A stretch of 64,000 nt of DNA from Lachnospiraceae bacterium (GTDB taxonomy: Bacteria > Bacillota > Clostridia > Lachnospirales > Lachnospiraceae), in the NCBI GenBank assembly GCA_029067205.1, contig JAIEEY010000078.1, positions 1 through 64,000 of the forward strand, given 5' to 3'. The translations under genes were made by a program, and so were the position numbers. Shown one piece after another: positions 1 to 64,000 of the stretch. The notes below the pieces were generated by a model. The model was not told where the DNA came from and did not search any database. It saw only the letters and a list, made by a program, of their open reading frames with translations. The stretch's first letter is position 1. Every line of letters begins with the position of its first letter.

Positions 1-73
1 CTTTAGGGAGCACACTTTAGGCTGCTTTAGCAGCACATTGAACCTACCGGCTTTAGCCGGTAGTGGTTGAGTT
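1..73. repeat. 73-bp hairpin repeat, copy 1
   Basis: It is identical over 73 bp to 23815-23887. It holds a 5-bp stem with TTTA loop (21-34) and a perfect 8-bp stem with TTTA loop (44-63), and the hexamer CTTTAG occurs four times (1, 15, 25, 51). It may extend leftward out of the window. The last bases supply the GTG used as start of the following gene. Function is unknown; it could be a promoter/attenuator, a recombination site or the end of a small element. Confidence 0.85.
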
Positions 74-359
74 TTCAGAGCGTAAGAAAAATCTTACGGT
101 ATTTGATCCTGACCTGGAGGCCATGATCGATACAAATGAGCATTTTCTTGCTGAGATCATAGGTAATTCATATAAATCGCTGCATCAGTACATGATCATC
201 CAGGCTCCTAGCCGTGAGGAGATGAATGCTGCACTTAATATTTTTTATGATGAGATTGACAACTCAGAGTTAATGTTTAAGTTTGCTGAACAGCTTGATG
301 CGGAGGAAACAGAAGAATTTATGAGAAATATTTATTCTGGTGAGGAAAAACATTTTTGA
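63..359 (+). CDS. small acidic protein of unknown function, first gene before the VirB4-like gene
   Basis: 98 residues, soluble, acidic and helical in character; not recognised. The only upstream in-frame start is the GTG at 63, which lies inside the 73-bp repeat and has no clear ribosome binding site. An ATG at 123 has GGAGG only 2 nt before it, too close to be convincing. The 5' end may therefore be truncated or rearranged at the repeat, as also seems true of the gene after copy 2. It ends 38 bp before the VirB4-like gene, same strand, so it is probably the first gene of the transfer operon visible here. Confidence 0.55.
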   Translation: MVEFSERKKNLTVFDPDLEAMIDTNEHFLAEIIGNSYKSLHQYMIIQAPSREEMNAALNIFYDEIDNSELMFKFAEQLDAEETEEFMRNIYSGEEKHF

Positions 360-396
360 AAGTACGGATAATTAAGAAGATAGAAAGGCAGGGAAT

Positions 397-2253
397 ATGT
401 TCTTTAAGAAGAAAAAAGAGGAGAAGATAATCGAAGGTAATCTGTCAGAATTTCCTAACCTGATGAGGATCAAGCCAAAGGAAAGTTATGTGTTTAGATC
501 AAATCATTATTCATGTGATGGAAATTATTTTGCGATACTGTCTTTTTTTCATAATGATGGTGCTATTGACGATTTTCCAACATTTTGGGGAATCGACCTC
601 ATACCATCCGGTCTTGATGATGATATATCTGTTACAAATATTGAGACTGTTGAAAGGATGTCTGACGGCTGGGTTAAGGAACACCAGGCGAAAGCTGAGA
701 ATGTTGCCCAGATGAACACTACGGAACAATCAAATCCCGGAAGCAGTAAAATGAACCGCCTGAAGGCAGGCAAACGCGAAATGGATCTTAACCAGATCGC
801 ACTGGAGATACAGGCAGGGGCAGTATATCTTGCATGTGCATTCCGTATGAGGATCAAGGCGCCATCCCTTGAAAAACTTGATAACGCGATAAGTGCAATA
901 GAACGGCATTATATTGATGCATATACGACTTTATATGCAGCGAGTTATGACGGTGAACAGTGTGGCGAGCTTACATCACTTCTAAGGCCGCTGGCGTTTA
1001 AGAAGGGAAAACCGCATTACTTTACCAGTACAGAATATGCAGGTGTGTATTCACTTGTAACACGCGGGATAGAGGATGATGCAGGCGAATATGTCGGCAC
1101 CATGTTTGGAGATGTCAATACTGCAGCCGTTCTGTTTGATATTGACCGGTATAAGCGGCATATCATTGTCTGTAATGAACAGATCGATATGAATTACGGA
1201 CGGAATTATGCTTCTGACCTTTGGGGGAGCAAAATATCACAGGCATGTCTGATCAACAATCATAAAGCAGCCCATATCATTCTTAATGGATGCAGTCTGG
1301 ATGAGATCGGTCCTCATTTTCAAAATATTACAAAGAAGGTTGACCTTAACAAAGGCGATGTCAACATGTTTGAGCTTTTTGGGGATTTTGACGATGAGCT
1401 TTCATTGTTCGCAATGCAGATGGAAAAACTGACACTCATGACAGAACAGATGTATCCCCCTACTGACAACGACAGGTCAATCATCCGCGGGTATGTAAAA
1501 GAAATAGCAGCGAAATTTTACATTGACCAGGGAATGTGGTATGAAAATGCAAAAGATAACAGGAACAGGCTGCGTGTTGTTGGGATTCCGCATAAGGATG
1601 TCCCAAAACTGGAACTGTTTTCGACATACCTGCAGACTGCGCATAAGGCAGCCGTAATGTCAGGTGCAAGGGACGAGGAGGAACTCCACGCCCTGAAGAT
1701 CCTGAATCTGACATTTAAAAGCATGCTTGATAACAATGGAGATCTCTTTAATACGGTTACGACAGCAGAGATTGATAATTGTACAAAGGCAAGGCGTGTC
1801 ATTTATGATTTCTCGCAGCTCCTTGTCAGGGGAAAAGGTGTCATGATGGCACAGCTTTTAAACATTATCTCCTTTTGTACCGGAAATCTTGGGTCAGATG
1901 ATGTGCTTATCATACATGGCGCTGACCTGATCGATGATACAGTTAAGGACTATCTGACTGCCCTGTTCGAGCAGCTATATGCAAAAGGAGGACGGGTATG
2001 CTTTCTTTATAACGACAATGAGCGGATGATGAATGATATGGCTTTTTCCCATATGGACAAGGCTGATTACACCATTATGGGGTATATGACTGATAACTGC
2101 GTAGCAAGGTATCAGGATGTACTGGGGCAGACGATACCTTCAAATCTCGTGAACCTCATTACTACTAAAAATGACTATATGACGTTCCTGCATAGGGACT
2201 ATAGTAATGTTGTTTTCAGACGTGACTTAATCTTAAAACCAAGGCGGGCATGA
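397..2253 (+). CDS. VirB4/TraC-like type IV secretion protein lacking Walker motifs
   Basis: 618 residues. Overall length, N-terminal region and C-terminal pattern (a glycine-rich strand followed by FLYNDNERM, late acidic helix and closing strand FRRDLIL) resemble VirB4-family conjugation ATPases. Operon position next to a VirB6-like gene agrees. Where VirB4 has its P-loop (about residues 269-295) the sequence reads NYASDLWGSKISQ, with no GxGKS/T. The Walker B position (about 500-512) reads LIIHGADLID rather than an IDE-type acidic pair. It is therefore predicted not to hydrolyse ATP and may be a structural subunit at the inner face of the channel. The next gene starts 2 nt after its stop codon. 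The family call is by pattern only; the loss of catalytic motifs is directly seen. Confidence 0.6.
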   Translation: MFFKKKKEEKIIEGNLSEFPNLMRIKPKESYVFRSNHYSCDGNYFAILSFFHNDGAIDDFPTFWGIDLIPSGLDDDISVTNIETVERMSDGWVKEHQAKAENVAQMNTTEQSNPGSSKMNRLKAGKREMDLNQIALEIQAGAVYLACAFRMRIKAPSLEKLDNAISAIERHYIDAYTTLYAASYDGEQCGELTSLLRPLAFKKGKPHYFTSTEYAGVYSLVTRGIEDDAGEYVGTMFGDVNTAAVLFDIDRYKRHIIVCNEQIDMNYGRNYASDLWGSKISQACLINNHKAAHIILNGCSLDEIGPHFQNITKKVDLNKGDVNMFELFGDFDDELSLFAMQMEKLTLMTEQMYPPTDNDRSIIRGYVKEIAAKFYIDQGMWYENAKDNRNRLRVVGIPHKDVPKLELFSTYLQTAHKAAVMSGARDEEELHALKILNLTFKSMLDNNGDLFNTVTTAEIDNCTKARRVIYDFSQLLVRGKGVMMAQLLNIISFCTGNLGSDDVLIIHGADLIDDTVKDYLTALFEQLYAKGGRVCFLYNDNERMMNDMAFSHMDKADYTIMGYMTDNCVARYQDVLGQTIPSNLVNLITTKNDYMTFLHRDYSNVVFRRDLILKPRRA

Positions 2254-2254
2254 T

Positions 2255-5200
2255 ATGGGCAGAAAAAAAACAGATAAAATTAAAAATGTCAGACATATCG
2301 GGATCAGTATATGTCTGGTGATACTTACAGTCATGATGGCAATGGCATCATATTTTACTGTAACTGCTGGTGGTACATATGAGCTTAGTGACGATAATCA
2401 GGCAGATTACAGCTTTTATATGCTTTCATCCTGCCTTGCCACGACTCTGACTATGTGTATTGCTGATCCGAATGGTGAAGACATGGTTGATGCCTTGTCA
2501 ACAGTCAATGCAAATTCTGCCGGATGTTTCCTTGGGTACGATGACCAGTCTGTAGCAAAGGGGATCAAGGGACTTTTTACTTCATTTATCAGTACATCGT
2601 CATGTACATATAATTACAGTCAGTTATGCTCGGATTCTTTTCAGCATGTGGGGGAGGGGAGCGGGAGTTCTTTCGTATTTTCTCAATATTGCATGCTTGG
2701 CGCAGGGCTGGCTGATATTGGTATCGACAAGACAGGGACCGACGGCAGTGCATCTTTGGGACGCAGTATATCAGGATGGGTGGTACTTGTGGTGTACCGT
2801 CTGGCAATGGCTGTAAATGGGTTTTTAAAGATAGTTATTGACATCATGAAATGGCTCAATCCGTTCCAGTTCTTTTCAAAAGCAAATGAAAAAGCATCGG
2901 CGGCTGGTATTTCAATGGATGTTGACTATTCTGGGCTGGCGAATACGGACGCAACAGTCGGAGCGCTGATGAGCCCGTTAACGGAAATAATCTCTGAATT
3001 ATATGCTAAATTGTATGATTTTAGTTCTATTGTCCTTTTGATATTATTTGTTCTCATGGTCGCGATGCTCTTTATGAATGTATTTATGTCAAAGCAGACT
3101 GACAGCAGGATGGGCATAATAAAAAAATATCTTTTCAGGGCAGGGTTCATTGTGTTCGGCATACCGCTTCTTGGAGGTACTTATTCTGTCATACTTGATA
3201 AAATGTCACAGGATATACAGTCCGGCAATACAGCGGCGGCAAAGATTGTGGCATCCACGTTTGTTGATTTTGAATCCTGGGTCATGAATTCAAGCATGAT
3301 CTTGCCGGATACCGTGATCAAAGTGGATACAAATAAAGGACATATTACTGCCAATGCAGGCAACAGTATTCAGGATATCTGTTATGCCTTTAATGAGAAG
3401 GCAACATCAGGACTGCCGGCAAGGTTTACAACAGGCAGTGCGGCTAATGATGTATCAAAACTAATTGAACAGATCCAGAATGAAACAAGGTCATCTGCAG
3501 GAAATATAGGCTCAACAGATGCCTGGGTGATCAGTTTGCTTCAGAGATATCAGTCGGGTAAAAAAATTTATGCGTCAGAATACGAACAGGCATGGATCTC
3601 TAAGTTCTGGCTGAAAGACAATGATGCGGATTTCAACGAGAAAAGGGAGAATTATGTTAAAAATTTTGCGACACCACAGGTATTACTTCAGGTTGAAGGC
3701 AGCGAAAGGGCGACATTCTGGAACAGGGAGATCCCGCCGGGATATATAAGGGGACCGATCGGGCGCGATGCGAATGGAACCGGAAGCTCCGCGATCAATG
3801 GGATCAACCTGAACGGCAGTAATACGGGGAGTGAGGTCAGCAACAGCCTGAAACTTCCTGCACTTGCTGTATATAATTACTTAAATTCAACATTTAATGA
3901 AACTACAGTCAGAGTTTATTCCTCCGAGAAAGCAAGCTCAGGGCATATCCGGGATTACCATTACTCAGTGAATCTTGTTGGAAAAGGAGAGCAGAGCTTT
4001 GTCTATCTGCTGCTCTGTATCACAATGCTCTTAACCTATTCGGTACTGGGGTTTGTATACGCATTTGGTATCATTATGTCCAACCTGAAAAGGGGGATGC
4101 GGCTTATCGTTGCAGTTCCAGGGGCGATGCTTGGATCTTTGGCCAGTGTAGCAAAGGTTATCAGTTATACGGTTCTTATGATCGCAGAACTCGTGTTAAA
4201 TATCATGCTTTATATGCTCACCACAGACCTGATATTCTCTGTTGCGTCTGTCATAACAACTACTTTTGTCAGTACTGCTGCAAGTGTATTTAGCTCGTCC
4301 TTTGTCAGTTCAGGAGCATTTTCAACACTTGTTTCAATACTTGTCATTATCTTCCTCATTTGGTTTACAGTACAGGCGATTAAATTAAGAAACCCAATCG
4401 TTAAGTCACTGGAGGAAATGGCTGACAATGTTGTAAATAAGTTTATTACAGGACAGACTGCAGGCGGAAGTGCACAGGGTTCCGGGGGACAGGGTGAAAG
4501 CGGTACTGCAAAGGGAGCGCAGATTGCTGCTATGGAGCCCAAGAGGAGATTCCGCACTCCTGTAGGCCGCGCATGTGAGAAAATGAAAGATACCTCAAAA
4601 CAGGAGGCATTCCTTGGTCAGATGTTTGGTGGGAACGGCTCTGCATTTAAGGAAGACCAGGCATTCCGGCAGAGGGACCTTGAAAAGCGTGCGGCTAAGA
4701 AACATGCAAGGCGTGAGATGCTTGAAGCCGGGAAACAGCTGGCAGTTGGCGCAGGTGAATTTGCTGCCGGTACTGCCACAGGCAATGCAGCATTAATGGC
4801 GCAGGGGGCAAAAAATACATTACATGGGATTGGTACGGCAAATAAGGCTGCAGAAAATAAGTATCAGGCAGACAAAAATGCAGACACAAAACTTGCCATG
4901 ACGCTTAATCCTGATATTGCAAAGCATGATGAACGGCTTGGATATACAAAGGGACAGTCCGAGGATATTGAAACAATGTCCCTTGGCAATGAAATGGCAC
5001 AGGCAGTCCAGCTCAGTGGGGCAGGTAGTGCTAAGGCAGTATCTACAATTAATCCGGGTTCTGCCGGGGACAGCACAGATCTAAGAGATAATGCTCTTGC
5101 TGCGCATGCCGGTATGAATACAGATACGGAAAACGCTATGATTCCGACGCCTAATATGACCAATAATCTTGAAAAGAATAAGAATATCAGGGGGCAGTCT

Positions 5201-5833
5201 AAGAGCATAGAAAAGATATCCCTTGACAATGTGACAGATCAGGAAGTCCAGATCAGCAGTTCAGATGGGAATAGAATGGTGTCTGCACATGAATCAAATC
5301 CTGCCGTTAATAGTATTAATCCCAAAAATAATATCAGTTTTGACAAGAATACGGTTAAGGGTGTGGCATTATCCGAAATTGAAGGTTTGTTGGGGAATGC
5401 GCAGGATAGTGCTGTATATACTGCGATGCAGACAAGCCGCTCTGTAAGTACCGAAAATCTTATTAATGTTAATGATATTGAAAGTAATGGACAAAAGAGT
5501 ATGAACAGCTCCAGAAAAAATGCGGGAAAGAGCACAGGCAGGGGATTTGATGACGAGGTACATATTCAGTCTTCGAAAAAGGTAGTTGAGCATGTAAATG
5601 AAAAACATGAGACTATCAATGAGCATAGTAGTGATCCAAATGCATCTGCCGGGCATGATAGTCATAATTATGTTGAACAAAAATTGCTGACACACGTAGA
5701 CCAGTCTGAAGAGATAATGAAAAATCGGAGGAACCCGCATATTACCGATGATAACAGATCGAAAGGGGAGGCTGAAAAATCCGGCAGAATACCAAAAAAT
5801 AAGAAGAATGAAAAGAAGGATTTACGGGAATAA
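2255..5833 (+). CDS. VirB6/TrbL-like multi-spanning conjugation membrane protein with long tail
   Basis: 1192 residues. One hydrophobic segment lies at 15-38, others near 185-205 and 250-300, then a cluster of strong segments from about 585 to 715 ending in a basic cytoplasmic turn. This layout is typical of VirB6/TrbL channel proteins in Gram-positive conjugation systems. Residues about 740-1192 form a polar, low-complexity tail. Within it a unit beginning GQS-x-x-IE-x-x-SL and ending in S-INP is present twice (about 900-937 and 980-1030), an internal duplication. The gene follows the VirB4-like gene with a 2-nt gap. It would form the membrane pore; the tail may bind soluble partners. The exact family is uncertain, the topology is clear. 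Confidence 0.6.
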   Translation: MGRKKTDKIKNVRHIGISICLVILTVMMAMASYFTVTAGGTYELSDDNQADYSFYMLSSCLATTLTMCIADPNGEDMVDALSTVNANSAGCFLGYDDQSVAKGIKGLFTSFISTSSCTYNYSQLCSDSFQHVGEGSGSSFVFSQYCMLGAGLADIGIDKTGTDGSASLGRSISGWVVLVVYRLAMAVNGFLKIVIDIMKWLNPFQFFSKANEKASAAGISMDVDYSGLANTDATVGALMSPLTEIISELYAKLYDFSSIVLLILFVLMVAMLFMNVFMSKQTDSRMGIIKKYLFRAGFIVFGIPLLGGTYSVILDKMSQDIQSGNTAAAKIVASTFVDFESWVMNSSMILPDTVIKVDTNKGHITANAGNSIQDICYAFNEKATSGLPARFTTGSAANDVSKLIEQIQNETRSSAGNIGSTDAWVISLLQRYQSGKKIYASEYEQAWISKFWLKDNDADFNEKRENYVKNFATPQVLLQVEGSERATFWNREIPPGYIRGPIGRDANGTGSSAINGINLNGSNTGSEVSNSLKLPALAVYNYLNSTFNETTVRVYSSEKASSGHIRDYHYSVNLVGKGEQSFVYLLLCITMLLTYSVLGFVYAFGIIMSNLKRGMRLIVAVPGAMLGSLASVAKVISYTVLMIAELVLNIMLYMLTTDLIFSVASVITTTFVSTAASVFSSSFVSSGAFSTLVSILVIIFLIWFTVQAIKLRNPIVKSLEEMADNVVNKFITGQTAGGSAQGSGGQGESGTAKGAQIAAMEPKRRFRTPVGRACEKMKDTSKQEAFLGQMFGGNGSAFKEDQAFRQRDLEKRAAKKHARREMLEAGKQLAVGAGEFAAGTATGNAALMAQGAKNTLHGIGTANKAAENKYQADKNADTKLAMTLNPDIAKHDERLGYTKGQSEDIETMSLGNEMAQAVQLSGAGSAKAVSTINPGSAGDSTDLRDNALAAHAGMNTDTENAMIPTPNMTNNLEKNKNIRGQSKSIEKISLDNVTDQEVQISSSDGNRMVSAHESNPAVNSINPKNNISFDKNTVKGVALSEIEGLLGNAQDSAVYTAMQTSRSVSTENLINVNDIESNGQKSMNSSRKNAGKSTGRGFDDEVHIQSSKKVVEHVNEKHETINEHSSDPNASAGHDSHNYVEQKLLTHVDQSEEIMKNRRNPHITDDNRSKGEAEKSGRIPKNKKNEKKDLRE

Positions 5834-5899
5834 ATTGCACGCTAGAATACATATTCTATATATTTAATTATGCATTAATCGGTAAATTAAAAATTTTTG

Positions 5900-5928
5900 T
5901 TGACAAAATTAATAAAAACTGGTATCAT
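5900..5928 (+). promoter_or_regulatory. strong sigma-A type promoter before the pilin-like gene
   Basis: TTGACA at 5900-5905 and TATCAT at 5923-5928 are separated by exactly 17 bp in a very AT-rich stretch, in the 151-bp gap between the VirB6-like gene and the pilin-like gene. A strong AGGAG site precedes the ATG at 5985. A separate promoter would allow extra expression of an abundant subunit. Confidence 0.7.
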
Positions 5929-5984
5929 TTTTTGGTAAATAAAACTATTAACAAGTCAGTTATCAATTTGAGAGGAGATAAAAA

Positions 5985-6323
5985 ATGGTAACAAAAATGG
6001 AAATGGCAGTAGTTCTTGCTTCGGGGTCAATCAATCTTGGTACATTCTTTGATAACTCAAAAAATGCAATTAAATCCTGGGGCGGATCGTTCATTGGTGT
6101 TATAGGTGCCTTTATGCTTGTAGCAGCTGCAGTATTGATCTGCAAGGCATTCATACAACATGGAAGGGGACAGACTAACTGGCTCATGCTCTTAGGCATG
6201 ATCATTGTCGGGGGCTGCTTCTTCGTCGGCGGTTTTGATATCATGGACAGCCTGGCAAATGTGGGAAAACAGACCTTAAATGACCTGGCTACGGGTACGG
6301 GCATCAGCGGCGGGACACCATAA
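5985..6323 (+). CDS. pilin-like (VirB2/TrbC-type) two-helix membrane protein
   Basis: 112 residues with two hydrophobic helices, about 35-55 and 66-84, joined by a short polar basic loop, and a glycine-rich C-terminus. The size and two-helix design resemble VirB2/TrbC-type subunits of type IV secretion systems. It is preceded by AGGAG and its own promoter (5900-5928), consistent with a protein needed in many copies. Unlike typical VirB2 there is no clear cleavable signal peptide, so another small inner-membrane component is possible. Confidence 0.5.
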   Translation: MVTKMEMAVVLASGSINLGTFFDNSKNAIKSWGGSFIGVIGAFMLVAAAVLICKAFIQHGRGQTNWLMLLGMIIVGGCFFVGGFDIMDSLANVGKQTLNDLATGTGISGGTP

Positions 6324-6434
6324 CCTAATAAACGTATATTGTTTTGTATTTAATGCCGAGAATTCTTATGAGTATTTTGGACATAAGATGCATCGGCATA
6401 AATCATGCAGGCACATAGGAAGGATTTTAATGGT

Positions 6435-7679
6435 ATGGGAATATTCAGACGTATCAGGATATGGGGGAGACACCACCATATTGAATTATTCGGAACCGTT
6501 CTTGGGACACTTCTGCTGGTGATGCTGGTAAACAGCATTTCTATCTGCGTATATGCATCAAAAGAAAATGACAGACTGTTGTCAGAGAATGCAGTCTTTG
6601 CAAATTCATTTACGACTTCCCTGTCTGGAAAGAATGGCACGATCTCACAGGTCTATGTTAATCCTGAACGGAGTAAATGTGTGATATTGTTTAAATTTGA
6701 CGATATGAACGGTATGGTGTCAGATGCTGCAAAATATCAGGTATTTATCAAGTCGTTTGATGTCTTTAAGGGCGAGTACGCATCACGCAGGAGAACACAG
6801 CTTGACGTGATGGGCGGTTTTTATGTATTTGGATCTACAGGCTATACAGCGCTCTATCTTTCCGCAGTCAATGGTTTTCCCAGGGAATGTTACGAGATAA
6901 TCTTAAGGTGTAATGATGTTTTACAGGTAAATACAAATTCATCAGGAAATGAAAATGCTGCCAGGGATGCATCATTCGCACAGTTTGACCAGTGGAGGGT
7001 TATCATCAATCCGAACGGTAATACTGCCAAAGAATGTAGTTTTCTTGATGACTTTGACATTACATCATTATACCAGGATGCAGTTATAGATGAAAACGAA
7101 AGTGAGATCAGGGAAAACCTTTATAATGACGTAAAAATAATGTATACAAACTGGAAGAAAATAGATAATTACAGAGATAATCTTGAAAGCCTTAATGTCA
7201 AGGTTCCGTCAATGCCTGTATATATTGCCAGTGATGAACTGGTGGTTGATGAAGAAGGGGTTATCAGGTATAATTCAGGTTTTTATTTCGAATATGGTGT
7301 CGATTATGACTGGTATGGAAAGACACTTCATGACGTCTCTTTCCTTGACATGGTGAAACAGGATGATATAACGGACATACAGTTTTTTAACAGCCTGAAT
7401 GATTATCAGGCATATGATAGCCCGCTTACTCTTAATACATGGTATATGGCTGATGGCTCCGTTATCAGCCTTGATGAAAGTGACCTGAAACTGAGTAACA
7501 TGCAGGCCGTAGTTGAGAACATTAAAGGTTATAATCTGGCACTCAATGACTATTACAATGCAAAAAAGCTGTATCACTGCACACATCTGATAGATTATCT
7601 GTATCTTGAGTCAAATATGAAAATGGCGGGAAAATATTTTACATCAAACTACAATGAGGGAGTAGTCACGGTATGGTAA
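6435..7679 (+). CDS. single-pass membrane protein of the transfer operon, unknown
   Basis: 414 residues from the ATG at 6435, chosen because AGGAAGG at 6417-6423 lies 11 nt before it; an in-frame ATG at 6405 lacks a site. A basic N-terminus (MGIFRRIRIWGRHHH) is followed by one transmembrane helix (about 18-40) and a roughly 370-residue extracytoplasmic region with aromatic and acidic residues. No family was recognised. Position between the pilin-like and wall-hydrolase genes suggests a structural subunit on the outer face of the membrane. Confidence 0.65.
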   Translation: MGIFRRIRIWGRHHHIELFGTVLGTLLLVMLVNSISICVYASKENDRLLSENAVFANSFTTSLSGKNGTISQVYVNPERSKCVILFKFDDMNGMVSDAAKYQVFIKSFDVFKGEYASRRRTQLDVMGGFYVFGSTGYTALYLSAVNGFPRECYEIILRCNDVLQVNTNSSGNENAARDASFAQFDQWRVIINPNGNTAKECSFLDDFDITSLYQDAVIDENESEIRENLYNDVKIMYTNWKKIDNYRDNLESLNVKVPSMPVYIASDELVVDEEGVIRYNSGFYFEYGVDYDWYGKTLHDVSFLDMVKQDDITDIQFFNSLNDYQAYDSPLTLNTWYMADGSVISLDESDLKLSNMQAVVENIKGYNLALNDYYNAKKLYHCTHLIDYLYLESNMKMAGKYFTSNYNEGVVTVW

Positions 7680-7693
7680 GGTGGTGATATCAT

Positions 7694-9859
7694 TTGACAC
7701 GACAGTCAGGTAATAACAATGGTCAGGCATCAAAAGGCAACAGGGAAAAATATCAGAAGGATAATGGAAAAGGCTCTGGCAGCAAACCGAAAAGTACTGG
7801 CGAAAAGTTAAGGGATGCTGCTGCATTGAATACTGCAGGCACGGCAGCTTCCCATGCAGTAAAGATGTCGCTACTCCTGAAACTAAAAATAAAGCTGCAG
7901 ATGCTGGTCCAGCATGCAGGGCAGGTATTTATGCATGCCAGTGTCAGTGTTATCCTGTCATTCTGCATTCTTGTCGGGGCTGCGATTGTTGCAATCATTG
8001 ACAATGCTGCTTTAAATGGAAGTGCCGTAAAGGACAGTAATTTTGTTGAGTGTACGGCATACATTGACAGGGCGATGATCGGAAAGGGAGGATATGAAAC
8101 TGCGGTTGATGTTAACAGACTAAAGCGCCAGACAGCAAAGCGCATATATTCGGTCTATTATCATTATGGTTTAAGGCCTGAGCAGATCTTTGCGGTCCTG
8201 GGAAACTGGGAGCTTGAATCTGGTATTGATCCTACAGCGGTGGAAACAGTTTTTACAGAACCATACCGGATAGGCATGAAAAAACAGCAGGCAGTCCAGT
8301 GTGATTTTGTCCTGGAAAAGTGGAATCCCCAATACTTTCTCACATATCCGGATATATTACGGAACGGGATCGGACTCGGACAGTGGACTAATGACAGGAA
8401 CAAAAAGCTTGTTGAATATGCAAAATTGTATGGGATGCAGGATTTCAAGGGAGATTCCACACTGGAGAGTATGTGGTACGACATGAATGTACAGCTGGCC
8501 TTTTCTATAGATACATCATCCGTCGGTGACAATAAAGCTTCCTGGTTTAAGGACTGGAAAGAGACAGGTGCGGAAAAATGGGATGGTGACATGAAGGTTG
8601 GCCTGGAATTTACATCAAAAAACAAATGGGACACTGTTGATACTACAAATGGAAACTTTCAGGATGAGACGATAAGCCTCCATCCGGTTGGCGAGGATAA
8701 TGACGGGATAACGATCGGCGGGGATACAAAGGATGATTATTATGACGATACTGACCGGGATAATGCAAAAGCCCAGGCTACACTTGAAATGAATGCAGCA
8801 TGGCCAGCTATCCTTGCTTCACATAAACCTGTGCCATACACAGATGATAATGGTGTTTATCATGATGGCATTGATGAAGCCAACAGTGCTGCTAAGGAGG
8901 AGTATATCAGGAAGTGGAAAAAGAAATACAGGTTCTATCTGTATAAATATACGGTCATACGATATACAGAGCAGTTTGCCAGTGAATGGGAAGGGTGCAA
9001 TAACGGAACGGAGCAGATACGGGTAAATAATGCCCTGGAATACTATTATGAATGGTGGGAGGAAGCAAATAAGGACACAGCCCAGGGGGAGCCAAACTAC
9101 TTTGTGGGGGAAGATAACGCAACGGATAGTAATGACTATTTCTTTTTTGTTGAGGAGGGGTATGCGAGCGGAGTACTGGAAGTGCTGAATAAGACGAAGG
9201 ATTATAACAACAGCATCAGTAAGATATATACATATGATCAGGACATGGGCCAGTGCAACAGGATTGTTTACGAGGAGAGGAAAAATATCGCAAAATGTGC
9301 TGCAATGATTGCATGGCCTACCATTGCGCAGTCAAAGGACAATGATGGGACGGATCTATATAAATGGGTACATGACCAGGTGATAAAAGGAGACAGTGTA
9401 TATATGTCATGTGACCGTACAGTGTGTACTGTTGTACGATGGTCAGGGTATGATGACAATTATCCCAAAGGTGCAACACTTAACCAGATCCAGTATCTTG
9501 TTACAAGCCCGCGGTGGGTAGAATTAGACTGGGGCGGAGACAGATCCCAGCTGCAGGCAGGCGATATCCTGATACGCAAGGATTCTGTTGCGGGCGATGC
9601 AACTGCCGAAACAGGCTCTGCCGAACATCATACTTTGATCTATATTGGTGAGGTCATTGCTAAAAATTATTCTGATAAAAGTCTTGGAAATATTGCCGCA
9701 GGTTCATGTATTGTACATGGCTCTTACGGAGAACGTTCACCAGGGATTGACATATGGTCTGATAAGTATTCAACATATCATGCTTTCAGATGTGTCCATC
9801 CGTTAAGTCCGACAAAATCCCAGTATAAGAAGATTTCAATACCGCCCAATATAAAATAA
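7694..9859 (+). CDS. bifunctional peptidoglycan hydrolase of the conjugation system (lysozyme + NlpC/P60-like)
   Basis: 721 residues, TTG start after AGGTGGTGAT. The N-terminus is basic and disordered, with one membrane helix at about 85-104. Residues about 148-275 resemble the phage-tail-type lysozyme domain (GNWELESGIDP and GIGLGQWT motifs, with a candidate catalytic Glu in the first). Residues about 565-690 resemble an NlpC/P60 or CHAP cysteine peptidase: Cys in CDRTVCTVV and His in EHHTLIYIG. The two-activity, membrane-anchored design parallels CwlT (Orf14) of Tn916. It would open the cell wall locally for the transfer channel. Confidence 0.8.
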   Translation: MTRQSGNNNGQASKGNREKYQKDNGKGSGSKPKSTGEKLRDAAALNTAGTAASHAVKMSLLLKLKIKLQMLVQHAGQVFMHASVSVILSFCILVGAAIVAIIDNAALNGSAVKDSNFVECTAYIDRAMIGKGGYETAVDVNRLKRQTAKRIYSVYYHYGLRPEQIFAVLGNWELESGIDPTAVETVFTEPYRIGMKKQQAVQCDFVLEKWNPQYFLTYPDILRNGIGLGQWTNDRNKKLVEYAKLYGMQDFKGDSTLESMWYDMNVQLAFSIDTSSVGDNKASWFKDWKETGAEKWDGDMKVGLEFTSKNKWDTVDTTNGNFQDETISLHPVGEDNDGITIGGDTKDDYYDDTDRDNAKAQATLEMNAAWPAILASHKPVPYTDDNGVYHDGIDEANSAAKEEYIRKWKKKYRFYLYKYTVIRYTEQFASEWEGCNNGTEQIRVNNALEYYYEWWEEANKDTAQGEPNYFVGEDNATDSNDYFFFVEEGYASGVLEVLNKTKDYNNSISKIYTYDQDMGQCNRIVYEERKNIAKCAAMIAWPTIAQSKDNDGTDLYKWVHDQVIKGDSVYMSCDRTVCTVVRWSGYDDNYPKGATLNQIQYLVTSPRWVELDWGGDRSQLQAGDILIRKDSVAGDATAETGSAEHHTLIYIGEVIAKNYSDKSLGNIAAGSCIVHGSYGERSPGIDIWSDKYSTYHAFRCVHPLSPTKSQYKKISIPPNIK

Positions 9860-9880
9860 ATTCAGTCAGGAGGAAGAACA

Positions 9881-10699
9881 ATGTTTTATCTTGAGGATCT
9901 GCCATATGAAGTGAAAACGCCAAAATTTATAAAAGTGCGTGGCGTAATTATTGTGGTAGCTGTTATATTTTTAATAATTCGGGTTGTGGGCATATATGCC
10001 GCAAAGAACCTGCAGGATAATACAATTCAGTCAAATGTGCTTGAAATAGCCGATTATCAGCAGAAATGTAATGTATTGGAAGCCGACATGAAAAAATTTG
10101 AGGAAGCGGAAACAAAGGAACTGTATAATTCATGGGAGGCGGGAAATGCAGTGGCAGGCCTGCAGGATACTTATGGCGGGATATCTGGCAATGCATCTGT
10201 TGAATCCGTAACGGAATCTGCCCGGAATACAGCATCCGCACTGGATAAATATATAAGTGATCCTTTTGGACGTACACCCTGGTATAACAATGCAGCATGC
10301 CAGTACACATGGACATATCTTAACCGTCAGACATCCGTGACAGAGAAGATTCCAAGTATATGGATATGCAGGAGTAAAAACAGCAATGTCATACTGGCAG
10401 TCACAACGGGAGTTTATGATGGCCTTGGTGAACTTTTTGGTGATTTTACTGTTTATTACACAACGAAAGGCAATGCAGCCCTTGATGATAATGTCAGGAT
10501 CGTGAATGGTAATATTGTTAGTTCCGTAGATTATATTGATTATTATAAAAACATAGATGAAGTAATAAATGAAGTCTCGGAAAACATATACCAGACAGAG
10601 CGTGAATCCCTTATGGATAATGCGGTACAGGAAGAATTTGATATAGTACCGGCAGATGTAGTTGAAAATAATAAAGATAGCAGTGAGGAAATACCATAA
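9881..10699 (+). CDS. single-pass membrane protein, VirB8/TcpC-like by position
   Basis: 272 residues. A short cytoplasmic N-terminus is followed by one membrane helix (about 22-44) and a 225-residue extracytoplasmic region. In Tn916-type systems the gene after the wall hydrolase encodes the TcpC/VirB8-like protein, which also has one N-terminal helix. I could not recognise the NTF2-like fold from sequence, so the assignment rests on topology and order. AGGAGG lies before the ATG, and the next gene begins directly after the stop codon. Confidence 0.55.
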   Translation: MFYLEDLPYEVKTPKFIKVRGVIIVVAVIFLIIRVVGIYAAKNLQDNTIQSNVLEIADYQQKCNVLEADMKKFEEAETKELYNSWEAGNAVAGLQDTYGGISGNASVESVTESARNTASALDKYISDPFGRTPWYNNAACQYTWTYLNRQTSVTEKIPSIWICRSKNSNVILAVTTGVYDGLGELFGDFTVYYTTKGNAALDDNVRIVNGNIVSSVDYIDYYKNIDEVINEVSENIYQTERESLMDNAVQEEFDIVPADVVENNKDSSEEIP

Positions 10700-11452
10700 A
10701 TGAATTTAATAAGGAAAAAAAATAAAGATATTAACCAGGAAGTTCTGGAGAAAAGCAAGGCAGCGGTTAAAAGGAACGGACTTCCCAAATATGTAATGAC
10801 ATCCAACGAAAAGCTTGATATAGCCAAATATTTTATTCCGATTATTGCAATAATCCTTCTTATAATCATTGAAGTAATGGTTGGAAAGATAATACTTGGG
10901 CCATCCACGCTTAAAATAACGGAACAGACAGTGCAGCTCACCCAGCTAAAGACAGATTTTGATCTAATGTCAAACCAATATAAGGATCTGGTTTCACAGA
11001 AATCTTCATTTGACGACTATTCCTACTATACAGGTGACACATCAGAAAACGATCTGGCTGCAGTTGAATTTTTTTCACATATCTGTACATGGAGTGACAG
11101 CAGTACATATGAATCACTCCGTCAGGAAATGTTCAGGGCGGGGTATACGTCAGAGTCGGGATTAATGAAGGCTCTTTTACCAGAGCCTGTTACATATTAT
11201 GATGAGGAAAACAAAAATATGCTTTATTCCATTGACCTAAATAAAGATAACATGAAATTCGAGAGTATAAAATCATATCCGATTTCCTCAGAGGCAGGAA
11301 AAAACAAATATGCCGGGATACTTGTTGTTTCCTCGGTGGACATGTCAGCAGAGGGAATGAACCAGGAGTATTTCGGGTATGTATATGTTGATTATGTCAT
11401 TGAAAATGATAAATGTACAGAAGTCAATGCAGAAGCGCTGATCAGGCAGTAA
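10700..11452 (+). CDS. single-pass membrane protein of the transfer operon, unknown
   Basis: 250 residues with a basic N-terminus of about 45 residues, one strong membrane helix (about 50-70), a short coiled-coil-like stretch (about 75-105) and an extracytoplasmic domain. Same topology as the preceding gene, so the two may form a paired VirB8-like assembly. Its ATG directly follows the TAA of the preceding gene, indicating translational coupling. Not recognised by family. Confidence 0.6.
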   Translation: MNLIRKKNKDINQEVLEKSKAAVKRNGLPKYVMTSNEKLDIAKYFIPIIAIILLIIIEVMVGKIILGPSTLKITEQTVQLTQLKTDFDLMSNQYKDLVSQKSSFDDYSYYTGDTSENDLAAVEFFSHICTWSDSSTYESLRQEMFRAGYTSESGLMKALLPEPVTYYDEENKNMLYSIDLNKDNMKFESIKSYPISSEAGKNKYAGILVVSSVDMSAEGMNQEYFGYVYVDYVIENDKCTEVNAEALIRQ

Positions 11453-11465
11453 AGGGGAGAGATAA

Positions 11466-11795
11466 ATGAATGTAAGAAATTTAATGAGTAAAACAGGCAG
11501 GGATAAAGCGAAGATCGGGTTTAATTTAAGTATCTGGACGTTTATTGTTTATCCGTTCATTTCCGTTTTTACGGCTGTGTCTTTTGTATTTGTATTTTTT
11601 ACAATCTTACCAGCAGTAAACAGTATTGGTCTTGCAGCATTCGGACATAACGAAGTTATATTGCTATCGTATGGGATTCTGCCCTTTATATGTATTGATA
11701 TGTGTATCGTTCAAGGGTATTTTTTCATATTAAAGAAGATGATAAAGAAGATCATAAATTTTCACAGAACAGGAAGGATAATTAGCCATGGATAA
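11466..11795 (+). CDS. small two-helix membrane protein, unknown
   Basis: 109 residues with two hydrophobic segments (about 25-52 and 62-85) and a basic C-terminus. Preceded by AAGGGGAG. The stop overlaps the next gene by 8 nt. Size and topology would fit a VirB3-like component, but no sequence motif supports this. Confidence 0.6.
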   Translation: MNVRNLMSKTGRDKAKIGFNLSIWTFIVYPFISVFTAVSFVFVFFTILPAVNSIGLAAFGHNEVILLSYGILPFICIDMCIVQGYFFILKKMIKKIINFHRTGRIISHG

Positions 11796-12834
11796 CGGAA
11801 TACTTGCGTTTCCGAAAAATAGCAGTGAAGACAGGACAATGCGGATTGAGAAATCCTTAAAGAATAACAGGATTGTTTCTATAGAAGATATGGATGCGCG
11901 CGTTACTGTTCGTTTTGACAATGTAAAGCTTGAATTTGATGAAGATTCCAGGAGACCTTATATCATGTTCCGTGACGGTGAGGTAAAAGGTGTGAGTGGA
12001 AGTTTTCCTTATAATATACAAAATTTATCTTTCAGACAGGGGAAAAGGCCACCCATTGAGGTCAGATGGGAACTTTCCAATGATGAGATCATACAGCTTG
12101 TAGGGAACGGCCTATATGGTTATGGACCAAACAGACCAAAACAGAAGGAACAGCTTCGTACACCGGATATCTTTACGGAGCTTGATTTTAAGAATATACC
12201 AGTGAAGGTGGACGTTTTCGCAACAGAATATGTGGATGAAGATAAAAAGCGGATTCCCATCATAAGCTGTTCGATCAAAAATCCTTATGGATGTATCACA
12301 AATTCCGAAGAAACAGATTATGGGAATATAACGTCATATTTTGGAAGGGCAAAACAGGAGATTACACTGGATAATGACAGACAGGTTATGCAGGATATCC
12401 CGGAAAACGAATTATGGGGATATGCACCGGAGCTGGAAGATGAAATGGTTGTCCGTCCAGAAAGAACCCTTACAAAAGAGGAGGAAGCGGAACGTCAGTT
12501 ATGTGCCATGTTTGCAGCGGAAATAGCAACGCGCAGGGACGAACATGTTACTTCTGCAGATATAGACAGGATCGTTGCTGATACAAAAGCTGCAGTAGAA
12601 GATCTTCTTGATGGGTGTGATGATGCATACATTGATGCTGATGGAGCTATGACTGACATGGAACTTGCGGAACTACATCTTACATCTGGAGATGATGACC
12701 ATAAGAAAGCAAGGGCAAAGATCACAGAAAATGCGATCAGAAAAGCGGCAGGCGCCCAGGCAATGAAAGAACAGCAGGAAATGTATGTAAGTGAAGATTA
12801 TCCAGTTACGGATTCTGTAGATTTTGTTCCATAA
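11788..12834 (+). CDS. soluble acidic protein of the transfer operon, unknown
   Basis: 348 residues, no membrane segment. The first ~200 residues are beta-rich in character. The rest is acidic and helical, with a charged stretch at 225-340 that could mediate protein contacts. Overlaps the preceding gene by 8 nt, so it is co-translated with membrane components. It lies directly before the relaxase; a relaxosome accessory or cytoplasmic adaptor role is possible but unproven. Confidence 0.6.
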   Translation: MDNGILAFPKNSSEDRTMRIEKSLKNNRIVSIEDMDARVTVRFDNVKLEFDEDSRRPYIMFRDGEVKGVSGSFPYNIQNLSFRQGKRPPIEVRWELSNDEIIQLVGNGLYGYGPNRPKQKEQLRTPDIFTELDFKNIPVKVDVFATEYVDEDKKRIPIISCSIKNPYGCITNSEETDYGNITSYFGRAKQEITLDNDRQVMQDIPENELWGYAPELEDEMVVRPERTLTKEEEAERQLCAMFAAEIATRRDEHVTSADIDRIVADTKAAVEDLLDGCDDAYIDADGAMTDMELAELHLTSGDDDHKKARAKITENAIRKAAGAQAMKEQQEMYVSEDYPVTDSVDFVP

Positions 12835-12871
12835 TAAATAAAATAATTTTTTATGATAATGAGGTAATGAA

Positions 12872-15001
12872 TTGGGTTTAAAGGAGTCAATCGTAGTCCG
12901 CAGTGAGTATACAATTAAAAATGCATCGAAGAAAGGTGGTTCCAGAGGAGGCACACCTGGTAATTTCGTCTTACAGTACATGTCAAGGGAAGATGCAACA
13001 GAAATTGTAACACCGGTTACGATTGATAATGAGCCCTTTAGTGACAGATACAAGGCGCGGCGGGAAATCACTGAAAAAGCAGCTTCCGAATATGATCTGG
13101 ACAGGGCTTTTTATAAGTCACAAAAGCGTGGCGGGGTGGCCTTTAATGGGCATGAGCTTAGTCTCTCATATAAAGACCTTGTATTGTCATCAAAGGAAAT
13201 ACAGGATGCATTCCATAATGGAAAAACAGTTATGAAAACAATCATTTCTTTTGACGAGGAATATTTACGGGAGTATGGTATTATCCCAGATGATTTTAAA
13301 TTACGTTACAGGGGTGATTATAAAGGCAATATTGACCAGATGAAGCTCCGTTATGCAATCTCATGCGGAATGGAAAGGGCATCAGAGGATTATGATGACC
13401 TGCACTATGTTGGTACGATCCAGGTTGATACAGAACATATCCACTGTCATCTTGCCATGGTAGATATGGGCATTGGGAATATAACAGATGACGGCACCCA
13501 GCGTGGCAAGATATCTGCAGCTACTAAAAATAAGATACGGCATGGCATTGATACAGCGCTTGTTGATGCAAGTGAAGTGCATTTTATGGCATCCAGTGTC
13601 CGGCTCGATGATTCCAACAGAATGCTTAATTGTAATCAGTTTATTTATAGGAACATGAAACTTTATGGGGCACCACAGCAGATAATGACAGTCCTTCCTG
13701 ATGACAGGAAATTATGGTATGCCGGAAGTGGTAAAAAAGAAATGGAACAGGCTGACAGGGCGTGCCATGCATATGTTGAGCATATGTTACTGCAGGAAGG
13801 TTCAGGATTTGAAGATACAATGCAGACAATCCTGCAATATGCAGATATGCGTCAGAAAGAGGAGAATCTTGATGATGAGCAGAAAGAGAGGATTGTAAAT
13901 GATGGACGGAAAGCTGTCATAAAGGAGGGAATGAATGATGTGTATGAAATTCTTCGTGGATCTCCTATGGCAGTACAAAATGCAACGCCTGTCCAGAATC
14001 TTGCAGCGCAGGAAATACTGCATCCTACATTCAAAAATGACCTGCAGGATTTTGTATACCGTGTCCGCACATACAAGGAGCGCTATAACCGTCATAAAAA
14101 TGACGCCGATCGTTTTGGAGGGTATATCAGGGATTACGAGGAAGAACGTCGGAATGGCAATGTTAGTGATGATTCATATATGCTATACAGCTATTTTAAG
14201 GTTGAACAGGAATACCAGAGCATGCTTGTGGGAAAATATGCACACTTTGTAAAAGTAGATGTGCCTGTGGATCAGATGGTATTAGAGTATATTGAGCTTT
14301 CACAGCGGGCCCGCCGGCTCCATTCCATGATGCTTCTGTACGATGATGATTCGGTTCGTGAGATGGCTGCGGAGGATGCGGAAGGGTATGGAAGAGAAAA
14401 ATATGATGTGTATGGCGGTCGGTATATCGTTGAGGAGCCGGAAATATTTGCAGAACGCATCAGGCAAAGTAAGAATAGATATAGGACAGATTATGCGGAT
14501 TTTCAGTCCAGGCTTGATAATTCGCAGCTTGTGCTGACATTATATGATGATGGCTCCCCGCATATCAGGTACCGTCCAAAGTACGAATTTGAGGATGTAA
14601 AAGGGTTAGATCTGCATGAATTAAAGTGTGATTTCAATAGACCGCTTAAATTTTCCGATTCTGTGCGGGATGCGTATATACGTATGTCAGAAAAACGTAT
14701 CAGGGCGTATGATGCTGCCTGTGATTACCTTGATGGTACAGGGCAGTCACAAATGAAAGATAAGTTTGATTCAGACGACATTGAATTAATGCGCAGGACA
14801 TATAAGGACATGAATGCCGGTCGTTTGATTGAACCGGTGCAGCATCCGGCAAACGAAATAAAACAGCGTAGCACGATTATGCTTAGCAGAAATACGCATC
14901 TACAGATGTGTGAGGCTGTTTACCTGAACCTGTCACAAAATATTATGAAATGGCAGGATGAGGAAAAAAGAAAGAATGATGAAATTGAGTATAAGTTTTA
15001 G
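12872..15001 (+). CDS. conjugative relaxase, MobP2/MOBL-like
   Basis: 709 residues, TTG start with GAGG 10 nt upstream. The N-terminal half carries the three-histidine metal site H189-I-H191-C-H193 followed by LAMVDMG, the HUH signature of relaxases. Upstream is the motif SFDEEYLREYG, typical of Firmicutes MobP2/MOBL-type enzymes. A candidate nucleophile tyrosine cannot be chosen by eye. The C-terminal half is helical and rich in charged residues and tyrosines. The enzyme would nick oriT and remain covalently bound to the transferred strand. oriT itself was not recognised; the 37-bp gap before the gene is too short to be convincing. Confidence 0.8.
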   Translation: MGLKESIVVRSEYTIKNASKKGGSRGGTPGNFVLQYMSREDATEIVTPVTIDNEPFSDRYKARREITEKAASEYDLDRAFYKSQKRGGVAFNGHELSLSYKDLVLSSKEIQDAFHNGKTVMKTIISFDEEYLREYGIIPDDFKLRYRGDYKGNIDQMKLRYAISCGMERASEDYDDLHYVGTIQVDTEHIHCHLAMVDMGIGNITDDGTQRGKISAATKNKIRHGIDTALVDASEVHFMASSVRLDDSNRMLNCNQFIYRNMKLYGAPQQIMTVLPDDRKLWYAGSGKKEMEQADRACHAYVEHMLLQEGSGFEDTMQTILQYADMRQKEENLDDEQKERIVNDGRKAVIKEGMNDVYEILRGSPMAVQNATPVQNLAAQEILHPTFKNDLQDFVYRVRTYKERYNRHKNDADRFGGYIRDYEEERRNGNVSDDSYMLYSYFKVEQEYQSMLVGKYAHFVKVDVPVDQMVLEYIELSQRARRLHSMMLLYDDDSVREMAAEDAEGYGREKYDVYGGRYIVEEPEIFAERIRQSKNRYRTDYADFQSRLDNSQLVLTLYDDGSPHIRYRPKYEFEDVKGLDLHELKCDFNRPLKFSDSVRDAYIRMSEKRIRAYDAACDYLDGTGQSQMKDKFDSDDIELMRRTYKDMNAGRLIEPVQHPANEIKQRSTIMLSRNTHLQMCEAVYLNLSQNIMKWQDEEKRKNDEIEYKF

Positions 15002-15015
15002 GGAGGAACAGCAGT

Positions 15016-15801
15016 ATGAGGGTAACATGGCTCTGCAGCCGTAAAGTAAAAGGACAAGTTTCAGGATATTATACAGAAAAACAGATTGTATCAGAAAAGG
15101 AAATGGTAAGGACTGAATTGCTGGGTGTGATGCATAGGCAGTCAAAGCAGGATACAGAACTTTTAAAGAAAGGTAACATATTTTTTTCTGGAACGATGTT
15201 TTGCTACAGTGAGACTGACAGCAGGCAGGATAAATGTATCAAAGAGCTTTTTCGTTGTAAAGATGGAGAGGATTTTTTGGACATTTTAGGAGAGAAGACT
15301 AGAGTGAAAAACGATTATGCAGAAAAATCTTCTGTAAAAGATATGAAAGAAGCCTTAGATAAATACATATTCACATGCTATAAGACCATGTATATGCCTG
15401 TTACAGTAAGTGTTCCTGACGACAGTACAGAGGATGATATAAAGAAAGCATTGTATGATAAAATGATGCAAAATTATGATTATGAGAACGATCCTTATCA
15501 TTTGATTGCTGAAAAATTACCAGTTCCCGCCAGTGCAGCGTGGGAGGAGGAATTGACACTTGCAGACCGAATTGAGCATGGGCTTGATGATATTTCTACA
15601 TTATATATGTATGAGTATGAATGGCTTAAATATTATAAAAAAACAATATACGGCAAATGTTATGATGATGAATATGAAATAGACTGGGAAAGTATACAGC
15701 ATATTCCATACAGTGAACTTGAAGATCCAGCGATAGACAGGGAAGAAACAGATGATTACTGGTATGAGCGGAGTGATTCAGACAGTCCAGAAGATGAATG
15801 A
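15016..15801 (+). CDS. acidic protein of unknown function after the relaxase
   Basis: 261 residues, soluble. The C-terminal ~60 residues are very acidic and rich in tyrosine, ending in a run of Asp/Ser/Glu. Preceded by GGGAGG. No family recognised. An acidic tail next to relaxase and coupling-protein genes could mimic DNA or dock to a basic partner; this is speculation. Confidence 0.6.
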   Translation: MRVTWLCSRKVKGQVSGYYTEKQIVSEKEMVRTELLGVMHRQSKQDTELLKKGNIFFSGTMFCYSETDSRQDKCIKELFRCKDGEDFLDILGEKTRVKNDYAEKSSVKDMKEALDKYIFTCYKTMYMPVTVSVPDDSTEDDIKKALYDKMMQNYDYENDPYHLIAEKLPVPASAAWEEELTLADRIEHGLDDISTLYMYEYEWLKYYKKTIYGKCYDDEYEIDWESIQHIPYSELEDPAIDREETDDYWYERSDSDSPEDE

Positions 15802-15851
15802 CCATGCGTATTGTACTGGTTGTCAGAATTTTGAGAAAGGAATACACATAG

Positions 15852-17732
15852 ATGGAAATGAATTCATATCCAGTTGAGCGGGATGGATATACGGACTGGC
15901 TTTCAGATGATCTAAAGAAAAAATGTCCATATCTTATGAAATATACGAATCCTGTCAAGCATTCGCCTAGAAAAATAATAGGACGTGATCAGGAGATGCT
16001 CAGGCTTGCAGCAATATTGTCTGCACCTGAATTATGTAATGCATGTCTTATTGGCGAGGCGGGTTCGGGTAAGACGATGCTTGTACAGGGAGTTATGGCA
16101 AAAGATACAGACAGGAGCTATCTTGAAATAAACCTTGCCAAAATGATCGCAGATTTTAATCCGATTACGCTGGGAAATAGTTTAACACAACTTTTTGGGG
16201 AGGTAGATGTTTTTAAGCGTATTACAAATAGGGAACTGGTTCTTTTTATAGACGAGTTTCACCAGATAGTGCAGCTTTCTGCGCCGGCAGTTGAAGCAAT
16301 GAAACCTTTGCTTGCAGATTCGGGAACCAGGGGCGTGAAAGTAATTGCGGCAACTACATATGATGAATTTCGGCAGTACATCTTACCAAACCAGCCGCTT
16401 GTGGAACGTTTTCAAAGACTCAACCTCAGTCAGCCGGGAAAGGAAATGGTGGTTGCAATCCTAAAGGGGATGGCAAAGCAGTATGGGGTTGCCAGTCATC
16501 AATACAATAATTCACTTTATGAAATGATCTATGAGTATACAAACAGATATATACCGTCGAGCAGCCAGCCAAGAAAATCAATCCGCATCCTTGATGCGAT
16601 GGTCGGATGGCATAATGCCACGAAATGCAGGCTGGATGTAAGGCTCCTTGCAGATGTTATACAGCAGTCCGAAGGGGTTAATATAGCATTTAAGGTCGAT
16701 GCGACCAAAATAAAAAAATATCTTGACGAGCATGTTTATGCGCAATCTTATGCTACATTATCCATTTCAAACCGCTTGCATATAGCAGTAGCAGACTTAA
16801 ATGACAAGTCAAAACCAATGAGCACATTTCTCTTTACCGGTTCTACAGGCGTAGGCAAGACAGAAATGGCGAAACAGCTTGCGAAAATCCTGTTTGGCGA
16901 CGGCACGGATAGCGGTGATCAGAACCAGTCAAGCAACCGGCATTTCATAAGATTTGACATGTCGGAATACGCAAGGCCGGAATCCGTTGAGCACTTTAGA
17001 AAAGAGATCTCGGCTAGAATATGGGAGAGACCGTTTTCCATCGTACTGCTTGACGAGATTGAAAAAGCTTCCGCTGAAGTTACAAGGGAACTGCTACAGG
17101 TCATTGATGACGGGCGGCTTTCCGACGAAAACGGAAGGCAGGTGGTTTTTACCAACTGTTATATCATCATTACCACAAATGCAGGTTCTGAAATATATAA
17201 AAATCTTGCAGCATTCACAAATGACATTTCTTGCGATGGTATTGAGAGCACAGAAGCCAAGAGAAGCGAAGAAGCAGAAAGTGAAGGGCTTATCCAATAC
17301 ATCAAGCTCATTAAAGAATCCATTTCAACGACAACTGCAGATAATAAATTTCCACCGGAACTTCTGGGACGGATTGACTGTATTGTTCCATTCCAGCCGC
17401 TTTCCGAAGATACCAAGATGCGTATCATAGGGAATAAGATGGACAATCTTATATATGAAGTATCAAAGAAACATAACAAGAAGCTTAATATGTCAAACAA
17501 AATACCAGAGTTTATTGTTAAGGATAATCTGGACAGGGACCCGGATCAGGGCGGAGCGCGCTCTGCAGTCGCAAAATTTGAGGAACAGGTGGTTGCTAAA
17601 GTGGCTAAATGTATCAATCAGAATCCGGATGCAATTGAAGTTAATGTCGGGATTTCCGGCGAGATGGCTTTTTCGAACAAGACGCAGCTTAGGTCTGCAG
17701 CGCGGATTTGTGTGAATGCTATTTATAATTAG
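15852..17732 (+). CDS. Clp/Hsp100-type AAA+ ATPase with two ATPase domains
   Basis: 626 residues. First AAA module: Walker A GEAGSGKT (K74) and Walker B LFIDEF (D134-E135). Second module: Walker A GSTGVGKT (K336), Walker B VLLDEIEK (D401-E402), and the FPPELLGRID motif typical of the ClpB/ClpA second domain. There is no ClpN repeat domain and only a short linker instead of the ClpB middle domain. No ClpP-binding loop was recognised, so it is more likely a remodeller than a protease partner. A Clp unfoldase inside a conjugation operon is unusual. Because the VirB4-like protein lacks ATPase motifs, this enzyme may power assembly or substrate unfolding. Confidence 0.85.
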   Translation: MEMNSYPVERDGYTDWLSDDLKKKCPYLMKYTNPVKHSPRKIIGRDQEMLRLAAILSAPELCNACLIGEAGSGKTMLVQGVMAKDTDRSYLEINLAKMIADFNPITLGNSLTQLFGEVDVFKRITNRELVLFIDEFHQIVQLSAPAVEAMKPLLADSGTRGVKVIAATTYDEFRQYILPNQPLVERFQRLNLSQPGKEMVVAILKGMAKQYGVASHQYNNSLYEMIYEYTNRYIPSSSQPRKSIRILDAMVGWHNATKCRLDVRLLADVIQQSEGVNIAFKVDATKIKKYLDEHVYAQSYATLSISNRLHIAVADLNDKSKPMSTFLFTGSTGVGKTEMAKQLAKILFGDGTDSGDQNQSSNRHFIRFDMSEYARPESVEHFRKEISARIWERPFSIVLLDEIEKASAEVTRELLQVIDDGRLSDENGRQVVFTNCYIIITTNAGSEIYKNLAAFTNDISCDGIESTEAKRSEEAESEGLIQYIKLIKESISTTTADNKFPPELLGRIDCIVPFQPLSEDTKMRIIGNKMDNLIYEVSKKHNKKLNMSNKIPEFIVKDNLDRDPDQGGARSAVAKFEEQVVAKVAKCINQNPDAIEVNVGISGEMAFSNKTQLRSAARICVNAIYN

Positions 17733-17752
17733 GAAAGGCGGTACATACGAAA

Positions 17753-19984
17753 ATGGCATTTTTAAAGTTTAAAAAACAGGATAAACATGATCAGAAAAAG
17801 AAACAGGATGGGCAGTTTACGGCGGCAAAGCGGCCAACAGAGTCACTTGGCAGTGTTTTAAGTGAATCCGTACCAGGAGCAGCCCTTGATATTATCAGGG
17901 CAAATTCTGCTTTTGAGCTTCCGTCAGATGCAGATGGGAATAAACGGTATGTAGTGGTCACTCTTGATGTGAATACAATTGGCGGTCTGAACAAGAGGAC
18001 TGCACGGATAAATTCTGACAAGGGACAGCTTATTGAATGTATTAATTGCGGAAATATTGAGGCATATGTAATTGCGGAAGGAATTGCTGCAGATAAGTTT
18101 ATCATTATTCCGACAGACAGAACATTGGAATCCCTTTCTGAGTTCCGTTTTATCTCTGATAAGGAGCAGTTTGGACAGTTCATACCAACAATCTGCGCTA
18201 TTGACCAGAACGGTAATATGCTCTTTCAGGAACTGCCGGAAAGAGTTTCTTATGAGTGGTTTTATGATATAAGCAGGGGAGCTGTCAGGGTATCAGATGC
18301 CATTGGCATGGCTGATACGGAGGAACAGTTTGTGGCGGATGCTGCAACATCCGATGATATTTTGTTCGGAGATGAAGATCCTGATGAGTCCAATGTGCAG
18401 AATCCTGGGACAGAAACAGACCAAAAGAAATATGAAGAAATGGATTATGAGGAGACTGTCGAAAGCGCACAGGAGACAGGCGCGGAAAATCTTTGGGAAA
18501 ATGTAAATATTGATATGAATGAAATGGATTTTGATGATGAGAATGATTCTCAATGTCCGGTCTGCAATAATTATGTTGATTCTGCAGATGAGATCTGCCC
18601 GTTTTGCGGAACATCTTTTATAGAGGATGTTTCGGAAGAATCCAAGGATGCAGACAGTCAGGAGAAAGCTTTATCTGTACAGAAGATCACTGACACGGAC
18701 ATTACCAGGGCAGTAGAACGTCTTTTCCATGCAGGTGATCTTGATCTTGAAATATCTGCAGAACCTTTTGATGTACGTATCATTGGAGAGAATAGCTATG
18801 TTCCGATGATTGAAGACCGGGAAGACGGATGGCTTGATTCTTATGTGACACAGATGATCAAAAATGCTAATGAGGAACTGCGTGTACTGCATCACGATAA
18901 TCTGCTCAAATCCCGTCAGCGTTATCTTTCCCTTATGACAGATAATGCGGAGGATATAGCGAACCGGGTAGATTATCACAATTCATCCACAAATTTCTAC
19001 AAAATGTATAAGCTTTTTGAAACACAGAAAGAAGAAAAAAAGGATGCGCTGGAAGAACAGATAGCACGGAAACGTGCTGAAATGGAACAGGCCTGGAATG
19101 AAGAGCTGGAAAGAATAAAGGCATCTGCAGCAATGGCGGCAGAACGTTCTTATATTGATAATCATGCAAAGGCACACGAGACCGCTTCACGGGACGTTGA
19201 AATAATGCTGCTTGACGAGGTTGAAAGAGAGCACCGTGATAACCTTATGAACCTGAACCAGCTGCGAAAAAATGAAGCACAAAAGATGCTTGACATTGCA
19301 GTTACAGAGACACTTGAAGTAGTGGGGCGGTCATATGCGGAAATGGTCGAAGGCGAGAATTTCAGGAGAGCAGAAATTTTATCACAGATCAGTGCATATG
19401 TTGATTCACATTTAAAAGATGCAGTTGCCCGGAACGCTGTTCTTGCAGAGGCGCAGCGCCAGAAAGAAGAAGCAGACAAAGTTACCGAGGAATTTAAGCG
19501 TAAGATTGAATCAATTTCAAATGACCATAAGTTTGCATGTGATAAGCTCCATGATGAGCTTGATACTGCGCGTTTGCATGAGGAAAATCTCATACGCGAG
19601 TACGATTTAAAGCTTGGTGCTGAATCTGACAGGTACAATGAGCTTGAAGGAAAGTATAAAGACCTTATGGATAAGTATGTGAGGATTGACAAAGAAAAGG
19701 CGAAGGAATATGAAACACGGATTGTTACGCTTGAAAATGACAAAAGGGCTGCAGAAGAACATCTGGCACATGTTGATGTTATTCATAACAGGTTTAACAG
19801 GGTTTCGGTTGCTGTATGGATTTCGGTTGCAGTAGCGATGTTTGCAATAGGTATCCTATCTGGAAATATGATCGGAGTTAACAGGTCTTTGGGAAACAGA
19901 CAGTATTCGATTTCACTGACAGGATCGTCTGATAATGTGGCAAATGATGTCGTCCTGGAATCAGAAAATACTTCTAGGAAATAA
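17753..19984 (+). CDS. zinc-ribbon, coiled-coil, tail-anchored membrane protein
   Basis: 743 residues. A globular N-terminal region (about 30-200) leads to an acidic linker, then a zinc ribbon with two CxxC pairs (CPVC at 268-271 and CPFC about 15 residues later). A long charged coiled coil (about 420-680) is followed by one membrane helix (about 684-706) and a short exposed tail. It lies between the AAA+ ATPase and the coupling protein. Long coiled coil plus tail anchor suggests a scaffold holding cytoplasmic factors to the membrane. Not recognised by family. Confidence 0.65.
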   Translation: MAFLKFKKQDKHDQKKKQDGQFTAAKRPTESLGSVLSESVPGAALDIIRANSAFELPSDADGNKRYVVVTLDVNTIGGLNKRTARINSDKGQLIECINCGNIEAYVIAEGIAADKFIIIPTDRTLESLSEFRFISDKEQFGQFIPTICAIDQNGNMLFQELPERVSYEWFYDISRGAVRVSDAIGMADTEEQFVADAATSDDILFGDEDPDESNVQNPGTETDQKKYEEMDYEETVESAQETGAENLWENVNIDMNEMDFDDENDSQCPVCNNYVDSADEICPFCGTSFIEDVSEESKDADSQEKALSVQKITDTDITRAVERLFHAGDLDLEISAEPFDVRIIGENSYVPMIEDREDGWLDSYVTQMIKNANEELRVLHHDNLLKSRQRYLSLMTDNAEDIANRVDYHNSSTNFYKMYKLFETQKEEKKDALEEQIARKRAEMEQAWNEELERIKASAAMAAERSYIDNHAKAHETASRDVEIMLLDEVEREHRDNLMNLNQLRKNEAQKMLDIAVTETLEVVGRSYAEMVEGENFRRAEILSQISAYVDSHLKDAVARNAVLAEAQRQKEEADKVTEEFKRKIESISNDHKFACDKLHDELDTARLHEENLIREYDLKLGAESDRYNELEGKYKDLMDKYVRIDKEKAKEYETRIVTLENDKRAAEEHLAHVDVIHNRFNRVSVAVWISVAVAMFAIGILSGNMIGVNRSLGNRQYSISLTGSSDNVANDVVLESENTSRK

Positions 19985-20037
19985 ACCTGTTATATGGCGG
20001 GTACAGTGCAATAAAGGTGTCCTGTGCCTGTTTTTAT

Positions 20038-20112
20038 GCGCAGGGGTGCGTAAGGAAATTAGCAGCTTTGCTGCACGCACCCTGCGCGACGAGTAGGGCA
20101 ATCCCCTACTCG
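20038..20112. repeat. double-hairpin block between coiled-coil gene and coupling-protein gene
   Basis: A long stem pairs 20038-20051 with 20075-20087 (one bulged G) and encloses a GCAGC-TTT-GCTGC hairpin (20062-20074). A second hairpin pairs 20090-20098 with 20104-20112. It is far more GC-rich than its surroundings and lacks a T-run, so it is not a classical terminator. The style (short perfect stems with TTT-type loops) resembles the 73-bp repeats. Confidence 0.7.
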
Positions 20113-20169
20113 ACTGATATTGAAAAAAGATTAATTACTAATTTTATGAATGGGAAGGATTATCGTCAG

Positions 20170-23100
20170 ATGGCAGGTAAAAAAAATAACTGGAAGTTTT
20201 TAAAGAATCTAAAATATAGTGAGAGTGTTAAAGGGCGTGATGTGTATAATGACCAGCAGTTAAGGCGTGGTGTACTCAAAGAAAGCCAGACCATGTTTTC
20301 AAGAAATATCATATCATTGTGTATTTCGGCGCTTGCTGCTTTTGGCATATTTTTTTTGTGGAGTGTGGGTATATCGGTTTTAGGAAAGTATACATCCCCT
20401 GCATCAGTTTCTTATGGCTTATTTCATGTTTATTCATCAATGCAGTTGTATGTGTCCATGGGTATTGGATTTCTGGTTTTTGCAGCTCTTCAGCCGTTTA
20501 TGCGAAAAAATCTTGAAGCACAGAATATGTTATGCACAACGGATGATATCAATCAGTATACAGATGACCAGCACGTTGCCCTTCCGGAAGAACTGCAGGA
20601 AAAATTCAATTATTTTCCTGATGCGGGGGCACACTCGTCTGTCCAGGTCTCATCGCTTATCTCACACATGGCACTCAGTAATAAGGGAATTAAAAAAGTA
20701 AGGATAGCGAAACGCTATGACAAGAATGTATATGACGGCAATGGAGAGATCATCGCATATAAAGGAGAGATCATATATGATGAAGGGAATAATCCGGAAT
20801 ATAAAGAAGTACCTTTGTTTGATACAAAGTTTGCGGATGCCCTGTTTGAAGCATCCGGCGCACCGGAGGAGGTACGAAAGACATATGATGTCAGAAAAAT
20901 AAATTATAATCCTGGCAATAAGAATAAAGACAAGCTGTGCGGTGCCCGGAGCAGTTCAGCCGGAAGAAAACGGAGAATGAGGACAGGAAAGTCTTTGTAT
21001 AATACCGTTTCTGACCTCATTAATAATGACTGGTATATCCCGGATTATGAGCCGCAGCGTCCGGCAGGTGCTTATCTTGTTGATTCTTCCCCTGTTAATA
21101 CAATGATACTGGCGATCACCAGGGCAGGTAAGGGGCAGACGATCATTGAACCTACGATCGACATGTGGATGCGGGAGAAACGGCTTAATAATATCCTGTT
21201 GAATGATCCAAAGGGAGAACTTCTTGTCAAGAATTACGTGCGCGGTACAGTCAGGGGTTATCAGATTGTACAGTTTAACCTTATCAATGCAATGAAAACT
21301 GATATATACAATCCACTTGGAATGGCTGCACAGGCTGCACGCGAGGGCGACTTTACCAAATGTGCAGCATATGTGGAAAATGTAGCGGAAGTTTTCTTCC
21401 CTCTTGACGGCGCCGAAGATCCTGTATGGCCAAATGCTGCAAATAACGCATTTAAAAGAGCAGCCTATGGTCTGATTGATTATTACCTGGAGGAAGAGCG
21501 GACTTACAGGAATGAATGCAACAGCAGGATTGCTGCCGGGGAGATCATTGATCCACAGATAATAGATACCCATGTTGATGCAATGTGGGGAAAAGTCACG
21601 CTGTATAACTGTTATCAGATGTTTGTACAGCTTGTTGGAAAAAAGATGCCAAATCCCGCACAGGTATTTTCAAATAAGTTAAAATCAGGGCAGTATGACC
21701 ATCTCGATGATGAGGAGATCAATGATCTGGCAAGGGAAGCGAATCAGAAATCCGTTTTGTGGAATGGTTCGCCGGAGCTTGACTGCCTTTCATTATATTT
21801 TAATGCAACTGACCATCTTCCAAAGAACACAATGAGAACACTTGTTGGCAATATAAACAATTCACTCAAATCGATGGCAGGCGCTGACAAGATGATGGCA
21901 TCTGTATATGGTATTGCCATTACTGCCATGTCATTTTTTACTGATCCGACGATATCAACACTTACATCAGGAACGCCTTCACAGACAGTTGACCTTGCCG
22001 GATTGTCTTTTCCGCGGCGTCTGGGTGTGAGGTTCCATCCTGATTTTGTAAAAAAGCGGCATTATATTGGACTACGGTGCACGTGGGATGCTTTTGAGGA
22101 CATCGGTTTTACTAAGAATCTGGGAAAATCCTTCCAGCATTCGGATATTGTGTCACGCGAGGGATGGGCCCGTTATTTCTTTGACGGAAAATTTAAGACG
22201 GATACTGCATACATCAGGCTCAGGCTTACAAATGCCAGTACAGATGCCCTTGTACATGAATATTTTTTTGAGTTTCATAAGGGATATCAGATATCTCTTG
22301 ATGGCCGTACTTACGTGAAAGATCCTGTGCTTGGGACAAAGATTGCAAAAAATGGCGTATTATATGAACTTATAAAAAGTGACGGAACAGGTGAGGTTAA
22401 ACCGGGGGCGACAACTTTTAAACGTAAACGGCTTCGTACAGATTATAGCAACAGGACTGAAAATGTTCAGTATAAGGTGTCAGATGAATCAGTTTCTGTG
22501 ATTACGCAATCGTATGTGCGCTATTGTGAAAAGCCAAAAATGATCTTTCTTGTGACACCTCCACACCTGATGAAATACGCGAAGCTGATACTTATACTCA
22601 TAAAACAGCTTGTTGACCTCAATTTTGACCAGTCATATATGACAAAGCCCAACCAGAAGCCTCTTTATAAGACAAGGTATATGCTTGATGAACTTGGAAA
22701 CCTGAAATCGGAGGGGCATGGAATATCTGGATTTGAGACGATGCTGTCGATTGGGCTTGGACAGGATCAGCAGTTTACGCTTGTCCTCCAGACATTACAG
22801 CAGCTAAGGGAGGTTTACGGTGAATCTGTAGACAAGATCGTGCAGGGTAATACTTCCAACATCATATTCCTGAAATCAACAGATGATGAGATGTTAAGAA
22901 CCTTGTCGAATATGTCTGGAACGACACACAGATCCTTTATTGACCAAAAAACCGTGACCAGGGATATGGAAAAATTACTGCTTGCAAATGAAGGAAAGGC
23001 ATCTTATATGATGCAGACAAAGGACGTTCCTGTTATAAGCTACAATGACATGATGTATATTGAAAAGAATAACAGTATGGTATTCCGTGCAGGGGATTCG

Positions 23101-23640
23101 CCTATCTGGAACAGGAATGAAACGATACTGCCAATGTCGCATAAGCTTTTTGAAAATACGATAAAAGTTCCTGGCCGGGAATATTCGCTGCAGACAATCC
23201 CCACACTGTCATCAGCAATGGATTTTGACCTCATGAATAACCAGCCTGATTTCGACAAGCTGCTGAACAAGAGATTTGAGCAGGCACTTATGGCTGAATC
23301 TGTTATAGAAAATTATAATATGGCATTTGGTTATGATGATGACGATATACGGCGGCTTGATAAGGATATCTATGCAAATGATATCATGGACATGATCGAT
23401 GCTGAACTTGCCCGTCGAAATGTTGGAGCGGACCCTGCCAGTTCTGCCATGAAAAAGGAATCAGTCAGACTTTATGAAGTAGAGGAAAATCAGGAGATGC
23501 AGGAACAGATAAGGGATATCCAGAACCAGCTAGAAAAAAACGAAAAGAAGATATATGCAGAAGGATTTCTGTCCAAAGGGGATCTTATTAATGAGGCAGG
23601 AAAGGCGCGGCATGGTTTTGACAATTTATTGTCTGTATAA
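20170..23640 (+). CDS. VirD4/TcpA-like coupling protein with an inserted domain
   Basis: 1156 residues from the ATG at 20170, chosen for GGAAGGA 11 nt upstream. The frame is open back to 20017 but that part crosses the hairpin block and has no good site. Two membrane helices lie near residues 45-65 and 90-115. P-loop TRAGKGQT (K321), NDPKGEL strand, Walker B LDELGNL (D840-E841), and the QTLQQL / QGNTSNIIFLKS motifs of the VirD4/TraG family are all present. Between the P-loop and Walker B, about residues 610-775 form an extra beta-rich segment with many aromatic and basic residues, not found in typical VirD4. It would recruit the relaxase-DNA complex to the channel. Confidence 0.85.
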   Translation: MAGKKNNWKFLKNLKYSESVKGRDVYNDQQLRRGVLKESQTMFSRNIISLCISALAAFGIFFLWSVGISVLGKYTSPASVSYGLFHVYSSMQLYVSMGIGFLVFAALQPFMRKNLEAQNMLCTTDDINQYTDDQHVALPEELQEKFNYFPDAGAHSSVQVSSLISHMALSNKGIKKVRIAKRYDKNVYDGNGEIIAYKGEIIYDEGNNPEYKEVPLFDTKFADALFEASGAPEEVRKTYDVRKINYNPGNKNKDKLCGARSSSAGRKRRMRTGKSLYNTVSDLINNDWYIPDYEPQRPAGAYLVDSSPVNTMILAITRAGKGQTIIEPTIDMWMREKRLNNILLNDPKGELLVKNYVRGTVRGYQIVQFNLINAMKTDIYNPLGMAAQAAREGDFTKCAAYVENVAEVFFPLDGAEDPVWPNAANNAFKRAAYGLIDYYLEEERTYRNECNSRIAAGEIIDPQIIDTHVDAMWGKVTLYNCYQMFVQLVGKKMPNPAQVFSNKLKSGQYDHLDDEEINDLAREANQKSVLWNGSPELDCLSLYFNATDHLPKNTMRTLVGNINNSLKSMAGADKMMASVYGIAITAMSFFTDPTISTLTSGTPSQTVDLAGLSFPRRLGVRFHPDFVKKRHYIGLRCTWDAFEDIGFTKNLGKSFQHSDIVSREGWARYFFDGKFKTDTAYIRLRLTNASTDALVHEYFFEFHKGYQISLDGRTYVKDPVLGTKIAKNGVLYELIKSDGTGEVKPGATTFKRKRLRTDYSNRTENVQYKVSDESVSVITQSYVRYCEKPKMIFLVTPPHLMKYAKLILILIKQLVDLNFDQSYMTKPNQKPLYKTRYMLDELGNLKSEGHGISGFETMLSIGLGQDQQFTLVLQTLQQLREVYGESVDKIVQGNTSNIIFLKSTDDEMLRTLSNMSGTTHRSFIDQKTVTRDMEKLLLANEGKASYMMQTKDVPVISYNDMMYIEKNNSMVFRAGDSPIWNRNETILPMSHKLFENTIKVPGREYSLQTIPTLSSAMDFDLMNNQPDFDKLLNKRFEQALMAESVIENYNMAFGYDDDDIRRLDKDIYANDIMDMIDAELARRNVGADPASSAMKKESVRLYEVEENQEMQEQIRDIQNQLEKNEKKIYAEGFLSKGDLINEAGKARHGFDNLLSV

Positions 23641-23687
23641 TGGGGTTAAAACCCTCGCCTTAAGGCGAAACCTTTAGGTCAACCCCA
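23641..23687 (+). repeat. nested hairpin directly after the coupling-protein stop codon
   Basis: An outer 7-bp stem pairs 23641-23647 with 23681-23687. An inner TCGCC-TTAA-GGCGA hairpin occupies 23655-23668, and a CTTTAG hexamer lies in the 3' arm. It could act as a transcription terminator or RNA stabiliser at the operon end, although no T-run follows. It shares the CTTTAG motif with the 73-bp repeats. The 127 bp from here to 23814 are AT-rich with no gene. Confidence 0.5.
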
Positions 23688-23814
23688 TAGCTTCAGGTTT
23701 AGAATAAAGTAAAATAGAGTACAAAAACATGAAATGAACATGAAGAAAAATTGAAAAAAATATCCCATTATACACAACTTTTAGGTAGGTAAGAAGTAAA
23801 GGGAAAAAGATAAC

Positions 23815-23887
23815 CTTTAGGGAGCACACTTTAGGCTGCTTTAGCAGCACATTGAACCTACCGGCTTTAGCCGGTAGTGGTTGAGTT
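23815..23887. repeat. 73-bp hairpin repeat, copy 2
   Basis: Identical over 73 bp to 1-73 and in the same orientation; flanking sequence differs on the right from the first base on. It lies between the transfer operon and the polymerase operon. The two copies would allow homologous recombination that loops out the 23.8-kb transfer module. Confidence 0.85.
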
Positions 23888-24232
23888 GCAGGTATCTTTG
23901 TAAGGTTAAAGGATGAATTTGCACGGGATGGACTTTTTACGGTTATTGATGGCTCGCTTTATAGCAGTACAGGAGAAAAACCCTATATCGTAAAACAATC
24001 CACAGAGGATATGGAGCTTCTGGCCGATATGGTAAGTGAACCGGATGCACGGGTTTATGCTGATGAAGAACTTACGCCGGAAGACATTGATATGTTTGGC
24101 GGTTACAGGGTTACTGATGAGTTTATCAAATTTATTGCGGGTTTTGAGAGTTGGGATACGTTCCTTGGTGGAAGATTTGATGCTGCTGTAGCTGCTCTTC
24201 TTAGAAAAGAAGAAGATTCAAGCGCTGCGTAG
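23885..24232 (+). CDS. small protein of unknown function, apparently lacking its start
   Basis: The frame is open from 23885, directly at the end of the 73-bp repeat, to the stop at 24232 (115 codons). Protein-like sequence begins at once (VAGIFVRLKDEF...), but there is no ATG, GTG or TTG in frame until the ATG at 24011, which has no properly spaced ribosome binding site. Either the gene was truncated at the repeat junction and only a 73-residue form from 24011 is made, or an unusual start is used. The product is acidic and soluble; not recognised. Confidence 0.5.
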   Translation, partial: VAGIFVRLKDEFARDGLFTVIDGSLYSSTGEKPYIVKQSTEDMELLADMVSEPDARVYADEELTPEDIDMFGGYRVTDEFIKFIAGFESWDTFLGGRFDAAVAALLRKEEDSSAA

Positions 24233-24294
24233 ATGCAGCTACCCACAATAATATTTTAAATGTGCCTGTAATGTATGTGGAGAGGAAGTAGCAA

Positions 24295-27200
24295 ATGATT
24301 ACAATATGCAGTATAAGGGATGCAAAACCTGAAGAACATGATGAAACATGGGCGATCGTGCGTTCATATAAGGATGCTTCATCCAAAGTCAGACAGGTTG
24401 CTGACCTGTCACCTTCCTGGGATTTATTCTCAAAATACAGAAGATTTGTTTCGGAAAGTCGGTGGGGCGCTGACGCCTTTGAAGGAACATATCTTCCACA
24501 ATTTATAAATGAGATGCAGTCGGAGCGTGCAAGAAAACTAATTGATGGCTTATGTGAAGCAGACAGGGAAGGCAAAGATATCTGTTTGTTCTGTTATTGT
24601 GCTGACGAAAGCCTTTGTCACAGAAGCATCATTGCAGGCATACTGCAGGGGTATGGGTGCGATGTCAGAGGCGTAAATGGTGATTATAGCAGATATTATG
24701 ATATGTATACAAATAAAAGGGAGTATGGAAAAATGAGCAGCAATGAAATGCAGACGGAATCCGTCAGGTATACAAATAGTGAAATGGAACAAAAGGAATT
24801 AAATAACCAGTTTGTACGGTATATCAACCCTCTTGTTTTTAACGACAGTATTTTTTTGGTAAATGAGTATATTCATGAATATGATGGTACCCCGCTTACA
24901 GTATCGCAGTGCAAATACATACGGCAGAATATATTGAACGAACTGTATGGCGATGTATTCCGGGAACTGGTATATAACATGCCGGATGACCTTGATACTG
25001 ACATGGAGGGAATGGTCAACCGTTTTATGGGAGAAATGATGGACAGGCTGTTTGACAGAGACGGGAAAGAAGGAGTCCTTGAAACATATCTCCGGGATAA
25101 CAGGCTGTTGCCAGAGGAGGAAGATTCCAGTCTTGCTGAATATGCAGATAAAAATAATTTTACGATCACAGAAATGAACGAGAAACTGGATAGTATGAAA
25201 CAGAAAAAAAATCTGCGTCCACTGGATGTTTTTGGCGTCTATAAACTTACAGGACAGGAAATACAGGTTGCCGACCTTGCAGTCACACAGGCATACCTTG
25301 AAAAGAATGCGTATAAACAGAAAGCTCTTCTTAATCTGTCAGATGAAAACAAGGAACAATATGAGCCTGTCTCCCTGTCGAGGCAGTATTTTTTCGCTGG
25401 AACGTATCCGATAGGAGACATTGCCCTCTATGAAAAGATAGAAGAGCGTGTAGTCAGGATGAATGAGGTTTTTTATCCAGAACTTAAAACACTTTCAAAA
25501 TCTGATAATTTCGGACTTTACAGATTGCGTCAATATATTGGATCGGACAGCTATGATCGTCTTGCCCGGCAGCTCTCGTGGGAGATCAGGGATAATAATC
25601 CTGTTGTAAATGAGCAGGCCATCAGGAATGCGATTACAATATGTCAGGATCTCGAAAGGCGCGGGCTGCCCTTTACAATTGAGAAGGACAGTAATGCCGG
25701 ACAGTTGAAGGCAACAGTATCTCTTGGGAAAAAGGATTCCATTGACATCAGGATTTTTGACTATGAAAATCCTAATTATGTAGGGCGTACCTTTAATGGG
25801 ACTGCATCATATTTTCGGTTTGCATCCAAGTCATCTGATGGAATAAAATCTGATATTTATTTTCCGAATGAAGATGATGTTCTTGTTCTGCTTGCACATA
25901 GTCTGGGCGAGCATCCGCAAACGCCTGAGCCAAAACCGGATGGTACGCACTTTATGGTGGGAGAAAACGGGGATGTCAGGCAGTATGATGGCAATACATC
26001 AGTTCCGGTATTGACACGAAACAATGAACATTACAATATGGCATACTGGTCAGCTGAGAATTCCAATACATTTTATAAACTGGTCCGCAACAATGACGGA
26101 TACATACAGCCCGTATATATCTATAATGAAGGCTACAGCAAAGCAGGAACAGAGAACAGGAAATTTGAAACTCCTGATGATGCAAGGAAATATATTGATG
26201 AGAGCATAGAGCTGGCAAAACAGAATTTTCAAAATGTAACGCTTGGAGCTGGGTTTTCGGAAAGAGCTGAAACAACAGGAGCAGATTTTCCAGACTCTTA
26301 TATATCAGATATCAAGAAACTGCAGCTGAAATATCGTGAATATCTTGATTATGATGATGTATTACTGCAGGAAGCCGGGGAATCGAACGAAGCATATTCA
26401 CAAAGACTGGAGGAATTTAGACATGATGAAAATGCAGAACTGCCTGATCATGCAGAAAAGCGGGCAAAAATAATTGAACACAGCAGTGAGACAGCCCGCA
26501 TTCTCCTCGGACATTCTGAAGGCACTGGTTCTGAAGATAACCCTGTTACACTGAATGTCGCTGCAGTTGCCGAATATTCCGGTGAACGTGAGACTGACCT
26601 GATCGCTGCAATGAAAGCCTGTGGCACGGATACAAAATTTGACCTGATGCAGACGGATGAATTTAACATGAACCGGATACGTGAGATGCTCGTCACATAT
26701 GATGAAGGTTCTGGCGAGTCCATGCTGGAAAATAGCAGTCTGTCGCCATTCATGTCGCATATCAGGGATACAGTCCTTGATTCACTGGCGGCACAGGGAG
26801 TTGGGGTATCTGCTTTAGATATTGACCAGAATGGGATCATACGGTATGAGGGTACTGTTGTCAATAAAATGCTGCATGATGGAGACATGGAACCGGAAAC
26901 CAGACAGATAACAGGTTATATCGGGCAGGTTTTTGAGCCTGATGAGAGGGGAGTGATTGTAACACGGTATAACCATGATGATAACCGGGCGATCATTCCA
27001 AAGTATACGGCAACGGTTGAGAGACCTGATCCTGAAACAAACCTGTCTTTGGAAAACCGAACGATATGCTGTGGTTATGAGGAGATGCTTGACCGTAGAA
27101 TAAGGCTGAATATACACCGTGATTTTGCGGGCAGAACATTTGATTCGGATTTTAATACAACACAGCTGAATGGCATTTACCGCGAATTGTATTCTACAAA

Positions 27201-30200
27201 GATACCGGCAGATTATATGACCTATTACCGCGCAAAAGGAATGGATGATGAATATATAGAAGCACTGATTAAAACCCAGAAATCAATTGTGAGGTATCCG
27301 ACATCCTATATAGAAAACTCAACACTTAATACGTGGTATGACCTGAAAAAAAGAAATTTCATCAATGACATAAATAAGGATAATTCCTCCGTTACTCTTG
27401 AAAATATTGCCATTCTGAAAGATTGTGAAGCGTTTGATTCATTGGCGACTGGAAATGCCAGAAATCAAGGAATTTTACGCTATATGAGGGAACACGCGTA
27501 CGTCAATCCTGATACGGGACATTTGGAACCGCCCCGTAATCCTGATGGCACAATCAATGAAAGTGATAAAATGGCGTTGCTGAATCTCCCAATGTTCCGC
27601 TATATTGACTATAATCCGGCAGACAGGGTGGTCATGGTGGTTGGAAACAGCATTGATTGTTTACAAGTTGACAAGAAAACTGCCATAGCGCATATGGCTA
27701 TTGAGGGATGGTGTATGGATGACGCTTATGTTGTTTCCAAAGAGTATGCGGAGCGCCATCTTGTCAATTCCGGTGATGCAGACACAACAAAGAAATTAGA
27801 TTTGGATGTTATCAAGCCACATATCTGCGATTCTGACGGTTTTCTTATGACATCATTCGGTGAGGATGGGCAGGAATTTGTGCAGTTTTATGGCCATAGT
27901 TATCCGCTTGATGAAGTCAACAGCAGATTTGACAAGCCTGAAAATGAGCAGTCAAGGGAAGAATTATGTGCTGAATATATCAAGGAAGAGCTTATTGCGA
28001 ATGATATAGGGCTGCGCCCGCTAATGGCGGGAGATAAAATTTGCGATCTGGGCGGCAATAAAGGCGTCATATCACTTGTCGTTGACAGAAATATGCCGCA
28101 AGAAACTGCAAAACGACTGAACCTGGAATATGAGGTTGAATTGTTTAAAATCAATGATGAACTTGAAGTCGTGGGAGCGCCTTTTACAGCACCAAGCCGT
28201 ATGAATGCGGGTACTGTAAGGGAGATGATGGAAAACGCAAGGGAATTAAAGCTTCCGGACGGGACAGTGATCGAAGGCGGAATGGGTACGGCCAGTATGA
28301 TCATTACGGACAAGCTCGTCGATGAAAAAACGCATATTTATGATGATGAAACGCATGGCGACGGAAAGGGCAGGAATGCGTCATCACAGTTTGCATGGCA
28401 GCTTCAGGCAAAACACGCTGATACATTCATGCGGTTAATATATGGTCAGAATGACAAGAATTTTGGAAAGGTGCGCGAACGTCTGATTGCTCTTGGCTAT
28501 GATATGGACGAAAGCAATTGTCCGATAAAGGGATACTCGCCGCATAGCATTACAGTCAATGATGATTCAGGGGAGAGAGTCGTTAATGAGACAAGGAACA
28601 TAATTGAAATAGGGGAGGCGGAAATTTATCCATCAAAGGATGGTTTACAGAACCGGACAGATTTAAAGGAGGCAGTCAAAAAGTTACAGGGAGAACTATC
28701 ACAAAAAGGAGGTTTTATCAGAATCCCGTTTGAGATCGAACTGGAATCAGGTGTAAAGACAGAGCCGGCATATGATGGAAAAGGCGGTTATCTTATGCCC
28801 GTTCTCTCACCACTGATGCGTGCGGATGAGACATATGATGACGGCTCGAAGATAATACATGATTATACGCGCAAATATCTCAGCATTGCGCGCCATGCGC
28901 TTGATTACAAGGCAAAAGATGCCCAGATCAGGGAGTACCGCCGTCTGCTCAATAATGAACCTGATGAGGATGGAAATTATGGAGTCAGCAAAAAGGTTGC
29001 GGTGGAGCGGAAAAGTAAGGGCCAGATATTAAAAGGCGCAGAGGTATACCGGTATAAGATAAGAAAACCGATAAGTGAAAAAGATGATATACAAAAGAAG
29101 GCACAGGCTGCATATAACGAACTAGCAAAAAATCTGCATGATACCTATTTTGTTGGTAAGAAAAATGTATGTAAAACAGAGCTGATGTGCAGGATGATCC
29201 AAAACTCTGCCACTGCAGTATGGTTTCCTGATCCGCGTCTGAAAATTGATGAATGCCGCATGACTGATGAGATGATGAAAAAGCTTCATCTGAAAGAAGG
29301 TGACAGGGCTCTTTTGTGGCGTGATCCTCTGTTGAGGCCCGAAGGGGTTGCCGTACTGACGGTAAGGCGCTGTGCCCCGGGAGACCAGCCCATTGTTGGC
29401 ATTGCTGTCAATCCAGTAATAGACAAACGGTTTGATGGAGATTTTAATGGTGACAGTGTTGCTGTCTGCTCGCTTTCAAATGCAGTATTCCTGAAAGATG
29501 TTGGAAAAGCAGATCTCCGTGTAAACAGACTTCTAAAAAGAATTGAACAGATGCAGGCAGATGATCCGGAAAACCAGGAACAGCTTGAACGGCTTGAAAA
29601 ACAGTTTTCAAAGGCAAAAAAAGATTATGACATGGCATGCGAGGATCTGGAGTTTTTTAATGGTGCCAGGGATGAAGTGATCGATAAGTTCAGTGTCGTA
29701 AATACACTTACAGATCTTGCGGAGACTCCCGATGATCCAAAAACACCTGAAGAAGTGGTTTTTGCTTTAAATTTTGGTCTTGACATTGCATCTGCAAAGG
29801 GTAAGATCCAGGAAAGCGGTCAGACAGTTATGGTCCCTGATTCGGAAGGGAACATGACAGATGTCCTGGAGCTGCCCGAGCTTGCAAAATATGACATTAT
29901 CGAAGGAAATAATGCGGCGGCGCTTGGCAAACTCAATATATATGTGCAGACATTGTTTGGATATGCTGACGCATCAGATTACAATGATTACAGCAGCTGG
30001 GAAAATTATTATGAATCACAGAACCGCATGATTGTTGACCATAAAGCAAAGGGAAAAATGAAGTCAATGGTTGAATGTGCGAAATATGCTAATACAGGAG
30101 TGACCTTTGTGTGTGATGGTGATGACCATATATATACAGCAGAGGAAATGAATGAGCGTATGGACAGTGATAAGAGTGCAATCTTCCGCATTAATACAGC

Positions 30201-31737
30201 TGACGGGGCAGTAACGGACTATGGGACGCCTGTTATCCATGTTGAGATCAATAATCCTAATCTTAGTGAGGAACAGAGGAATGAGATCATCCGACGAAAA
30301 GATGAGATGAAGGATATGATAAGGCAGGTACAGCTTGCAACAGCGATCAAAACAATCGGAACCGGAACTGCGGGGGCTTTTTCCCAAAAGGGTATCAAGA
30401 TAACACGTGACAATGAACCGCTCAACACGCTGGAGATTACATATGGAGCCACGCAGGGTATCCTGCAGGCAAAACATGATGCCGTGCAGGCAGAGCAGCT
30501 CTATACCATATTAAGGGATACACTGCCATCACTGTTAAGGGGAAAGCCCATTTTGAATGATCCTGATAAGGGATGGATACCGCACGCAGTAAATGGAGAT
30601 AAAAATCTCAGTAAGAATGAATTTATACAACAGTATTATGATCTGTGCAATTCCCCGGACGGATTAAATTATAACGTCTGCAGGCAGAGGATTGAGAATC
30701 TTGCCAATGTTCTTTATACAGTCGATGAGGGTGGAAAGGAGAAATTTATAAGCTTTTATGATGACGAATATGCATCCAATCTTGACAGGTGTGCCTATCC
30801 AAAAGGAAATGACAGCCTGAAAGTAATAAAAGAGATTGCAGAGCTGAATATGGATCTGCCAAAAGATAAGCGCAATTCTATATTTAACAGCAGGGCTTCA
30901 AAGCAGTTTGTCCCAGATAAGGACAGTGCAAGATTTGAAATAAGTACAGTGCAGCATGTCAATGATATGCAATTAGAAGCAGCAAATTCCATGGATGAGG
31001 ATAAAAATTCAGAAAAGTGTGTCATTCAGGATGACAAAGGTGCTAAAAAACAAAATAGTGACCGTAAATCCGGCAGAAATCTTGATAACCGCATCCTTGT
31101 GATCGGACCAACACCGGAAAAGCTGTATGGAAATGATATGGACAGAAAGGCAATAGAAAAATACAAAAGATTAAATCAGGAATTGAAGGGATATACCCAG
31201 AAGCTGTACGAAGACGGCTATCGTGAGTTTGTTACAATCTCGGCGCCTGGTTATAACAAGCTTTTATTTGAGGCTGTTAATGATCTAAAAGAGAAACATC
31301 CCGGAGAGGTAAAGAGTTTTGTCCTGTGTCCGTCCAAAGACTGTTATAAGGATTATACGGAGGAGGAAAATCACTTGTTTGTATCTAAAGGTATCAAAAA
31401 AATGATCGATGAATCAGATAAGTACATTGATGTGTCGGAAAAATTAAAAGGCGGAATGGATGAAGCTGTCGCTATCAGCAAGCATGTATCTGTAATGTAT
31501 CCGGAAGGCGGTAATTCATGGCACAAGAGAAGAGATGATGTATTGGCGCGATATATGCAGATTGTGCATAAATATGGAAATGATCTGAAACAGCATGAGT
31601 TTTTCCCAGAGGATACAAATGCGTACAGGGAATATCACAGTTCTGTTGGAAAGCAGGCAAGATGTGATAATCTGGCTTTATATGATGCACAAGAAGCGCA
31701 TTCCAAAAATAATGACAAGAGTATGCAGTATAACTGA
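24295..31737 (+). CDS. giant single-chain RNA polymerase-like protein (fused beta and beta-prime cores) with DUF488-like and SLOG-like ends
   Basis: 2480 residues. About 1-130: DUF488-like, with C97-L-F-C-Y-C and LCHRSI. Beta-like motifs follow in order: GWCMDDAYVVS (1138-1148; compare GYNFEDSILVS), GDKICDLGGNKGVIS with K1248 and K1256 at the 8-residue spacing of the beta catalytic lysines, APSRMN (1299-1304), KLVDEKTH (about 1340-1347; compare HLVDDKMH). Beta-prime-like motifs: GKKNVCKTELM...PDPRLKIDEC, WRDPLLR (R1676; compare NRAPTLHR), and the metal motif D1716-F-N1718-G-D1720, where cellular enzymes have DFDGD. About 2266-2400: Rossmann-like segment of the SLOG/DUF1273 kind (ILVIGPTP, GYREFVTISAPGYNKL). 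Residues 150-1100 are unassigned and may hold diverged beta lobes. It probably transcribes element genes; the Asn in the metal motif leaves activity open. No sigma or alpha homologue was seen nearby. Confidence 0.85.
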   Translation: MITICSIRDAKPEEHDETWAIVRSYKDASSKVRQVADLSPSWDLFSKYRRFVSESRWGADAFEGTYLPQFINEMQSERARKLIDGLCEADREGKDICLFCYCADESLCHRSIIAGILQGYGCDVRGVNGDYSRYYDMYTNKREYGKMSSNEMQTESVRYTNSEMEQKELNNQFVRYINPLVFNDSIFLVNEYIHEYDGTPLTVSQCKYIRQNILNELYGDVFRELVYNMPDDLDTDMEGMVNRFMGEMMDRLFDRDGKEGVLETYLRDNRLLPEEEDSSLAEYADKNNFTITEMNEKLDSMKQKKNLRPLDVFGVYKLTGQEIQVADLAVTQAYLEKNAYKQKALLNLSDENKEQYEPVSLSRQYFFAGTYPIGDIALYEKIEERVVRMNEVFYPELKTLSKSDNFGLYRLRQYIGSDSYDRLARQLSWEIRDNNPVVNEQAIRNAITICQDLERRGLPFTIEKDSNAGQLKATVSLGKKDSIDIRIFDYENPNYVGRTFNGTASYFRFASKSSDGIKSDIYFPNEDDVLVLLAHSLGEHPQTPEPKPDGTHFMVGENGDVRQYDGNTSVPVLTRNNEHYNMAYWSAENSNTFYKLVRNNDGYIQPVYIYNEGYSKAGTENRKFETPDDARKYIDESIELAKQNFQNVTLGAGFSERAETTGADFPDSYISDIKKLQLKYREYLDYDDVLLQEAGESNEAYSQRLEEFRHDENAELPDHAEKRAKIIEHSSETARILLGHSEGTGSEDNPVTLNVAAVAEYSGERETDLIAAMKACGTDTKFDLMQTDEFNMNRIREMLVTYDEGSGESMLENSSLSPFMSHIRDTVLDSLAAQGVGVSALDIDQNGIIRYEGTVVNKMLHDGDMEPETRQITGYIGQVFEPDERGVIVTRYNHDDNRAIIPKYTATVERPDPETNLSLENRTICCGYEEMLDRRIRLNIHRDFAGRTFDSDFNTTQLNGIYRELYSTKIPADYMTYYRAKGMDDEYIEALIKTQKSIVRYPTSYIENSTLNTWYDLKKRNFINDINKDNSSVTLENIAILKDCEAFDSLATGNARNQGILRYMREHAYVNPDTGHLEPPRNPDGTINESDKMALLNLPMFRYIDYNPADRVVMVVGNSIDCLQVDKKTAIAHMAIEGWCMDDAYVVSKEYAERHLVNSGDADTTKKLDLDVIKPHICDSDGFLMTSFGEDGQEFVQFYGHSYPLDEVNSRFDKPENEQSREELCAEYIKEELIANDIGLRPLMAGDKICDLGGNKGVISLVVDRNMPQETAKRLNLEYEVELFKINDELEVVGAPFTAPSRMNAGTVREMMENARELKLPDGTVIEGGMGTASMIITDKLVDEKTHIYDDETHGDGKGRNASSQFAWQLQAKHADTFMRLIYGQNDKNFGKVRERLIALGYDMDESNCPIKGYSPHSITVNDDSGERVVNETRNIIEIGEAEIYPSKDGLQNRTDLKEAVKKLQGELSQKGGFIRIPFEIELESGVKTEPAYDGKGGYLMPVLSPLMRADETYDDGSKIIHDYTRKYLSIARHALDYKAKDAQIREYRRLLNNEPDEDGNYGVSKKVAVERKSKGQILKGAEVYRYKIRKPISEKDDIQKKAQAAYNELAKNLHDTYFVGKKNVCKTELMCRMIQNSATAVWFPDPRLKIDECRMTDEMMKKLHLKEGDRALLWRDPLLRPEGVAVLTVRRCAPGDQPIVGIAVNPVIDKRFDGDFNGDSVAVCSLSNAVFLKDVGKADLRVNRLLKRIEQMQADDPENQEQLERLEKQFSKAKKDYDMACEDLEFFNGARDEVIDKFSVVNTLTDLAETPDDPKTPEEVVFALNFGLDIASAKGKIQESGQTVMVPDSEGNMTDVLELPELAKYDIIEGNNAAALGKLNIYVQTLFGYADASDYNDYSSWENYYESQNRMIVDHKAKGKMKSMVECAKYANTGVTFVCDGDDHIYTAEEMNERMDSDKSAIFRINTADGAVTDYGTPVIHVEINNPNLSEEQRNEIIRRKDEMKDMIRQVQLATAIKTIGTGTAGAFSQKGIKITRDNEPLNTLEITYGATQGILQAKHDAVQAEQLYTILRDTLPSLLRGKPILNDPDKGWIPHAVNGDKNLSKNEFIQQYYDLCNSPDGLNYNVCRQRIENLANVLYTVDEGGKEKFISFYDDEYASNLDRCAYPKGNDSLKVIKEIAELNMDLPKDKRNSIFNSRASKQFVPDKDSARFEISTVQHVNDMQLEAANSMDEDKNSEKCVIQDDKGAKKQNSDRKSGRNLDNRILVIGPTPEKLYGNDMDRKAIEKYKRLNQELKGYTQKLYEDGYREFVTISAPGYNKLLFEAVNDLKEKHPGEVKSFVLCPSKDCYKDYTEEENHLFVSKGIKKMIDESDKYIDVSEKLKGGMDEAVAISKHVSVMYPEGGNSWHKRRDDVLARYMQIVHKYGNDLKQHEFFPEDTNAYREYHSSVGKQARCDNLALYDAQEAHSKNNDKSMQYN

Positions 31738-31761
31738 TGATCAGTAAGTGAAAGGAAAAGT

Positions 31762-32274
31762 ATGGGAATTTTATATGAGACAGCAACATTAACACAACAT
31801 AATACCAGGGAGGGCAAATTTTTATTTAACAGAAGTCTTGAAACAAGGGAAAGAAATGATCCTGATAGAAAATTTGATAACGAATTTCAGGAACAGAAAG
31901 GGCAGATGTTAAGCGAACAGATTCCAGAATTACAAGTACCCATAAGGAACTATGCGTCCATAGGTTCTGATGTAAAAAAGGTGCTTGAAAAAGCAGAACA
32001 GTTGGACGATAAGAAAGATATGTCATATGGGCAGCCTGCATTAAGCGATTCAAATGAAAGGGCAGCGCAGCAGCTGATCGTCCACAGGACTGAGGCATAT
32101 GGTTATTTTGATGAACTGGGTAAAAAACTTGGAAAGATCGCAAAGAATACTGAAACAAAGGAAGATGACAGATACGCCGAGTCCCTGCGTGGGAGATTAG
32201 GAGCGGAGCTTGCAAACATCAATTCAGTTTCAGTAGGGGATGTTGAAAATGCTTTTTATGAATTATCAAAATAA
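31762..32274 (+). CDS. small protein of unknown function, polymerase operon
   Basis: 170 residues, soluble, charged and mostly helical in character. It starts 24 bp after the polymerase stop, behind GAAAGGAAAAG, and is followed 12 bp later by the next gene, so the three are probably co-transcribed. Not recognised. Candidate cofactor of the polymerase by position only. Confidence 0.6.
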   Translation: MGILYETATLTQHNTREGKFLFNRSLETRERNDPDRKFDNEFQEQKGQMLSEQIPELQVPIRNYASIGSDVKKVLEKAEQLDDKKDMSYGQPALSDSNERAAQQLIVHRTEAYGYFDELGKKLGKIAKNTETKEDDRYAESLRGRLGAELANINSVSVGDVENAFYELSK

Positions 32275-32286
32275 GGAGATCACAAA

Positions 32287-34827
32287 ATGTTCGAAGTCAA
32301 CAGGGCAATTAACAATTTCAAAGTAAATTATTCCCAGGCAAAGAGCCGTGCTGCTCTGGTAAAGGGCGAGACTACATGGCAGTGTCCTAATAATCCGGGC
32401 GGGTATTTATATCGAAGCCCGGATGGTGCGGTGGGACCTCTGGCAGAATTTGATGCTCAATTTAAGAGTTCAATGTACAAATTTTACGAAGATGATAAAA
32501 AAATGAACAGATATAAAAGGGAAATGCATGATCTTATTAAAAAGGGCAGGAAGTATGACTATATGGTCAGTTTATCAGAAGAAGCAGCTAAAAGTGATCT
32601 TGAAAACCGGATAGATTTTACGCAGGAAAGAGTGGATAAGATTCCTGCAGAATTATTGGAAACGGGATTGGAGAAAGGTGTTTTCATTATCAGGGACCAG
32701 GAGAACCATATAGTTGATTTACCCAAAGCCCCCGACTGCAAATATGATGCAGAATATCTTCATTTTGATAAGCAACGGCAGATGGCAAGAATGGCAGAAC
32801 TGCTGTGTGGTAAAGGTCATAAACTTGCCAAGAATCCAATTTCTAAAAATGTAAACAGTAAAAATCATGAGCGTCTGCGTAGGGATGTGGATCATATTGA
32901 GAATGGGATAAATCCTGATATTGCCCGTTTCAATGAGAAATATGGTACGAATATTGACGCAGTGCTACAAGATTATGAGAAATTAAAGGGCAATCATTTC
33001 AATATAAATGGACAACGGTTTATCAATGATGATTTTACAAAGGAAGAAGAAGCATTTGCGTTATTTAAGGCAATCGAACATTTTAGTGCACCAAGCAGGG
33101 AGGAATTATACGAATATTTTAATGAGATACGCAGAGTTGCTTCATCAGATAAGAAAAATCAAATGAAACAGGATAACCGGCATCTTGAAGAAGCACCTAT
33201 GGAAGATCAGCAGAAAAAGGTTCAGGACGGGGAAAAAGAAAACAAACAGACTAAGGATGCTTCATGGGATGCCCTTATCCAGAAATTATGTCAGTTTTTT
33301 ATTGACTATACAAGAGATCCAGCTGAAACTCTTAATAAATTTATGGCGGAATATTCTGATGCACTGCACAAGATTCAGGATGATTCGGATAATTCCTATC
33401 ATAGTGAATTAAATGAGCTGCTAAATACAAGTAAGAAACCAATCATTAAACATATCTCGGATGAACTGGCAAATGAAAGGACATCAAAAGAGTACATAAC
33501 ACTTGATAAGTATCTGAAGGCAAAAGATAATCATATCGAAATATACCGTGGTTTTCTATCAGATGAGGATAACGCCGATATCAGGTTTGTGGATACTGAT
33601 GGAAGAGAAGTAACTATCAAAAATGTCACAGACATGAATAAAACCGAAATGGAGGCATTGGTTGACCTGATCGATGACGGTAAAATAAATATGTCATTAG
33701 ATGGCAGGATTCTTGACAGTTTAACAAACGATGTATATATGAATGTGTATTGTGATCAGAATTTGTTACAAATATTTGAAAAACAGAATATGCAGCTGTT
33801 GAAGGAAGAATTGAATATGTTCCGTTCCATGGATAACAGGCAGAAAAAAGAGTATATTGAAAAGAGTGGATTTGATCCGGATGCTGCCAGAGATGCATAT
33901 CGTTATTCATCCAGTAAGGTTAATGCTATAGAGCATGGTCAGGATATTACCAGTGCAGCTATGGAACAGTTAGGGTTATCTGTTGAAAAGAAAGATACTA
34001 TTTTGAATAAAAGAATCAATGCATATCTCGCATCACAGGCTCTTCATTATGAACATTATAATCATGCATTCGAGAAGGCGATTGAGTCAGGAGAGCCTAT
34101 TACAGTCTATAACTACAAAAATAAAAGTATGAATCCAATAAAAATAGGGGAATTAAGTGAGCTTAGTCCAACTGACAGGATGGCTTTGGTTGATCTGATC
34201 GACCATGACCGTATATTCATGTATGTGGGTGAAAAGAAGATAGAACCAATATATGATAAGTATACGAATCCAGACAATTACAAACAGGGTGGGGATTTTT
34301 ATTCACCAGAAATATCTGAAACAGAATTTAAGGCTATGGCTGAATTGCATTCGATTAGAGATATCAATGATAAAATAAGCAATTTAGATAAGATTCCTGC
34401 TAATGATGGTTTAAGAAAAGAGCTGGAATCAGAAAAGATATACAGGAAAAGTATAGCAGATCATTTAAAGTGTGAGGATGCAAAGAGTACAGACACTTAC
34501 CTGGTTTCGGCTAAGCATTTATGGCTTACTAAAAAGATAAACAATACAGGTAATCTAAGCGAATATTATAAAAGAGATAGTGCTGATATACAAAGGATGG
34601 TATCTGACCGGGTAAAAACGGATACGGACAAAGATGCCCGGCATCCGGAACCCTGCAGTACCCCCCATTGTTTAAAAGACAACGAGGATTGGAATATCCG
34701 GCATCCGGACCCGGATGCAGCGCCATTTTCCGGTCGTCTTGTAAGTGAAGCGTTCCAGATTTTAAACCAGGAGCAGATAAACAGGAATGATTTGCAGGAT
34801 GAAGATTATGTGTTATGCTTTCATTAA
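32287..34827 (+). CDS. large soluble protein of unknown function with an internal duplication, polymerase operon
   Basis: 846 residues, no membrane segment. A motif of the form M-x-ALVDLID-x-x-x-I-x-M occurs at about residue 455 and again at about 631, each preceded by a similar beta-rich stretch, indicating a duplicated domain. The N-terminal ~300 residues are charged and helical. Near the C-terminus the coding sequence passes through two GC-rich GGCATCCGG repeats (34637-34715) that translate as RHPEP and RHPDPD. AAGGAG precedes the ATG. It ends the polymerase operon; no family recognised. Confidence 0.6.
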   Translation: MFEVNRAINNFKVNYSQAKSRAALVKGETTWQCPNNPGGYLYRSPDGAVGPLAEFDAQFKSSMYKFYEDDKKMNRYKREMHDLIKKGRKYDYMVSLSEEAAKSDLENRIDFTQERVDKIPAELLETGLEKGVFIIRDQENHIVDLPKAPDCKYDAEYLHFDKQRQMARMAELLCGKGHKLAKNPISKNVNSKNHERLRRDVDHIENGINPDIARFNEKYGTNIDAVLQDYEKLKGNHFNINGQRFINDDFTKEEEAFALFKAIEHFSAPSREELYEYFNEIRRVASSDKKNQMKQDNRHLEEAPMEDQQKKVQDGEKENKQTKDASWDALIQKLCQFFIDYTRDPAETLNKFMAEYSDALHKIQDDSDNSYHSELNELLNTSKKPIIKHISDELANERTSKEYITLDKYLKAKDNHIEIYRGFLSDEDNADIRFVDTDGREVTIKNVTDMNKTEMEALVDLIDDGKINMSLDGRILDSLTNDVYMNVYCDQNLLQIFEKQNMQLLKEELNMFRSMDNRQKKEYIEKSGFDPDAARDAYRYSSSKVNAIEHGQDITSAAMEQLGLSVEKKDTILNKRINAYLASQALHYEHYNHAFEKAIESGEPITVYNYKNKSMNPIKIGELSELSPTDRMALVDLIDHDRIFMYVGEKKIEPIYDKYTNPDNYKQGGDFYSPEISETEFKAMAELHSIRDINDKISNLDKIPANDGLRKELESEKIYRKSIADHLKCEDAKSTDTYLVSAKHLWLTKKINNTGNLSEYYKRDSADIQRMVSDRVKTDTDKDARHPEPCSTPHCLKDNEDWNIRHPDPDAAPFSGRLVSEAFQILNQEQINRNDLQDEDYVLCFH

Positions 34828-34855
34828 GAGTCCGCTGCTCCATAGGATAAAGCAA

Positions 34856-34873
34856 GGGGGAGTTCCCTCCCCC
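34856..34873. terminator. bidirectional hairpin terminator between converging genes
   Basis: GGGGGAG (34856-34862) pairs with CTCCCCC (34867-34873) across a 4-nt loop, between the end of the + strand polymerase operon and the end of the minus-strand nuclease-like gene. T-rich sequence follows on both sides, although no long uninterrupted T-run is present. Confidence 0.6.
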
Positions 34874-34878
34874 GTAAA

Positions 34879-35703
34879 TTATTTTACCAGGCCGTAAACT
34901 TCATCAAGTATCCCGTCGATTATGCATTCATCAACGTCCATATACTTTTCTATAACAGCTTCCCTCGCAAGGGCGGAATCCTGTTTAAATTTATAATATG
35001 TTTCCGCCATATTTCGGATGCCTTTCTTCTGCTCCTCAATTCTTTCTTCAGCCCTTTCATCAGCTACATACTGTTCAAATAAAGTCGCCATAATCTTAAC
35101 CCCTTCCTTCTTGTGCTTGAAGTAATCCACCCTGCTGCACAGCTTTGCAAATTTCTTGTTTGTGCCCCTGCTGTCTTTAAAATACTTCATCAGCTCCGCT
35201 ATTTCAGATCCGTCATCAATAGCAATATTCGCATAAATCTCATGTACGCCGTTGTCCACTGTTTCGCCCGTTTCGTCAATCACCCTGCTGATGTGGTAGA
35301 CTGTCCTGCCCCTGTCAAAAACGTCAAATCTTGATATGAATACCATGTAAACGTCGGGCAGATTCTTGTATTTTATACCCTTCTCGGTAAACGTGGTGTC
35401 GATATTGGACTGGTTGAAGCGCACCCGCTTTTGGTGGTCGTCATCATCAGCCTTTTGTACTTCTATGTTGGCCATTGAGCCATCATTCATCTCACACAGG
35501 GCATCCAGTACCACCGAATGCGCTCCGTTATTCCGTAAAAAACGCTGTACCTGACACTGGATTACCCTTAACCTGGGCTGTTCCAAAATGATACGAAGCA
35601 TTTCCCCGCATACCTCTCTGTCTTCCGCTACCTTGTGAAAAAATACATCATCTATCACATTTAAACTCTGAACAAGCGCCATCTGTTCGTCTAAAGTCTT
35701 CAT
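34879..35703 (-). CDS. Rpn/PD-(D/E)XK nuclease-family putative transposase
   Basis: 274 residues from the ATG at 35703, chosen because AAAGGGGG lies just upstream; a longer frame to 35733 lacks a site. The N-terminal half matches the PD-(D/E)XK transposase-like family common in Clostridia: DDVFFHKV, then ANIEVQKADDDDHQKRVRFNQS (the E-x-Q nuclease core) and LPDVYMVFISRFDVF. The C-terminal third is a charged helix of the kind found in these proteins. The family includes Rpn recombination-promoting nucleases. It is a single gene on the opposite strand to the conjugative genes, so probably accessory cargo. Confidence 0.8.
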   Translation of the reverse strand: MKTLDEQMALVQSLNVIDDVFFHKVAEDREVCGEMLRIILEQPRLRVIQCQVQRFLRNNGAHSVVLDALCEMNDGSMANIEVQKADDDDHQKRVRFNQSNIDTTFTEKGIKYKNLPDVYMVFISRFDVFDRGRTVYHISRVIDETGETVDNGVHEIYANIAIDDGSEIAELMKYFKDSRGTNKKFAKLCSRVDYFKHKKEGVKIMATLFEQYVADERAEERIEEQKKGIRNMAETYYKFKQDSALAREAVIEKYMDVDECIIDGILDEVYGLVK

Positions 35704-35996
35704 AAATGCCCCCTTTGAATAGTATTGTATCATGCGTCCTATTGGATTGCCACTACTTTCTTTTTAAATTTTCTGCTATCCAAACAGAATTGCGCCGTTG
35801 CCCTGTACTTTATCCATATTGAAAAACTTCCCAACATATTCTGCATTCAAAATCGGGAGTGCAGGATTGTCCATTGACACAGGATATAATGAATTGTATT
35901 TCGTTAACGCTCATGAATTGATGTTGATAAATACGTTTACTTATGCTAACATTATACCCATAAATGGGATAATAAATGAGAAAGGAAATGCGTGCT

Positions 35997-36401
35997 ATGG
36001 CTAGAAGACCAAGAAATGAATATGCAAACTGGATACATCTTCTTTCTGAGACCTCAGCAATAAGAGAACTTCTTGTTGCCGAACTGGAAAATCTGTCACC
36101 GGACTGTAATACAAAGTTTATAAAGGAATCAATCATGGGGTCTCCAGGAATTGGTGACAAAATAACAAAGAAGGTTTTTGATACCTTTATTGAACTTATA
36201 GGCGTAAAAATAATGGAATCACAGGATAAGGAATTTTATATACCAAATTTTGGGACATTTGCTGTAAAGACGCACAGGGGACATAAAATGAAACTTAATC
36301 CGCGAGAAGAAGATGGACAGGTTGTTGATATTCCAGATTATAAAATGCTTCGGTTTAAGCCGGATGACAAATTTAAGTCTGATGTTTTAATGATTGATTA
36401 G
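35997..36401 (+). CDS. HU/IHF-family DNA-binding protein
   Basis: 134 residues from the ATG at 35997, with AAAGGAA 11 nt before; ATGs at 35976 and 35988 are in frame but poorly spaced. The C-terminal ~95 residues carry the HU pattern: helix-rich start, IPNFGTFAVKTHRG (beta arm entry), KLNPRE, and the closing MLRFKPDDKFK. The basic N-terminal extension is longer than in housekeeping HU. It would bend or coat DNA, possibly serving recombination or transfer of the element. It lies directly before the inverted-repeat structure. Confidence 0.8.
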   Translation: MARRPRNEYANWIHLLSETSAIRELLVAELENLSPDCNTKFIKESIMGSPGIGDKITKKVFDTFIELIGVKIMESQDKEFYIPNFGTFAVKTHRGHKMKLNPREEDGQVVDIPDYKMLRFKPDDKFKSDVLMID

Positions 36402-36444
36402 TCATTAGTAAATTACGGCTCTGTATACGGGTATTTGGAAGCTT

Positions 36445-36602
36445 TTATAACCTAAATTCCGCAAAAATTATAACGAGCCAGTATTTACAAGGGTTTGAAG
36501 CATATCTCGTTATAAACGAATTAAAACTATGCATTTTTGTATCCCCGTGTTTACAAGGATTTGAAGCCCTCGTTATAACTCGATGCGGAATTTAGGTTAT
36601 AA
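36445..36602. repeat. 158-bp structure with 19-bp inverted ends and internal direct repeats; candidate attachment region
   Basis: A perfect 19-bp inverted repeat (36445-36463 and 36584-36602) encloses two direct 21-bp copies (36481-36501 and 36547-36567; 19 of 21 identical) with the core TTTACAAGG-x-TTTGAAGC. CTCGTTATAA occurs twice after these copies (36506-36515, 36569-36578) and once inverted (36468-36477). Such arrays resemble tyrosine-recombinase binding sites or a MITE. It sits where gene content changes from mobile to metabolic. Function inferred. Confidence 0.6.
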
Positions 36603-36675
36603 TTTTAAGCAATTGTAATTTATTAAATCATGGTAGATTATGTGAATAATGAATTTTAGTTATTGGGAGTAAATT

Positions 36676-37868
36676 ATGCAGCTGGAAAGATTCAGGAATG
36701 ATTTTATGCTAAATCGTCTTTGTGAAATTTTTGAATACCCGGTCTGCTGCTGGAATGGTGCAGATTGTCTAAAACTCTATGAAACTGAAAAGACCTCAGC
36801 TATTGTTGATAAAGATATAGATTGGCGTAAAACTTTGGAGGAAATTTGCATAGAAAATCAATTTCCGGTAATTTATTACGAGAATGAGTTTACGTTTTTT
36901 GGACTTTTTAAGACAAGCAAGGGTGTCTTTTTCAGTATTGGCCCGGTAGTACGGGAAACGGCAAAATCTGCATTTATAGAATATTATCGACGAGAACATC
37001 ATATTAAAGAGAGTTTGGAATTAAAAAGATCCAGTCTGGCTTCTATGACAAAACTTTTAGTTATGCTGTTTTACCAATGTCAGGGAGAGAAGATACAGTA
37101 TCAGGATATCATTATGAGAAGCAGCAATACGAAACTTGATTCATGGCGCTACGAGAGTGAGTTGGAATTTTACCAATTGGAACAGTCGGAATATGACAGA
37201 GAACACTACAGCGGAAGAAAGTTTGAGTTAGAATTATACGAAAAGGAGATATTGATGGCGTTAAAAGAATGATGGGCGGCATGGTACCGGATATGCAGAT
37301 GGCTGGCTCGGTTGCAAGGCGGCTGGATAAACAGAGTGAATACCTGACGGTTGTATTGGTGACACTTTTGTCCAGAGCAGCCATAGAAGGAGGAGCAGAT
37401 TCGGAGGCAGCTTATGAATTGGGTGATATTTATTTACGCAGGGTTGAAATGAGTAGCGTCGGAGGTGGGAATTTTAATACAATTGGTTTTCAGGCTGCCT
37501 GTGAATTTACAGAAATGGTTATTAAAGCCCAGAAACATACAAATGACTATCATATTGATGCGTGTAAGAGTTACATAGCAAAAAATCTGAGAAAGGATTT
37601 GAAAGTAGGAGACATAGCACCAGCAATCGGAATCAGCAGAACCTATCTGGCCCATAAATTCCGCGAAGCAGAGGGAATTACGGTTCAGGAGTATATCCTC
37701 CGGGAGAAATGCGGACATGCTGCTAATATGCTGACGTATTCTGATTATCCAATTTCTATTATCGCTGAGTATTTTTGTTTTTCTTCACCAAGCCATTTTG
37801 GGAATTGTTTCAAAAGGATTTATGGAATGACGCCCAAAGCTTATAGATTGAAAAACTTTAAAAAGTGA
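36676..37868 (+). pseudogene. AraC/XylS-family regulator split by a frameshift
   Basis: Two overlapping frames together make one ~400-residue AraC-type regulator. The first (36676-37272) is the ligand-binding half. The second is open upstream of 37269 and reads RKGDIDGVKRMMGG before its first ATG, continuing to two helix-turn-helix motifs (DIAPAIGISRTYLAHKFRE and SIIAEYFCFSSPSHFGNCFKRIYGMTP). The change of frame occurs at about 37225-37250, near an A-rich stretch, and looks like a small indel. The split would separate sensing from DNA binding. It precedes and reads toward the sugar operon, so it is probably that operon's activator. A sequencing error cannot be excluded. Confidence 0.75.
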
Positions 37869-37946
37869 AAATGTAATTTAGAAATACAAGAGTTTGTCAT
37901 GGTTGGCAGGCTTTTTTAATTTCAAACAACATACATAGATGCAATT

Positions 37947-38048
37947 TAAAGCACACAAATGATAGAAAGGATGCTTTATTTATTTTACTATTTGGTTATG
38001 GAATAAAGTGGCGGTGAAACAAAGCAACCATTATAAAGCACACAAATG
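37947..38048. promoter_or_regulatory. two 15-bp direct repeats before the sugar operon, candidate AraC-type operator
   Basis: TAAAGCACACAAATG is present at 37947-37961 and 38034-38048, 87 bp apart (start to start), between the regulator gene and the transporter gene. Paired direct repeats upstream of the regulated operon are the usual AraC-family operator layout. The distance is about eight helical turns. No clear -35/-10 pair or cre site was identified. Confidence 0.45.
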
Positions 38049-38062
38049 TAAGGAGAATGAGT

Positions 38063-39561
38063 ATGAAAGAAAAAACAAAAAAAGTTAGCGACCCCGGTTC
38101 ATTTAAAGTCTGGAAGGTTCCTGCATGGGCATCCAGAGCGGCAGCATTGACTGTCAACATTGCTGTTTTGCTGCAGGTTACATATTATTGTACGGATGCG
38201 CTTGGAATGGCTCCCGGCTTGGTCGGTATGCTTTTACTGGTATCAAAACTTTTTGACGGATTTACCGATTTGGCTGCAGGGTTTATCATTGACAAGACAC
38301 ATTCAAAATTGGGGAAAGCAAGACCTTATGAATTTTGGGCGTGTTTCAATTCTAGTTGACAAATGCATGTTTACAAATTGCCATGGAAAGCTTTTAAATA
38401 CGACAAAATAGGACGCATCTGTTTCTGTAATTTGTCAACTAATCATTGTGGATTTTGAAACACGCCGAATTTTGTATTCTTTTGGCATGGATTTTTACAG
38501 TACTTATGTTCAGTACCCCGACAAATTTTAGCATGACAGGAAAATGTATATGGGTATTTGTCACTTATACTATGATCTGTTCAGTGTTCCAGACATTCCT
38601 GAATGCTTCGGATGCAGTGTATATGGCAAGGGCATTTACAGCGCAAGATACACAGACTAAAATCCTTTCCTTTGCATCTCCGATCCAGATGATCTGCAGC
38701 ATTGCCGCAGGAGCAACGTTACCGATTATGATTAATTCTTTTGGAAGAGAACCGGGCGGCTGGACGAAGATCGGTCTGATTTTTGCAGTTCCTTATGGTA
38801 TTCTCGGTCTTGCACGTTTCTTTTTCATTAAGGAACTTGACATTGAAGAAACACAGCAGGAAAGCAGCCAGCAGAGTTTAAAATCCCTGTTGAATATCAT
38901 CAGGCAGAATAAGTATATCTTCATTATTGCTGTCTTTACTTTAGTCGGCGGATTGATCCAAAATATTGGAAGTGCAGTTACAAATTACTATTTTCAGTAT
39001 GTTTATGGCGATCTGAATATTGCCGGACTGTTTGGGGCACTTAGTATCATTTCACCATTTCTGCTGGTTATTATGCCGGTCTTGTTAAAGAAGAATTCAT
39101 TGGCAAAGCTTACTATGTTTAGCTGTGTGATTGGTGCATTAGGCAATCTGTTGAAATTCGTAGGCAAAACCAGCCTGCCACTCCTGATTGTAGGTAATCT
39201 GCTTACTATGGTACCGCTGATGTTTTCCTGCATGATCAACATATTCCTGATTGAATGTATGGATTTCGGAGAGTGGAAGAATGGTGTCAGGGTAGAAGGC
39301 GGTCTTGGTTCTATTAACGGTTTTGCCAGCAAGTTAGGTACGGGTCTGTCCTCAGTTATTGTTGGGTTTGTGATGCAGATTGCAGGATATGACGGGACAC
39401 TGGCACAGCAGTCTCAATCAGCGAATTTTGCAATTATAGCATTGTACTCCCTCATTCCTTTAGCTTTGTTTGTTATCCAGTTTTTGGTTATGAAGCAATA
39501 TGATCTGGATAAAAAGCTTCCGCAGATCCGGGCTGAACTGGAAGAGAGACACAATGCATAA
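38063..39561 (+). pseudogene. GPH-family sugar:cation symporter interrupted by a MITE
   Basis: The 5' part encodes the first helices (AWASRAAALTVNIAVLLQV and the DGFTDLAAGFIIDKTHSKLGKARPYEF motif of glycoside-pentoside-hexuronide symporters). It then runs into a 129-bp insertion and stops. The rest of the protein continues from the right-hand target duplication to 39561. Removing the insert plus one 8-bp duplication joins GKARPYEF to CILLAWIFT in frame, giving a normal ~450-residue, 12-helix transporter. Start at 38063: AAGGAG lies 7 nt upstream. It would import the glycoside handled by the downstream GH2/GH3/GH43 enzymes; in this genome it is probably inactive. Confidence 0.85.
38338..38466. 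mobile_element. 129-bp MITE with 8-bp target duplication
   Basis: Terminal inverted repeat GGCGTGTTTCAA (38338-38349 and 38455-38466) is perfect over 12 bp, and a second inverted pair AGTTGACAAAT lies inside (38354-38364, 38430-38440). The element is flanked by GAATTTTG on both sides (38330-38337, 38467-38474). There is no coding capacity. The 8-bp duplication and the GG-start ends suggest mobilisation by an ISL3-like transposase; that family assignment is tentative. Confidence 0.9.
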
Positions 39562-39580
39562 AGAAAGGCAGGAATTGTAA

Positions 39581-40432
39581 ATGAAAGATTATTTTGGCTA
39601 TGAAGGAAAGATATGTGTCGTGACCGGAGCATCTTCCGGTATGGGTAAAGCCGCCGCCGCTATGTTAGTAGATTTAGGGGCAAAAGTCTATGCTATAGCA
39701 CGCAGAAGATGCGAGGTTGAAGGATTGGTCTGTAGTATTCAGGCTGATTTGAGTAAAAAAGAAGAAATTGATGCTGCATTTGGGCAGATCCCTGAGCATA
39801 TTGACAGTTTCTTTGGAGTTGCAGGATTGTCCGGCAGTAAATCTGATTATATGACTACTTTCAATGTAAACTATACCGCGAATCATTATATTACGGAAAA
39901 ATATCTGAAAACGAGGATGCAGGAGGGCGGTTCCATTCTGTTTGTGACTTCTACCTCCGGTGTGGCATGGCGTGAAAATCACCGGGAAGCGGAAAAGATT
40001 CTAAGTATGGGAGACTGGCAGGAAGTACAGGAGGGAATGGAAAAACTGGTTAAGCCGGGAACCCCTGCGCAGGTGGCCTATATGTTATCTAAACGGGTCG
40101 CAAATGCCTATGCGTGTTCATTGGCTGTGGAACTGGGTGAACGCCACATCCGCGTCAATGCGGTTATGCCCGGCAGTACGGATACCGGTATGAAAGATGA
40201 ATTTGCAATGATGGCTGGAGGATTGGAGAATATGATTCGTTTTGCGGGAAAAGCTGGTCGTCTCGCAACTTCCGAAGAGGTTGCCATGCCTATTGTATTT
40301 TTGAACAGTAACATGGCAGGATTCATCAGTGGCGAAGAACTTATTGTAGATTATTGTGACAATGCCATGAAGAAACTGGATTTAAAACCAGAAGTCTGTG
40401 GGGCACCAGCGCTTCCTGAAGAAGTGCTATGA
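39581..40432 (+). CDS. short-chain dehydrogenase/reductase
   Basis: 283 residues with the SDR features: TGASSGMG nucleotide-binding loop near the N-terminus, catalytic Ser in TSTSG, Tyr-x-x-x-Lys as YMLSK, and the MPGSTDTGM strand. Preceded by a purine-rich GAAAGGCAGG. It lies between transporter and glycosidase genes, so it may oxidise or reduce a sugar or an aglycone released from a glycoside. Substrate cannot be read from sequence. Confidence 0.85.
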   Translation: MKDYFGYEGKICVVTGASSGMGKAAAAMLVDLGAKVYAIARRRCEVEGLVCSIQADLSKKEEIDAAFGQIPEHIDSFFGVAGLSGSKSDYMTTFNVNYTANHYITEKYLKTRMQEGGSILFVTSTSGVAWRENHREAEKILSMGDWQEVQEGMEKLVKPGTPAQVAYMLSKRVANAYACSLAVELGERHIRVNAVMPGSTDTGMKDEFAMMAGGLENMIRFAGKAGRLATSEEVAMPIVFLNSNMAGFISGEELIVDYCDNAMKKLDLKPEVCGAPALPEEVL

Positions 40433-40495
40433 AAACTGTTTCAATTCTGGAAATTTAATCTGAGCGCCATTAGATATAAAAAGGAGAAAAAGCTT

Positions 40496-42889
40496 ATGTT
40501 ACAGATTGACTTTTGTAAAGATTGGAAATTTAGGAAAAAGGGGGAGGAAGAGTTTACAGTTGTAACTCTGCCCCATGACGCTATGATATGTGAAGAAAGA
40601 TTTGCGGAATGTGAGAGTGGGGCTGCCGGAGCCTATTTTCCCGGCGGCGTTTATGAATATGAGAAAGAATTTGAGGTCCCGTCAGAATGGGAAGGGAAAA
40701 AGATTTTAATCCGTTTCGAGGGGATATACCGCAAAGCTGAGATATCTGTGAATGGAGTGCGTGTTGGAAAGATTGTAAACGGATATACGGAAAGAACTTT
40801 TGAACTGGCACCGGCTCTGCATTACGGAACAAAAAATACGATGAAAGCAGTCGTGGATAACTCCGAAGTGCCGAACAGCAGATGGTACAGCGGTTCCGGC
40901 ATTTACCGTCCGGTTACCCTCTTTGTACTGGAGTCTGGACATATTGAGTTAGACGGTATCAGGATCAATACGATTTCCTATGCACCTGCAAAGATTGCAG
41001 TATCTGTGAAACACACAGGAGGGGCAGCATCAGTGTCTGTTCTGGATGAGGGTAAGGTTGTAGCATCGGTTGCAGGTGATGTAGTGGAATTGGAGATTCC
41101 GGATGCAAAGCTGTGGAGTGAGACAGATCCATTTCTGTATATATGTAAAGTGGTATTAAAAGACGGCGAGGTGATTACAGATACCAGAGAAGCTTCTTTT
41201 GGAATCAGGAAGATCGAGTGGAGTCCAAAAGGTCTTTTGATTAATGGGCAGGAAACATTGTTGCGTGGAGGATGTGTCCATCATGACAATGGTATTCTTG
41301 GTGCCTGTGCCTATGCAGAGGCGGAAGAGAGGAAAGTCCGTATTATGAAAGAATATGGCTACAATGCTATCCGTTCTTCCCATAATCCCTGTTCCCGCGC
41401 GATGCTGGATGCCTGTGATCGTTTAGGTATGTATATGATAGATGAGACTTGGGATATGTGGTATCAGCATAAGAGCAAATATGACTATGCGGCTGATTTT
41501 ATGGATAACTATACGGATGATATTGACAGTATGGTGCAGAAAGACTATAACCATCCATGTGTACTCATGTATTCCATCGGAAATGAGATTTCGGAGCCGG
41601 CGAAAGAAGAAGGCATAGAACTTGCCCGCAAAATGATAGGGCATTTACATGGGCTGGATGATTCGCGTCCGGTCACAGCCGGTTTGAACCTGATGATTGT
41701 GGCAAATGCCTCCAAGGGACAGGAAATGTATAATGAAGACGGTGGTGTCAATGCGGATACTGCAAGTGAAATAGGTGGTGTACCTGATGAGGGCGCGTCA
41801 CAAATGCCGGATATGAGCCAGATGAACAGTACTATGTTTAATCAAATGGCCATGATGGTAGGTGCCGGCATGAACCATTCGGCTGACAGTGAAGAGGCTG
41901 ATAAGGCAACCACTCCGATTTTGGATGCCTTAGATATAGCAGGATATAATTATGCTTCCGGAAGATATCCGTTGGAGGGGGAGGCACACCCAGACCGTAT
42001 TGTATTTGGCAGTGAGACCTTCCCGCAGGATATTCCCGTGAATTGGGCTATGGTAGAACAGTATCCGTATTTAATCGGGGATTTCATGTGGACTGCATGG
42101 GATTATCTTGGAGAAGCGGGACTAGGGGCATGGGCTTATACAGAAGATGCAATGAGCTTTAATAAGCCGTACCCATGGCTTTTAGGCGGTGCCGGTGTCA
42201 TTGACCTCATCGGGCATGGCGATGGAAGTGCATTGCTTGCAAAAGCGGTATGGGGGAAAAATAATGGACAGATAGGCATTGCAGTAACACCGGCAAACCA
42301 TCCGGGTATTGAAGTAATTAAATCCGCATGGAGGGGAACCAATGCTATTCCGAGTTGGTCGTGGAAAGGTTGCGAGGGCAATCCTGTTACTGTGGAAGTA
42401 TATACGAAAGCAGCGAAAGTTGTTCTTTCCTTAAATGGAAATGTGATTGGTGAGACTGCCCCAGAAAACTGTAAAGTGTGCTTTGAAACGATATATCAGC
42501 CCGGTGAATTGTCAGCAGTCGGGTATGATCAAAATGGTGCAGCCATAGAGAGCGGTTCTTTATATTCAGCAGTTGGTAATAATAAGATTTGCCTGCGGGC
42601 GGAAAGCAGTGCAATTGCGAATGATGCCGTGGTTTTTGTTGAGGTCAATATCTGTGGAGAAAATGGTGTGGTTGAGTCCAATGCGGATGAAATGCTGACA
42701 GTTCGTGCAGAGGGTGCTGAAATCCTAGGTTTTGGCAGTGCACAGAGGCGTACGGAAGAATCATTTGTTACATTCGGTTATACCAGTTATTATGGAAGGG
42801 CATTGGCGGCAGTGCGTATCACGGATGCTGAACATGTAAAGATAGCCGTTAAAGGTGCGACTTTGGAAGAACAGGAAATTTTATTGTAA
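40496..42889 (+). CDS. glycoside hydrolase family 2 enzyme (beta-galactosidase/beta-glucuronidase type)
   Basis: 797 residues. An N-terminal sugar-binding jelly roll (RWYSGSGIYRPVTLF motif) is followed by an Ig-like domain, a TIM barrel and C-terminal beta domains. Catalytic acid/base E364 in SIGNEISE; nucleophile E507 in FGSETFPQ. A Met-rich loop at about 440-465 interrupts the barrel and is unusual. No signal peptide, so it acts on imported substrate. AAAAGGAG precedes the ATG. Specificity among beta-galactoside, glucuronide and mannoside cannot be decided. Confidence 0.85.
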   Translation: MLQIDFCKDWKFRKKGEEEFTVVTLPHDAMICEERFAECESGAAGAYFPGGVYEYEKEFEVPSEWEGKKILIRFEGIYRKAEISVNGVRVGKIVNGYTERTFELAPALHYGTKNTMKAVVDNSEVPNSRWYSGSGIYRPVTLFVLESGHIELDGIRINTISYAPAKIAVSVKHTGGAASVSVLDEGKVVASVAGDVVELEIPDAKLWSETDPFLYICKVVLKDGEVITDTREASFGIRKIEWSPKGLLINGQETLLRGGCVHHDNGILGACAYAEAEERKVRIMKEYGYNAIRSSHNPCSRAMLDACDRLGMYMIDETWDMWYQHKSKYDYAADFMDNYTDDIDSMVQKDYNHPCVLMYSIGNEISEPAKEEGIELARKMIGHLHGLDDSRPVTAGLNLMIVANASKGQEMYNEDGGVNADTASEIGGVPDEGASQMPDMSQMNSTMFNQMAMMVGAGMNHSADSEEADKATTPILDALDIAGYNYASGRYPLEGEAHPDRIVFGSETFPQDIPVNWAMVEQYPYLIGDFMWTAWDYLGEAGLGAWAYTEDAMSFNKPYPWLLGGAGVIDLIGHGDGSALLAKAVWGKNNGQIGIAVTPANHPGIEVIKSAWRGTNAIPSWSWKGCEGNPVTVEVYTKAAKVVLSLNGNVIGETAPENCKVCFETIYQPGELSAVGYDQNGAAIESGSLYSAVGNNKICLRAESSAIANDAVVFVEVNICGENGVVESNADEMLTVRAEGAEILGFGSAQRRTEESFVTFGYTSYYGRALAAVRITDAEHVKIAVKGATLEEQEILL

Positions 42890-42975
42890 AATAAAAGTAT
42901 AAAAAGCAGAACGGTTATGAAAATGGGTATAGTCTGCAGGCCTGTACCCATATAGTAATATGATAAGGAGGATTT

Positions 42976-45558
42976 ATGGCTAAATTTCATGCAACAACAT
43001 CACCTGAAATGAGCGGCAGGGAAAAGAGGAACATGGAGCGGGTCAGAAAGATTGTACCGCACGGAATGGTACTTTTGGAGAATGACGGAGTGCTTCCGCT
43101 AAAAAGTAATCCGGAGAAGATTGCACTATATGGAAGTGGAGCCAGGCGGACTGTAAAAGGAGGAACAGGGTCGGGAGATGTCAACAGCCGACAGGTAATC
43201 ACTGTGGAAGATGGTCTGGAACAGGCAGGAATACTCATAACCACAAAAGCATGGATGGATTTGTATGACAAAATGTGTAAAGAGCACATGGATGAGCATA
43301 TGGCTAAAATTGGAGAACTTCTTGCAAAAGAGGGGCAGGCTGGTATAGCAAAGATTCTTGATATGCCTTATAAAGAGCCTGAGGAACCATTGATATCAGA
43401 CAGTGATATTGCATCAGGGGAAGCGGAGATGGCAGTGTATGTATTGTCACGCAATTCCGGGGAAGGCAAGGACAGAAAAGTTGCGGAAGGTGACTATCTG
43501 CTGTCAGATCATGAAAAAGAGAATATTAGAAAGCTGGCAGGAAGCTACAGTAAGTTCATTGTAGTTCTAAATGTCGGAGGGGTAATTGACACGGAATTTC
43601 TTAAGAAGCAGGATGGGATCAATGCAATCCTGCTTATGAGTCAGGCTGGAAATGTGGGAGGACTTGCATTTGCAGATGTTTTAACCGGCAAGGCATATCC
43701 TACAGGTCATCTGACTGCTACATGGGCGGAAAAATATTCGGATTACCCTTCTGCGGATACTTTCAGTTATCGAAATAATGATACGGATGATGAGTATTAT
43801 GAAGATGGAATTTATGTAGGCTATCGGTATTTTGATACTTTCAATGTGAAACCTGCATATCCGTTTGGGTATGGTTTATCTTATACTGAGTTTGCTCTGC
43901 ATGATATGAGTACGATCATTAGCGAAGACCAGATCCGAGTTTCTGTAGAAGTTGAAAATACCGGAAATCATCCGGGAAGGGAAGTGATTCAGGTATATTA
44001 CTCTGCCCCGGATGGGAAGATAGAAAAACCTTATCAGGAGTTGGCAGGATATAAAAAGACAAAGGAACTTCTGCCAGGCAAAAAAGAACTGGTTGAGATA
44101 AGCTTTGATATAAAGAATATGGCATCTTATGATGAGGAGAGCGCTTCTTATGTCATTGAAAACGGGGAATACCTTATAAGAGTCGGCACTCATTCAAGAA
44201 ATACAAGAATCGTAGCGGTTCTGTATGTGGATGAATCTAAAGTGATATGGGAGTTAGAAAATAAGCTGAAACCCGATTGCACTATTACAGCGCTTTCTAA
44301 AAAAGGTGTTGCACCATATTCTTATGAGAATGAAGAAACAGAATTAAACAGCGCAGTCAGAATAGATATGATCTTAAATAAAATCGATGTAAAATCCGTA
44401 AATTATTCTGAAGGCGACACTGCAATGAGCCTGAAAGTGGATAAAAGTCTGACCTTGGATGATGTGAAAAGAGGTAAGATTACTATAGATGAACTTATAA
44501 ATTCTATGGATGTCACAGAACTGGCAGCATTGTGTGTCGGAACTTCCCGTGGTGGATTAGGCAGTGTTTCTGTAATAGGTGCAGCTTCTGCAGCCTGTCC
44601 GGGGGCGGCGGGAGATACAACATCAGAGCTTATTGATACCAGAAAGGTTCCCAATATGGTACTTGCAGACGGGCCTGCCGGACTTAGATTATCCAAGTCA
44701 TTTGTAGCGGATAAGGAAGGAAATTTAGTCCCGGGCCTTGGCGAATCGGCGCTTGGAGGGATTGAATTTCTTTTAGGAATGCAAAAGCCGGAGCGTCCGG
44801 ATGACGCAGTTGATTATTATCAATATTGCACAGCAATTCCGATTGCGACCATGCTGGCGCAGAGCTGGGATGAAGAGTTGATTGAAGAGGCTGGAGATAT
44901 TGTAGGAGAAGAGATGGAGGAGCTTGGGATTCATTTGTGGCTTGCTCCGGGAATGAATATTCACAGAAACCCGCTTTGCGGAAGAAATTTTGAGTATTAT
45001 TCAGAAGATCCTCTTATTTCCGGAAAATGTGCGGCGGCAGATACAAGAGGCGTGCAAAAGCATAAAGGGAAAGGAACTACGATCAAACATTTCGCCCTTA
45101 ACAATCAGGAGGATAACAGGTCTCACCTTAATGCACATTGTGGAGAGAGGGCTATCCGTGAGATTTATCTACGAGGATTTGAAATTGCGATCAGGGAATC
45201 TAATCCACTTTCGCTCATGACTTCTTACAATCTGTTAAATGGGATTCATACAGCAAATAATTATGAGCTGGTGACTTCTATATGCCGGGATGAATGGGGA
45301 TATCAGGGACTGATCATGACTGACTGGGGAACAACCGGTGGAGGAGATATAAGTCCTGACTATGATAAGAAATATGGATTTTCAAGTGCGACAGGCTGCA
45401 TCAAGGCCGGAAACGATCTGATTATGCCCGGAAGCCAGAAGGATATAGATGACATTATATATGGTGTGGAACATCCAGAAGAGAATCTGCTTACATTGGG
45501 AGAACTCCGTCAATGTGTAAAACGTATCATCAATACTATTTTAGTCACAGAAGAATAA
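42976..45558 (+). CDS. glycoside hydrolase family 3 beta-glucosidase with permuted domain order
   Basis: 860 residues. The alpha/beta sandwich that is C-terminal in most GH3 enzymes comes first (about 20-290: VLLENDGVLPLK, GSGARRTVKGGTGSGDV). A fibronectin-III-like domain follows (about 300-400), and the TIM barrel is last (about 490-860). Nucleophile D783 in IMTDWG; substrate-binding TIKHFALNNQE and DGPAGLRLS are present. This reversed order is known from rumen and gut Firmicutes beta-glucosidases. No signal peptide. AAGGAGG precedes the ATG. It would remove terminal beta-glucose or xylose from imported oligosaccharides or glycosides. Confidence 0.9.
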   Translation: MAKFHATTSPEMSGREKRNMERVRKIVPHGMVLLENDGVLPLKSNPEKIALYGSGARRTVKGGTGSGDVNSRQVITVEDGLEQAGILITTKAWMDLYDKMCKEHMDEHMAKIGELLAKEGQAGIAKILDMPYKEPEEPLISDSDIASGEAEMAVYVLSRNSGEGKDRKVAEGDYLLSDHEKENIRKLAGSYSKFIVVLNVGGVIDTEFLKKQDGINAILLMSQAGNVGGLAFADVLTGKAYPTGHLTATWAEKYSDYPSADTFSYRNNDTDDEYYEDGIYVGYRYFDTFNVKPAYPFGYGLSYTEFALHDMSTIISEDQIRVSVEVENTGNHPGREVIQVYYSAPDGKIEKPYQELAGYKKTKELLPGKKELVEISFDIKNMASYDEESASYVIENGEYLIRVGTHSRNTRIVAVLYVDESKVIWELENKLKPDCTITALSKKGVAPYSYENEETELNSAVRIDMILNKIDVKSVNYSEGDTAMSLKVDKSLTLDDVKRGKITIDELINSMDVTELAALCVGTSRGGLGSVSVIGAASAACPGAAGDTTSELIDTRKVPNMVLADGPAGLRLSKSFVADKEGNLVPGLGESALGGIEFLLGMQKPERPDDAVDYYQYCTAIPIATMLAQSWDEELIEEAGDIVGEEMEELGIHLWLAPGMNIHRNPLCGRNFEYYSEDPLISGKCAAADTRGVQKHKGKGTTIKHFALNNQEDNRSHLNAHCGERAIREIYLRGFEIAIRESNPLSLMTSYNLLNGIHTANNYELVTSICRDEWGYQGLIMTDWGTTGGGDISPDYDKKYGFSSATGCIKAGNDLIMPGSQKDIDDIIYGVEHPEENLLTLGELRQCVKRIINTILVTEE

Positions 45559-45573
45559 AAAAGGATAATGTAG

Positions 45574-46266
45574 GTGTGCAGGAAAATGGAAGAAACAAAC
45601 AGTCAGGAAAATATAATGAAAATATTACAGGAGTCCGCAATCCGCGATCAGATGGATAAGTTAGAGCGGTATCGGGTGCTGAATCAGGACGTAAAAAAGG
45701 GGCAGATACTTTTTGTGGGTTCGTCTCTTATGGAGCAATTCCCAATCAATGAACTGCTTATGACTGCTGGAATTGACAAAGTAATTTATAATCGGGGCAT
45801 TGGGGGATTTACTACAGCCGATATGCTGGAGCATATGGAAGAGATGGTGTTCTCAGTAGAACCTTCAAAGATATTCATTAACATCGGAACAAATGATATC
45901 GGCAGTCCGGAATACTGCTTGGAAGAACTGATGGAAAATTATGGAGAGATTATTCGGCAGATACAAGAGAGACTTCCTGATGCAAAGATTTACATGCTGG
46001 CTTACTATCCGGTTAATGAGACAGATAAAATGCCGGATGAGAATATGAGAAAAATTATGTTCAGCACCAGAACAAACGAGAATATCTCCATTGCAAACAA
46101 AGCGGTGGAAAAACTTGCTGAACAGTTAGGATGCTGTTTTATCAACGTTAACAAAGGTTTGTCAGACGAAATGAATAAATTAAAGACGGAGTACACTATA
46201 GAGGGCATTCATATGTATGCAAACGGGTATAGAGTAGTGCTGCAGAACTTAAAGGAGTTTTTATAA
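45574..46266 (+). CDS. SGNH/GDSL-family hydrolase
   Basis: 230 residues with the SGNH blocks: GSSLMEQF (Ser), RGIGGFT (Gly), GTNDIG (Asn) and EGIHMYANGY (His). The last block has Glu where most members have Asp three residues before His. No signal peptide, so probably an intracellular carbohydrate esterase acting on acylated oligosaccharides. The GTG at 45574 is 9-10 nt after AAAAAGGA; an ATG at 45586 is the alternative start. Same operon as the GH3 and GH43 genes. Confidence 0.8.
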   Translation: MCRKMEETNSQENIMKILQESAIRDQMDKLERYRVLNQDVKKGQILFVGSSLMEQFPINELLMTAGIDKVIYNRGIGGFTTADMLEHMEEMVFSVEPSKIFINIGTNDIGSPEYCLEELMENYGEIIRQIQERLPDAKIYMLAYYPVNETDKMPDENMRKIMFSTRTNENISIANKAVEKLAEQLGCCFINVNKGLSDEMNKLKTEYTIEGIHMYANGYRVVLQNLKEFL

Positions 46267-46414
46267 ACCCGTAGGAAAGTTATTATATAATCAATGTAAC
46301 GAAACACTCGGAGTTAGATAAGTTGGAGGCAGTGTAAAAAATTAGAGATTTTTCACGCGCCAAATTTGTGCTTGCACCCAAATTCGCGGGTTTGAGCAAG
46401 AATGGGGGATTAAT

Positions 46415-48223
46415 ATGAAACATAAATACAGATGCAACCCAATAAATATAGAATATAAATATCAGTTTTTTAAGGTTCAGCCCGAACAGGATGATTTGTG
46501 TGAAATACACCGGGAGGCAGCTGACCCATCGCTGATCTGCTTTAAAGAAAAGTATTATATGTTTCCGTCCATGTCTGCTGGATTTTATATCAGTGATGAT
46601 CTTGCCGACTGGGAATTTCATAAATTTAACAATGAGATGCCGATATATGACTATGCGCCAGATGTACGGGTGATTGGCGGATATATATATTTTTGTGCTT
46701 CAAAGCCAGATGAAAACTGTTCCTTTTACAGAACATCAGATCCTATAAATGGAATATTTGAAGAAATACCCGGTACGTTTCCGTTCTGGGATCCAAATCT
46801 GTTCTGGGATGATGATGGAAGACTTTATTTTTATTTGGGATGTTCCAATATAGAACCTATATATGGAGTCGAGCTTGATGCGGTCACTTTTAAACCAATT
46901 AGTGAGAAGAAAGTAATCATGAAAGCAGATACAGATAATATCGGGTTTGAAAGGGTTGGAGAGGACCACGTTCCTGAAAAAACGGAGGAAGAAATTGAAG
47001 CAATGATTGAAGCAATGATTGCAAATGCACCGAAGGAACAAATAGTTGATGATGACTTAAAAAAACAGCTTCGCGGATGGTTTGGGAATTATCCCTACGT
47101 AGAAGGTGCCTGGATGACAAAGCATGATGGAAAATACTATTTTCAGTTTGCAACTCCGGGAACGGAATATAATACATATGCAGATGGGGTGGGTATAGGA
47201 ACATCCCCGCTGGGACCGTTTGAGCTTGCGAAAAACAATCCGTATTCATATAAACCGGGTGGATTTGTCTGCGGAGCCGGACACGGATCCACAGTTAAAG
47301 ACAAGAATGGGAACTGGTGGCATACATCTACTATAAGAATATCTAACAACCATAATTTTGAGAGACGGGTAGGTTTATGGAAGGCAGGTTTTGACAGCGA
47401 TGGCGAGTTGTTCTGTGACCAGCGGTATGGCGACTGGCCTTACGCGGTGGATGCAAAGCCTTGGGATAAGCCGGATTTTATGTTATTATCCTACGGAAAA
47501 AAGGTGACTGCTTCATCCGGTGAGAATACTCCGGCTGTTACAGACGAAAATATTAAAACTTTTTGGCAGGCGGAAACCAACAGCCTTGATGAAGAGCTTT
47601 GCATAGACCTTGGGAAAGAGAGCGATATCAGGGCAATACAGGTTAACTTTTCAGACCATTGGAAACAACATCCTGAAGACGGGATGGAGTTCAGTTTTAA
47701 TGGACAAAGCTATCGTTCCATAAGCGGTAAGCATCATACAACGTCATTTGTGCTTGAAGCCGCAGGAGAAAACGGTGAGTTTGAAATTATCTGGGATACA
47801 AGAAAGGACAACAGCGATTTGTCTCATAATTTCCATGTGTGGGAAGATGGTAACAGATACCGTTATATACGTATATCTAAAATGAGTCTGCCATATCAGC
47901 AAAATCCATGTATCAGCGGAATCAGGGTGTTTGGACATGGCGATGGTAAACTTCCGCAGCAATCAAAAAATGTTAAAGCTAAACTGCTGGCGGATGCGCC
48001 AATGGAGGCAGTTGACATGGAAGTAAGCTTTGAATGCGATGATTGTACAGGCGCCAATATTTTGTGGGGATATTCGGAAAATAAACTTTATCACAGCTAT
48101 ATGGTATTTGGCAAAACAACACAGGTTATTCGTGCTTTGGTTAAAAATCAATGCATATTTGTCCGTGTGGATACTTTTAATGAAAATGGAATTACAGAGG
48201 GAAAAACAATAAAAGTAAGATAG
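46415..48223 (+). CDS. glycoside hydrolase family 43-like enzyme with C-terminal F5/8-type carbohydrate-binding domain
   Basis: 602 residues. The N-terminal five-bladed beta-propeller carries the three GH43 acids: D37 in ADPSLI, D126 in FWDPNLF, E230 in VEGAWM. Residues about 370-515 match a discoidin/F5-8 C-type module (KVTASSGENTPAVTDENIKTFWQAE). The last ~80 residues are a small beta domain. No signal peptide. GGGGGAT precedes the ATG. It would remove xylose, arabinose or galactose side groups. The 149-bp gap before it holds only imperfect hairpins. Confidence 0.85.
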   Translation: MKHKYRCNPINIEYKYQFFKVQPEQDDLCEIHREAADPSLICFKEKYYMFPSMSAGFYISDDLADWEFHKFNNEMPIYDYAPDVRVIGGYIYFCASKPDENCSFYRTSDPINGIFEEIPGTFPFWDPNLFWDDDGRLYFYLGCSNIEPIYGVELDAVTFKPISEKKVIMKADTDNIGFERVGEDHVPEKTEEEIEAMIEAMIANAPKEQIVDDDLKKQLRGWFGNYPYVEGAWMTKHDGKYYFQFATPGTEYNTYADGVGIGTSPLGPFELAKNNPYSYKPGGFVCGAGHGSTVKDKNGNWWHTSTIRISNNHNFERRVGLWKAGFDSDGELFCDQRYGDWPYAVDAKPWDKPDFMLLSYGKKVTASSGENTPAVTDENIKTFWQAETNSLDEELCIDLGKESDIRAIQVNFSDHWKQHPEDGMEFSFNGQSYRSISGKHHTTSFVLEAAGENGEFEIIWDTRKDNSDLSHNFHVWEDGNRYRYIRISKMSLPYQQNPCISGIRVFGHGDGKLPQQSKNVKAKLLADAPMEAVDMEVSFECDDCTGANILWGYSENKLYHSYMVFGKTTQVIRALVKNQCIFVRVDTFNENGITEGKTIKVR

Positions 48224-48663
48224 AATCCCTGTTGGACTTTCCACTTTTAAAAATGACGCCATAGTGAGAAGAGAAAACACCGGAACGATGCACAGCCACA
48301 GAAAGGCATTCTATGAATAAGGCATAAATCAATAGTGGTATTTTCCTCGTTTCACGACCAAGAATACCGTACCAAGTACAAGGGACATAAATTCAGCAAC
48401 TACCACCGAGACCCAAACACCATTCAACCCCCAGATCACAGGAAGGGCAAGGATTGCGACGGTTTGAAAAACCAAAAAACAACAATATTGAGAACAAGGA
48501 GGCATTGATATATGAAAGGATACATTCCCCTGATGGCAAAACTGTTTAAAATTACTTTGTATAAAAATGATGAGTGAGCAATCATTAAAAGTTTTTAAGG
48601 CTTCGAAAGGCTTATTAATAATTGCCTGATATATTGGAAGCGCCAAAGAGGTTGTAATTTGTT
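48224..48663. other. 440-bp gap with decayed sequence
   Basis: No intact gene. Contains the remnant of a MATE efflux gene on the minus strand (listed separately) and AT-rich sequence without recognised signals. A 5'-GGAGG site near 48666 belongs to the ferredoxin gene. Confidence 0.6.
48329..48469 (-). pseudogene. remnant of a MATE-family efflux protein (C-terminus only)
   Basis: About 46 codons translate to FQTVAILALPVIWGLNGVWVSVVVAEFMSL..., matching the last helix pair of MATE transporters (GLNGVW and VAE motif). The rest of the gene is absent and the upstream sequence is unrelated. It marks an old deletion or insertion next to the sugar operon. Confidence 0.65.
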
Positions 48664-48678
48664 ATGGAGGTAATACTT

Positions 48679-48882
48679 GTGAAATCAAAGAAGTATGCTG
48701 TCGTAGATGAAAAACAGTGTGTAGCATGCGGTGAATGTACTTTCTCCTGCAGGAAAGGCGCTGTTTCAATTAAAAATGGATGTTTTGCATTTGTTGACAG
48801 GGATAATTGTGTTGGATGCGGATTGTGCAGTAAAAGCTGTCCTGTTGGATGTATTAAATTAGCTGAGAGTGGGGAAGTGTAA
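48679..48882 (+). CDS. small 2[4Fe-4S] ferredoxin
   Basis: 67 residues from the GTG at 48679, chosen because GGAGG (48666-48670) lies 8 nt before it. Two cluster motifs: C-x-x-C-x-x-C-x-x-x-C (CVACGECTFSC) and the second CVGCGLCSKSCP. Its stop is 2 nt before the start of the Fe-S membrane protein gene, so the two form one operon. It probably passes electrons to or from that membrane protein. Confidence 0.85.
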   Translation: MKSKKYAVVDEKQCVACGECTFSCRKGAVSIKNGCFAFVDRDNCVGCGLCSKSCPVGCIKLAESGEV

Positions 48883-48916
48883 ACATGCGTAGAAAATGGT
48901 ATGATTATCTGTGGAT

Positions 48917-50548
48917 GGTAGTGTAAAATAGTTTGTGTCTTTGGAAAAAATTTCCTCTTTTTTGGTAAGAATAAAGATATGACGATTCTTATCAAAAAGG
49001 AGGATTTTTATGCCAGTAGCAAAGGAACAGATTCGACAGATTATTGCAAATAACAACTTAAGCAGTGTGGCTGATGTTTACGCCCTGCTCAAGGACAGCT
49101 TCAAGGATATTCTTCAGGAACTTATGGAAGCTGAACTTGACGCTTCCCTAGGTTATGAAAAAAATCATAAGGGTGAGCTAAAAACATCTAACAAGCGTAA
49201 TGGCCATTCCCAAAAAACACTCAAAAGCCAGTACGGTGAATTTCAGATAGATGTTCCCAGAGACCGTGACGGGGAATTCGAACCAAAGCTTATCCCCAAA
49301 TATCAAAGGGATATTTCTGGAATCGAAGAAAAGGTGCTGTCCCTCTATGCAAGGGGAATGAGTACAAGGGATATCCATGACCAGATACAAGACCTTTATG
49401 GGATGGAACTGTCCGCAGAAATGGTCAGCAAGATTACGGACAGAATCCTGCCGGAGGTCAGGGAATGGCAGTCACGCCCGTTAAACCCGGTCTATCCTTT
49501 TGTATTTATGGACTGCATCCATTATAAAGTCAGGGAGGACGAACGTATCCTCAGCCGTGCCGCTTATATCGTCCTTGGCGTTACTGCAGAAGGGTATAAG
49601 GATATCCTAAGCATCACTGTGGGAGCCAACGAGACCAGCAAATTCTGGCTGGGTATGCTCAATGACCTGAAAAACCGCGGTGTACAGGATGTGCTGTTCT
49701 TCTGTGTGGATGGGCTGAACGGATTTAAGGAGGCTATAGGGGCGGTCTATCCAAATGCCCAGATACAAAGATGCGTCATCCATATGCTGCGCAACTCTTT
49801 CAAATATGTAAATTACAGTGACCTGAAGAAATTCTCTTCTGATTTTAAAGCTGTATATAATGCCCCAAGTGAAACAGCCGCCCTTGCAGAACTGGAGGCT
49901 GTCAGGGAAACATGGGGTAAAAAATACCCGTATGCACTCAGCAACTGGGATAATAACTGGGAAGATGTCAGTTCCTTTTTCCAGTTTTCAGATGATATCC
50001 GGCGTATTATGTATACGACCAACATCATAGAGGGGTTAAACCGCCAGTATAGGAAGGTTACAAAGACCAAAAGCGTATTTCCAAGTGACAGCGCTTTAGA
50101 AAAGATGCTTTATCTGGCCAGCGGGAATGTGATCAAAAAATGGACGCAGCGTTACAGAAACTGGGACAAGGTATTGAACCAGCTGATTGTTCTTTATGGA
50201 GAACGGCTGACCCAGTATCTGTAAACAGAAAAGCAGGAACGATCCGCCTAACTGCAAAGGTTGTTCCTGCCTTATTCCATCGACATCAACAGTATTGCCA
50301 GAAAACCCCAGCCTTATTCCGGAGACCGGGTGTGGGCAGAGCCCACAAAAACGGGATTACAGTTGATGTCTTATTTGGTATACAAAAAAATCAAAAAAGA
50401 TGTATAATACCCAAATAAATGGCAATACTATTATTAGAAAAGAAAATCGACAACATAAAAGAACTGATTTCCGACAACAAATTTTTACATATCTGATTCA
50501 TATCAAGAAAGATTTTTTATCTATAGACACAAGATTTTTTACATCCTC
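48917..50548 (+). mobile_element. IS256-family insertion sequence
   Basis: 1632 bp. Ends 48917-48940 and 50525-50548 are imperfect inverted repeats (17 of 24 matching, with TGTAAAA and TTGTGTCT shared). CTGTGGAT is duplicated on either side (48909-48916, 50549-50556), the 8-bp duplication expected for IS256. One full transposase gene is inside. About 325 bp follow the transposase within the element, with no gene. Confidence 0.9.
49010..50224 (+). CDS. IS256-family transposase (mutator type)
   Basis: 404 residues, full length for the family. Catalytic DDE: Asp in FVFMDCIHY, Asp in FFCVDGLNGF, Glu in TTNIIEGLNRQYRK. The N-terminal region carries the typical ELDASLGYEKNHKG and KRNGHSQKTL motifs. 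AAAAAGGAGG precedes the ATG. It appears intact, so the element may still be active. Confidence 0.95.
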   Translation: MPVAKEQIRQIIANNNLSSVADVYALLKDSFKDILQELMEAELDASLGYEKNHKGELKTSNKRNGHSQKTLKSQYGEFQIDVPRDRDGEFEPKLIPKYQRDISGIEEKVLSLYARGMSTRDIHDQIQDLYGMELSAEMVSKITDRILPEVREWQSRPLNPVYPFVFMDCIHYKVREDERILSRAAYIVLGVTAEGYKDILSITVGANETSKFWLGMLNDLKNRGVQDVLFFCVDGLNGFKEAIGAVYPNAQIQRCVIHMLRNSFKYVNYSDLKKFSSDFKAVYNAPSETAALAELEAVRETWGKKYPYALSNWDNNWEDVSSFFQFSDDIRRIMYTTNIIEGLNRQYRKVTKTKSVFPSDSALEKMLYLASGNVIKKWTQRYRNWDKVLNQLIVLYGERLTQYL

Positions 50549-51107
50549 CTGTGGATTTGGCCAATACTGTATTTTGCCTTGGGTTTTTTTAATATCCTGT
50601 TTGCATGGCTTGGCATGATTGATTTTTTAGTGCCGCTGATCTTTGCCGTTGCTGCCGGAAACAAAAGTTTTTGCAATCGTTATTGCGGAAGAGGACAGCT
50701 TTTCCGTAAGATTGGGAGTGCATGGAAATGTTCAAGAAATAAACCGACGCCTAAATGGCTGTCATCAAAGTGGTTCCGATATGGTTTTTTGATTTTTTTC
50801 CTTACTATGTTCGGGAATATGGTGTTTCAAACATATCTTGTGGGCGCCGGTGCATCATCATTAAAAGAAGCAGTCAAATTGTTCTGGACATTCAGAGTGC
50901 CTTGGGGCTGGGCGTATTCCGAGGGACTGGTTACTGACTGGATTGCACAGTTCAGTTTTGGTTTTTATAGTCTGATGCTGACATCCACCCTGATCGGTCT
51001 GATTGTGATGGTCTTATATAAGCCGAGGAGCTGGTGTACATTCTGTCCAATGGGAACTATGACTCAGGGAATCTGTAAGCTGAAATATCATGGAAAGGAA
51101 ATATGAG

Positions 51108-51569
51108 ATGGGAAGACTGAAAGAACTGCGGAAATATGTGGACGGTGAACTTAACAAAATGGAAGATGAGGATGAGAGGAATTCCGCAATCGTACACCTT
51201 TACGGAGTTTCTCTTGCTGCTACGATGATAGCCAAAAAAAGAGGTCTTGATCCGGAAATCGCCTCAATGGCGGCGATGCTGCATGATTTTCATGCCTATA
51301 AGACTGGTTCTTACGACGATCATGCACATAAAGGTGCAGACCTTGCGAGGGAGATATTGGGAAAGCTTAAATTGACGGATGATGTAGAGACGGAGCTGAT
51401 CTGCTCAGCTATATATCATCACAGTGACAAGCTGGTTACGGACGATCCAATGGACGAGGTTCTGAAGGATGCGGATGTCATCCTTCATTGCATGAATGAT
51501 CTGTCAAAGGCGATAAAGGAGGAGGAACAGGCGCGATTCGAGAATCTGTGCGCTGAGTTTGGTATATAA
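51108..51569 (+). CDS. HD-domain phosphohydrolase-like protein
   Basis: 153 residues from the ATG at 51108, preceded by GGAAAGG; the upstream Fe-S gene stops at 51106. HD motif AAMLHDFHAY with an upstream His in IVHLYGV and a later His pair (IYHHSDK). Members hydrolyse nucleotide phosphates or related esters. It forms the third gene of the ferredoxin operon. Substrate unknown. Confidence 0.75.
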   Translation: MGRLKELRKYVDGELNKMEDEDERNSAIVHLYGVSLAATMIAKKRGLDPEIASMAAMLHDFHAYKTGSYDDHAHKGADLAREILGKLKLTDDVETELICSAIYHHSDKLVTDDPMDEVLKDADVILHCMNDLSKAIKEEEQARFENLCAEFGI

Positions 51570-51618
51570 TGTGATATAGATACGTTTTCTGCTCTTTAGC
51601 TGAGAAGAATGTAATGTT

Positions 51619-52710
51619 GTGTACGCAATCTTAAATGAATTTAGCGATAAGCTTGGTTTAAGCGGCAGATTTTCGTTTGATGAGGCTGCGGGTGAAAGCT
51701 TTAAAGATTGCCTGAAGGAAATAGATGAGCGTTTCAATCAGAAGAAATTATATTCTCTTGATGCAAAGATGTCGAAATTCCTCGGAAATGTATTTCAATG
51801 GCTGGGGTACAGTTCGGAATATGCAGATTGGTGTGATGAAAATGACAGAGGGGTAGAAGACCGTCTTGCCGTTGTGCTTTCCATATTGAAGAAGACTTTC
51901 CCAAAAAGTAATAGAGAATATTCTGCAGAGGAGCTTACGTTTTATGGAATGATCCTTCATTGTGCAAGCGCAATGACGTGCAATTCGTCTTGGCTGGCTG
52001 AAACGCTCAGGACATTGGCTTATGGAGAATCTGGGACATTTTATTATGATGAATTTCCGCCGATGTTTCATCCGGAGGATGTGCAGGTCAAGGCTGGCAG
52101 ACCAGGGAATGTTAAGACAGAAAGACAGGTAAAGGAATATGCAGAACCTGCCGGAACAAATGAATGCAGGCATGATGAGTCTGTGCTCTTTGAGGAAGTG
52201 GATAAATTACGCCGTAAAGTTCACAAGCTTGAATCGGATAATAGTAGTCTGCGTGCCAGTCTAACTGAGAAAAGAAGGCTTGAAGAGGAATTAAAAGATA
52301 TCAGAAAACAGCTGGAGGCATCGAACCATGAGCTGGCAGTGCTTAGAAATTATGTGTATAATTTGACAGAAAGCGATAATCCCATAACAGATAAGACGAT
52401 TGAAAGTATGAAGGAGTCGATTGCCGGTTACCGGATCGTTATAGTGGGCGGACATTCCAATTGGTTATCGAAGATGAAGAAAGAATTCCCGAACTGGATA
52501 TTTATCAATCCAAAGGCCAGTGGATCGACAGATGTTTCGATTGTTGACAAAGCGGATTATGTCTATTTCTTTACTGATACTATTAGCCACTCGAAATATT
52601 ATCAATTCATGAATGTAATACGTGAGAGAAAAATAAACTTCGGCTATATTCATGGAGTAAATATAGAAAAGAATATCCGGGATATTTATGTGGACTTTGA
52701 AGAAGATTAG
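51619..52710 (+). CDS. coiled-coil protein with C-terminal DUF2325-like domain
   Basis: 363 residues, GTG start after GAGAAG. An N-terminal globular part leads to a coiled coil (about 190-250). The last ~95 residues match DUF2325: VIVGGHSNWLSKM and a DKADYVYFFTDTISHSKYY segment, with GGH and isHs signatures. The fold is Rossmann-like. Role unknown; it follows the HD gene and is probably the last gene of the ferredoxin cluster, as a terminator follows. Confidence 0.7.
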   Translation: MYAILNEFSDKLGLSGRFSFDEAAGESFKDCLKEIDERFNQKKLYSLDAKMSKFLGNVFQWLGYSSEYADWCDENDRGVEDRLAVVLSILKKTFPKSNREYSAEELTFYGMILHCASAMTCNSSWLAETLRTLAYGESGTFYYDEFPPMFHPEDVQVKAGRPGNVKTERQVKEYAEPAGTNECRHDESVLFEEVDKLRRKVHKLESDNSSLRASLTEKRRLEEELKDIRKQLEASNHELAVLRNYVYNLTESDNPITDKTIESMKESIAGYRIVIVGGHSNWLSKMKKEFPNWIFINPKASGSTDVSIVDKADYVYFFTDTISHSKYYQFMNVIRERKINFGYIHGVNIEKNIRDIYVDFEED

Positions 52711-52748
52711 TCTTGCATAAATGGAATAAAGATGGATTATCATACAAA

Positions 52749-52793
52749 AAGGTGTATCGTGACGAAGTGAAAACTTCTGATATGATACACCTT
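52749..52793 (+). terminator. hairpin terminator after the DUF2325-like gene
   Basis: AAGGTGTATC (52749-52758) pairs with GATACACCTT (52784-52793), with a further inner GAAGT-GAAAA-CTTC hairpin, followed by ATTTGTG. It lies 38 bp after the stop codon. Confidence 0.65.
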
Positions 52794-54206
52794 ATTTGTG
52801 TTGGATTAGAGAGCGTTGGTCAATTCTGTCCCTTGTTCGTATAGACAAAAAGTGATAAAATATTACAAAGTATTCATACATGAAATGACAATAGTAGTAA
52901 CAATAGGACCCAAGAATGGATTTTGTTAAAAGCCAAACACGGCAATAGGAAAAGAATGAAAGATAATCAGGAGTTATCTATCGAATTGTAAACATAAAGG
53001 CATCATAAAATGACATTTTCCTTTTGACTCAATTCACTTGCGATATCATACTATACTGTAGCAAAGTGTACCAGTTGATCAGGAAGTATCCTTACTGGTT
53101 TGGGGTAAAATGAATTCATATTTTTACACGGAGGCATGCCATTTCAAAATCTACTAGAAAGTTTCAAAATACTTTTGTCATATATTAGATACACCAGTTT
53201 ACAACATTTTAACGATTTGCTTTTTCAAGACATCTTGAATAAAGTAGCTTTAATTTGTTCTACTGATTTTTCTGCGTTTCGAGGTTTACTCCCAAAGTGG
53301 TAAATAATATTTTGTGCTCAAATTTTAGTTTTTTAGCAGGTCAAATATAGTATCCTATAACAAAATTTGCACCTTGTAAATTAGAAAAAGCTGTATTTTC
53401 AAGGATTCTGATAGCAGAATCGATGTCTGAACAAAAATATAAAAAAGTTGTAAAGTGGTGTATTAGATACTTAAAAATGAAATTTTGGTTCTGGCTTGTC
53501 TAGGCTAGGATAAGTACCTGATAATCATTTTCAGAATCTCATAGCTCATGGCGAAAAGGGTTGTCCCCGTCCAAGAGATGCGTCTTGCAGCTCTTGATTT
53601 CGGCAAAGTCTTTTAGATGAGGACACTCACGGTGAAGGATTACCTTATCAAGAGCCATATCATGATCATTTTTGCAAGCATATGGGACATCAGACAAGGA
53701 AATGTGACAACTAAGGAAACTCTAGGCGATAGAGGTAAACGGCCTAAGTATCGGGACGGAGAGCGGTGATAATAACACTCTTGCACTAGTAGGCAAGGGA
53801 TAGATTTCTAAAACAATAAAAGATTGAAGGGATGCTACATTTTAGACATAAATACAAGGTATTGAGGGAGGTAGTCTGCCAATTTCTTGAATAATAGGCA
53901 TTGTCATATACCTCATGATATGTTGTCATATTCATATCTGGCGATAAAACGTAGCATCCATATCCGCATAGATACCTCATGATATGTTGTCATATTCATA
54001 TCAGTAGGCGGTAATGAAGTACCGCTTTGGTTATTATACCTTAAGCGTTTTTTGCACCCAAAATTAAAAAGATGGCAGCTCAAGTTTATCTATTTTATCT
54101 CTTGAGTCATTTGTGCTGGTGAGAAAATTTATCAAGAACGAAAAAGAAATTACGGATACAGAAATCGTTTAGTGAAAGTGGGGTGATTTTCAAAAATTTC
54201 ATTTTA
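52794..54206. other. 1.4-kb AT-rich region without a recognisable gene
   Basis: No open frame has protein-like composition and a ribosome binding site. Fragments near 53530-53770 read in one + frame as LDEDTHGEGLPYQEPYHDHF and may be a decayed gene, but it was not identified. A 31-bp direct repeat lies at 53908-54002. Confidence 0.6.
53908..54002. repeat. 31-bp direct repeat, two copies 64 bp apart
   Basis: ATACCTCATGATATG...CATATC is identical at 53908-53938 and 53972-54002. Each copy contains the palindrome-like CATGATATG...CATATTCATAT. The spacer contains GTAGCATCC, which is inverted relative to GGATGCTAC at about 53831. Possible remains of a mobile-element end or a regulator binding array. 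Confidence 0.7.
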
Positions 54207-54226
54207 CCGCAAAATTGCTTTTGCGG
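54207..54226 (+). promoter_or_regulatory. perfect hairpin just before the ribosome binding site of the membrane module
   Basis: CCGCAAAA-TTGC-TTTTGCGG, an 8-bp stem with 4-nt loop, ends 4 nt before AAGGAGAG. In mRNA it would place a stable hairpin at the translation start region and could control or stabilise the transcript. Confidence 0.55.
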
Positions 54227-54246
54227 CAGAAAGGAGAGTAGAATTA

Positions 54247-55680
54247 ATGAAAAATGAGACAAAATTGCGTATCGTATCTTTGACACTCCCATGCCTTTTA
54301 ACCGTAATTTTTTCCACCATTTACTCTTTGGGAATATGGTCGTTGTTTCAGCTTGTTAATGTTAATATTTTATGTACTGCACTCATTGCTTTAGAGTTGG
54401 CGCAAGCATTTACGGAGAGGATCAACACATGGAAGGTGTGCGGTTTTGTTGGTTCTAGTGCCATCAGCGGAATTGCCTCAGCACTCAATGTTCTTAATAA
54501 TATCCAAAACGAAACATTTATTTTGCGGCAGTTGTCCCTCTGGGGGTGGCTGTGGATTGGGCTGTTAGTTACGTGTGTAATTGCTTTGTTAGTAATTCTT
54601 ATCCGTATCCTTCGCTGGAATCAGGAGCAATGGGAAGAGATTCGTAAGTGGCGGCAGGATTACAGAAAAGAACAGATGGAAGCTCGGCGAAAGTTGAGAA
54701 TTTCAAGGAAGGAATATATGCAGGAGTTGTTAAAAGAGAAGGCTACTGCAAAAATTAGCAAACAAAAGGATCAGGCAGATAAAGATAGTATAGTCCGAGA
54801 TCAAAAACACGAACAATGGATGGAACGTCATAAAGATAGGGAGAAACATTGGGAAAGCACGAAAACCTCGGTTTTAGAGTATACAAAGTTCTTGAGTGCA
54901 TTTGTGGCATCCATTATGATGGCACTCTTATTTATGGTTATCCCATGTTCTGGAACCCTCCAATCTGTTGCATTTAGTTGGTTTGACGCTGTAGGCGCGT
55001 TGGCATCTTTAATCAATATTATCCCGCTGGATGATGATAAAGGATTTTTCCAGGCATTTGCAAACTATACAATTTTTTATATATTCCTTATCGTTGCAAT
55101 CTGGTTACTTATATTTTTTTGCCGATATATTTATAAAATCCTTACAAATAGTCGAAAAGAGGAGAGAGAAGAAAATAGTTCAGAAAGCAAAAATTTACTT
55201 GAGGAATATGATACCGCAATTGCTGTCTTGACTGTATTTACTGCTTTTATGTTCGCATTAGGAACTAGTAAATCTCCCTTCATTGATCTTACAGATAAGT
55301 GGACTACTTTATTTACAGTTATTTTGTTTATCTTGGTTATCTTTGTGTCTGTTGAAATTGTGCGGCTTGTTGTAGAGCAAATTGGGCAGAAAAATTCGCT
55401 ATTAAAACAACTTGTTCGCCTAATTTTTGTGGCGACATTAGAGTTCTTAACTGGCTTGCTTTTAGGAGTCATTATCAATTTCCAAATTGAAAAAGTCTTA
55501 TCATCACTATTCACTATAGTATTTCCCCAAAAGGAACTTTCTTTTGCAATCAAAGTACAAGAGAAGTTCAACGAAATGTTCGACAAGGAGTTAAGAGATA
55601 ATAGCTACGATGGCGATGATATTTTTACACCACCATGTTTCTCAAAAAAACATATTTGGAGGAGGTATTACAAGAAATGA
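54247..55680 (+). CDS. multi-pass membrane protein with cytoplasmic coiled coil, unknown (module gene 1)
   Basis: 477 residues. Four N-terminal helices lie within about 10-120, then a very basic/acidic coiled coil (about 125-205) rich in Lys, Arg, Glu and Gln, then about five more helices (near 215, 280, 325, 355 and 400). The C-terminus is polar. AAGGAGAG precedes the ATG. It overlaps the next gene by ATGA, so the two are translationally coupled. No family recognised; the topology (helices-coil-helices) suggests a membrane sensor or complex scaffold. Confidence 0.6.
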   Translation: MKNETKLRIVSLTLPCLLTVIFSTIYSLGIWSLFQLVNVNILCTALIALELAQAFTERINTWKVCGFVGSSAISGIASALNVLNNIQNETFILRQLSLWGWLWIGLLVTCVIALLVILIRILRWNQEQWEEIRKWRQDYRKEQMEARRKLRISRKEYMQELLKEKATAKISKQKDQADKDSIVRDQKHEQWMERHKDREKHWESTKTSVLEYTKFLSAFVASIMMALLFMVIPCSGTLQSVAFSWFDAVGALASLINIIPLDDDKGFFQAFANYTIFYIFLIVAIWLLIFFCRYIYKILTNSRKEEREENSSESKNLLEEYDTAIAVLTVFTAFMFALGTSKSPFIDLTDKWTTLFTVILFILVIFVSVEIVRLVVEQIGQKNSLLKQLVRLIFVATLEFLTGLLLGVIINFQIEKVLSSLFTIVFPQKELSFAIKVQEKFNEMFDKELRDNSYDGDDIFTPPCFSKKHIWRRYYKK

Positions 55681-57800
55681 AAAGCAATCAACAACATAAC
55701 AGCGGTGTTTTAACCTTGCTTCGTATTTGCACGTTTCTGTTAGCTGCCGTCTCCTTCTGGGCTACAGCTCAGGGAATGAAAGAGTACACTTTCCCTGATA
55801 ACTGGCAGGCTTATGCAGCTTCCCTTGGAATACAGGGACTGCTCTTAGGATTAAATTTTTCGTTTTTTAAATTCTGGGACAGATGTCAAGCGAATTACCA
55901 CAAGGTAGTATTATTGATTCTCACTTTTGTTGTCCTGTTTTGTTCATCTTGGTTCAGTTACCTTTATATTGCTAAGCAGGCTTATGACCAATCTTGGGAT
56001 ACCGAGAGTAGACTTTTGGCGCAAGATGCCTATCGGAGTGAACTTTTTGCCGCAGATGCATATCTTGAGCAGTATGGTGAGGAAATGGAGCAATCATTGA
56101 CAGACCAAATTGTAGCATTATATGCCCAAGCAACAGAGATGGATTCCGATAAGGTGGACATTGCGGGGAACCTAGATTGGGTTATTGAAAGAAGTATCTA
56201 TGCCCAGAACGATTTTGCCGCCAAAGATATTATGTTGTCGATTATTGATGCCATGGAACAGGCTACGGCAGAGAACACTGCACAAGATGCGCGACAGCAA
56301 TCAGCAGAAATCATTGAATCCATGCAGACTGCTTTACAAAACGCTATCTCATCATTGGATACACAAATTGCTGATGCAGATGCGAGCGTTACGCGGGCAG
56401 AAAATTCCTTGATAAGTGCACAGAATAGAATGAATAATGCCCCAGCAGGTACAGATTTAACACCCTATCAAAATGCCGTGAACACTGCAGCGAGAGCATA
56501 TGACGCAAGCATTACACGACAGAGTGAACTTGTAAAACAACGGCAGGATTATCAAAATGCTCTTCAGCGTACAGTTTATTATGCTAGCGTTTTAGGGATG
56601 TCCGAAGAAGGTGTATCCAGTTACTTTGTGGGGGCAAATCTTCGAGAAATTCAGCGGGAATTGTTTGGAAGCAATCCTGATTCTGATAGGATGATGGCGT
56701 TAGCAACGGAGATTTTTGACCGTTTACAAAGTGCTGTTGATTTGGAGGTAGATGAAACTGGGAACAACAACTATCAAACATTCTTGGCGAACATGAATCA
56801 GTTTGTGCGGTTTGTTGAAAACTACCGTTCCATAAAAGAACTTGATTCTGAGATTCAAGGATTGACTGATGAGTTGTCTAACGGAATGATTCTTTCAGTG
56901 AATGAGAACAATTCTAACTGGAAAGCATCTTGGAGGAAACAGTTCAATGACTTGAAATCAAAAATCAGTGGTTTGCCGATATACACCTTGACAGGTAATA
57001 ATGCGACACTGGAATCTTTTGACCGTGCTGCGTCAACACGTCGACTAGACAATGCAACACGTAATTACCTCACGGAGCACAATCCAGCGCAACAGGGATT
57101 GGTGTACTTATACAGTCCCTATCGTGAAATTGCAATTTTTTCACTTTTCATTGCGCTTTTATTAGATATTGCTGCATTTGTCACAGGTTTCATTATTGAT
57201 AGGTCAGACGAGGCTGATTCAGATTTCAAGCAAGAAAACACAGGGAATTATAGTGGTAATATCGGCGTGGCATATGCACCACCTAAGAAAGAGTCAGTCT
57301 GGGATATGGATCAGACTTTGAACTGGAACGCTATACCACCTCTAAATAGGTATACATTTCTAACCGGCGACCATCAATACTTAGATGGAACTATGACCTA
57401 CAAAGCTATCGAAAATGGAAAGGTTGTAGAAGTGGATTACCCCGATTCAAAGTTGCAGACAGGTTTCTATTACTGGAAAGACAGTAGCATTTATCAGGTT
57501 TGCCCTGCTGAGCTTCGCTATAAAGGCACTCCTGGTGGACCAGAGGACGGTGTTTATGAAAATGCCATTCTTCGATATGAAGATCAGCTTTTGATTATCG
57601 TTCAAAATACAGAGGGTAAACACTTAGGAACCGTTGATCCATACACGCCTGTATATTATTTATCAAAAGATGCATATGATTCTTTTCCGGCTAAAGAAAT
57701 TCAGAATGCGCAAGGTAGCAGGATTGTTATTAGTTTAAACAAAACTGGGACGCGAATCATAGCGATTTATGTAATCAAAGAGAAAGAGCCTTCAATATAA
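55677..57800 (+). CDS. membrane protein with long coiled-coil loop and C-terminal soluble domain, unknown (module gene 2)
   Basis: 707 residues from the ATG at 55677, which overlaps the preceding stop and has GGAGG 11 nt upstream; a longer frame from 55635 lacks a site. About three N-terminal helices (residues 10-120) precede a ~350-residue largely helical segment rich in Gln, Ala and Asp with coiled-coil heptads. One helix follows at about 495-515, then a ~190-residue soluble domain with many aromatic residues. The architecture pairs with gene 1. Not recognised. Confidence 0.6.
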   Translation: MKSNQQHNSGVLTLLRICTFLLAAVSFWATAQGMKEYTFPDNWQAYAASLGIQGLLLGLNFSFFKFWDRCQANYHKVVLLILTFVVLFCSSWFSYLYIAKQAYDQSWDTESRLLAQDAYRSELFAADAYLEQYGEEMEQSLTDQIVALYAQATEMDSDKVDIAGNLDWVIERSIYAQNDFAAKDIMLSIIDAMEQATAENTAQDARQQSAEIIESMQTALQNAISSLDTQIADADASVTRAENSLISAQNRMNNAPAGTDLTPYQNAVNTAARAYDASITRQSELVKQRQDYQNALQRTVYYASVLGMSEEGVSSYFVGANLREIQRELFGSNPDSDRMMALATEIFDRLQSAVDLEVDETGNNNYQTFLANMNQFVRFVENYRSIKELDSEIQGLTDELSNGMILSVNENNSNWKASWRKQFNDLKSKISGLPIYTLTGNNATLESFDRAASTRRLDNATRNYLTEHNPAQQGLVYLYSPYREIAIFSLFIALLLDIAAFVTGFIIDRSDEADSDFKQENTGNYSGNIGVAYAPPKKESVWDMDQTLNWNAIPPLNRYTFLTGDHQYLDGTMTYKAIENGKVVEVDYPDSKLQTGFYYWKDSSIYQVCPAELRYKGTPGGPEDGVYENAILRYEDQLLIIVQNTEGKHLGTVDPYTPVYYLSKDAYDSFPAKEIQNAQGSRIVISLNKTGTRIIAIYVIKEKEPSI

Positions 57801-57838
57801 CATCTGTTGTTGACCAAAATAGATGTTATATTGAAGGC
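57788..57838 (+). terminator. 18-bp perfect inverted repeat at the end of the membrane module
   Basis: 57788-57805 pairs perfectly with 57821-57838 across a 15-nt loop and spans the stop codon of the preceding gene. No T-run follows, so it may be a terminator, an RNA-stabilising hairpin or a regulator site. Confidence 0.5.
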
Positions 57839-58651
57839 GTAGTACAAGGAGGGTAGGACGCCCAATAATTGAACCATGCAGAAATTCATAGAGTGAGTAT
57901 CGTTGCCGAAAAAATCCGGTTGTTGGTATCTGCTCTTTTTTGTTTCCATAGATGACTACATAGACGGGTATTTCACCCATTGAGGAGCTGTGGTACATGC
58001 CATTTTTGTTGTATGTCTAACATGGCATTAATCTTGCTGGTATAAGTTCAGCTACTGGTAATTACCGCCATGTGTAGCAAACCATAAATTGGTGTTAGTA
58101 ATTGAAAGCGAAGCTCAGCAAATACTTAAAGCAAGGCAAAGCAATAGCAAGACCGCTGGCAGTTACGGTGAAGCGAGTGAATAAAATTATACAGGAAGGA
58201 TTAATTACTTCAGAATCGGTATAATGGAATAATTTATGGAAGAATTCAGACAGGGGCTAAGACATAATTAGGGAAATCCCGCCTTTCTCAGCTGGGCTCA
58301 ATCCAATCTTGTATAAGTTTGTTGTATTACATATCTGTCTAAGTTTAAATACAACAGCCTTAAAAAGTGTTGCATTCAAATCTAGAAAATTGCATTAAAT
58401 TTTACGTATAGTTTTATGTTATAGTAGAGCAATGTAGACTATTCGCAAAAGGCTAATTTAAAGAATAGTTTATGCAATAATTGTATTATACACTTATTAG
58501 TTATATCACTTTGGCCACTAAAAGTCACAATCATAACTTTATCCAATCACTGTATATATTAAGATTCTTTTGACAAAATATTGCGATTTATAACCATCGA
58601 AGTAATACACTACTTTACAACATTTGGAATCCAACTTAATTTATTAGCATA
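57839..58651. other. 0.8-kb AT-rich region without a supported gene
   Basis: A short minus-strand frame ending near 57998 (MYHSSSMGEIPVYVVIYG...) has protein-like sequence but no ribosome binding site and may be a gene remnant. The stretch 58100-58225 also contains a short unassigned open frame. Otherwise AT-rich and featureless up to the SOS promoter. Confidence 0.5.
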
Positions 58652-58680
58652 TTGAATTTTGCGAACATTTGTTCTATATT
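58652..58680 (+). promoter_or_regulatory. SOS-type promoter: LexA box inside a sigma-A promoter
   Basis: TTGAAT (58652-58657) and TATATT (58675-58680) are 17 bp apart. The spacer contains CGAACATTTGTTCT (58662-58675), matching the Gram-positive LexA consensus CGAAC-N4-GTTC-Y. LexA bound here would block RNA polymerase. It lies 62 bp before the Y-family polymerase gene. Confidence 0.85.
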
Positions 58681-58741
58681 AATTTTATATTTTAAGTAAT
58701 TAAAAAAAGAGACAGGGTAATTGGCAAGGGAGGCATAAAAA

Positions 58742-60274
58742 ATGGAAAACAATCATATCTATATCGCAATTGATCTGAAATCCTTTTACGCTTCCGTTGA
58801 GTGCGTCGAAAGGCAGCTTGATCCCATGGACACAAATCTTGTTGTTGCGGATGCATCAAGGACAGAAAAGACCATCTGCCTTGCGGTCTCCCCATCCTTA
58901 AAGTCATTCGGCATTTCAGGACGAGCAAGGCTGTTTGAAGTTGTGCAGAAAGTCAGGGAAGTAAATGCCCTGCGGAAATGCAAAGCCCCAGACCACAAAT
59001 TTCTCGGTGAATCCTACCTTGCCAGAGAATTGCAAGAACATCCCGAATTTTCACTGTCCTATATCATCGCCCCACCCCGCATGGCGTACTACATGGAATA
59101 CAGCACAAAAATCTACGAGATCTATCTCAAATACATTGCTCCAGAAGATATCCATGTATATTCCATTGATGAGGTATTTATGGATGTGACCGCATACCTG
59201 AAAACCTATTCCCTCTCTGCAAGGGAACTTGCCGCGAAGATCATACTGGATATCCTTTCCCAGACAGGCATCACCGCTACTGCTGGCATAGGGACAAACC
59301 TGTATTTATGCAAGATCGCGATGGATATTGTGGCAAAACATGTCGAACCGGACAAAAACGGAGTGCGCATTGCCCAGCTGGATGAAATGAAATACAGGGA
59401 GCTTTTATGGGATCACCAGCCAATCACTGACTTTTGGAGGGTCGGGCGCGGATATGCCAAAAAACTTGCGGAACATGGAATGTTTACGATGGGTGATGTT
59501 GCAAGATGTTCCATCGGAAATGACCGGAATTATTATAATGAAGATCTGCTTTACAAGCTGTTTGGCATCAATGCGGAACTGCTGATAGACCACGCATGGG
59601 GATGGGAACCCACAACTATTGACCTTATCAAACAGTACAAACCAGAAACAAACAGCCTGTGTTCCGGTCAGGTTCTCCAATGCCCTTATGATCCCACAAA
59701 AGCCAAACTCGTTGTAAAGGAAATGACAGACCTGCTCGTGCTTGTTCTGGTAGAAAAACAGCTGGTCACTGACCAGCTGATGCTCACTATCGGATATGAC
59801 ATTGAAAACCTGACCAATCTGGAAACCGCTGGTAAATATAAAGGTGAAGTCACCACAGACCGTTACGGACGAAAAGTCCCAAAACATGCACATGGAACTA
59901 CGAATCTGAATGTGCCATCTTCCTCAACAAAACTGATCATGGATGCAGTCATGGCGCTCTATGACCGCATTGTTGATAAAAACCTGCTGGTACGGCGGAT
60001 TACCGTGGCTGCAAATCATCTGATTGATGAAGCTGCTGTCCATGCAGACAAGCAGGATGATTTTGTCCAATTAAATCTGTTTACCGATTATGAGGCATTG
60101 GAAAAGCAGAAACAGGAAGAAGAGGCAAAGATGAAAAAAGAACGGGCCCTGCAGGAAGCCGTTTTATCCGTAAAGAAGAAATTCGGGAAAAATGCCATCT
60201 TAAAAGGCATAAATTTGGAGGAAGGCGCAACAGGTAAGGAAAGGAACAACCAGATTGGAGGGCACAGGGCATAA
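58742..60274 (+). CDS. Y-family (UmuC/DinB-like) translesion DNA polymerase
   Basis: 510 residues. Catalytic acids in YIAIDLKSFYASVE (motif I) and VYSIDEVFMDV (motif III); GISGRARLF finger region; helix-hairpin-helix thumb ITDFWRVGRGYAKKLAEHG; little-finger domain to about 470; basic C-terminal tail. It resembles the UvrX/ImpB-type polymerases common on Firmicutes mobile elements, longer than chromosomal DinB. GGGAGG precedes the ATG. The LexA box upstream indicates SOS induction. Its stop overlaps the next gene (TAATG). Confidence 0.9.
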   Translation: MENNHIYIAIDLKSFYASVECVERQLDPMDTNLVVADASRTEKTICLAVSPSLKSFGISGRARLFEVVQKVREVNALRKCKAPDHKFLGESYLARELQEHPEFSLSYIIAPPRMAYYMEYSTKIYEIYLKYIAPEDIHVYSIDEVFMDVTAYLKTYSLSARELAAKIILDILSQTGITATAGIGTNLYLCKIAMDIVAKHVEPDKNGVRIAQLDEMKYRELLWDHQPITDFWRVGRGYAKKLAEHGMFTMGDVARCSIGNDRNYYNEDLLYKLFGINAELLIDHAWGWEPTTIDLIKQYKPETNSLCSGQVLQCPYDPTKAKLVVKEMTDLLVLVLVEKQLVTDQLMLTIGYDIENLTNLETAGKYKGEVTTDRYGRKVPKHAHGTTNLNVPSSSTKLIMDAVMALYDRIVDKNLLVRRITVAANHLIDEAAVHADKQDDFVQLNLFTDYEALEKQKQEEEAKMKKERALQEAVLSVKKKFGKNAILKGINLEEGATGKERNNQIGGHRA

Positions 60275-60771
60275 TGGGAAAATATGATGATATTATCAAT
60301 CTGCCACACCATGAATCCACAAAGCATCCAAAAATGCCTGCATTGGACAGAGCTGCTCAGTTCTTGCCTTTTGCCGCACTGACCGGACATGATGCGGCTG
60401 TCCGGGAAACAGCGCGGCAGACGAACAATAAAATGGAACTGGACGAGATCAGAAAGGAAGAACTGGATGAACATTTACCGCTGATCAGGGAACATCTGAT
60501 GCAAAAGCCGCAGGTAAACATTACTTATTTTGTTCCTGACAGGAAAAAAGAAGGCGGTTCCTATCTTACCATAACAGAAGCTATAGGAAAAATAGAGGAA
60601 CACTGGCATCAGGTCATTATGGAAAACGGAACCGTTATTCCAATGAATGATATTTGCCGCTCTATGCCTCCAAACCCGGTGGAGATGGCATATTATTATA
60701 ATAAAAAATCGCAATCATCTTGCTTCATTCAACTCCAATTTTGTAATCCATTCTACAATACTCTCTTTTGA
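60274..60771 (+). CDS. YolD-like companion of the Y-family polymerase
   Basis: 165 residues. MPALDRAAQFLPFAALTGHDAAVRETAR and the following charged helix are typical of the small protein encoded after UvrX-type polymerases in Clostridia (YolD-like). Translationally coupled to the polymerase by a TAATG overlap. The last ~20 residues overlap the converging flavodoxin gene and look unlike the family, so the C-terminus was probably replaced at a rearrangement junction near 60700. Confidence 0.7.
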   Translation: MGKYDDIINLPHHESTKHPKMPALDRAAQFLPFAALTGHDAAVRETARQTNNKMELDEIRKEELDEHLPLIREHLMQKPQVNITYFVPDRKKEGGSYLTITEAIGKIEEHWHQVIMENGTVIPMNDICRSMPPNPVEMAYYYNKKSQSSCFIQLQFCNPFYNTLF

Positions 60772-61458
60772 AGCTCCGCCTTCAAATCTTTTTCCGTCTG
60801 CCCACACTGCTGATTCAGAACAAAGGACATGGAGATCGCTTGCACTGGAACCAATCCCGCTGCTATGAGAAGTGCAGAACGGTATGATTATCTTCCCAGA
60901 GAAGTCATAACTTTCTAAAAATGTGCTAATAATACGGGGAGCCTGACCGTGCCAAATCGGATAACCGAGAATTATGGTATCATATTCTTCCATATTCTCC
61001 ACATCACCTGAAATTACAGGACGCATATCAGGATCATTTTGTTCCTGATCAGCCCGACTGTTCGTATAGTATGACAAGTCTGCCTCTGTATATGGATTTT
61101 CAGGTACAATCCCGTAAATATCAGCTCCTAAAATCTCTGTAATATACTCCGCTACAAGTTCCGTAGTTCCTGTACACGAAAAATATACAACCAATATTTT
61201 TGTACTCACGTCTGCTTCCCGTTCCTCTGTCAAAACGGATTCAGACAGCTCCGTTTCCATTTTCGTTTCTGTATCGGACTGTTCTTCTGTTTCATATTTT
61301 TCCTTCTCTGTCCCATTCTGAAGTGTTCCAGACTGTTTATCTGTTTTCTGTACAGCAGGCTGTATTTCCTCCTGCTTTTCAGATTCAGTAAATTGACCGC
61401 AGGCCGTCAAAACAAAAACTATAACATAAGAAAGCAATAAACTGACTGTTCTTCTCAT
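60715..61458 (-). CDS. flavodoxin-domain lipoprotein
   Basis: 247 residues. Lipoprotein signal with lipobox LTACG (Cys about residue 20), then a ~65-residue Glu/Thr/Gln-rich linker, then a flavodoxin fold: ILVVYFSCTGTTELVAEYI (FMN phosphate loop), GYPIWHGQAPR and the IIPFCTSHSSGIG loop. It would be anchored on the outer membrane face and carry electrons by FMN. Same strand as the following redox genes; the aldo-keto reductase nearby has the same lipoprotein design. Confidence 0.85.
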   Translation of the reverse strand: MRRTVSLLLSYVIVFVLTACGQFTESEKQEEIQPAVQKTDKQSGTLQNGTEKEKYETEEQSDTETKMETELSESVLTEEREADVSTKILVVYFSCTGTTELVAEYITEILGADIYGIVPENPYTEADLSYYTNSRADQEQNDPDMRPVISGDVENMEEYDTIILGYPIWHGQAPRIISTFLESYDFSGKIIIPFCTSHSSGIGSSASDLHVLCSESAVWADGKRFEGGASKESIVEWITKLELNEAR

Positions 61459-61461
61459 TAG

Positions 61462-61589
61462 CTATTCCACCTTTCTTCCAGTACCTTCAACAGGTATGCC
61501 ATATTCCGACCAGGATTTCCCATTGTATCAGGACCTCCCTCATCTTTCTGGACATCTCCCGGCATTTGTCCATGTGCCATTACCCAGTA
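61462..61589 (-). pseudogene. C-terminal fragment of a flavodoxin-family oxidoreductase
   Basis: About 42 codons read MPGDVQKDEGGPDTMGNPGRNMAYLLKVLEERW, matching the C-terminus of NAD(P)H-dependent FMN reductase/flavodoxin-family proteins (usually PGD...RNLGKNMAWLLK). The frame ends at the palindromic element starting at 61590, and the 5' part is absent on the other side. The gene was broken by insertion and deletion. Confidence 0.7.
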
Positions 61590-61749
61590 AGGAACTGTTC
61601 AAAAATAACTTGCACACCTTGACTTGTCTATTTCTTCGAGGGTGCAGGTCAAAAAGCCTCGCCGTAGCCCGCTACGCCTACGTTTTTTGGCCTGCACCCT
61701 CGAAGAAATATCCTACGCAAGTTACACATGTTATTTCTGAACAGTTCCT
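61590..61749. mobile_element. 160-bp palindromic MITE-like element
   Basis: Ends AGGAACTGTTC (61590) and GAACAGTTCCT (ending 61749) are inverted. Inner arms beginning TATTTCTTCGAGGGTGCAGG pair almost perfectly with the right half, and the centre contains a further CGTAG...CTACG hairpin. No coding capacity. It lies exactly at the break in the flavodoxin-family gene. No convincing target duplication was found. Confidence 0.8.
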
Positions 61750-61773
61750 AAGGGGGACCAGCTACAAACCTTT

Positions 61774-62853
61774 TTAATACCAGTCATGTTTCTCGCCACG
61801 GTCAAGGGCATTGATACGCTCCATCTCCTCCTCCGACAACTCAAAATCAAACAATTCCGTGTTTTCCTGAATATGATCGGGATTGCTGGAGCCGGGAATC
61901 ACTACGACACCTTTTTGCAGATTCCACCGGAGGATAACCTGTGCCGATGATTTCCCATGCACTTTGGCAATCTCCAAAATCACTTCATTCCCAAGCAGTT
62001 CTGCCGTATATCCCCTGCCGCCAAGAGGATACCAGCCCTGCACCACGATCCCAAGGCTATGAATGTATGGGATTACATCATTTTCCTGATAATACGGGTG
62101 TATTTCGTTCTGGACAAGGGCAGGCATAATGTTTATCTGAGGTAAAAATTCCTCCAGTTCTTCCACATACCAATTTGATAGACCTAGTGAACGGATCTTA
62201 CCATCTGCGACCGCTTTTTCCATTGCGAGGTAAGCTTCCACATCGCCTGCTCCTGGGTGGTGGAGCAGCATCATATCAATGTATTCTATATCTAATTTAG
62301 AAAGTGCCTCCTCAATCGCAGCTTCCGGATCAGAAAACTGATTCGGGTACAGCTTTGTGATCACAAAGATTTCTTCCCTCGGTATGCCGGAATTCCTGAC
62401 AGCTTCCCCTACGCTTTCCTCATTACGATACATATAGGCAGTATCAATCAGACGGACTCCGCAGTTCAATGCCGATGCGACGGACTTCACACAGGTATCC
62501 CCGGTCAGGCTGTATGTGCCAATCCCATATATGGGCATTTCATACCCACTGTTCAATAAAACCGTCTTTGTTTCAAAGTTAAAAGAAATATCCCCTGCCA
62601 CTGTATTACCGCCTTCCTGTATTTGTAGCTGCTGTTCTTCCCCTCCACCCAAATCATATCCCATCTGTATCCCGGTTTGTATGGTTTCTAAATCTGCTGA
62701 CTGTTCTGCCACCCCTGTTGTTCCGCCACTCTCTGTCTGCCCATACTGTCCGGCATCCTTATCTACAGCGGATTCTGTCCTTGCCCGTTTCCCGCAGGCT
62801 GATAACACAGCTATAAGCAGAACGACCAGCATAAAATTAATCAACCGTTTCAT
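61774..62853 (-). CDS. aldo-keto reductase lipoprotein
   Basis: 359 residues. Lipoprotein signal with lipobox LSACG (Cys at about 20), a polar linker to about 90, then a complete AKR barrel: GIGTYSL, DTAYMYRNE (Asp and Tyr), VITKLYPN (Lys), LLHHPG (His), and IPGSSNPDHIQEN (cofactor phosphate site). A surface-anchored AKR is unusual because NADPH is cytoplasmic, so either another electron source is used or export is partial. Overlaps the start of the next gene's end by 17 bp. Confidence 0.85.
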   Translation of the reverse strand: MKRLINFMLVVLLIAVLSACGKRARTESAVDKDAGQYGQTESGGTTGVAEQSADLETIQTGIQMGYDLGGGEEQQLQIQEGGNTVAGDISFNFETKTVLLNSGYEMPIYGIGTYSLTGDTCVKSVASALNCGVRLIDTAYMYRNEESVGEAVRNSGIPREEIFVITKLYPNQFSDPEAAIEEALSKLDIEYIDMMLLHHPGAGDVEAYLAMEKAVADGKIRSLGLSNWYVEELEEFLPQINIMPALVQNEIHPYYQENDVIPYIHSLGIVVQGWYPLGGRGYTAELLGNEVILEIAKVHGKSSAQVILRWNLQKGVVVIPGSSNPDHIQENTELFDFELSEEEMERINALDRGEKHDWY

Positions 62854-63448
62854 GGCGCTCCTCCTTTTCTTCCCGAATGACCTTTAACACTTTTGCAGGA
62901 ACGCCTCCAACTACTGTCATGGCAGGAACATCCCGCGTAATCACGGCTCCCGCCGCAACCACCGCCCAGTCGCCAATCGTTACTCCTGGCAATATCGTTG
63001 CGTTAGAGCCAATCCAAACATGAGCGCCAATCTTTATCGGTGCATAATGATTTTTTCTGTTTTTCACCGGATTCAGGTCATGGTTGATTGTCGCCAATAC
63101 AACATTATGGCCAATCAGGGTTCCGTCCCCGATTTCAATTCCGCCCTGATCCTGAAAATGGCATCCTGAATTGATAAAGACATCTTTCCCAATTGTGATA
63201 TTTTTACCAAAGTCTGTATAGAACGGAGGGAACAGCCGGAAGGTATCATCAATCTTTTTCCCCGTCAGCCGCCCCATAATCTCCCGGAGTTCCTCCGGGG
63301 TATGGTACTGATTATTCAGTTCCATGCCAATCCGGATTGCCTTCTGACAAACGGCATCAAAAAATTCCCTCCACTCTGGATTCTGCGCAGCGTTTCCTTC
63401 TTCGCCCTGGAACGCTTCCAATATATCTTCTAAAGCCAAAACAAACAT
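62837..63448 (-). CDS. maltose/galactoside-type O-acetyltransferase (hexapeptide repeat)
   Basis: 203 residues. The N-terminal helical region (AVCQKAIRIGMELNNQYHTPEE) is followed by left-handed beta-helix repeats (GKNITIGKDVFINSGCHFQD, GDGTLIGHNVVLATINHD with catalytic His, PIKIGAHVWIGSNATILPGVTIG) and a C-terminal PAKVLKVIRE. Typical acetyl-CoA sugar acetyltransferase. The gene lies among redox genes; its substrate is unknown. Confidence 0.9.
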   Translation of the reverse strand: MFVLALEDILEAFQGEEGNAAQNPEWREFFDAVCQKAIRIGMELNNQYHTPEELREIMGRLTGKKIDDTFRLFPPFYTDFGKNITIGKDVFINSGCHFQDQGGIEIGDGTLIGHNVVLATINHDLNPVKNRKNHYAPIKIGAHVWIGSNATILPGVTIGDWAVVAAGAVITRDVPAMTVVGGVPAKVLKVIREEKEERHETVD

Positions 63449-63466
63449 CCCCTTCCGTGTTTTTTC

Positions 63467-63997
63467 TTATTTCAGCGACCGTCCGAAATCCCTTAACTCA
63501 TCCAGCTTTTCCCTTGAACCGTTTTCGCTGCCATATGCCGTGAACACACCCATATTTTCCAGTCCAAGATAGCCTAGAAAATCTCCTTTAAAAGAAAATA
63601 AAGCCCCCTCATACATATCCGGATCACCGGAACTTAAAATCGTTGCAGTCTTTTTCAAACAGGACGGTCCGACAGGATACGCGGCAGAATAAAAGCGGTC
63701 AATTACACATTTCAACTGCCCCGATATGCCATGATAGTAAATAGGGGACGCAATCACTAACATTTTTGTATTTTCAAGCAGCTTATAAACCTCTTGCATA
63801 TCATCTTTCTGTATGCAGACACCCATTCTCTTTGTATGGCAGTATTCGCAAGCCATGCATCCTCCAATCTTCATTTTGCAGATATCTGCTACTTCTACAT
63901 TATGTCCTACAGATACAGCGCCCTCCCGAAAGGCGTCAGCCATCTGTCTTGTATTTCCCCTTGGACGCGGACTTCCATTCAGAACTAAAATATTCAT
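63467..63997 (-). CDS. flavodoxin-family NAD(P)H-dependent FMN reductase/oxidoreductase
   Basis: 176 residues, complete. N-terminal MNILVLNGSPRPRGNT (FMN phosphate loop); CMACEYCHTKRMGVC cysteine-rich loop typical of the iron-sulfur flavoprotein-like subgroup; ASPIYYHGISGQLKCVIDRF. Closely related in style to the broken gene at 61462. Probably first gene of the minus-strand redox group; its promoter would be beyond the window. Confidence 0.9.
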   Translation of the reverse strand: MNILVLNGSPRPRGNTRQMADAFREGAVSVGHNVEVADICKMKIGGCMACEYCHTKRMGVCIQKDDMQEVYKLLENTKMLVIASPIYYHGISGQLKCVIDRFYSAAYPVGPSCLKKTATILSSGDPDMYEGALFSFKGDFLGYLGLENMGVFTAYGSENGSREKLDELRDFGRSLK

Positions 63998-64000
63998 ACC

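What the first reader, a model, noticed from the sequence alone, without database searches (positions are those of the whole stretch)
24295..31737. Single-chain RNA polymerase: beta and beta-prime cores fused in one 2480-residue protein on a conjugative element
Seen: in one unbroken frame the motif order is GWCMDDA (1138-1144), GDKICDLGGNKGVIS (K1248/K1256), APSRMN, KLVDEKTH, then GKKNVCKTELM...PDPRLKIDEC, WRDPLLR and FDGDFNGDSVAV. Known: these correspond, in the same order, to conserved segments of bacterial RpoB (GYNFED, GDKMAGRHGNKGVIS, VPSRMN, HLVDDKMH) and RpoC (GKRVDYSGR region, NRAPTLHR, NADFDGDQMAV). The 8-residue lysine spacing is preserved. Divergent fused or single-chain double-psi-barrel polymerases are known from phages (for example SPbeta YonO); whether this family is described I cannot tell. 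Inference: the element carries its own transcriptase.
Basis: partly seen in the sequence, partly recalled or inferred. Interest (0 to 1): 0.95.

Follow-up and report, generated by a model that had tools for sequence, protein, structure and literature searches.

The report
Conjugation element's own single-chain RNA polymerase
A bacterial conjugative DNA element encodes, in one very long protein, counterparts of both large subunits of the cell's RNA-making enzyme, likely so that the element can transcribe its own genes when it spreads, although this particular copy carries a change in the catalytic site that is predicted to disable it.

Summary
The reading frame and motifs are real. Profile and predicted-fold comparisons place residues 880-1345 on RpoB and 1405-2075 on RpoC/Rpb1: a single-chain two-barrel RNA polymerase, closer to cellular polymerase than to YonO. 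One correction: the window's catalytic motif is DFNGD. Of 75 collected proteins only this one has Asn at the middle position, so this copy is predicted inactive or carries a sequence error. The neighbouring coupling-protein gene is broken by a 256-bp repeat.

The surroundings are the larger finding: the polymerase is a standing partner of one MobL-type conjugation system. The block AAA ATPase - 750-aa protein - expanded coupling protein - polymerase is complete in 10 of 27 loci, in Bacillota and Actinomycetota. In 72,556 plasmids, all 12 with this coupling protein carry the polymerase; a relative, pGKT2, transfers between genera. One module without polymerase exists.

Best reading: a dedicated, likely sigma-independent transcriptase of the transfer system, probably acting at or after transfer, like phage virion polymerases. 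Mobile-element two-barrel polymerases are known in outline; membership in that named group was not testable.

The parts
24295..31737 (+). Single-chain two-barrel RNA polymerase, 2480 aa
24325..24651 (+). DUF488-N3a domain (residues 11-119)
   Evidence: E 8.7e-16
27706..27726 (+). GWCMDDA, counterpart of the RpoB GYN(F/Y)ED segment (residues 1138-1144)
28030..28062 (+). GDK...GNK with K1248 and K1256 (RpoB-type barrel)
28195..28206 (+). SRMN (residues 1301-1304)
29317..29337 (+). WRDPLLR (residues 1675-1681), counterpart of the RpoC NRAPTLHR segment
29440..29454 (+). Catalytic motif DFNGD (residues 1716-1720; DFDGD in most relatives)
30037..30084 (+). Bridge-helix-like segment with AKGK (residues 1915-1930), aligned with GARG of cellular beta-prime
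30451..30477 (+). TQGILQAKH (residues 2053-2061), trigger-loop candidate; sequence support is weak
31156..31380 (+). SLOG (YpsA-type) domain match, below the Pfam cut-off here (residues 2288-2362)
20017..24229 (+). Expanded VirD4-type coupling protein (T4CP); frame ends at 23640 because of a 256-bp insert (23631-23886); its last part lies at about 23888-24229 in another frame
17753..19984 (+). 743-aa protein of the conserved block, no Pfam match
15852..17732 (+). AAA ATPase of the conserved block
12872..15001 (+). MobL relaxase

Best explanation
This protein carries, in one chain, counterparts of the beta and beta-prime cores of cellular RNA polymerase, is encoded directly after the coupling protein of a MobL-type conjugation system, and likely serves that system as its own, probably sigma-independent, transcriptase, although the copy in this window has Asn for one of the three catalytic Asp residues and is predicted to be inactive. 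Shown: the two halves by profile and by predicted fold, the conserved gene order, and the co-occurrence with this coupling protein in plasmids. Inferred: DNA-dependent RNA synthesis by intact relatives, from family membership and a catalytic motif kept under purifying selection. Inferred: no ordinary sigma factor, because the stretch where RpoB has its flap is only 26-27 residues in the short members, and little chain is left for the clamp region at the start of RpoC. Inferred and least certain: the enzyme acts at or after transfer, transcribing the element's DNA in the new host as injected phage virion polymerases do; action only in the donor, on the long transfer operon, is the main alternative.
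Against: The catalytic Asp is replaced in the window. A T4CP module without the polymerase exists. L015, L017, L022 and L025 lack the adjacent T4CP, and the T4CP of L018 is of ordinary length, 434 aa. No shared element-wide promoter motif was found. The trigger loop is not supported by sequence, 1% in hhalign. No export signal, no activity and no timing was tested. The distance correlation is not corrected for host ancestry.
Confidence: 0.6

Rival explanations
1. Donor-side polymerase: the enzyme transcribes the element's long transfer operon in the donor, as YonO transcribes SPbeta late genes, and has no role in the recipient.
For: The transfer genes in the window run on one strand with few gaps and the polymerase gene sits among them; the YonO precedent (PMC5467207, abstract and Discussion).
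Against: Pairing with the coupling protein rather than only with an operon: in Lactococcus pJM1A the two genes are about 30 kb apart on opposite strands yet still occur together. No shared promoter motif found.
Confidence: 0.35
2. Primer maker: the enzyme makes short RNA on the incoming single strand to prime second-strand synthesis, in place of a plasmid primase.
For: Primases carried by other conjugative elements are transferred for this purpose (passages of PMC5512222).
Against: A full RpoB plus RpoC-like core with bridge-helix segment is more than priming needs; not tested directly.
Confidence: 0.12
3. The Asn in the window is an assembly or sequencing error, and this copy is intact.
For: Replacements on the window branch are no more numerous than on the L004 branch (56 against 61); the genome is fragmented, 504 contigs, contamination estimate 8.7.
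Against: No reads to check; the T4CP gene beside it is broken too, by a repeat found elsewhere in the same genome.
Confidence: 0.35

Closest known systems
[quoted passage not shown]
   Same: Two-barrel polymerases of mobile elements without the flap (SBHM) insert in the RpoB-type barrel; the insert position is short here too. C. glutamicum, the source of the name (recalled), is the only one of 14 control genomes with MobL and one of five with a T4CP match.
   Different: Not compared: the NCgl1702 sequence could not be fetched. The passage says nothing of a coupling protein.
Cellular multi-subunit RNA polymerase (RpoB and RpoC)
   Same: Motif order and fold of both halves.
   Different: One chain; flap position reduced from 149 residues in the host RpoB to 26-102; start of RpoC largely missing; very long N-terminal part.
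YonO of Bacillus phage SPbeta
   Same: Single-chain two-barrel type; both keep a D.DGD-type motif.
   Different: No significant profile match (0.3%); YonO has 839 aa and is a phage enzyme.
P23-45 gp96 and phi14:2 gp66 virion polymerases
   Same: Large single-chain two-barrel polymerases tied to a DNA-delivery apparatus (PMC10770324).
   Different: Phage proteins delivered by virions; only a weak phmmer match to the P23-45 structure (E 0.16).
Polyvalent proteins of conjugative elements
   Same: Giant multidomain protein of a conjugative element with a nucleic-acid enzyme core.
   Different: The passages seen describe only N4-like (T7-type) polymerases, in phages; the words YonO and double-psi do not occur in that text.

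Membership tests
Two-barrel (double-psi beta-barrel) RNA polymerase superfamily | DxDxD metal motif | tested here: not met
   Window copy reads DFNGD; met in 73 of the 74 other proteins collected, one of them a piece without the region. Read as a defect of this copy, not of the family.
Two-barrel (double-psi beta-barrel) RNA polymerase superfamily | Two active-site lysines of the RpoB-type barrel, 8 apart | tested here: met
   K1248 and K1256, invariant in 21
Two-barrel (double-psi beta-barrel) RNA polymerase superfamily | RpoB-type half and RpoC-type half in the predicted fold | tested here: met
Two-barrel (double-psi beta-barrel) RNA polymerase superfamily | Two barrels facing one active site | not testable with these tools
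   Model coordinates could not be read; only chain matches were available
Cellular multi-subunit RNA polymerase | Beta and beta-prime as separate chains | tested here: not met
   One frame; the host's own rpoB and rpoC are separate genes
YonO-like polymerases | Significant similarity to YonO | tested here: inconclusive
   hhalign 0.3% against a single YonO sequence; no YonO profile was built
NCGL1702-like polymerases of mobile elements | Sequence similarity to NCgl1702 | not testable with these tools
NCGL1702-like polymerases of mobile elements | No SBHM (flap) insert in the RpoB-type barrel | tested here: inconclusive
   26-27 residues in 7 of 20 aligned members, 43-46 in 2, 88-102 in 11 including the window; 149 in host RpoB
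Phage virion polymerases (P23-45 gp96, phi14:2 gp66) | Encoded by a phage and packaged in virions | tested here: not met
   Conjugation genes beside it; 0 of 50,697 phage records match the polymerase part; the one IMG/VR record with a relative carries MobL
MobL-type conjugation module | MobL relaxase and VirD4-type coupling protein beside the gene | tested here: met

The most novel reading that the evidence does not exclude
The polymerase is a conjugative counterpart of phage virion RNA polymerases: the enlarged coupling protein recruits it, the type IV machine exports it with the DNA strand, and it transcribes the incoming single-stranded DNA in the recipient before the host polymerase can, so the element needs no host promoter to establish itself across genera and phyla.
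Probability: 0.25. Interest if true: 0.92.

Novelty: new variant of a known kind. Interest (0 to 1): 0.72.

Why it matters
In the best-studied case, the F plasmid, early genes in the recipient are read from single-stranded promoters that recruit the host's RNA polymerase (passages of PMC9849209). A polymerase held together with one coupling protein across Bacillota and Actinomycetota would mean that a class of conjugative elements brings its own transcription. That could help explain transfer between distant hosts and gives a testable parallel to phage virion polymerases. It also adds a single-chain polymerase with cellular-type motifs, useful for asking how much of cellular polymerase is needed without sigma docking sites.

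Tried and rejected
YonO-like membership: no significant profile match. T7-type single-subunit polymerase: no such family among the Pfam, NCBIfam or PHROGs matches. Chance motifs: rejected by invariance and dN/dS. Plain sequence search of the PDB: 4 matches at E<=1, none significant, one of them the P23-45 polymerase. Element-wide promoter motif: intergenic k-mers were at or near shuffle level; L008, L009 and L016 exceeded the shuffle maximum at one or more word lengths, not pursued. Trigger loop by sequence: 1% hhalign probability, kept as a suggestion. First measure of the flap gap by pattern gave wrong hits in some rows (L013, L015, L018, L022), so the alignment-based count is used. Prevalence: polymerase in 4 of 98 relatives and 1 of 394 genomes of the class of Plantibacter; T4CP in 1 of 398 of the class of Paenibacillus and 2 of 394 of the class of Plantibacter. 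The single hits are the centre genomes themselves, so these samples say little on co-occurrence. Viral fold library: 32 matches at E<=0.001, most named ones large polymerase subunits of eukaryotic viruses, at low TM-scores. crAss-like and QDE-1 structures were not among the 50 rows shown, which does not exclude them. Literature: searches listed no paper whose title or abstract describes such a polymerase on a conjugative element. [quoted passage not shown]

Full report
Observation. Pfam alone sees a DUF488-N3a domain (8.7e-16), an RpoB domain-6 match just under its cut-off and a weak SLOG match. NCBIfam finds nothing; PHROGs finds one family over the DUF488 region (1.8e-11) and three weak ones.

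Family. One search gave 27 homologues and a second, from a profile of shorter members, 47; two of the latter (P0074, P0075) look like cellular-type polymerase subunits by their Pfam domains. Names given by sources are mostly 'hypothetical protein'; at least two UniRef names say DNA-directed RNA polymerase. In an alignment of 21, 16 members match Rpb1_2, 13 Rpb2_6, 5 SLOG, 3 DUF488. The profile finds 174 PDB chains at E<=1; the 60 shown are all large subunits of multi-subunit polymerases. hhalign of the core profile gives 93.6% to the host's RpoB, 97.9% to its RpoC and 0.3% to YonO.

The catalytic site. The family motif is DFDGD. The window has DFNGD (29440-29454). Among 75 collected proteins 69 have DFDGD, 2 DYDGD (one the cellular-type P0074), 2 DHDGD, one piece lacks the region, and only the window has Asn. 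All three Asp residues hold catalytic metal in known enzymes (recalled), so this copy is predicted inactive, unless the base is an error. Core dN/dS is 0.085 against L004 and 0.065 against L002, so the enzyme was under selection until recently; replacements on the window branch (56) are no more than on the L004 branch (61).

Sigma docking. Between the GYNYED and GDKM motifs the host RpoB has 149 residues. By alignment the corresponding stretch is 26-27 residues in 7 of 20 members (L011, L012, L014, L015, L016, L017, L019), 43-46 in 2 (L018, L022) and 88-102 in 11, the window included. From GDK to the LPVLS motif of the RpoC-like half the chain has 251-289 residues in the six rows where the pattern matched, where the host spends about 345 on the rest of RpoB and 250 on the start of RpoC. 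I infer that the usual sigma docking sites are reduced or missing; in the window's own clade the flap position still holds about 100 residues of unknown fold.

Neighbourhood. The window carries MobL relaxase, AAA ATPase, a 743-aa protein, a VirD4-type coupling protein and then the polymerase. An iterated profile search over loci gathered by the polymerase finds AAA, 750-aa protein, T4CP and polymerase in this order in 10 of 27 loci: the window, L002 (Lachnospiraceae A4), L008 and L013 (Paenibacillus), L009 (Shouchella), L012 (Plantibacter), L014 (Lumbricidophila), L024 (Gordonia pGKT2), L029 (Streptomyces plasmid) and L030 (Rhodococcus plasmid). Of the 27, 6 have under 4 kb upstream and no T4CP (L005, L006, L011, L019, L020, L021). 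Of the other 21, 17 have T4CP on the same strand within 3.3 kb upstream, in two of them (L007, L010) split by introns and in one (L018) of ordinary length; four do not (L015, L017, L022, L025). MobL is in 13 of 14 polymerase-bearing records searched, on the same contig as the polymerase in 12 by coordinates or contig length.

Co-occurrence. Against 72,556 plasmids the polymerase is in 13 records, the same 13 with three different queries. This T4CP, at E<=1e-20, is in 13 records: 12 cover 67-92% of it and all 12 carry the polymerase. The thirteenth is a generic coupling protein (47% covered, 25% identity), and one polymerase record (a 91-kb Lactococcus plasmid) has no such T4CP. The 12 come from five genera and are related within them. 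In Lactococcus pJM1A the two genes are about 30 kb apart on opposite strands, so linkage alone does not explain the pairing. Against this, one genome of the class of Plantibacter has the AAA, 750-aa protein and T4CP genes with no polymerase found in the genome or in the 20 kb around. The polymerase is therefore usual, not obligatory. T4CP and polymerase distances correlate (r 0.82, n 14, Mantel p 0.0001), without correction for host ancestry.

Element. The close relative in Lachnospiraceae A4 has a Rep3 initiator, ParA and an actin-like protein upstream, so the element looks plasmid-like. Of 38 genomes of the window's genus searched, own included, 4 carry the polymerase, and none of the other 60 relatives does: patchy, as for a mobile element. 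pGKT2, with the block, has been moved by mating from Gordonia to Gordonia, Rhodococcus and Nocardia (passage of the review PMC5640721, citing Jung 2011, which I did not read).

Mechanism. Shown: two polymerase halves in one chain, a conserved catalytic site in relatives, and partnership with one coupling protein. Inferred: RNA synthesis, no ordinary sigma. Less certain: where it acts. Elsewhere, plasmid proteins pass through the T4SS in a way that depends on the coupling protein (abstract of PMC8406263), F-plasmid genes are transcribed from single-stranded DNA in the recipient (passages of PMC9849209), and phages inject single-chain polymerases tied to the DNA-delivery protein (sections and passages of PMC10770324). 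The coupling protein here is enlarged: the Pfam domain is matched in two pieces 344 residues apart where the model expects 91. That fits, but does not show, a polymerase delivered with the DNA. Donor-side transcription of the transfer operon is the chief rival.

Known or new. Single-chain two-barrel polymerases are known from phages, fungal plasmids and eukaryotic RNA interference (passages of PMC7281927 and PMC10770324), and an 'NCGL1702-like' group of mobile-element polymerases is named in one sentence of PMC7824862. This family may well be that group: C. glutamicum is the only one of 14 control genomes with MobL. I therefore file it as a new variant of a known kind; the link to the coupling protein is the part for which the searches listed showed no paper.

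Noticed in passing
window 23631-23886 (and contig start 1-72): A 256-bp hairpin-rich repeat interrupts the coupling-protein gene; 37 matches in the genome, three of full length at 100%, many at contig ends; no Rfam family at gathering score, one weak match.
   Followed up: partly
L007:1598-9050 and L010:2-8511: The coupling-protein gene is split by introns: two group II introns in Virgibacillus (L007); two group II and one group I in Evansella (L010), where a further gap has no Rfam match.
   Followed up: partly
L052 (G582:C11:1-20000): A module with AAA, 750-aa protein and expanded T4CP but no polymerase; a 597-aa protein without Pfam match stands downstream.
   Followed up: yes
L022 (IMG/VR record of 251,549 bases): A contig classed as viral carries MobL and the polymerase, so it may be a conjugative element rather than a virus.
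   Followed up: no
window 397-23640; L032, L033: No VirB4 or VirB11 family was recognised by Pfam in the window or in the A4 proteins tested; the 618-aa protein at 397-2253 has relatives in the Staphylococcus and Lactococcus plasmids.
   Followed up: no
L032:6756-7334 (-): A stand-alone SLOG (YpsA-type) gene on the A4 element, besides the SLOG-like end of the polymerase.
   Followed up: no
L009:22535-23653, L014:23174-24427, L015:22053-23762, L019:8230-10164 (all -): A second AAA-type gene on the opposite strand downstream of the polymerase in four loci.
   Followed up: no
window 35976-36401; L002:20613-21095; L029:22160-22558: An HU-like gene (in L029 by its annotation) follows the polymerase region.
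   Followed up: no
window 38446-48223: Sugar transporter, GH2, GH3 and GH43 genes follow the element: host region or cargo, not decided.
   Followed up: no
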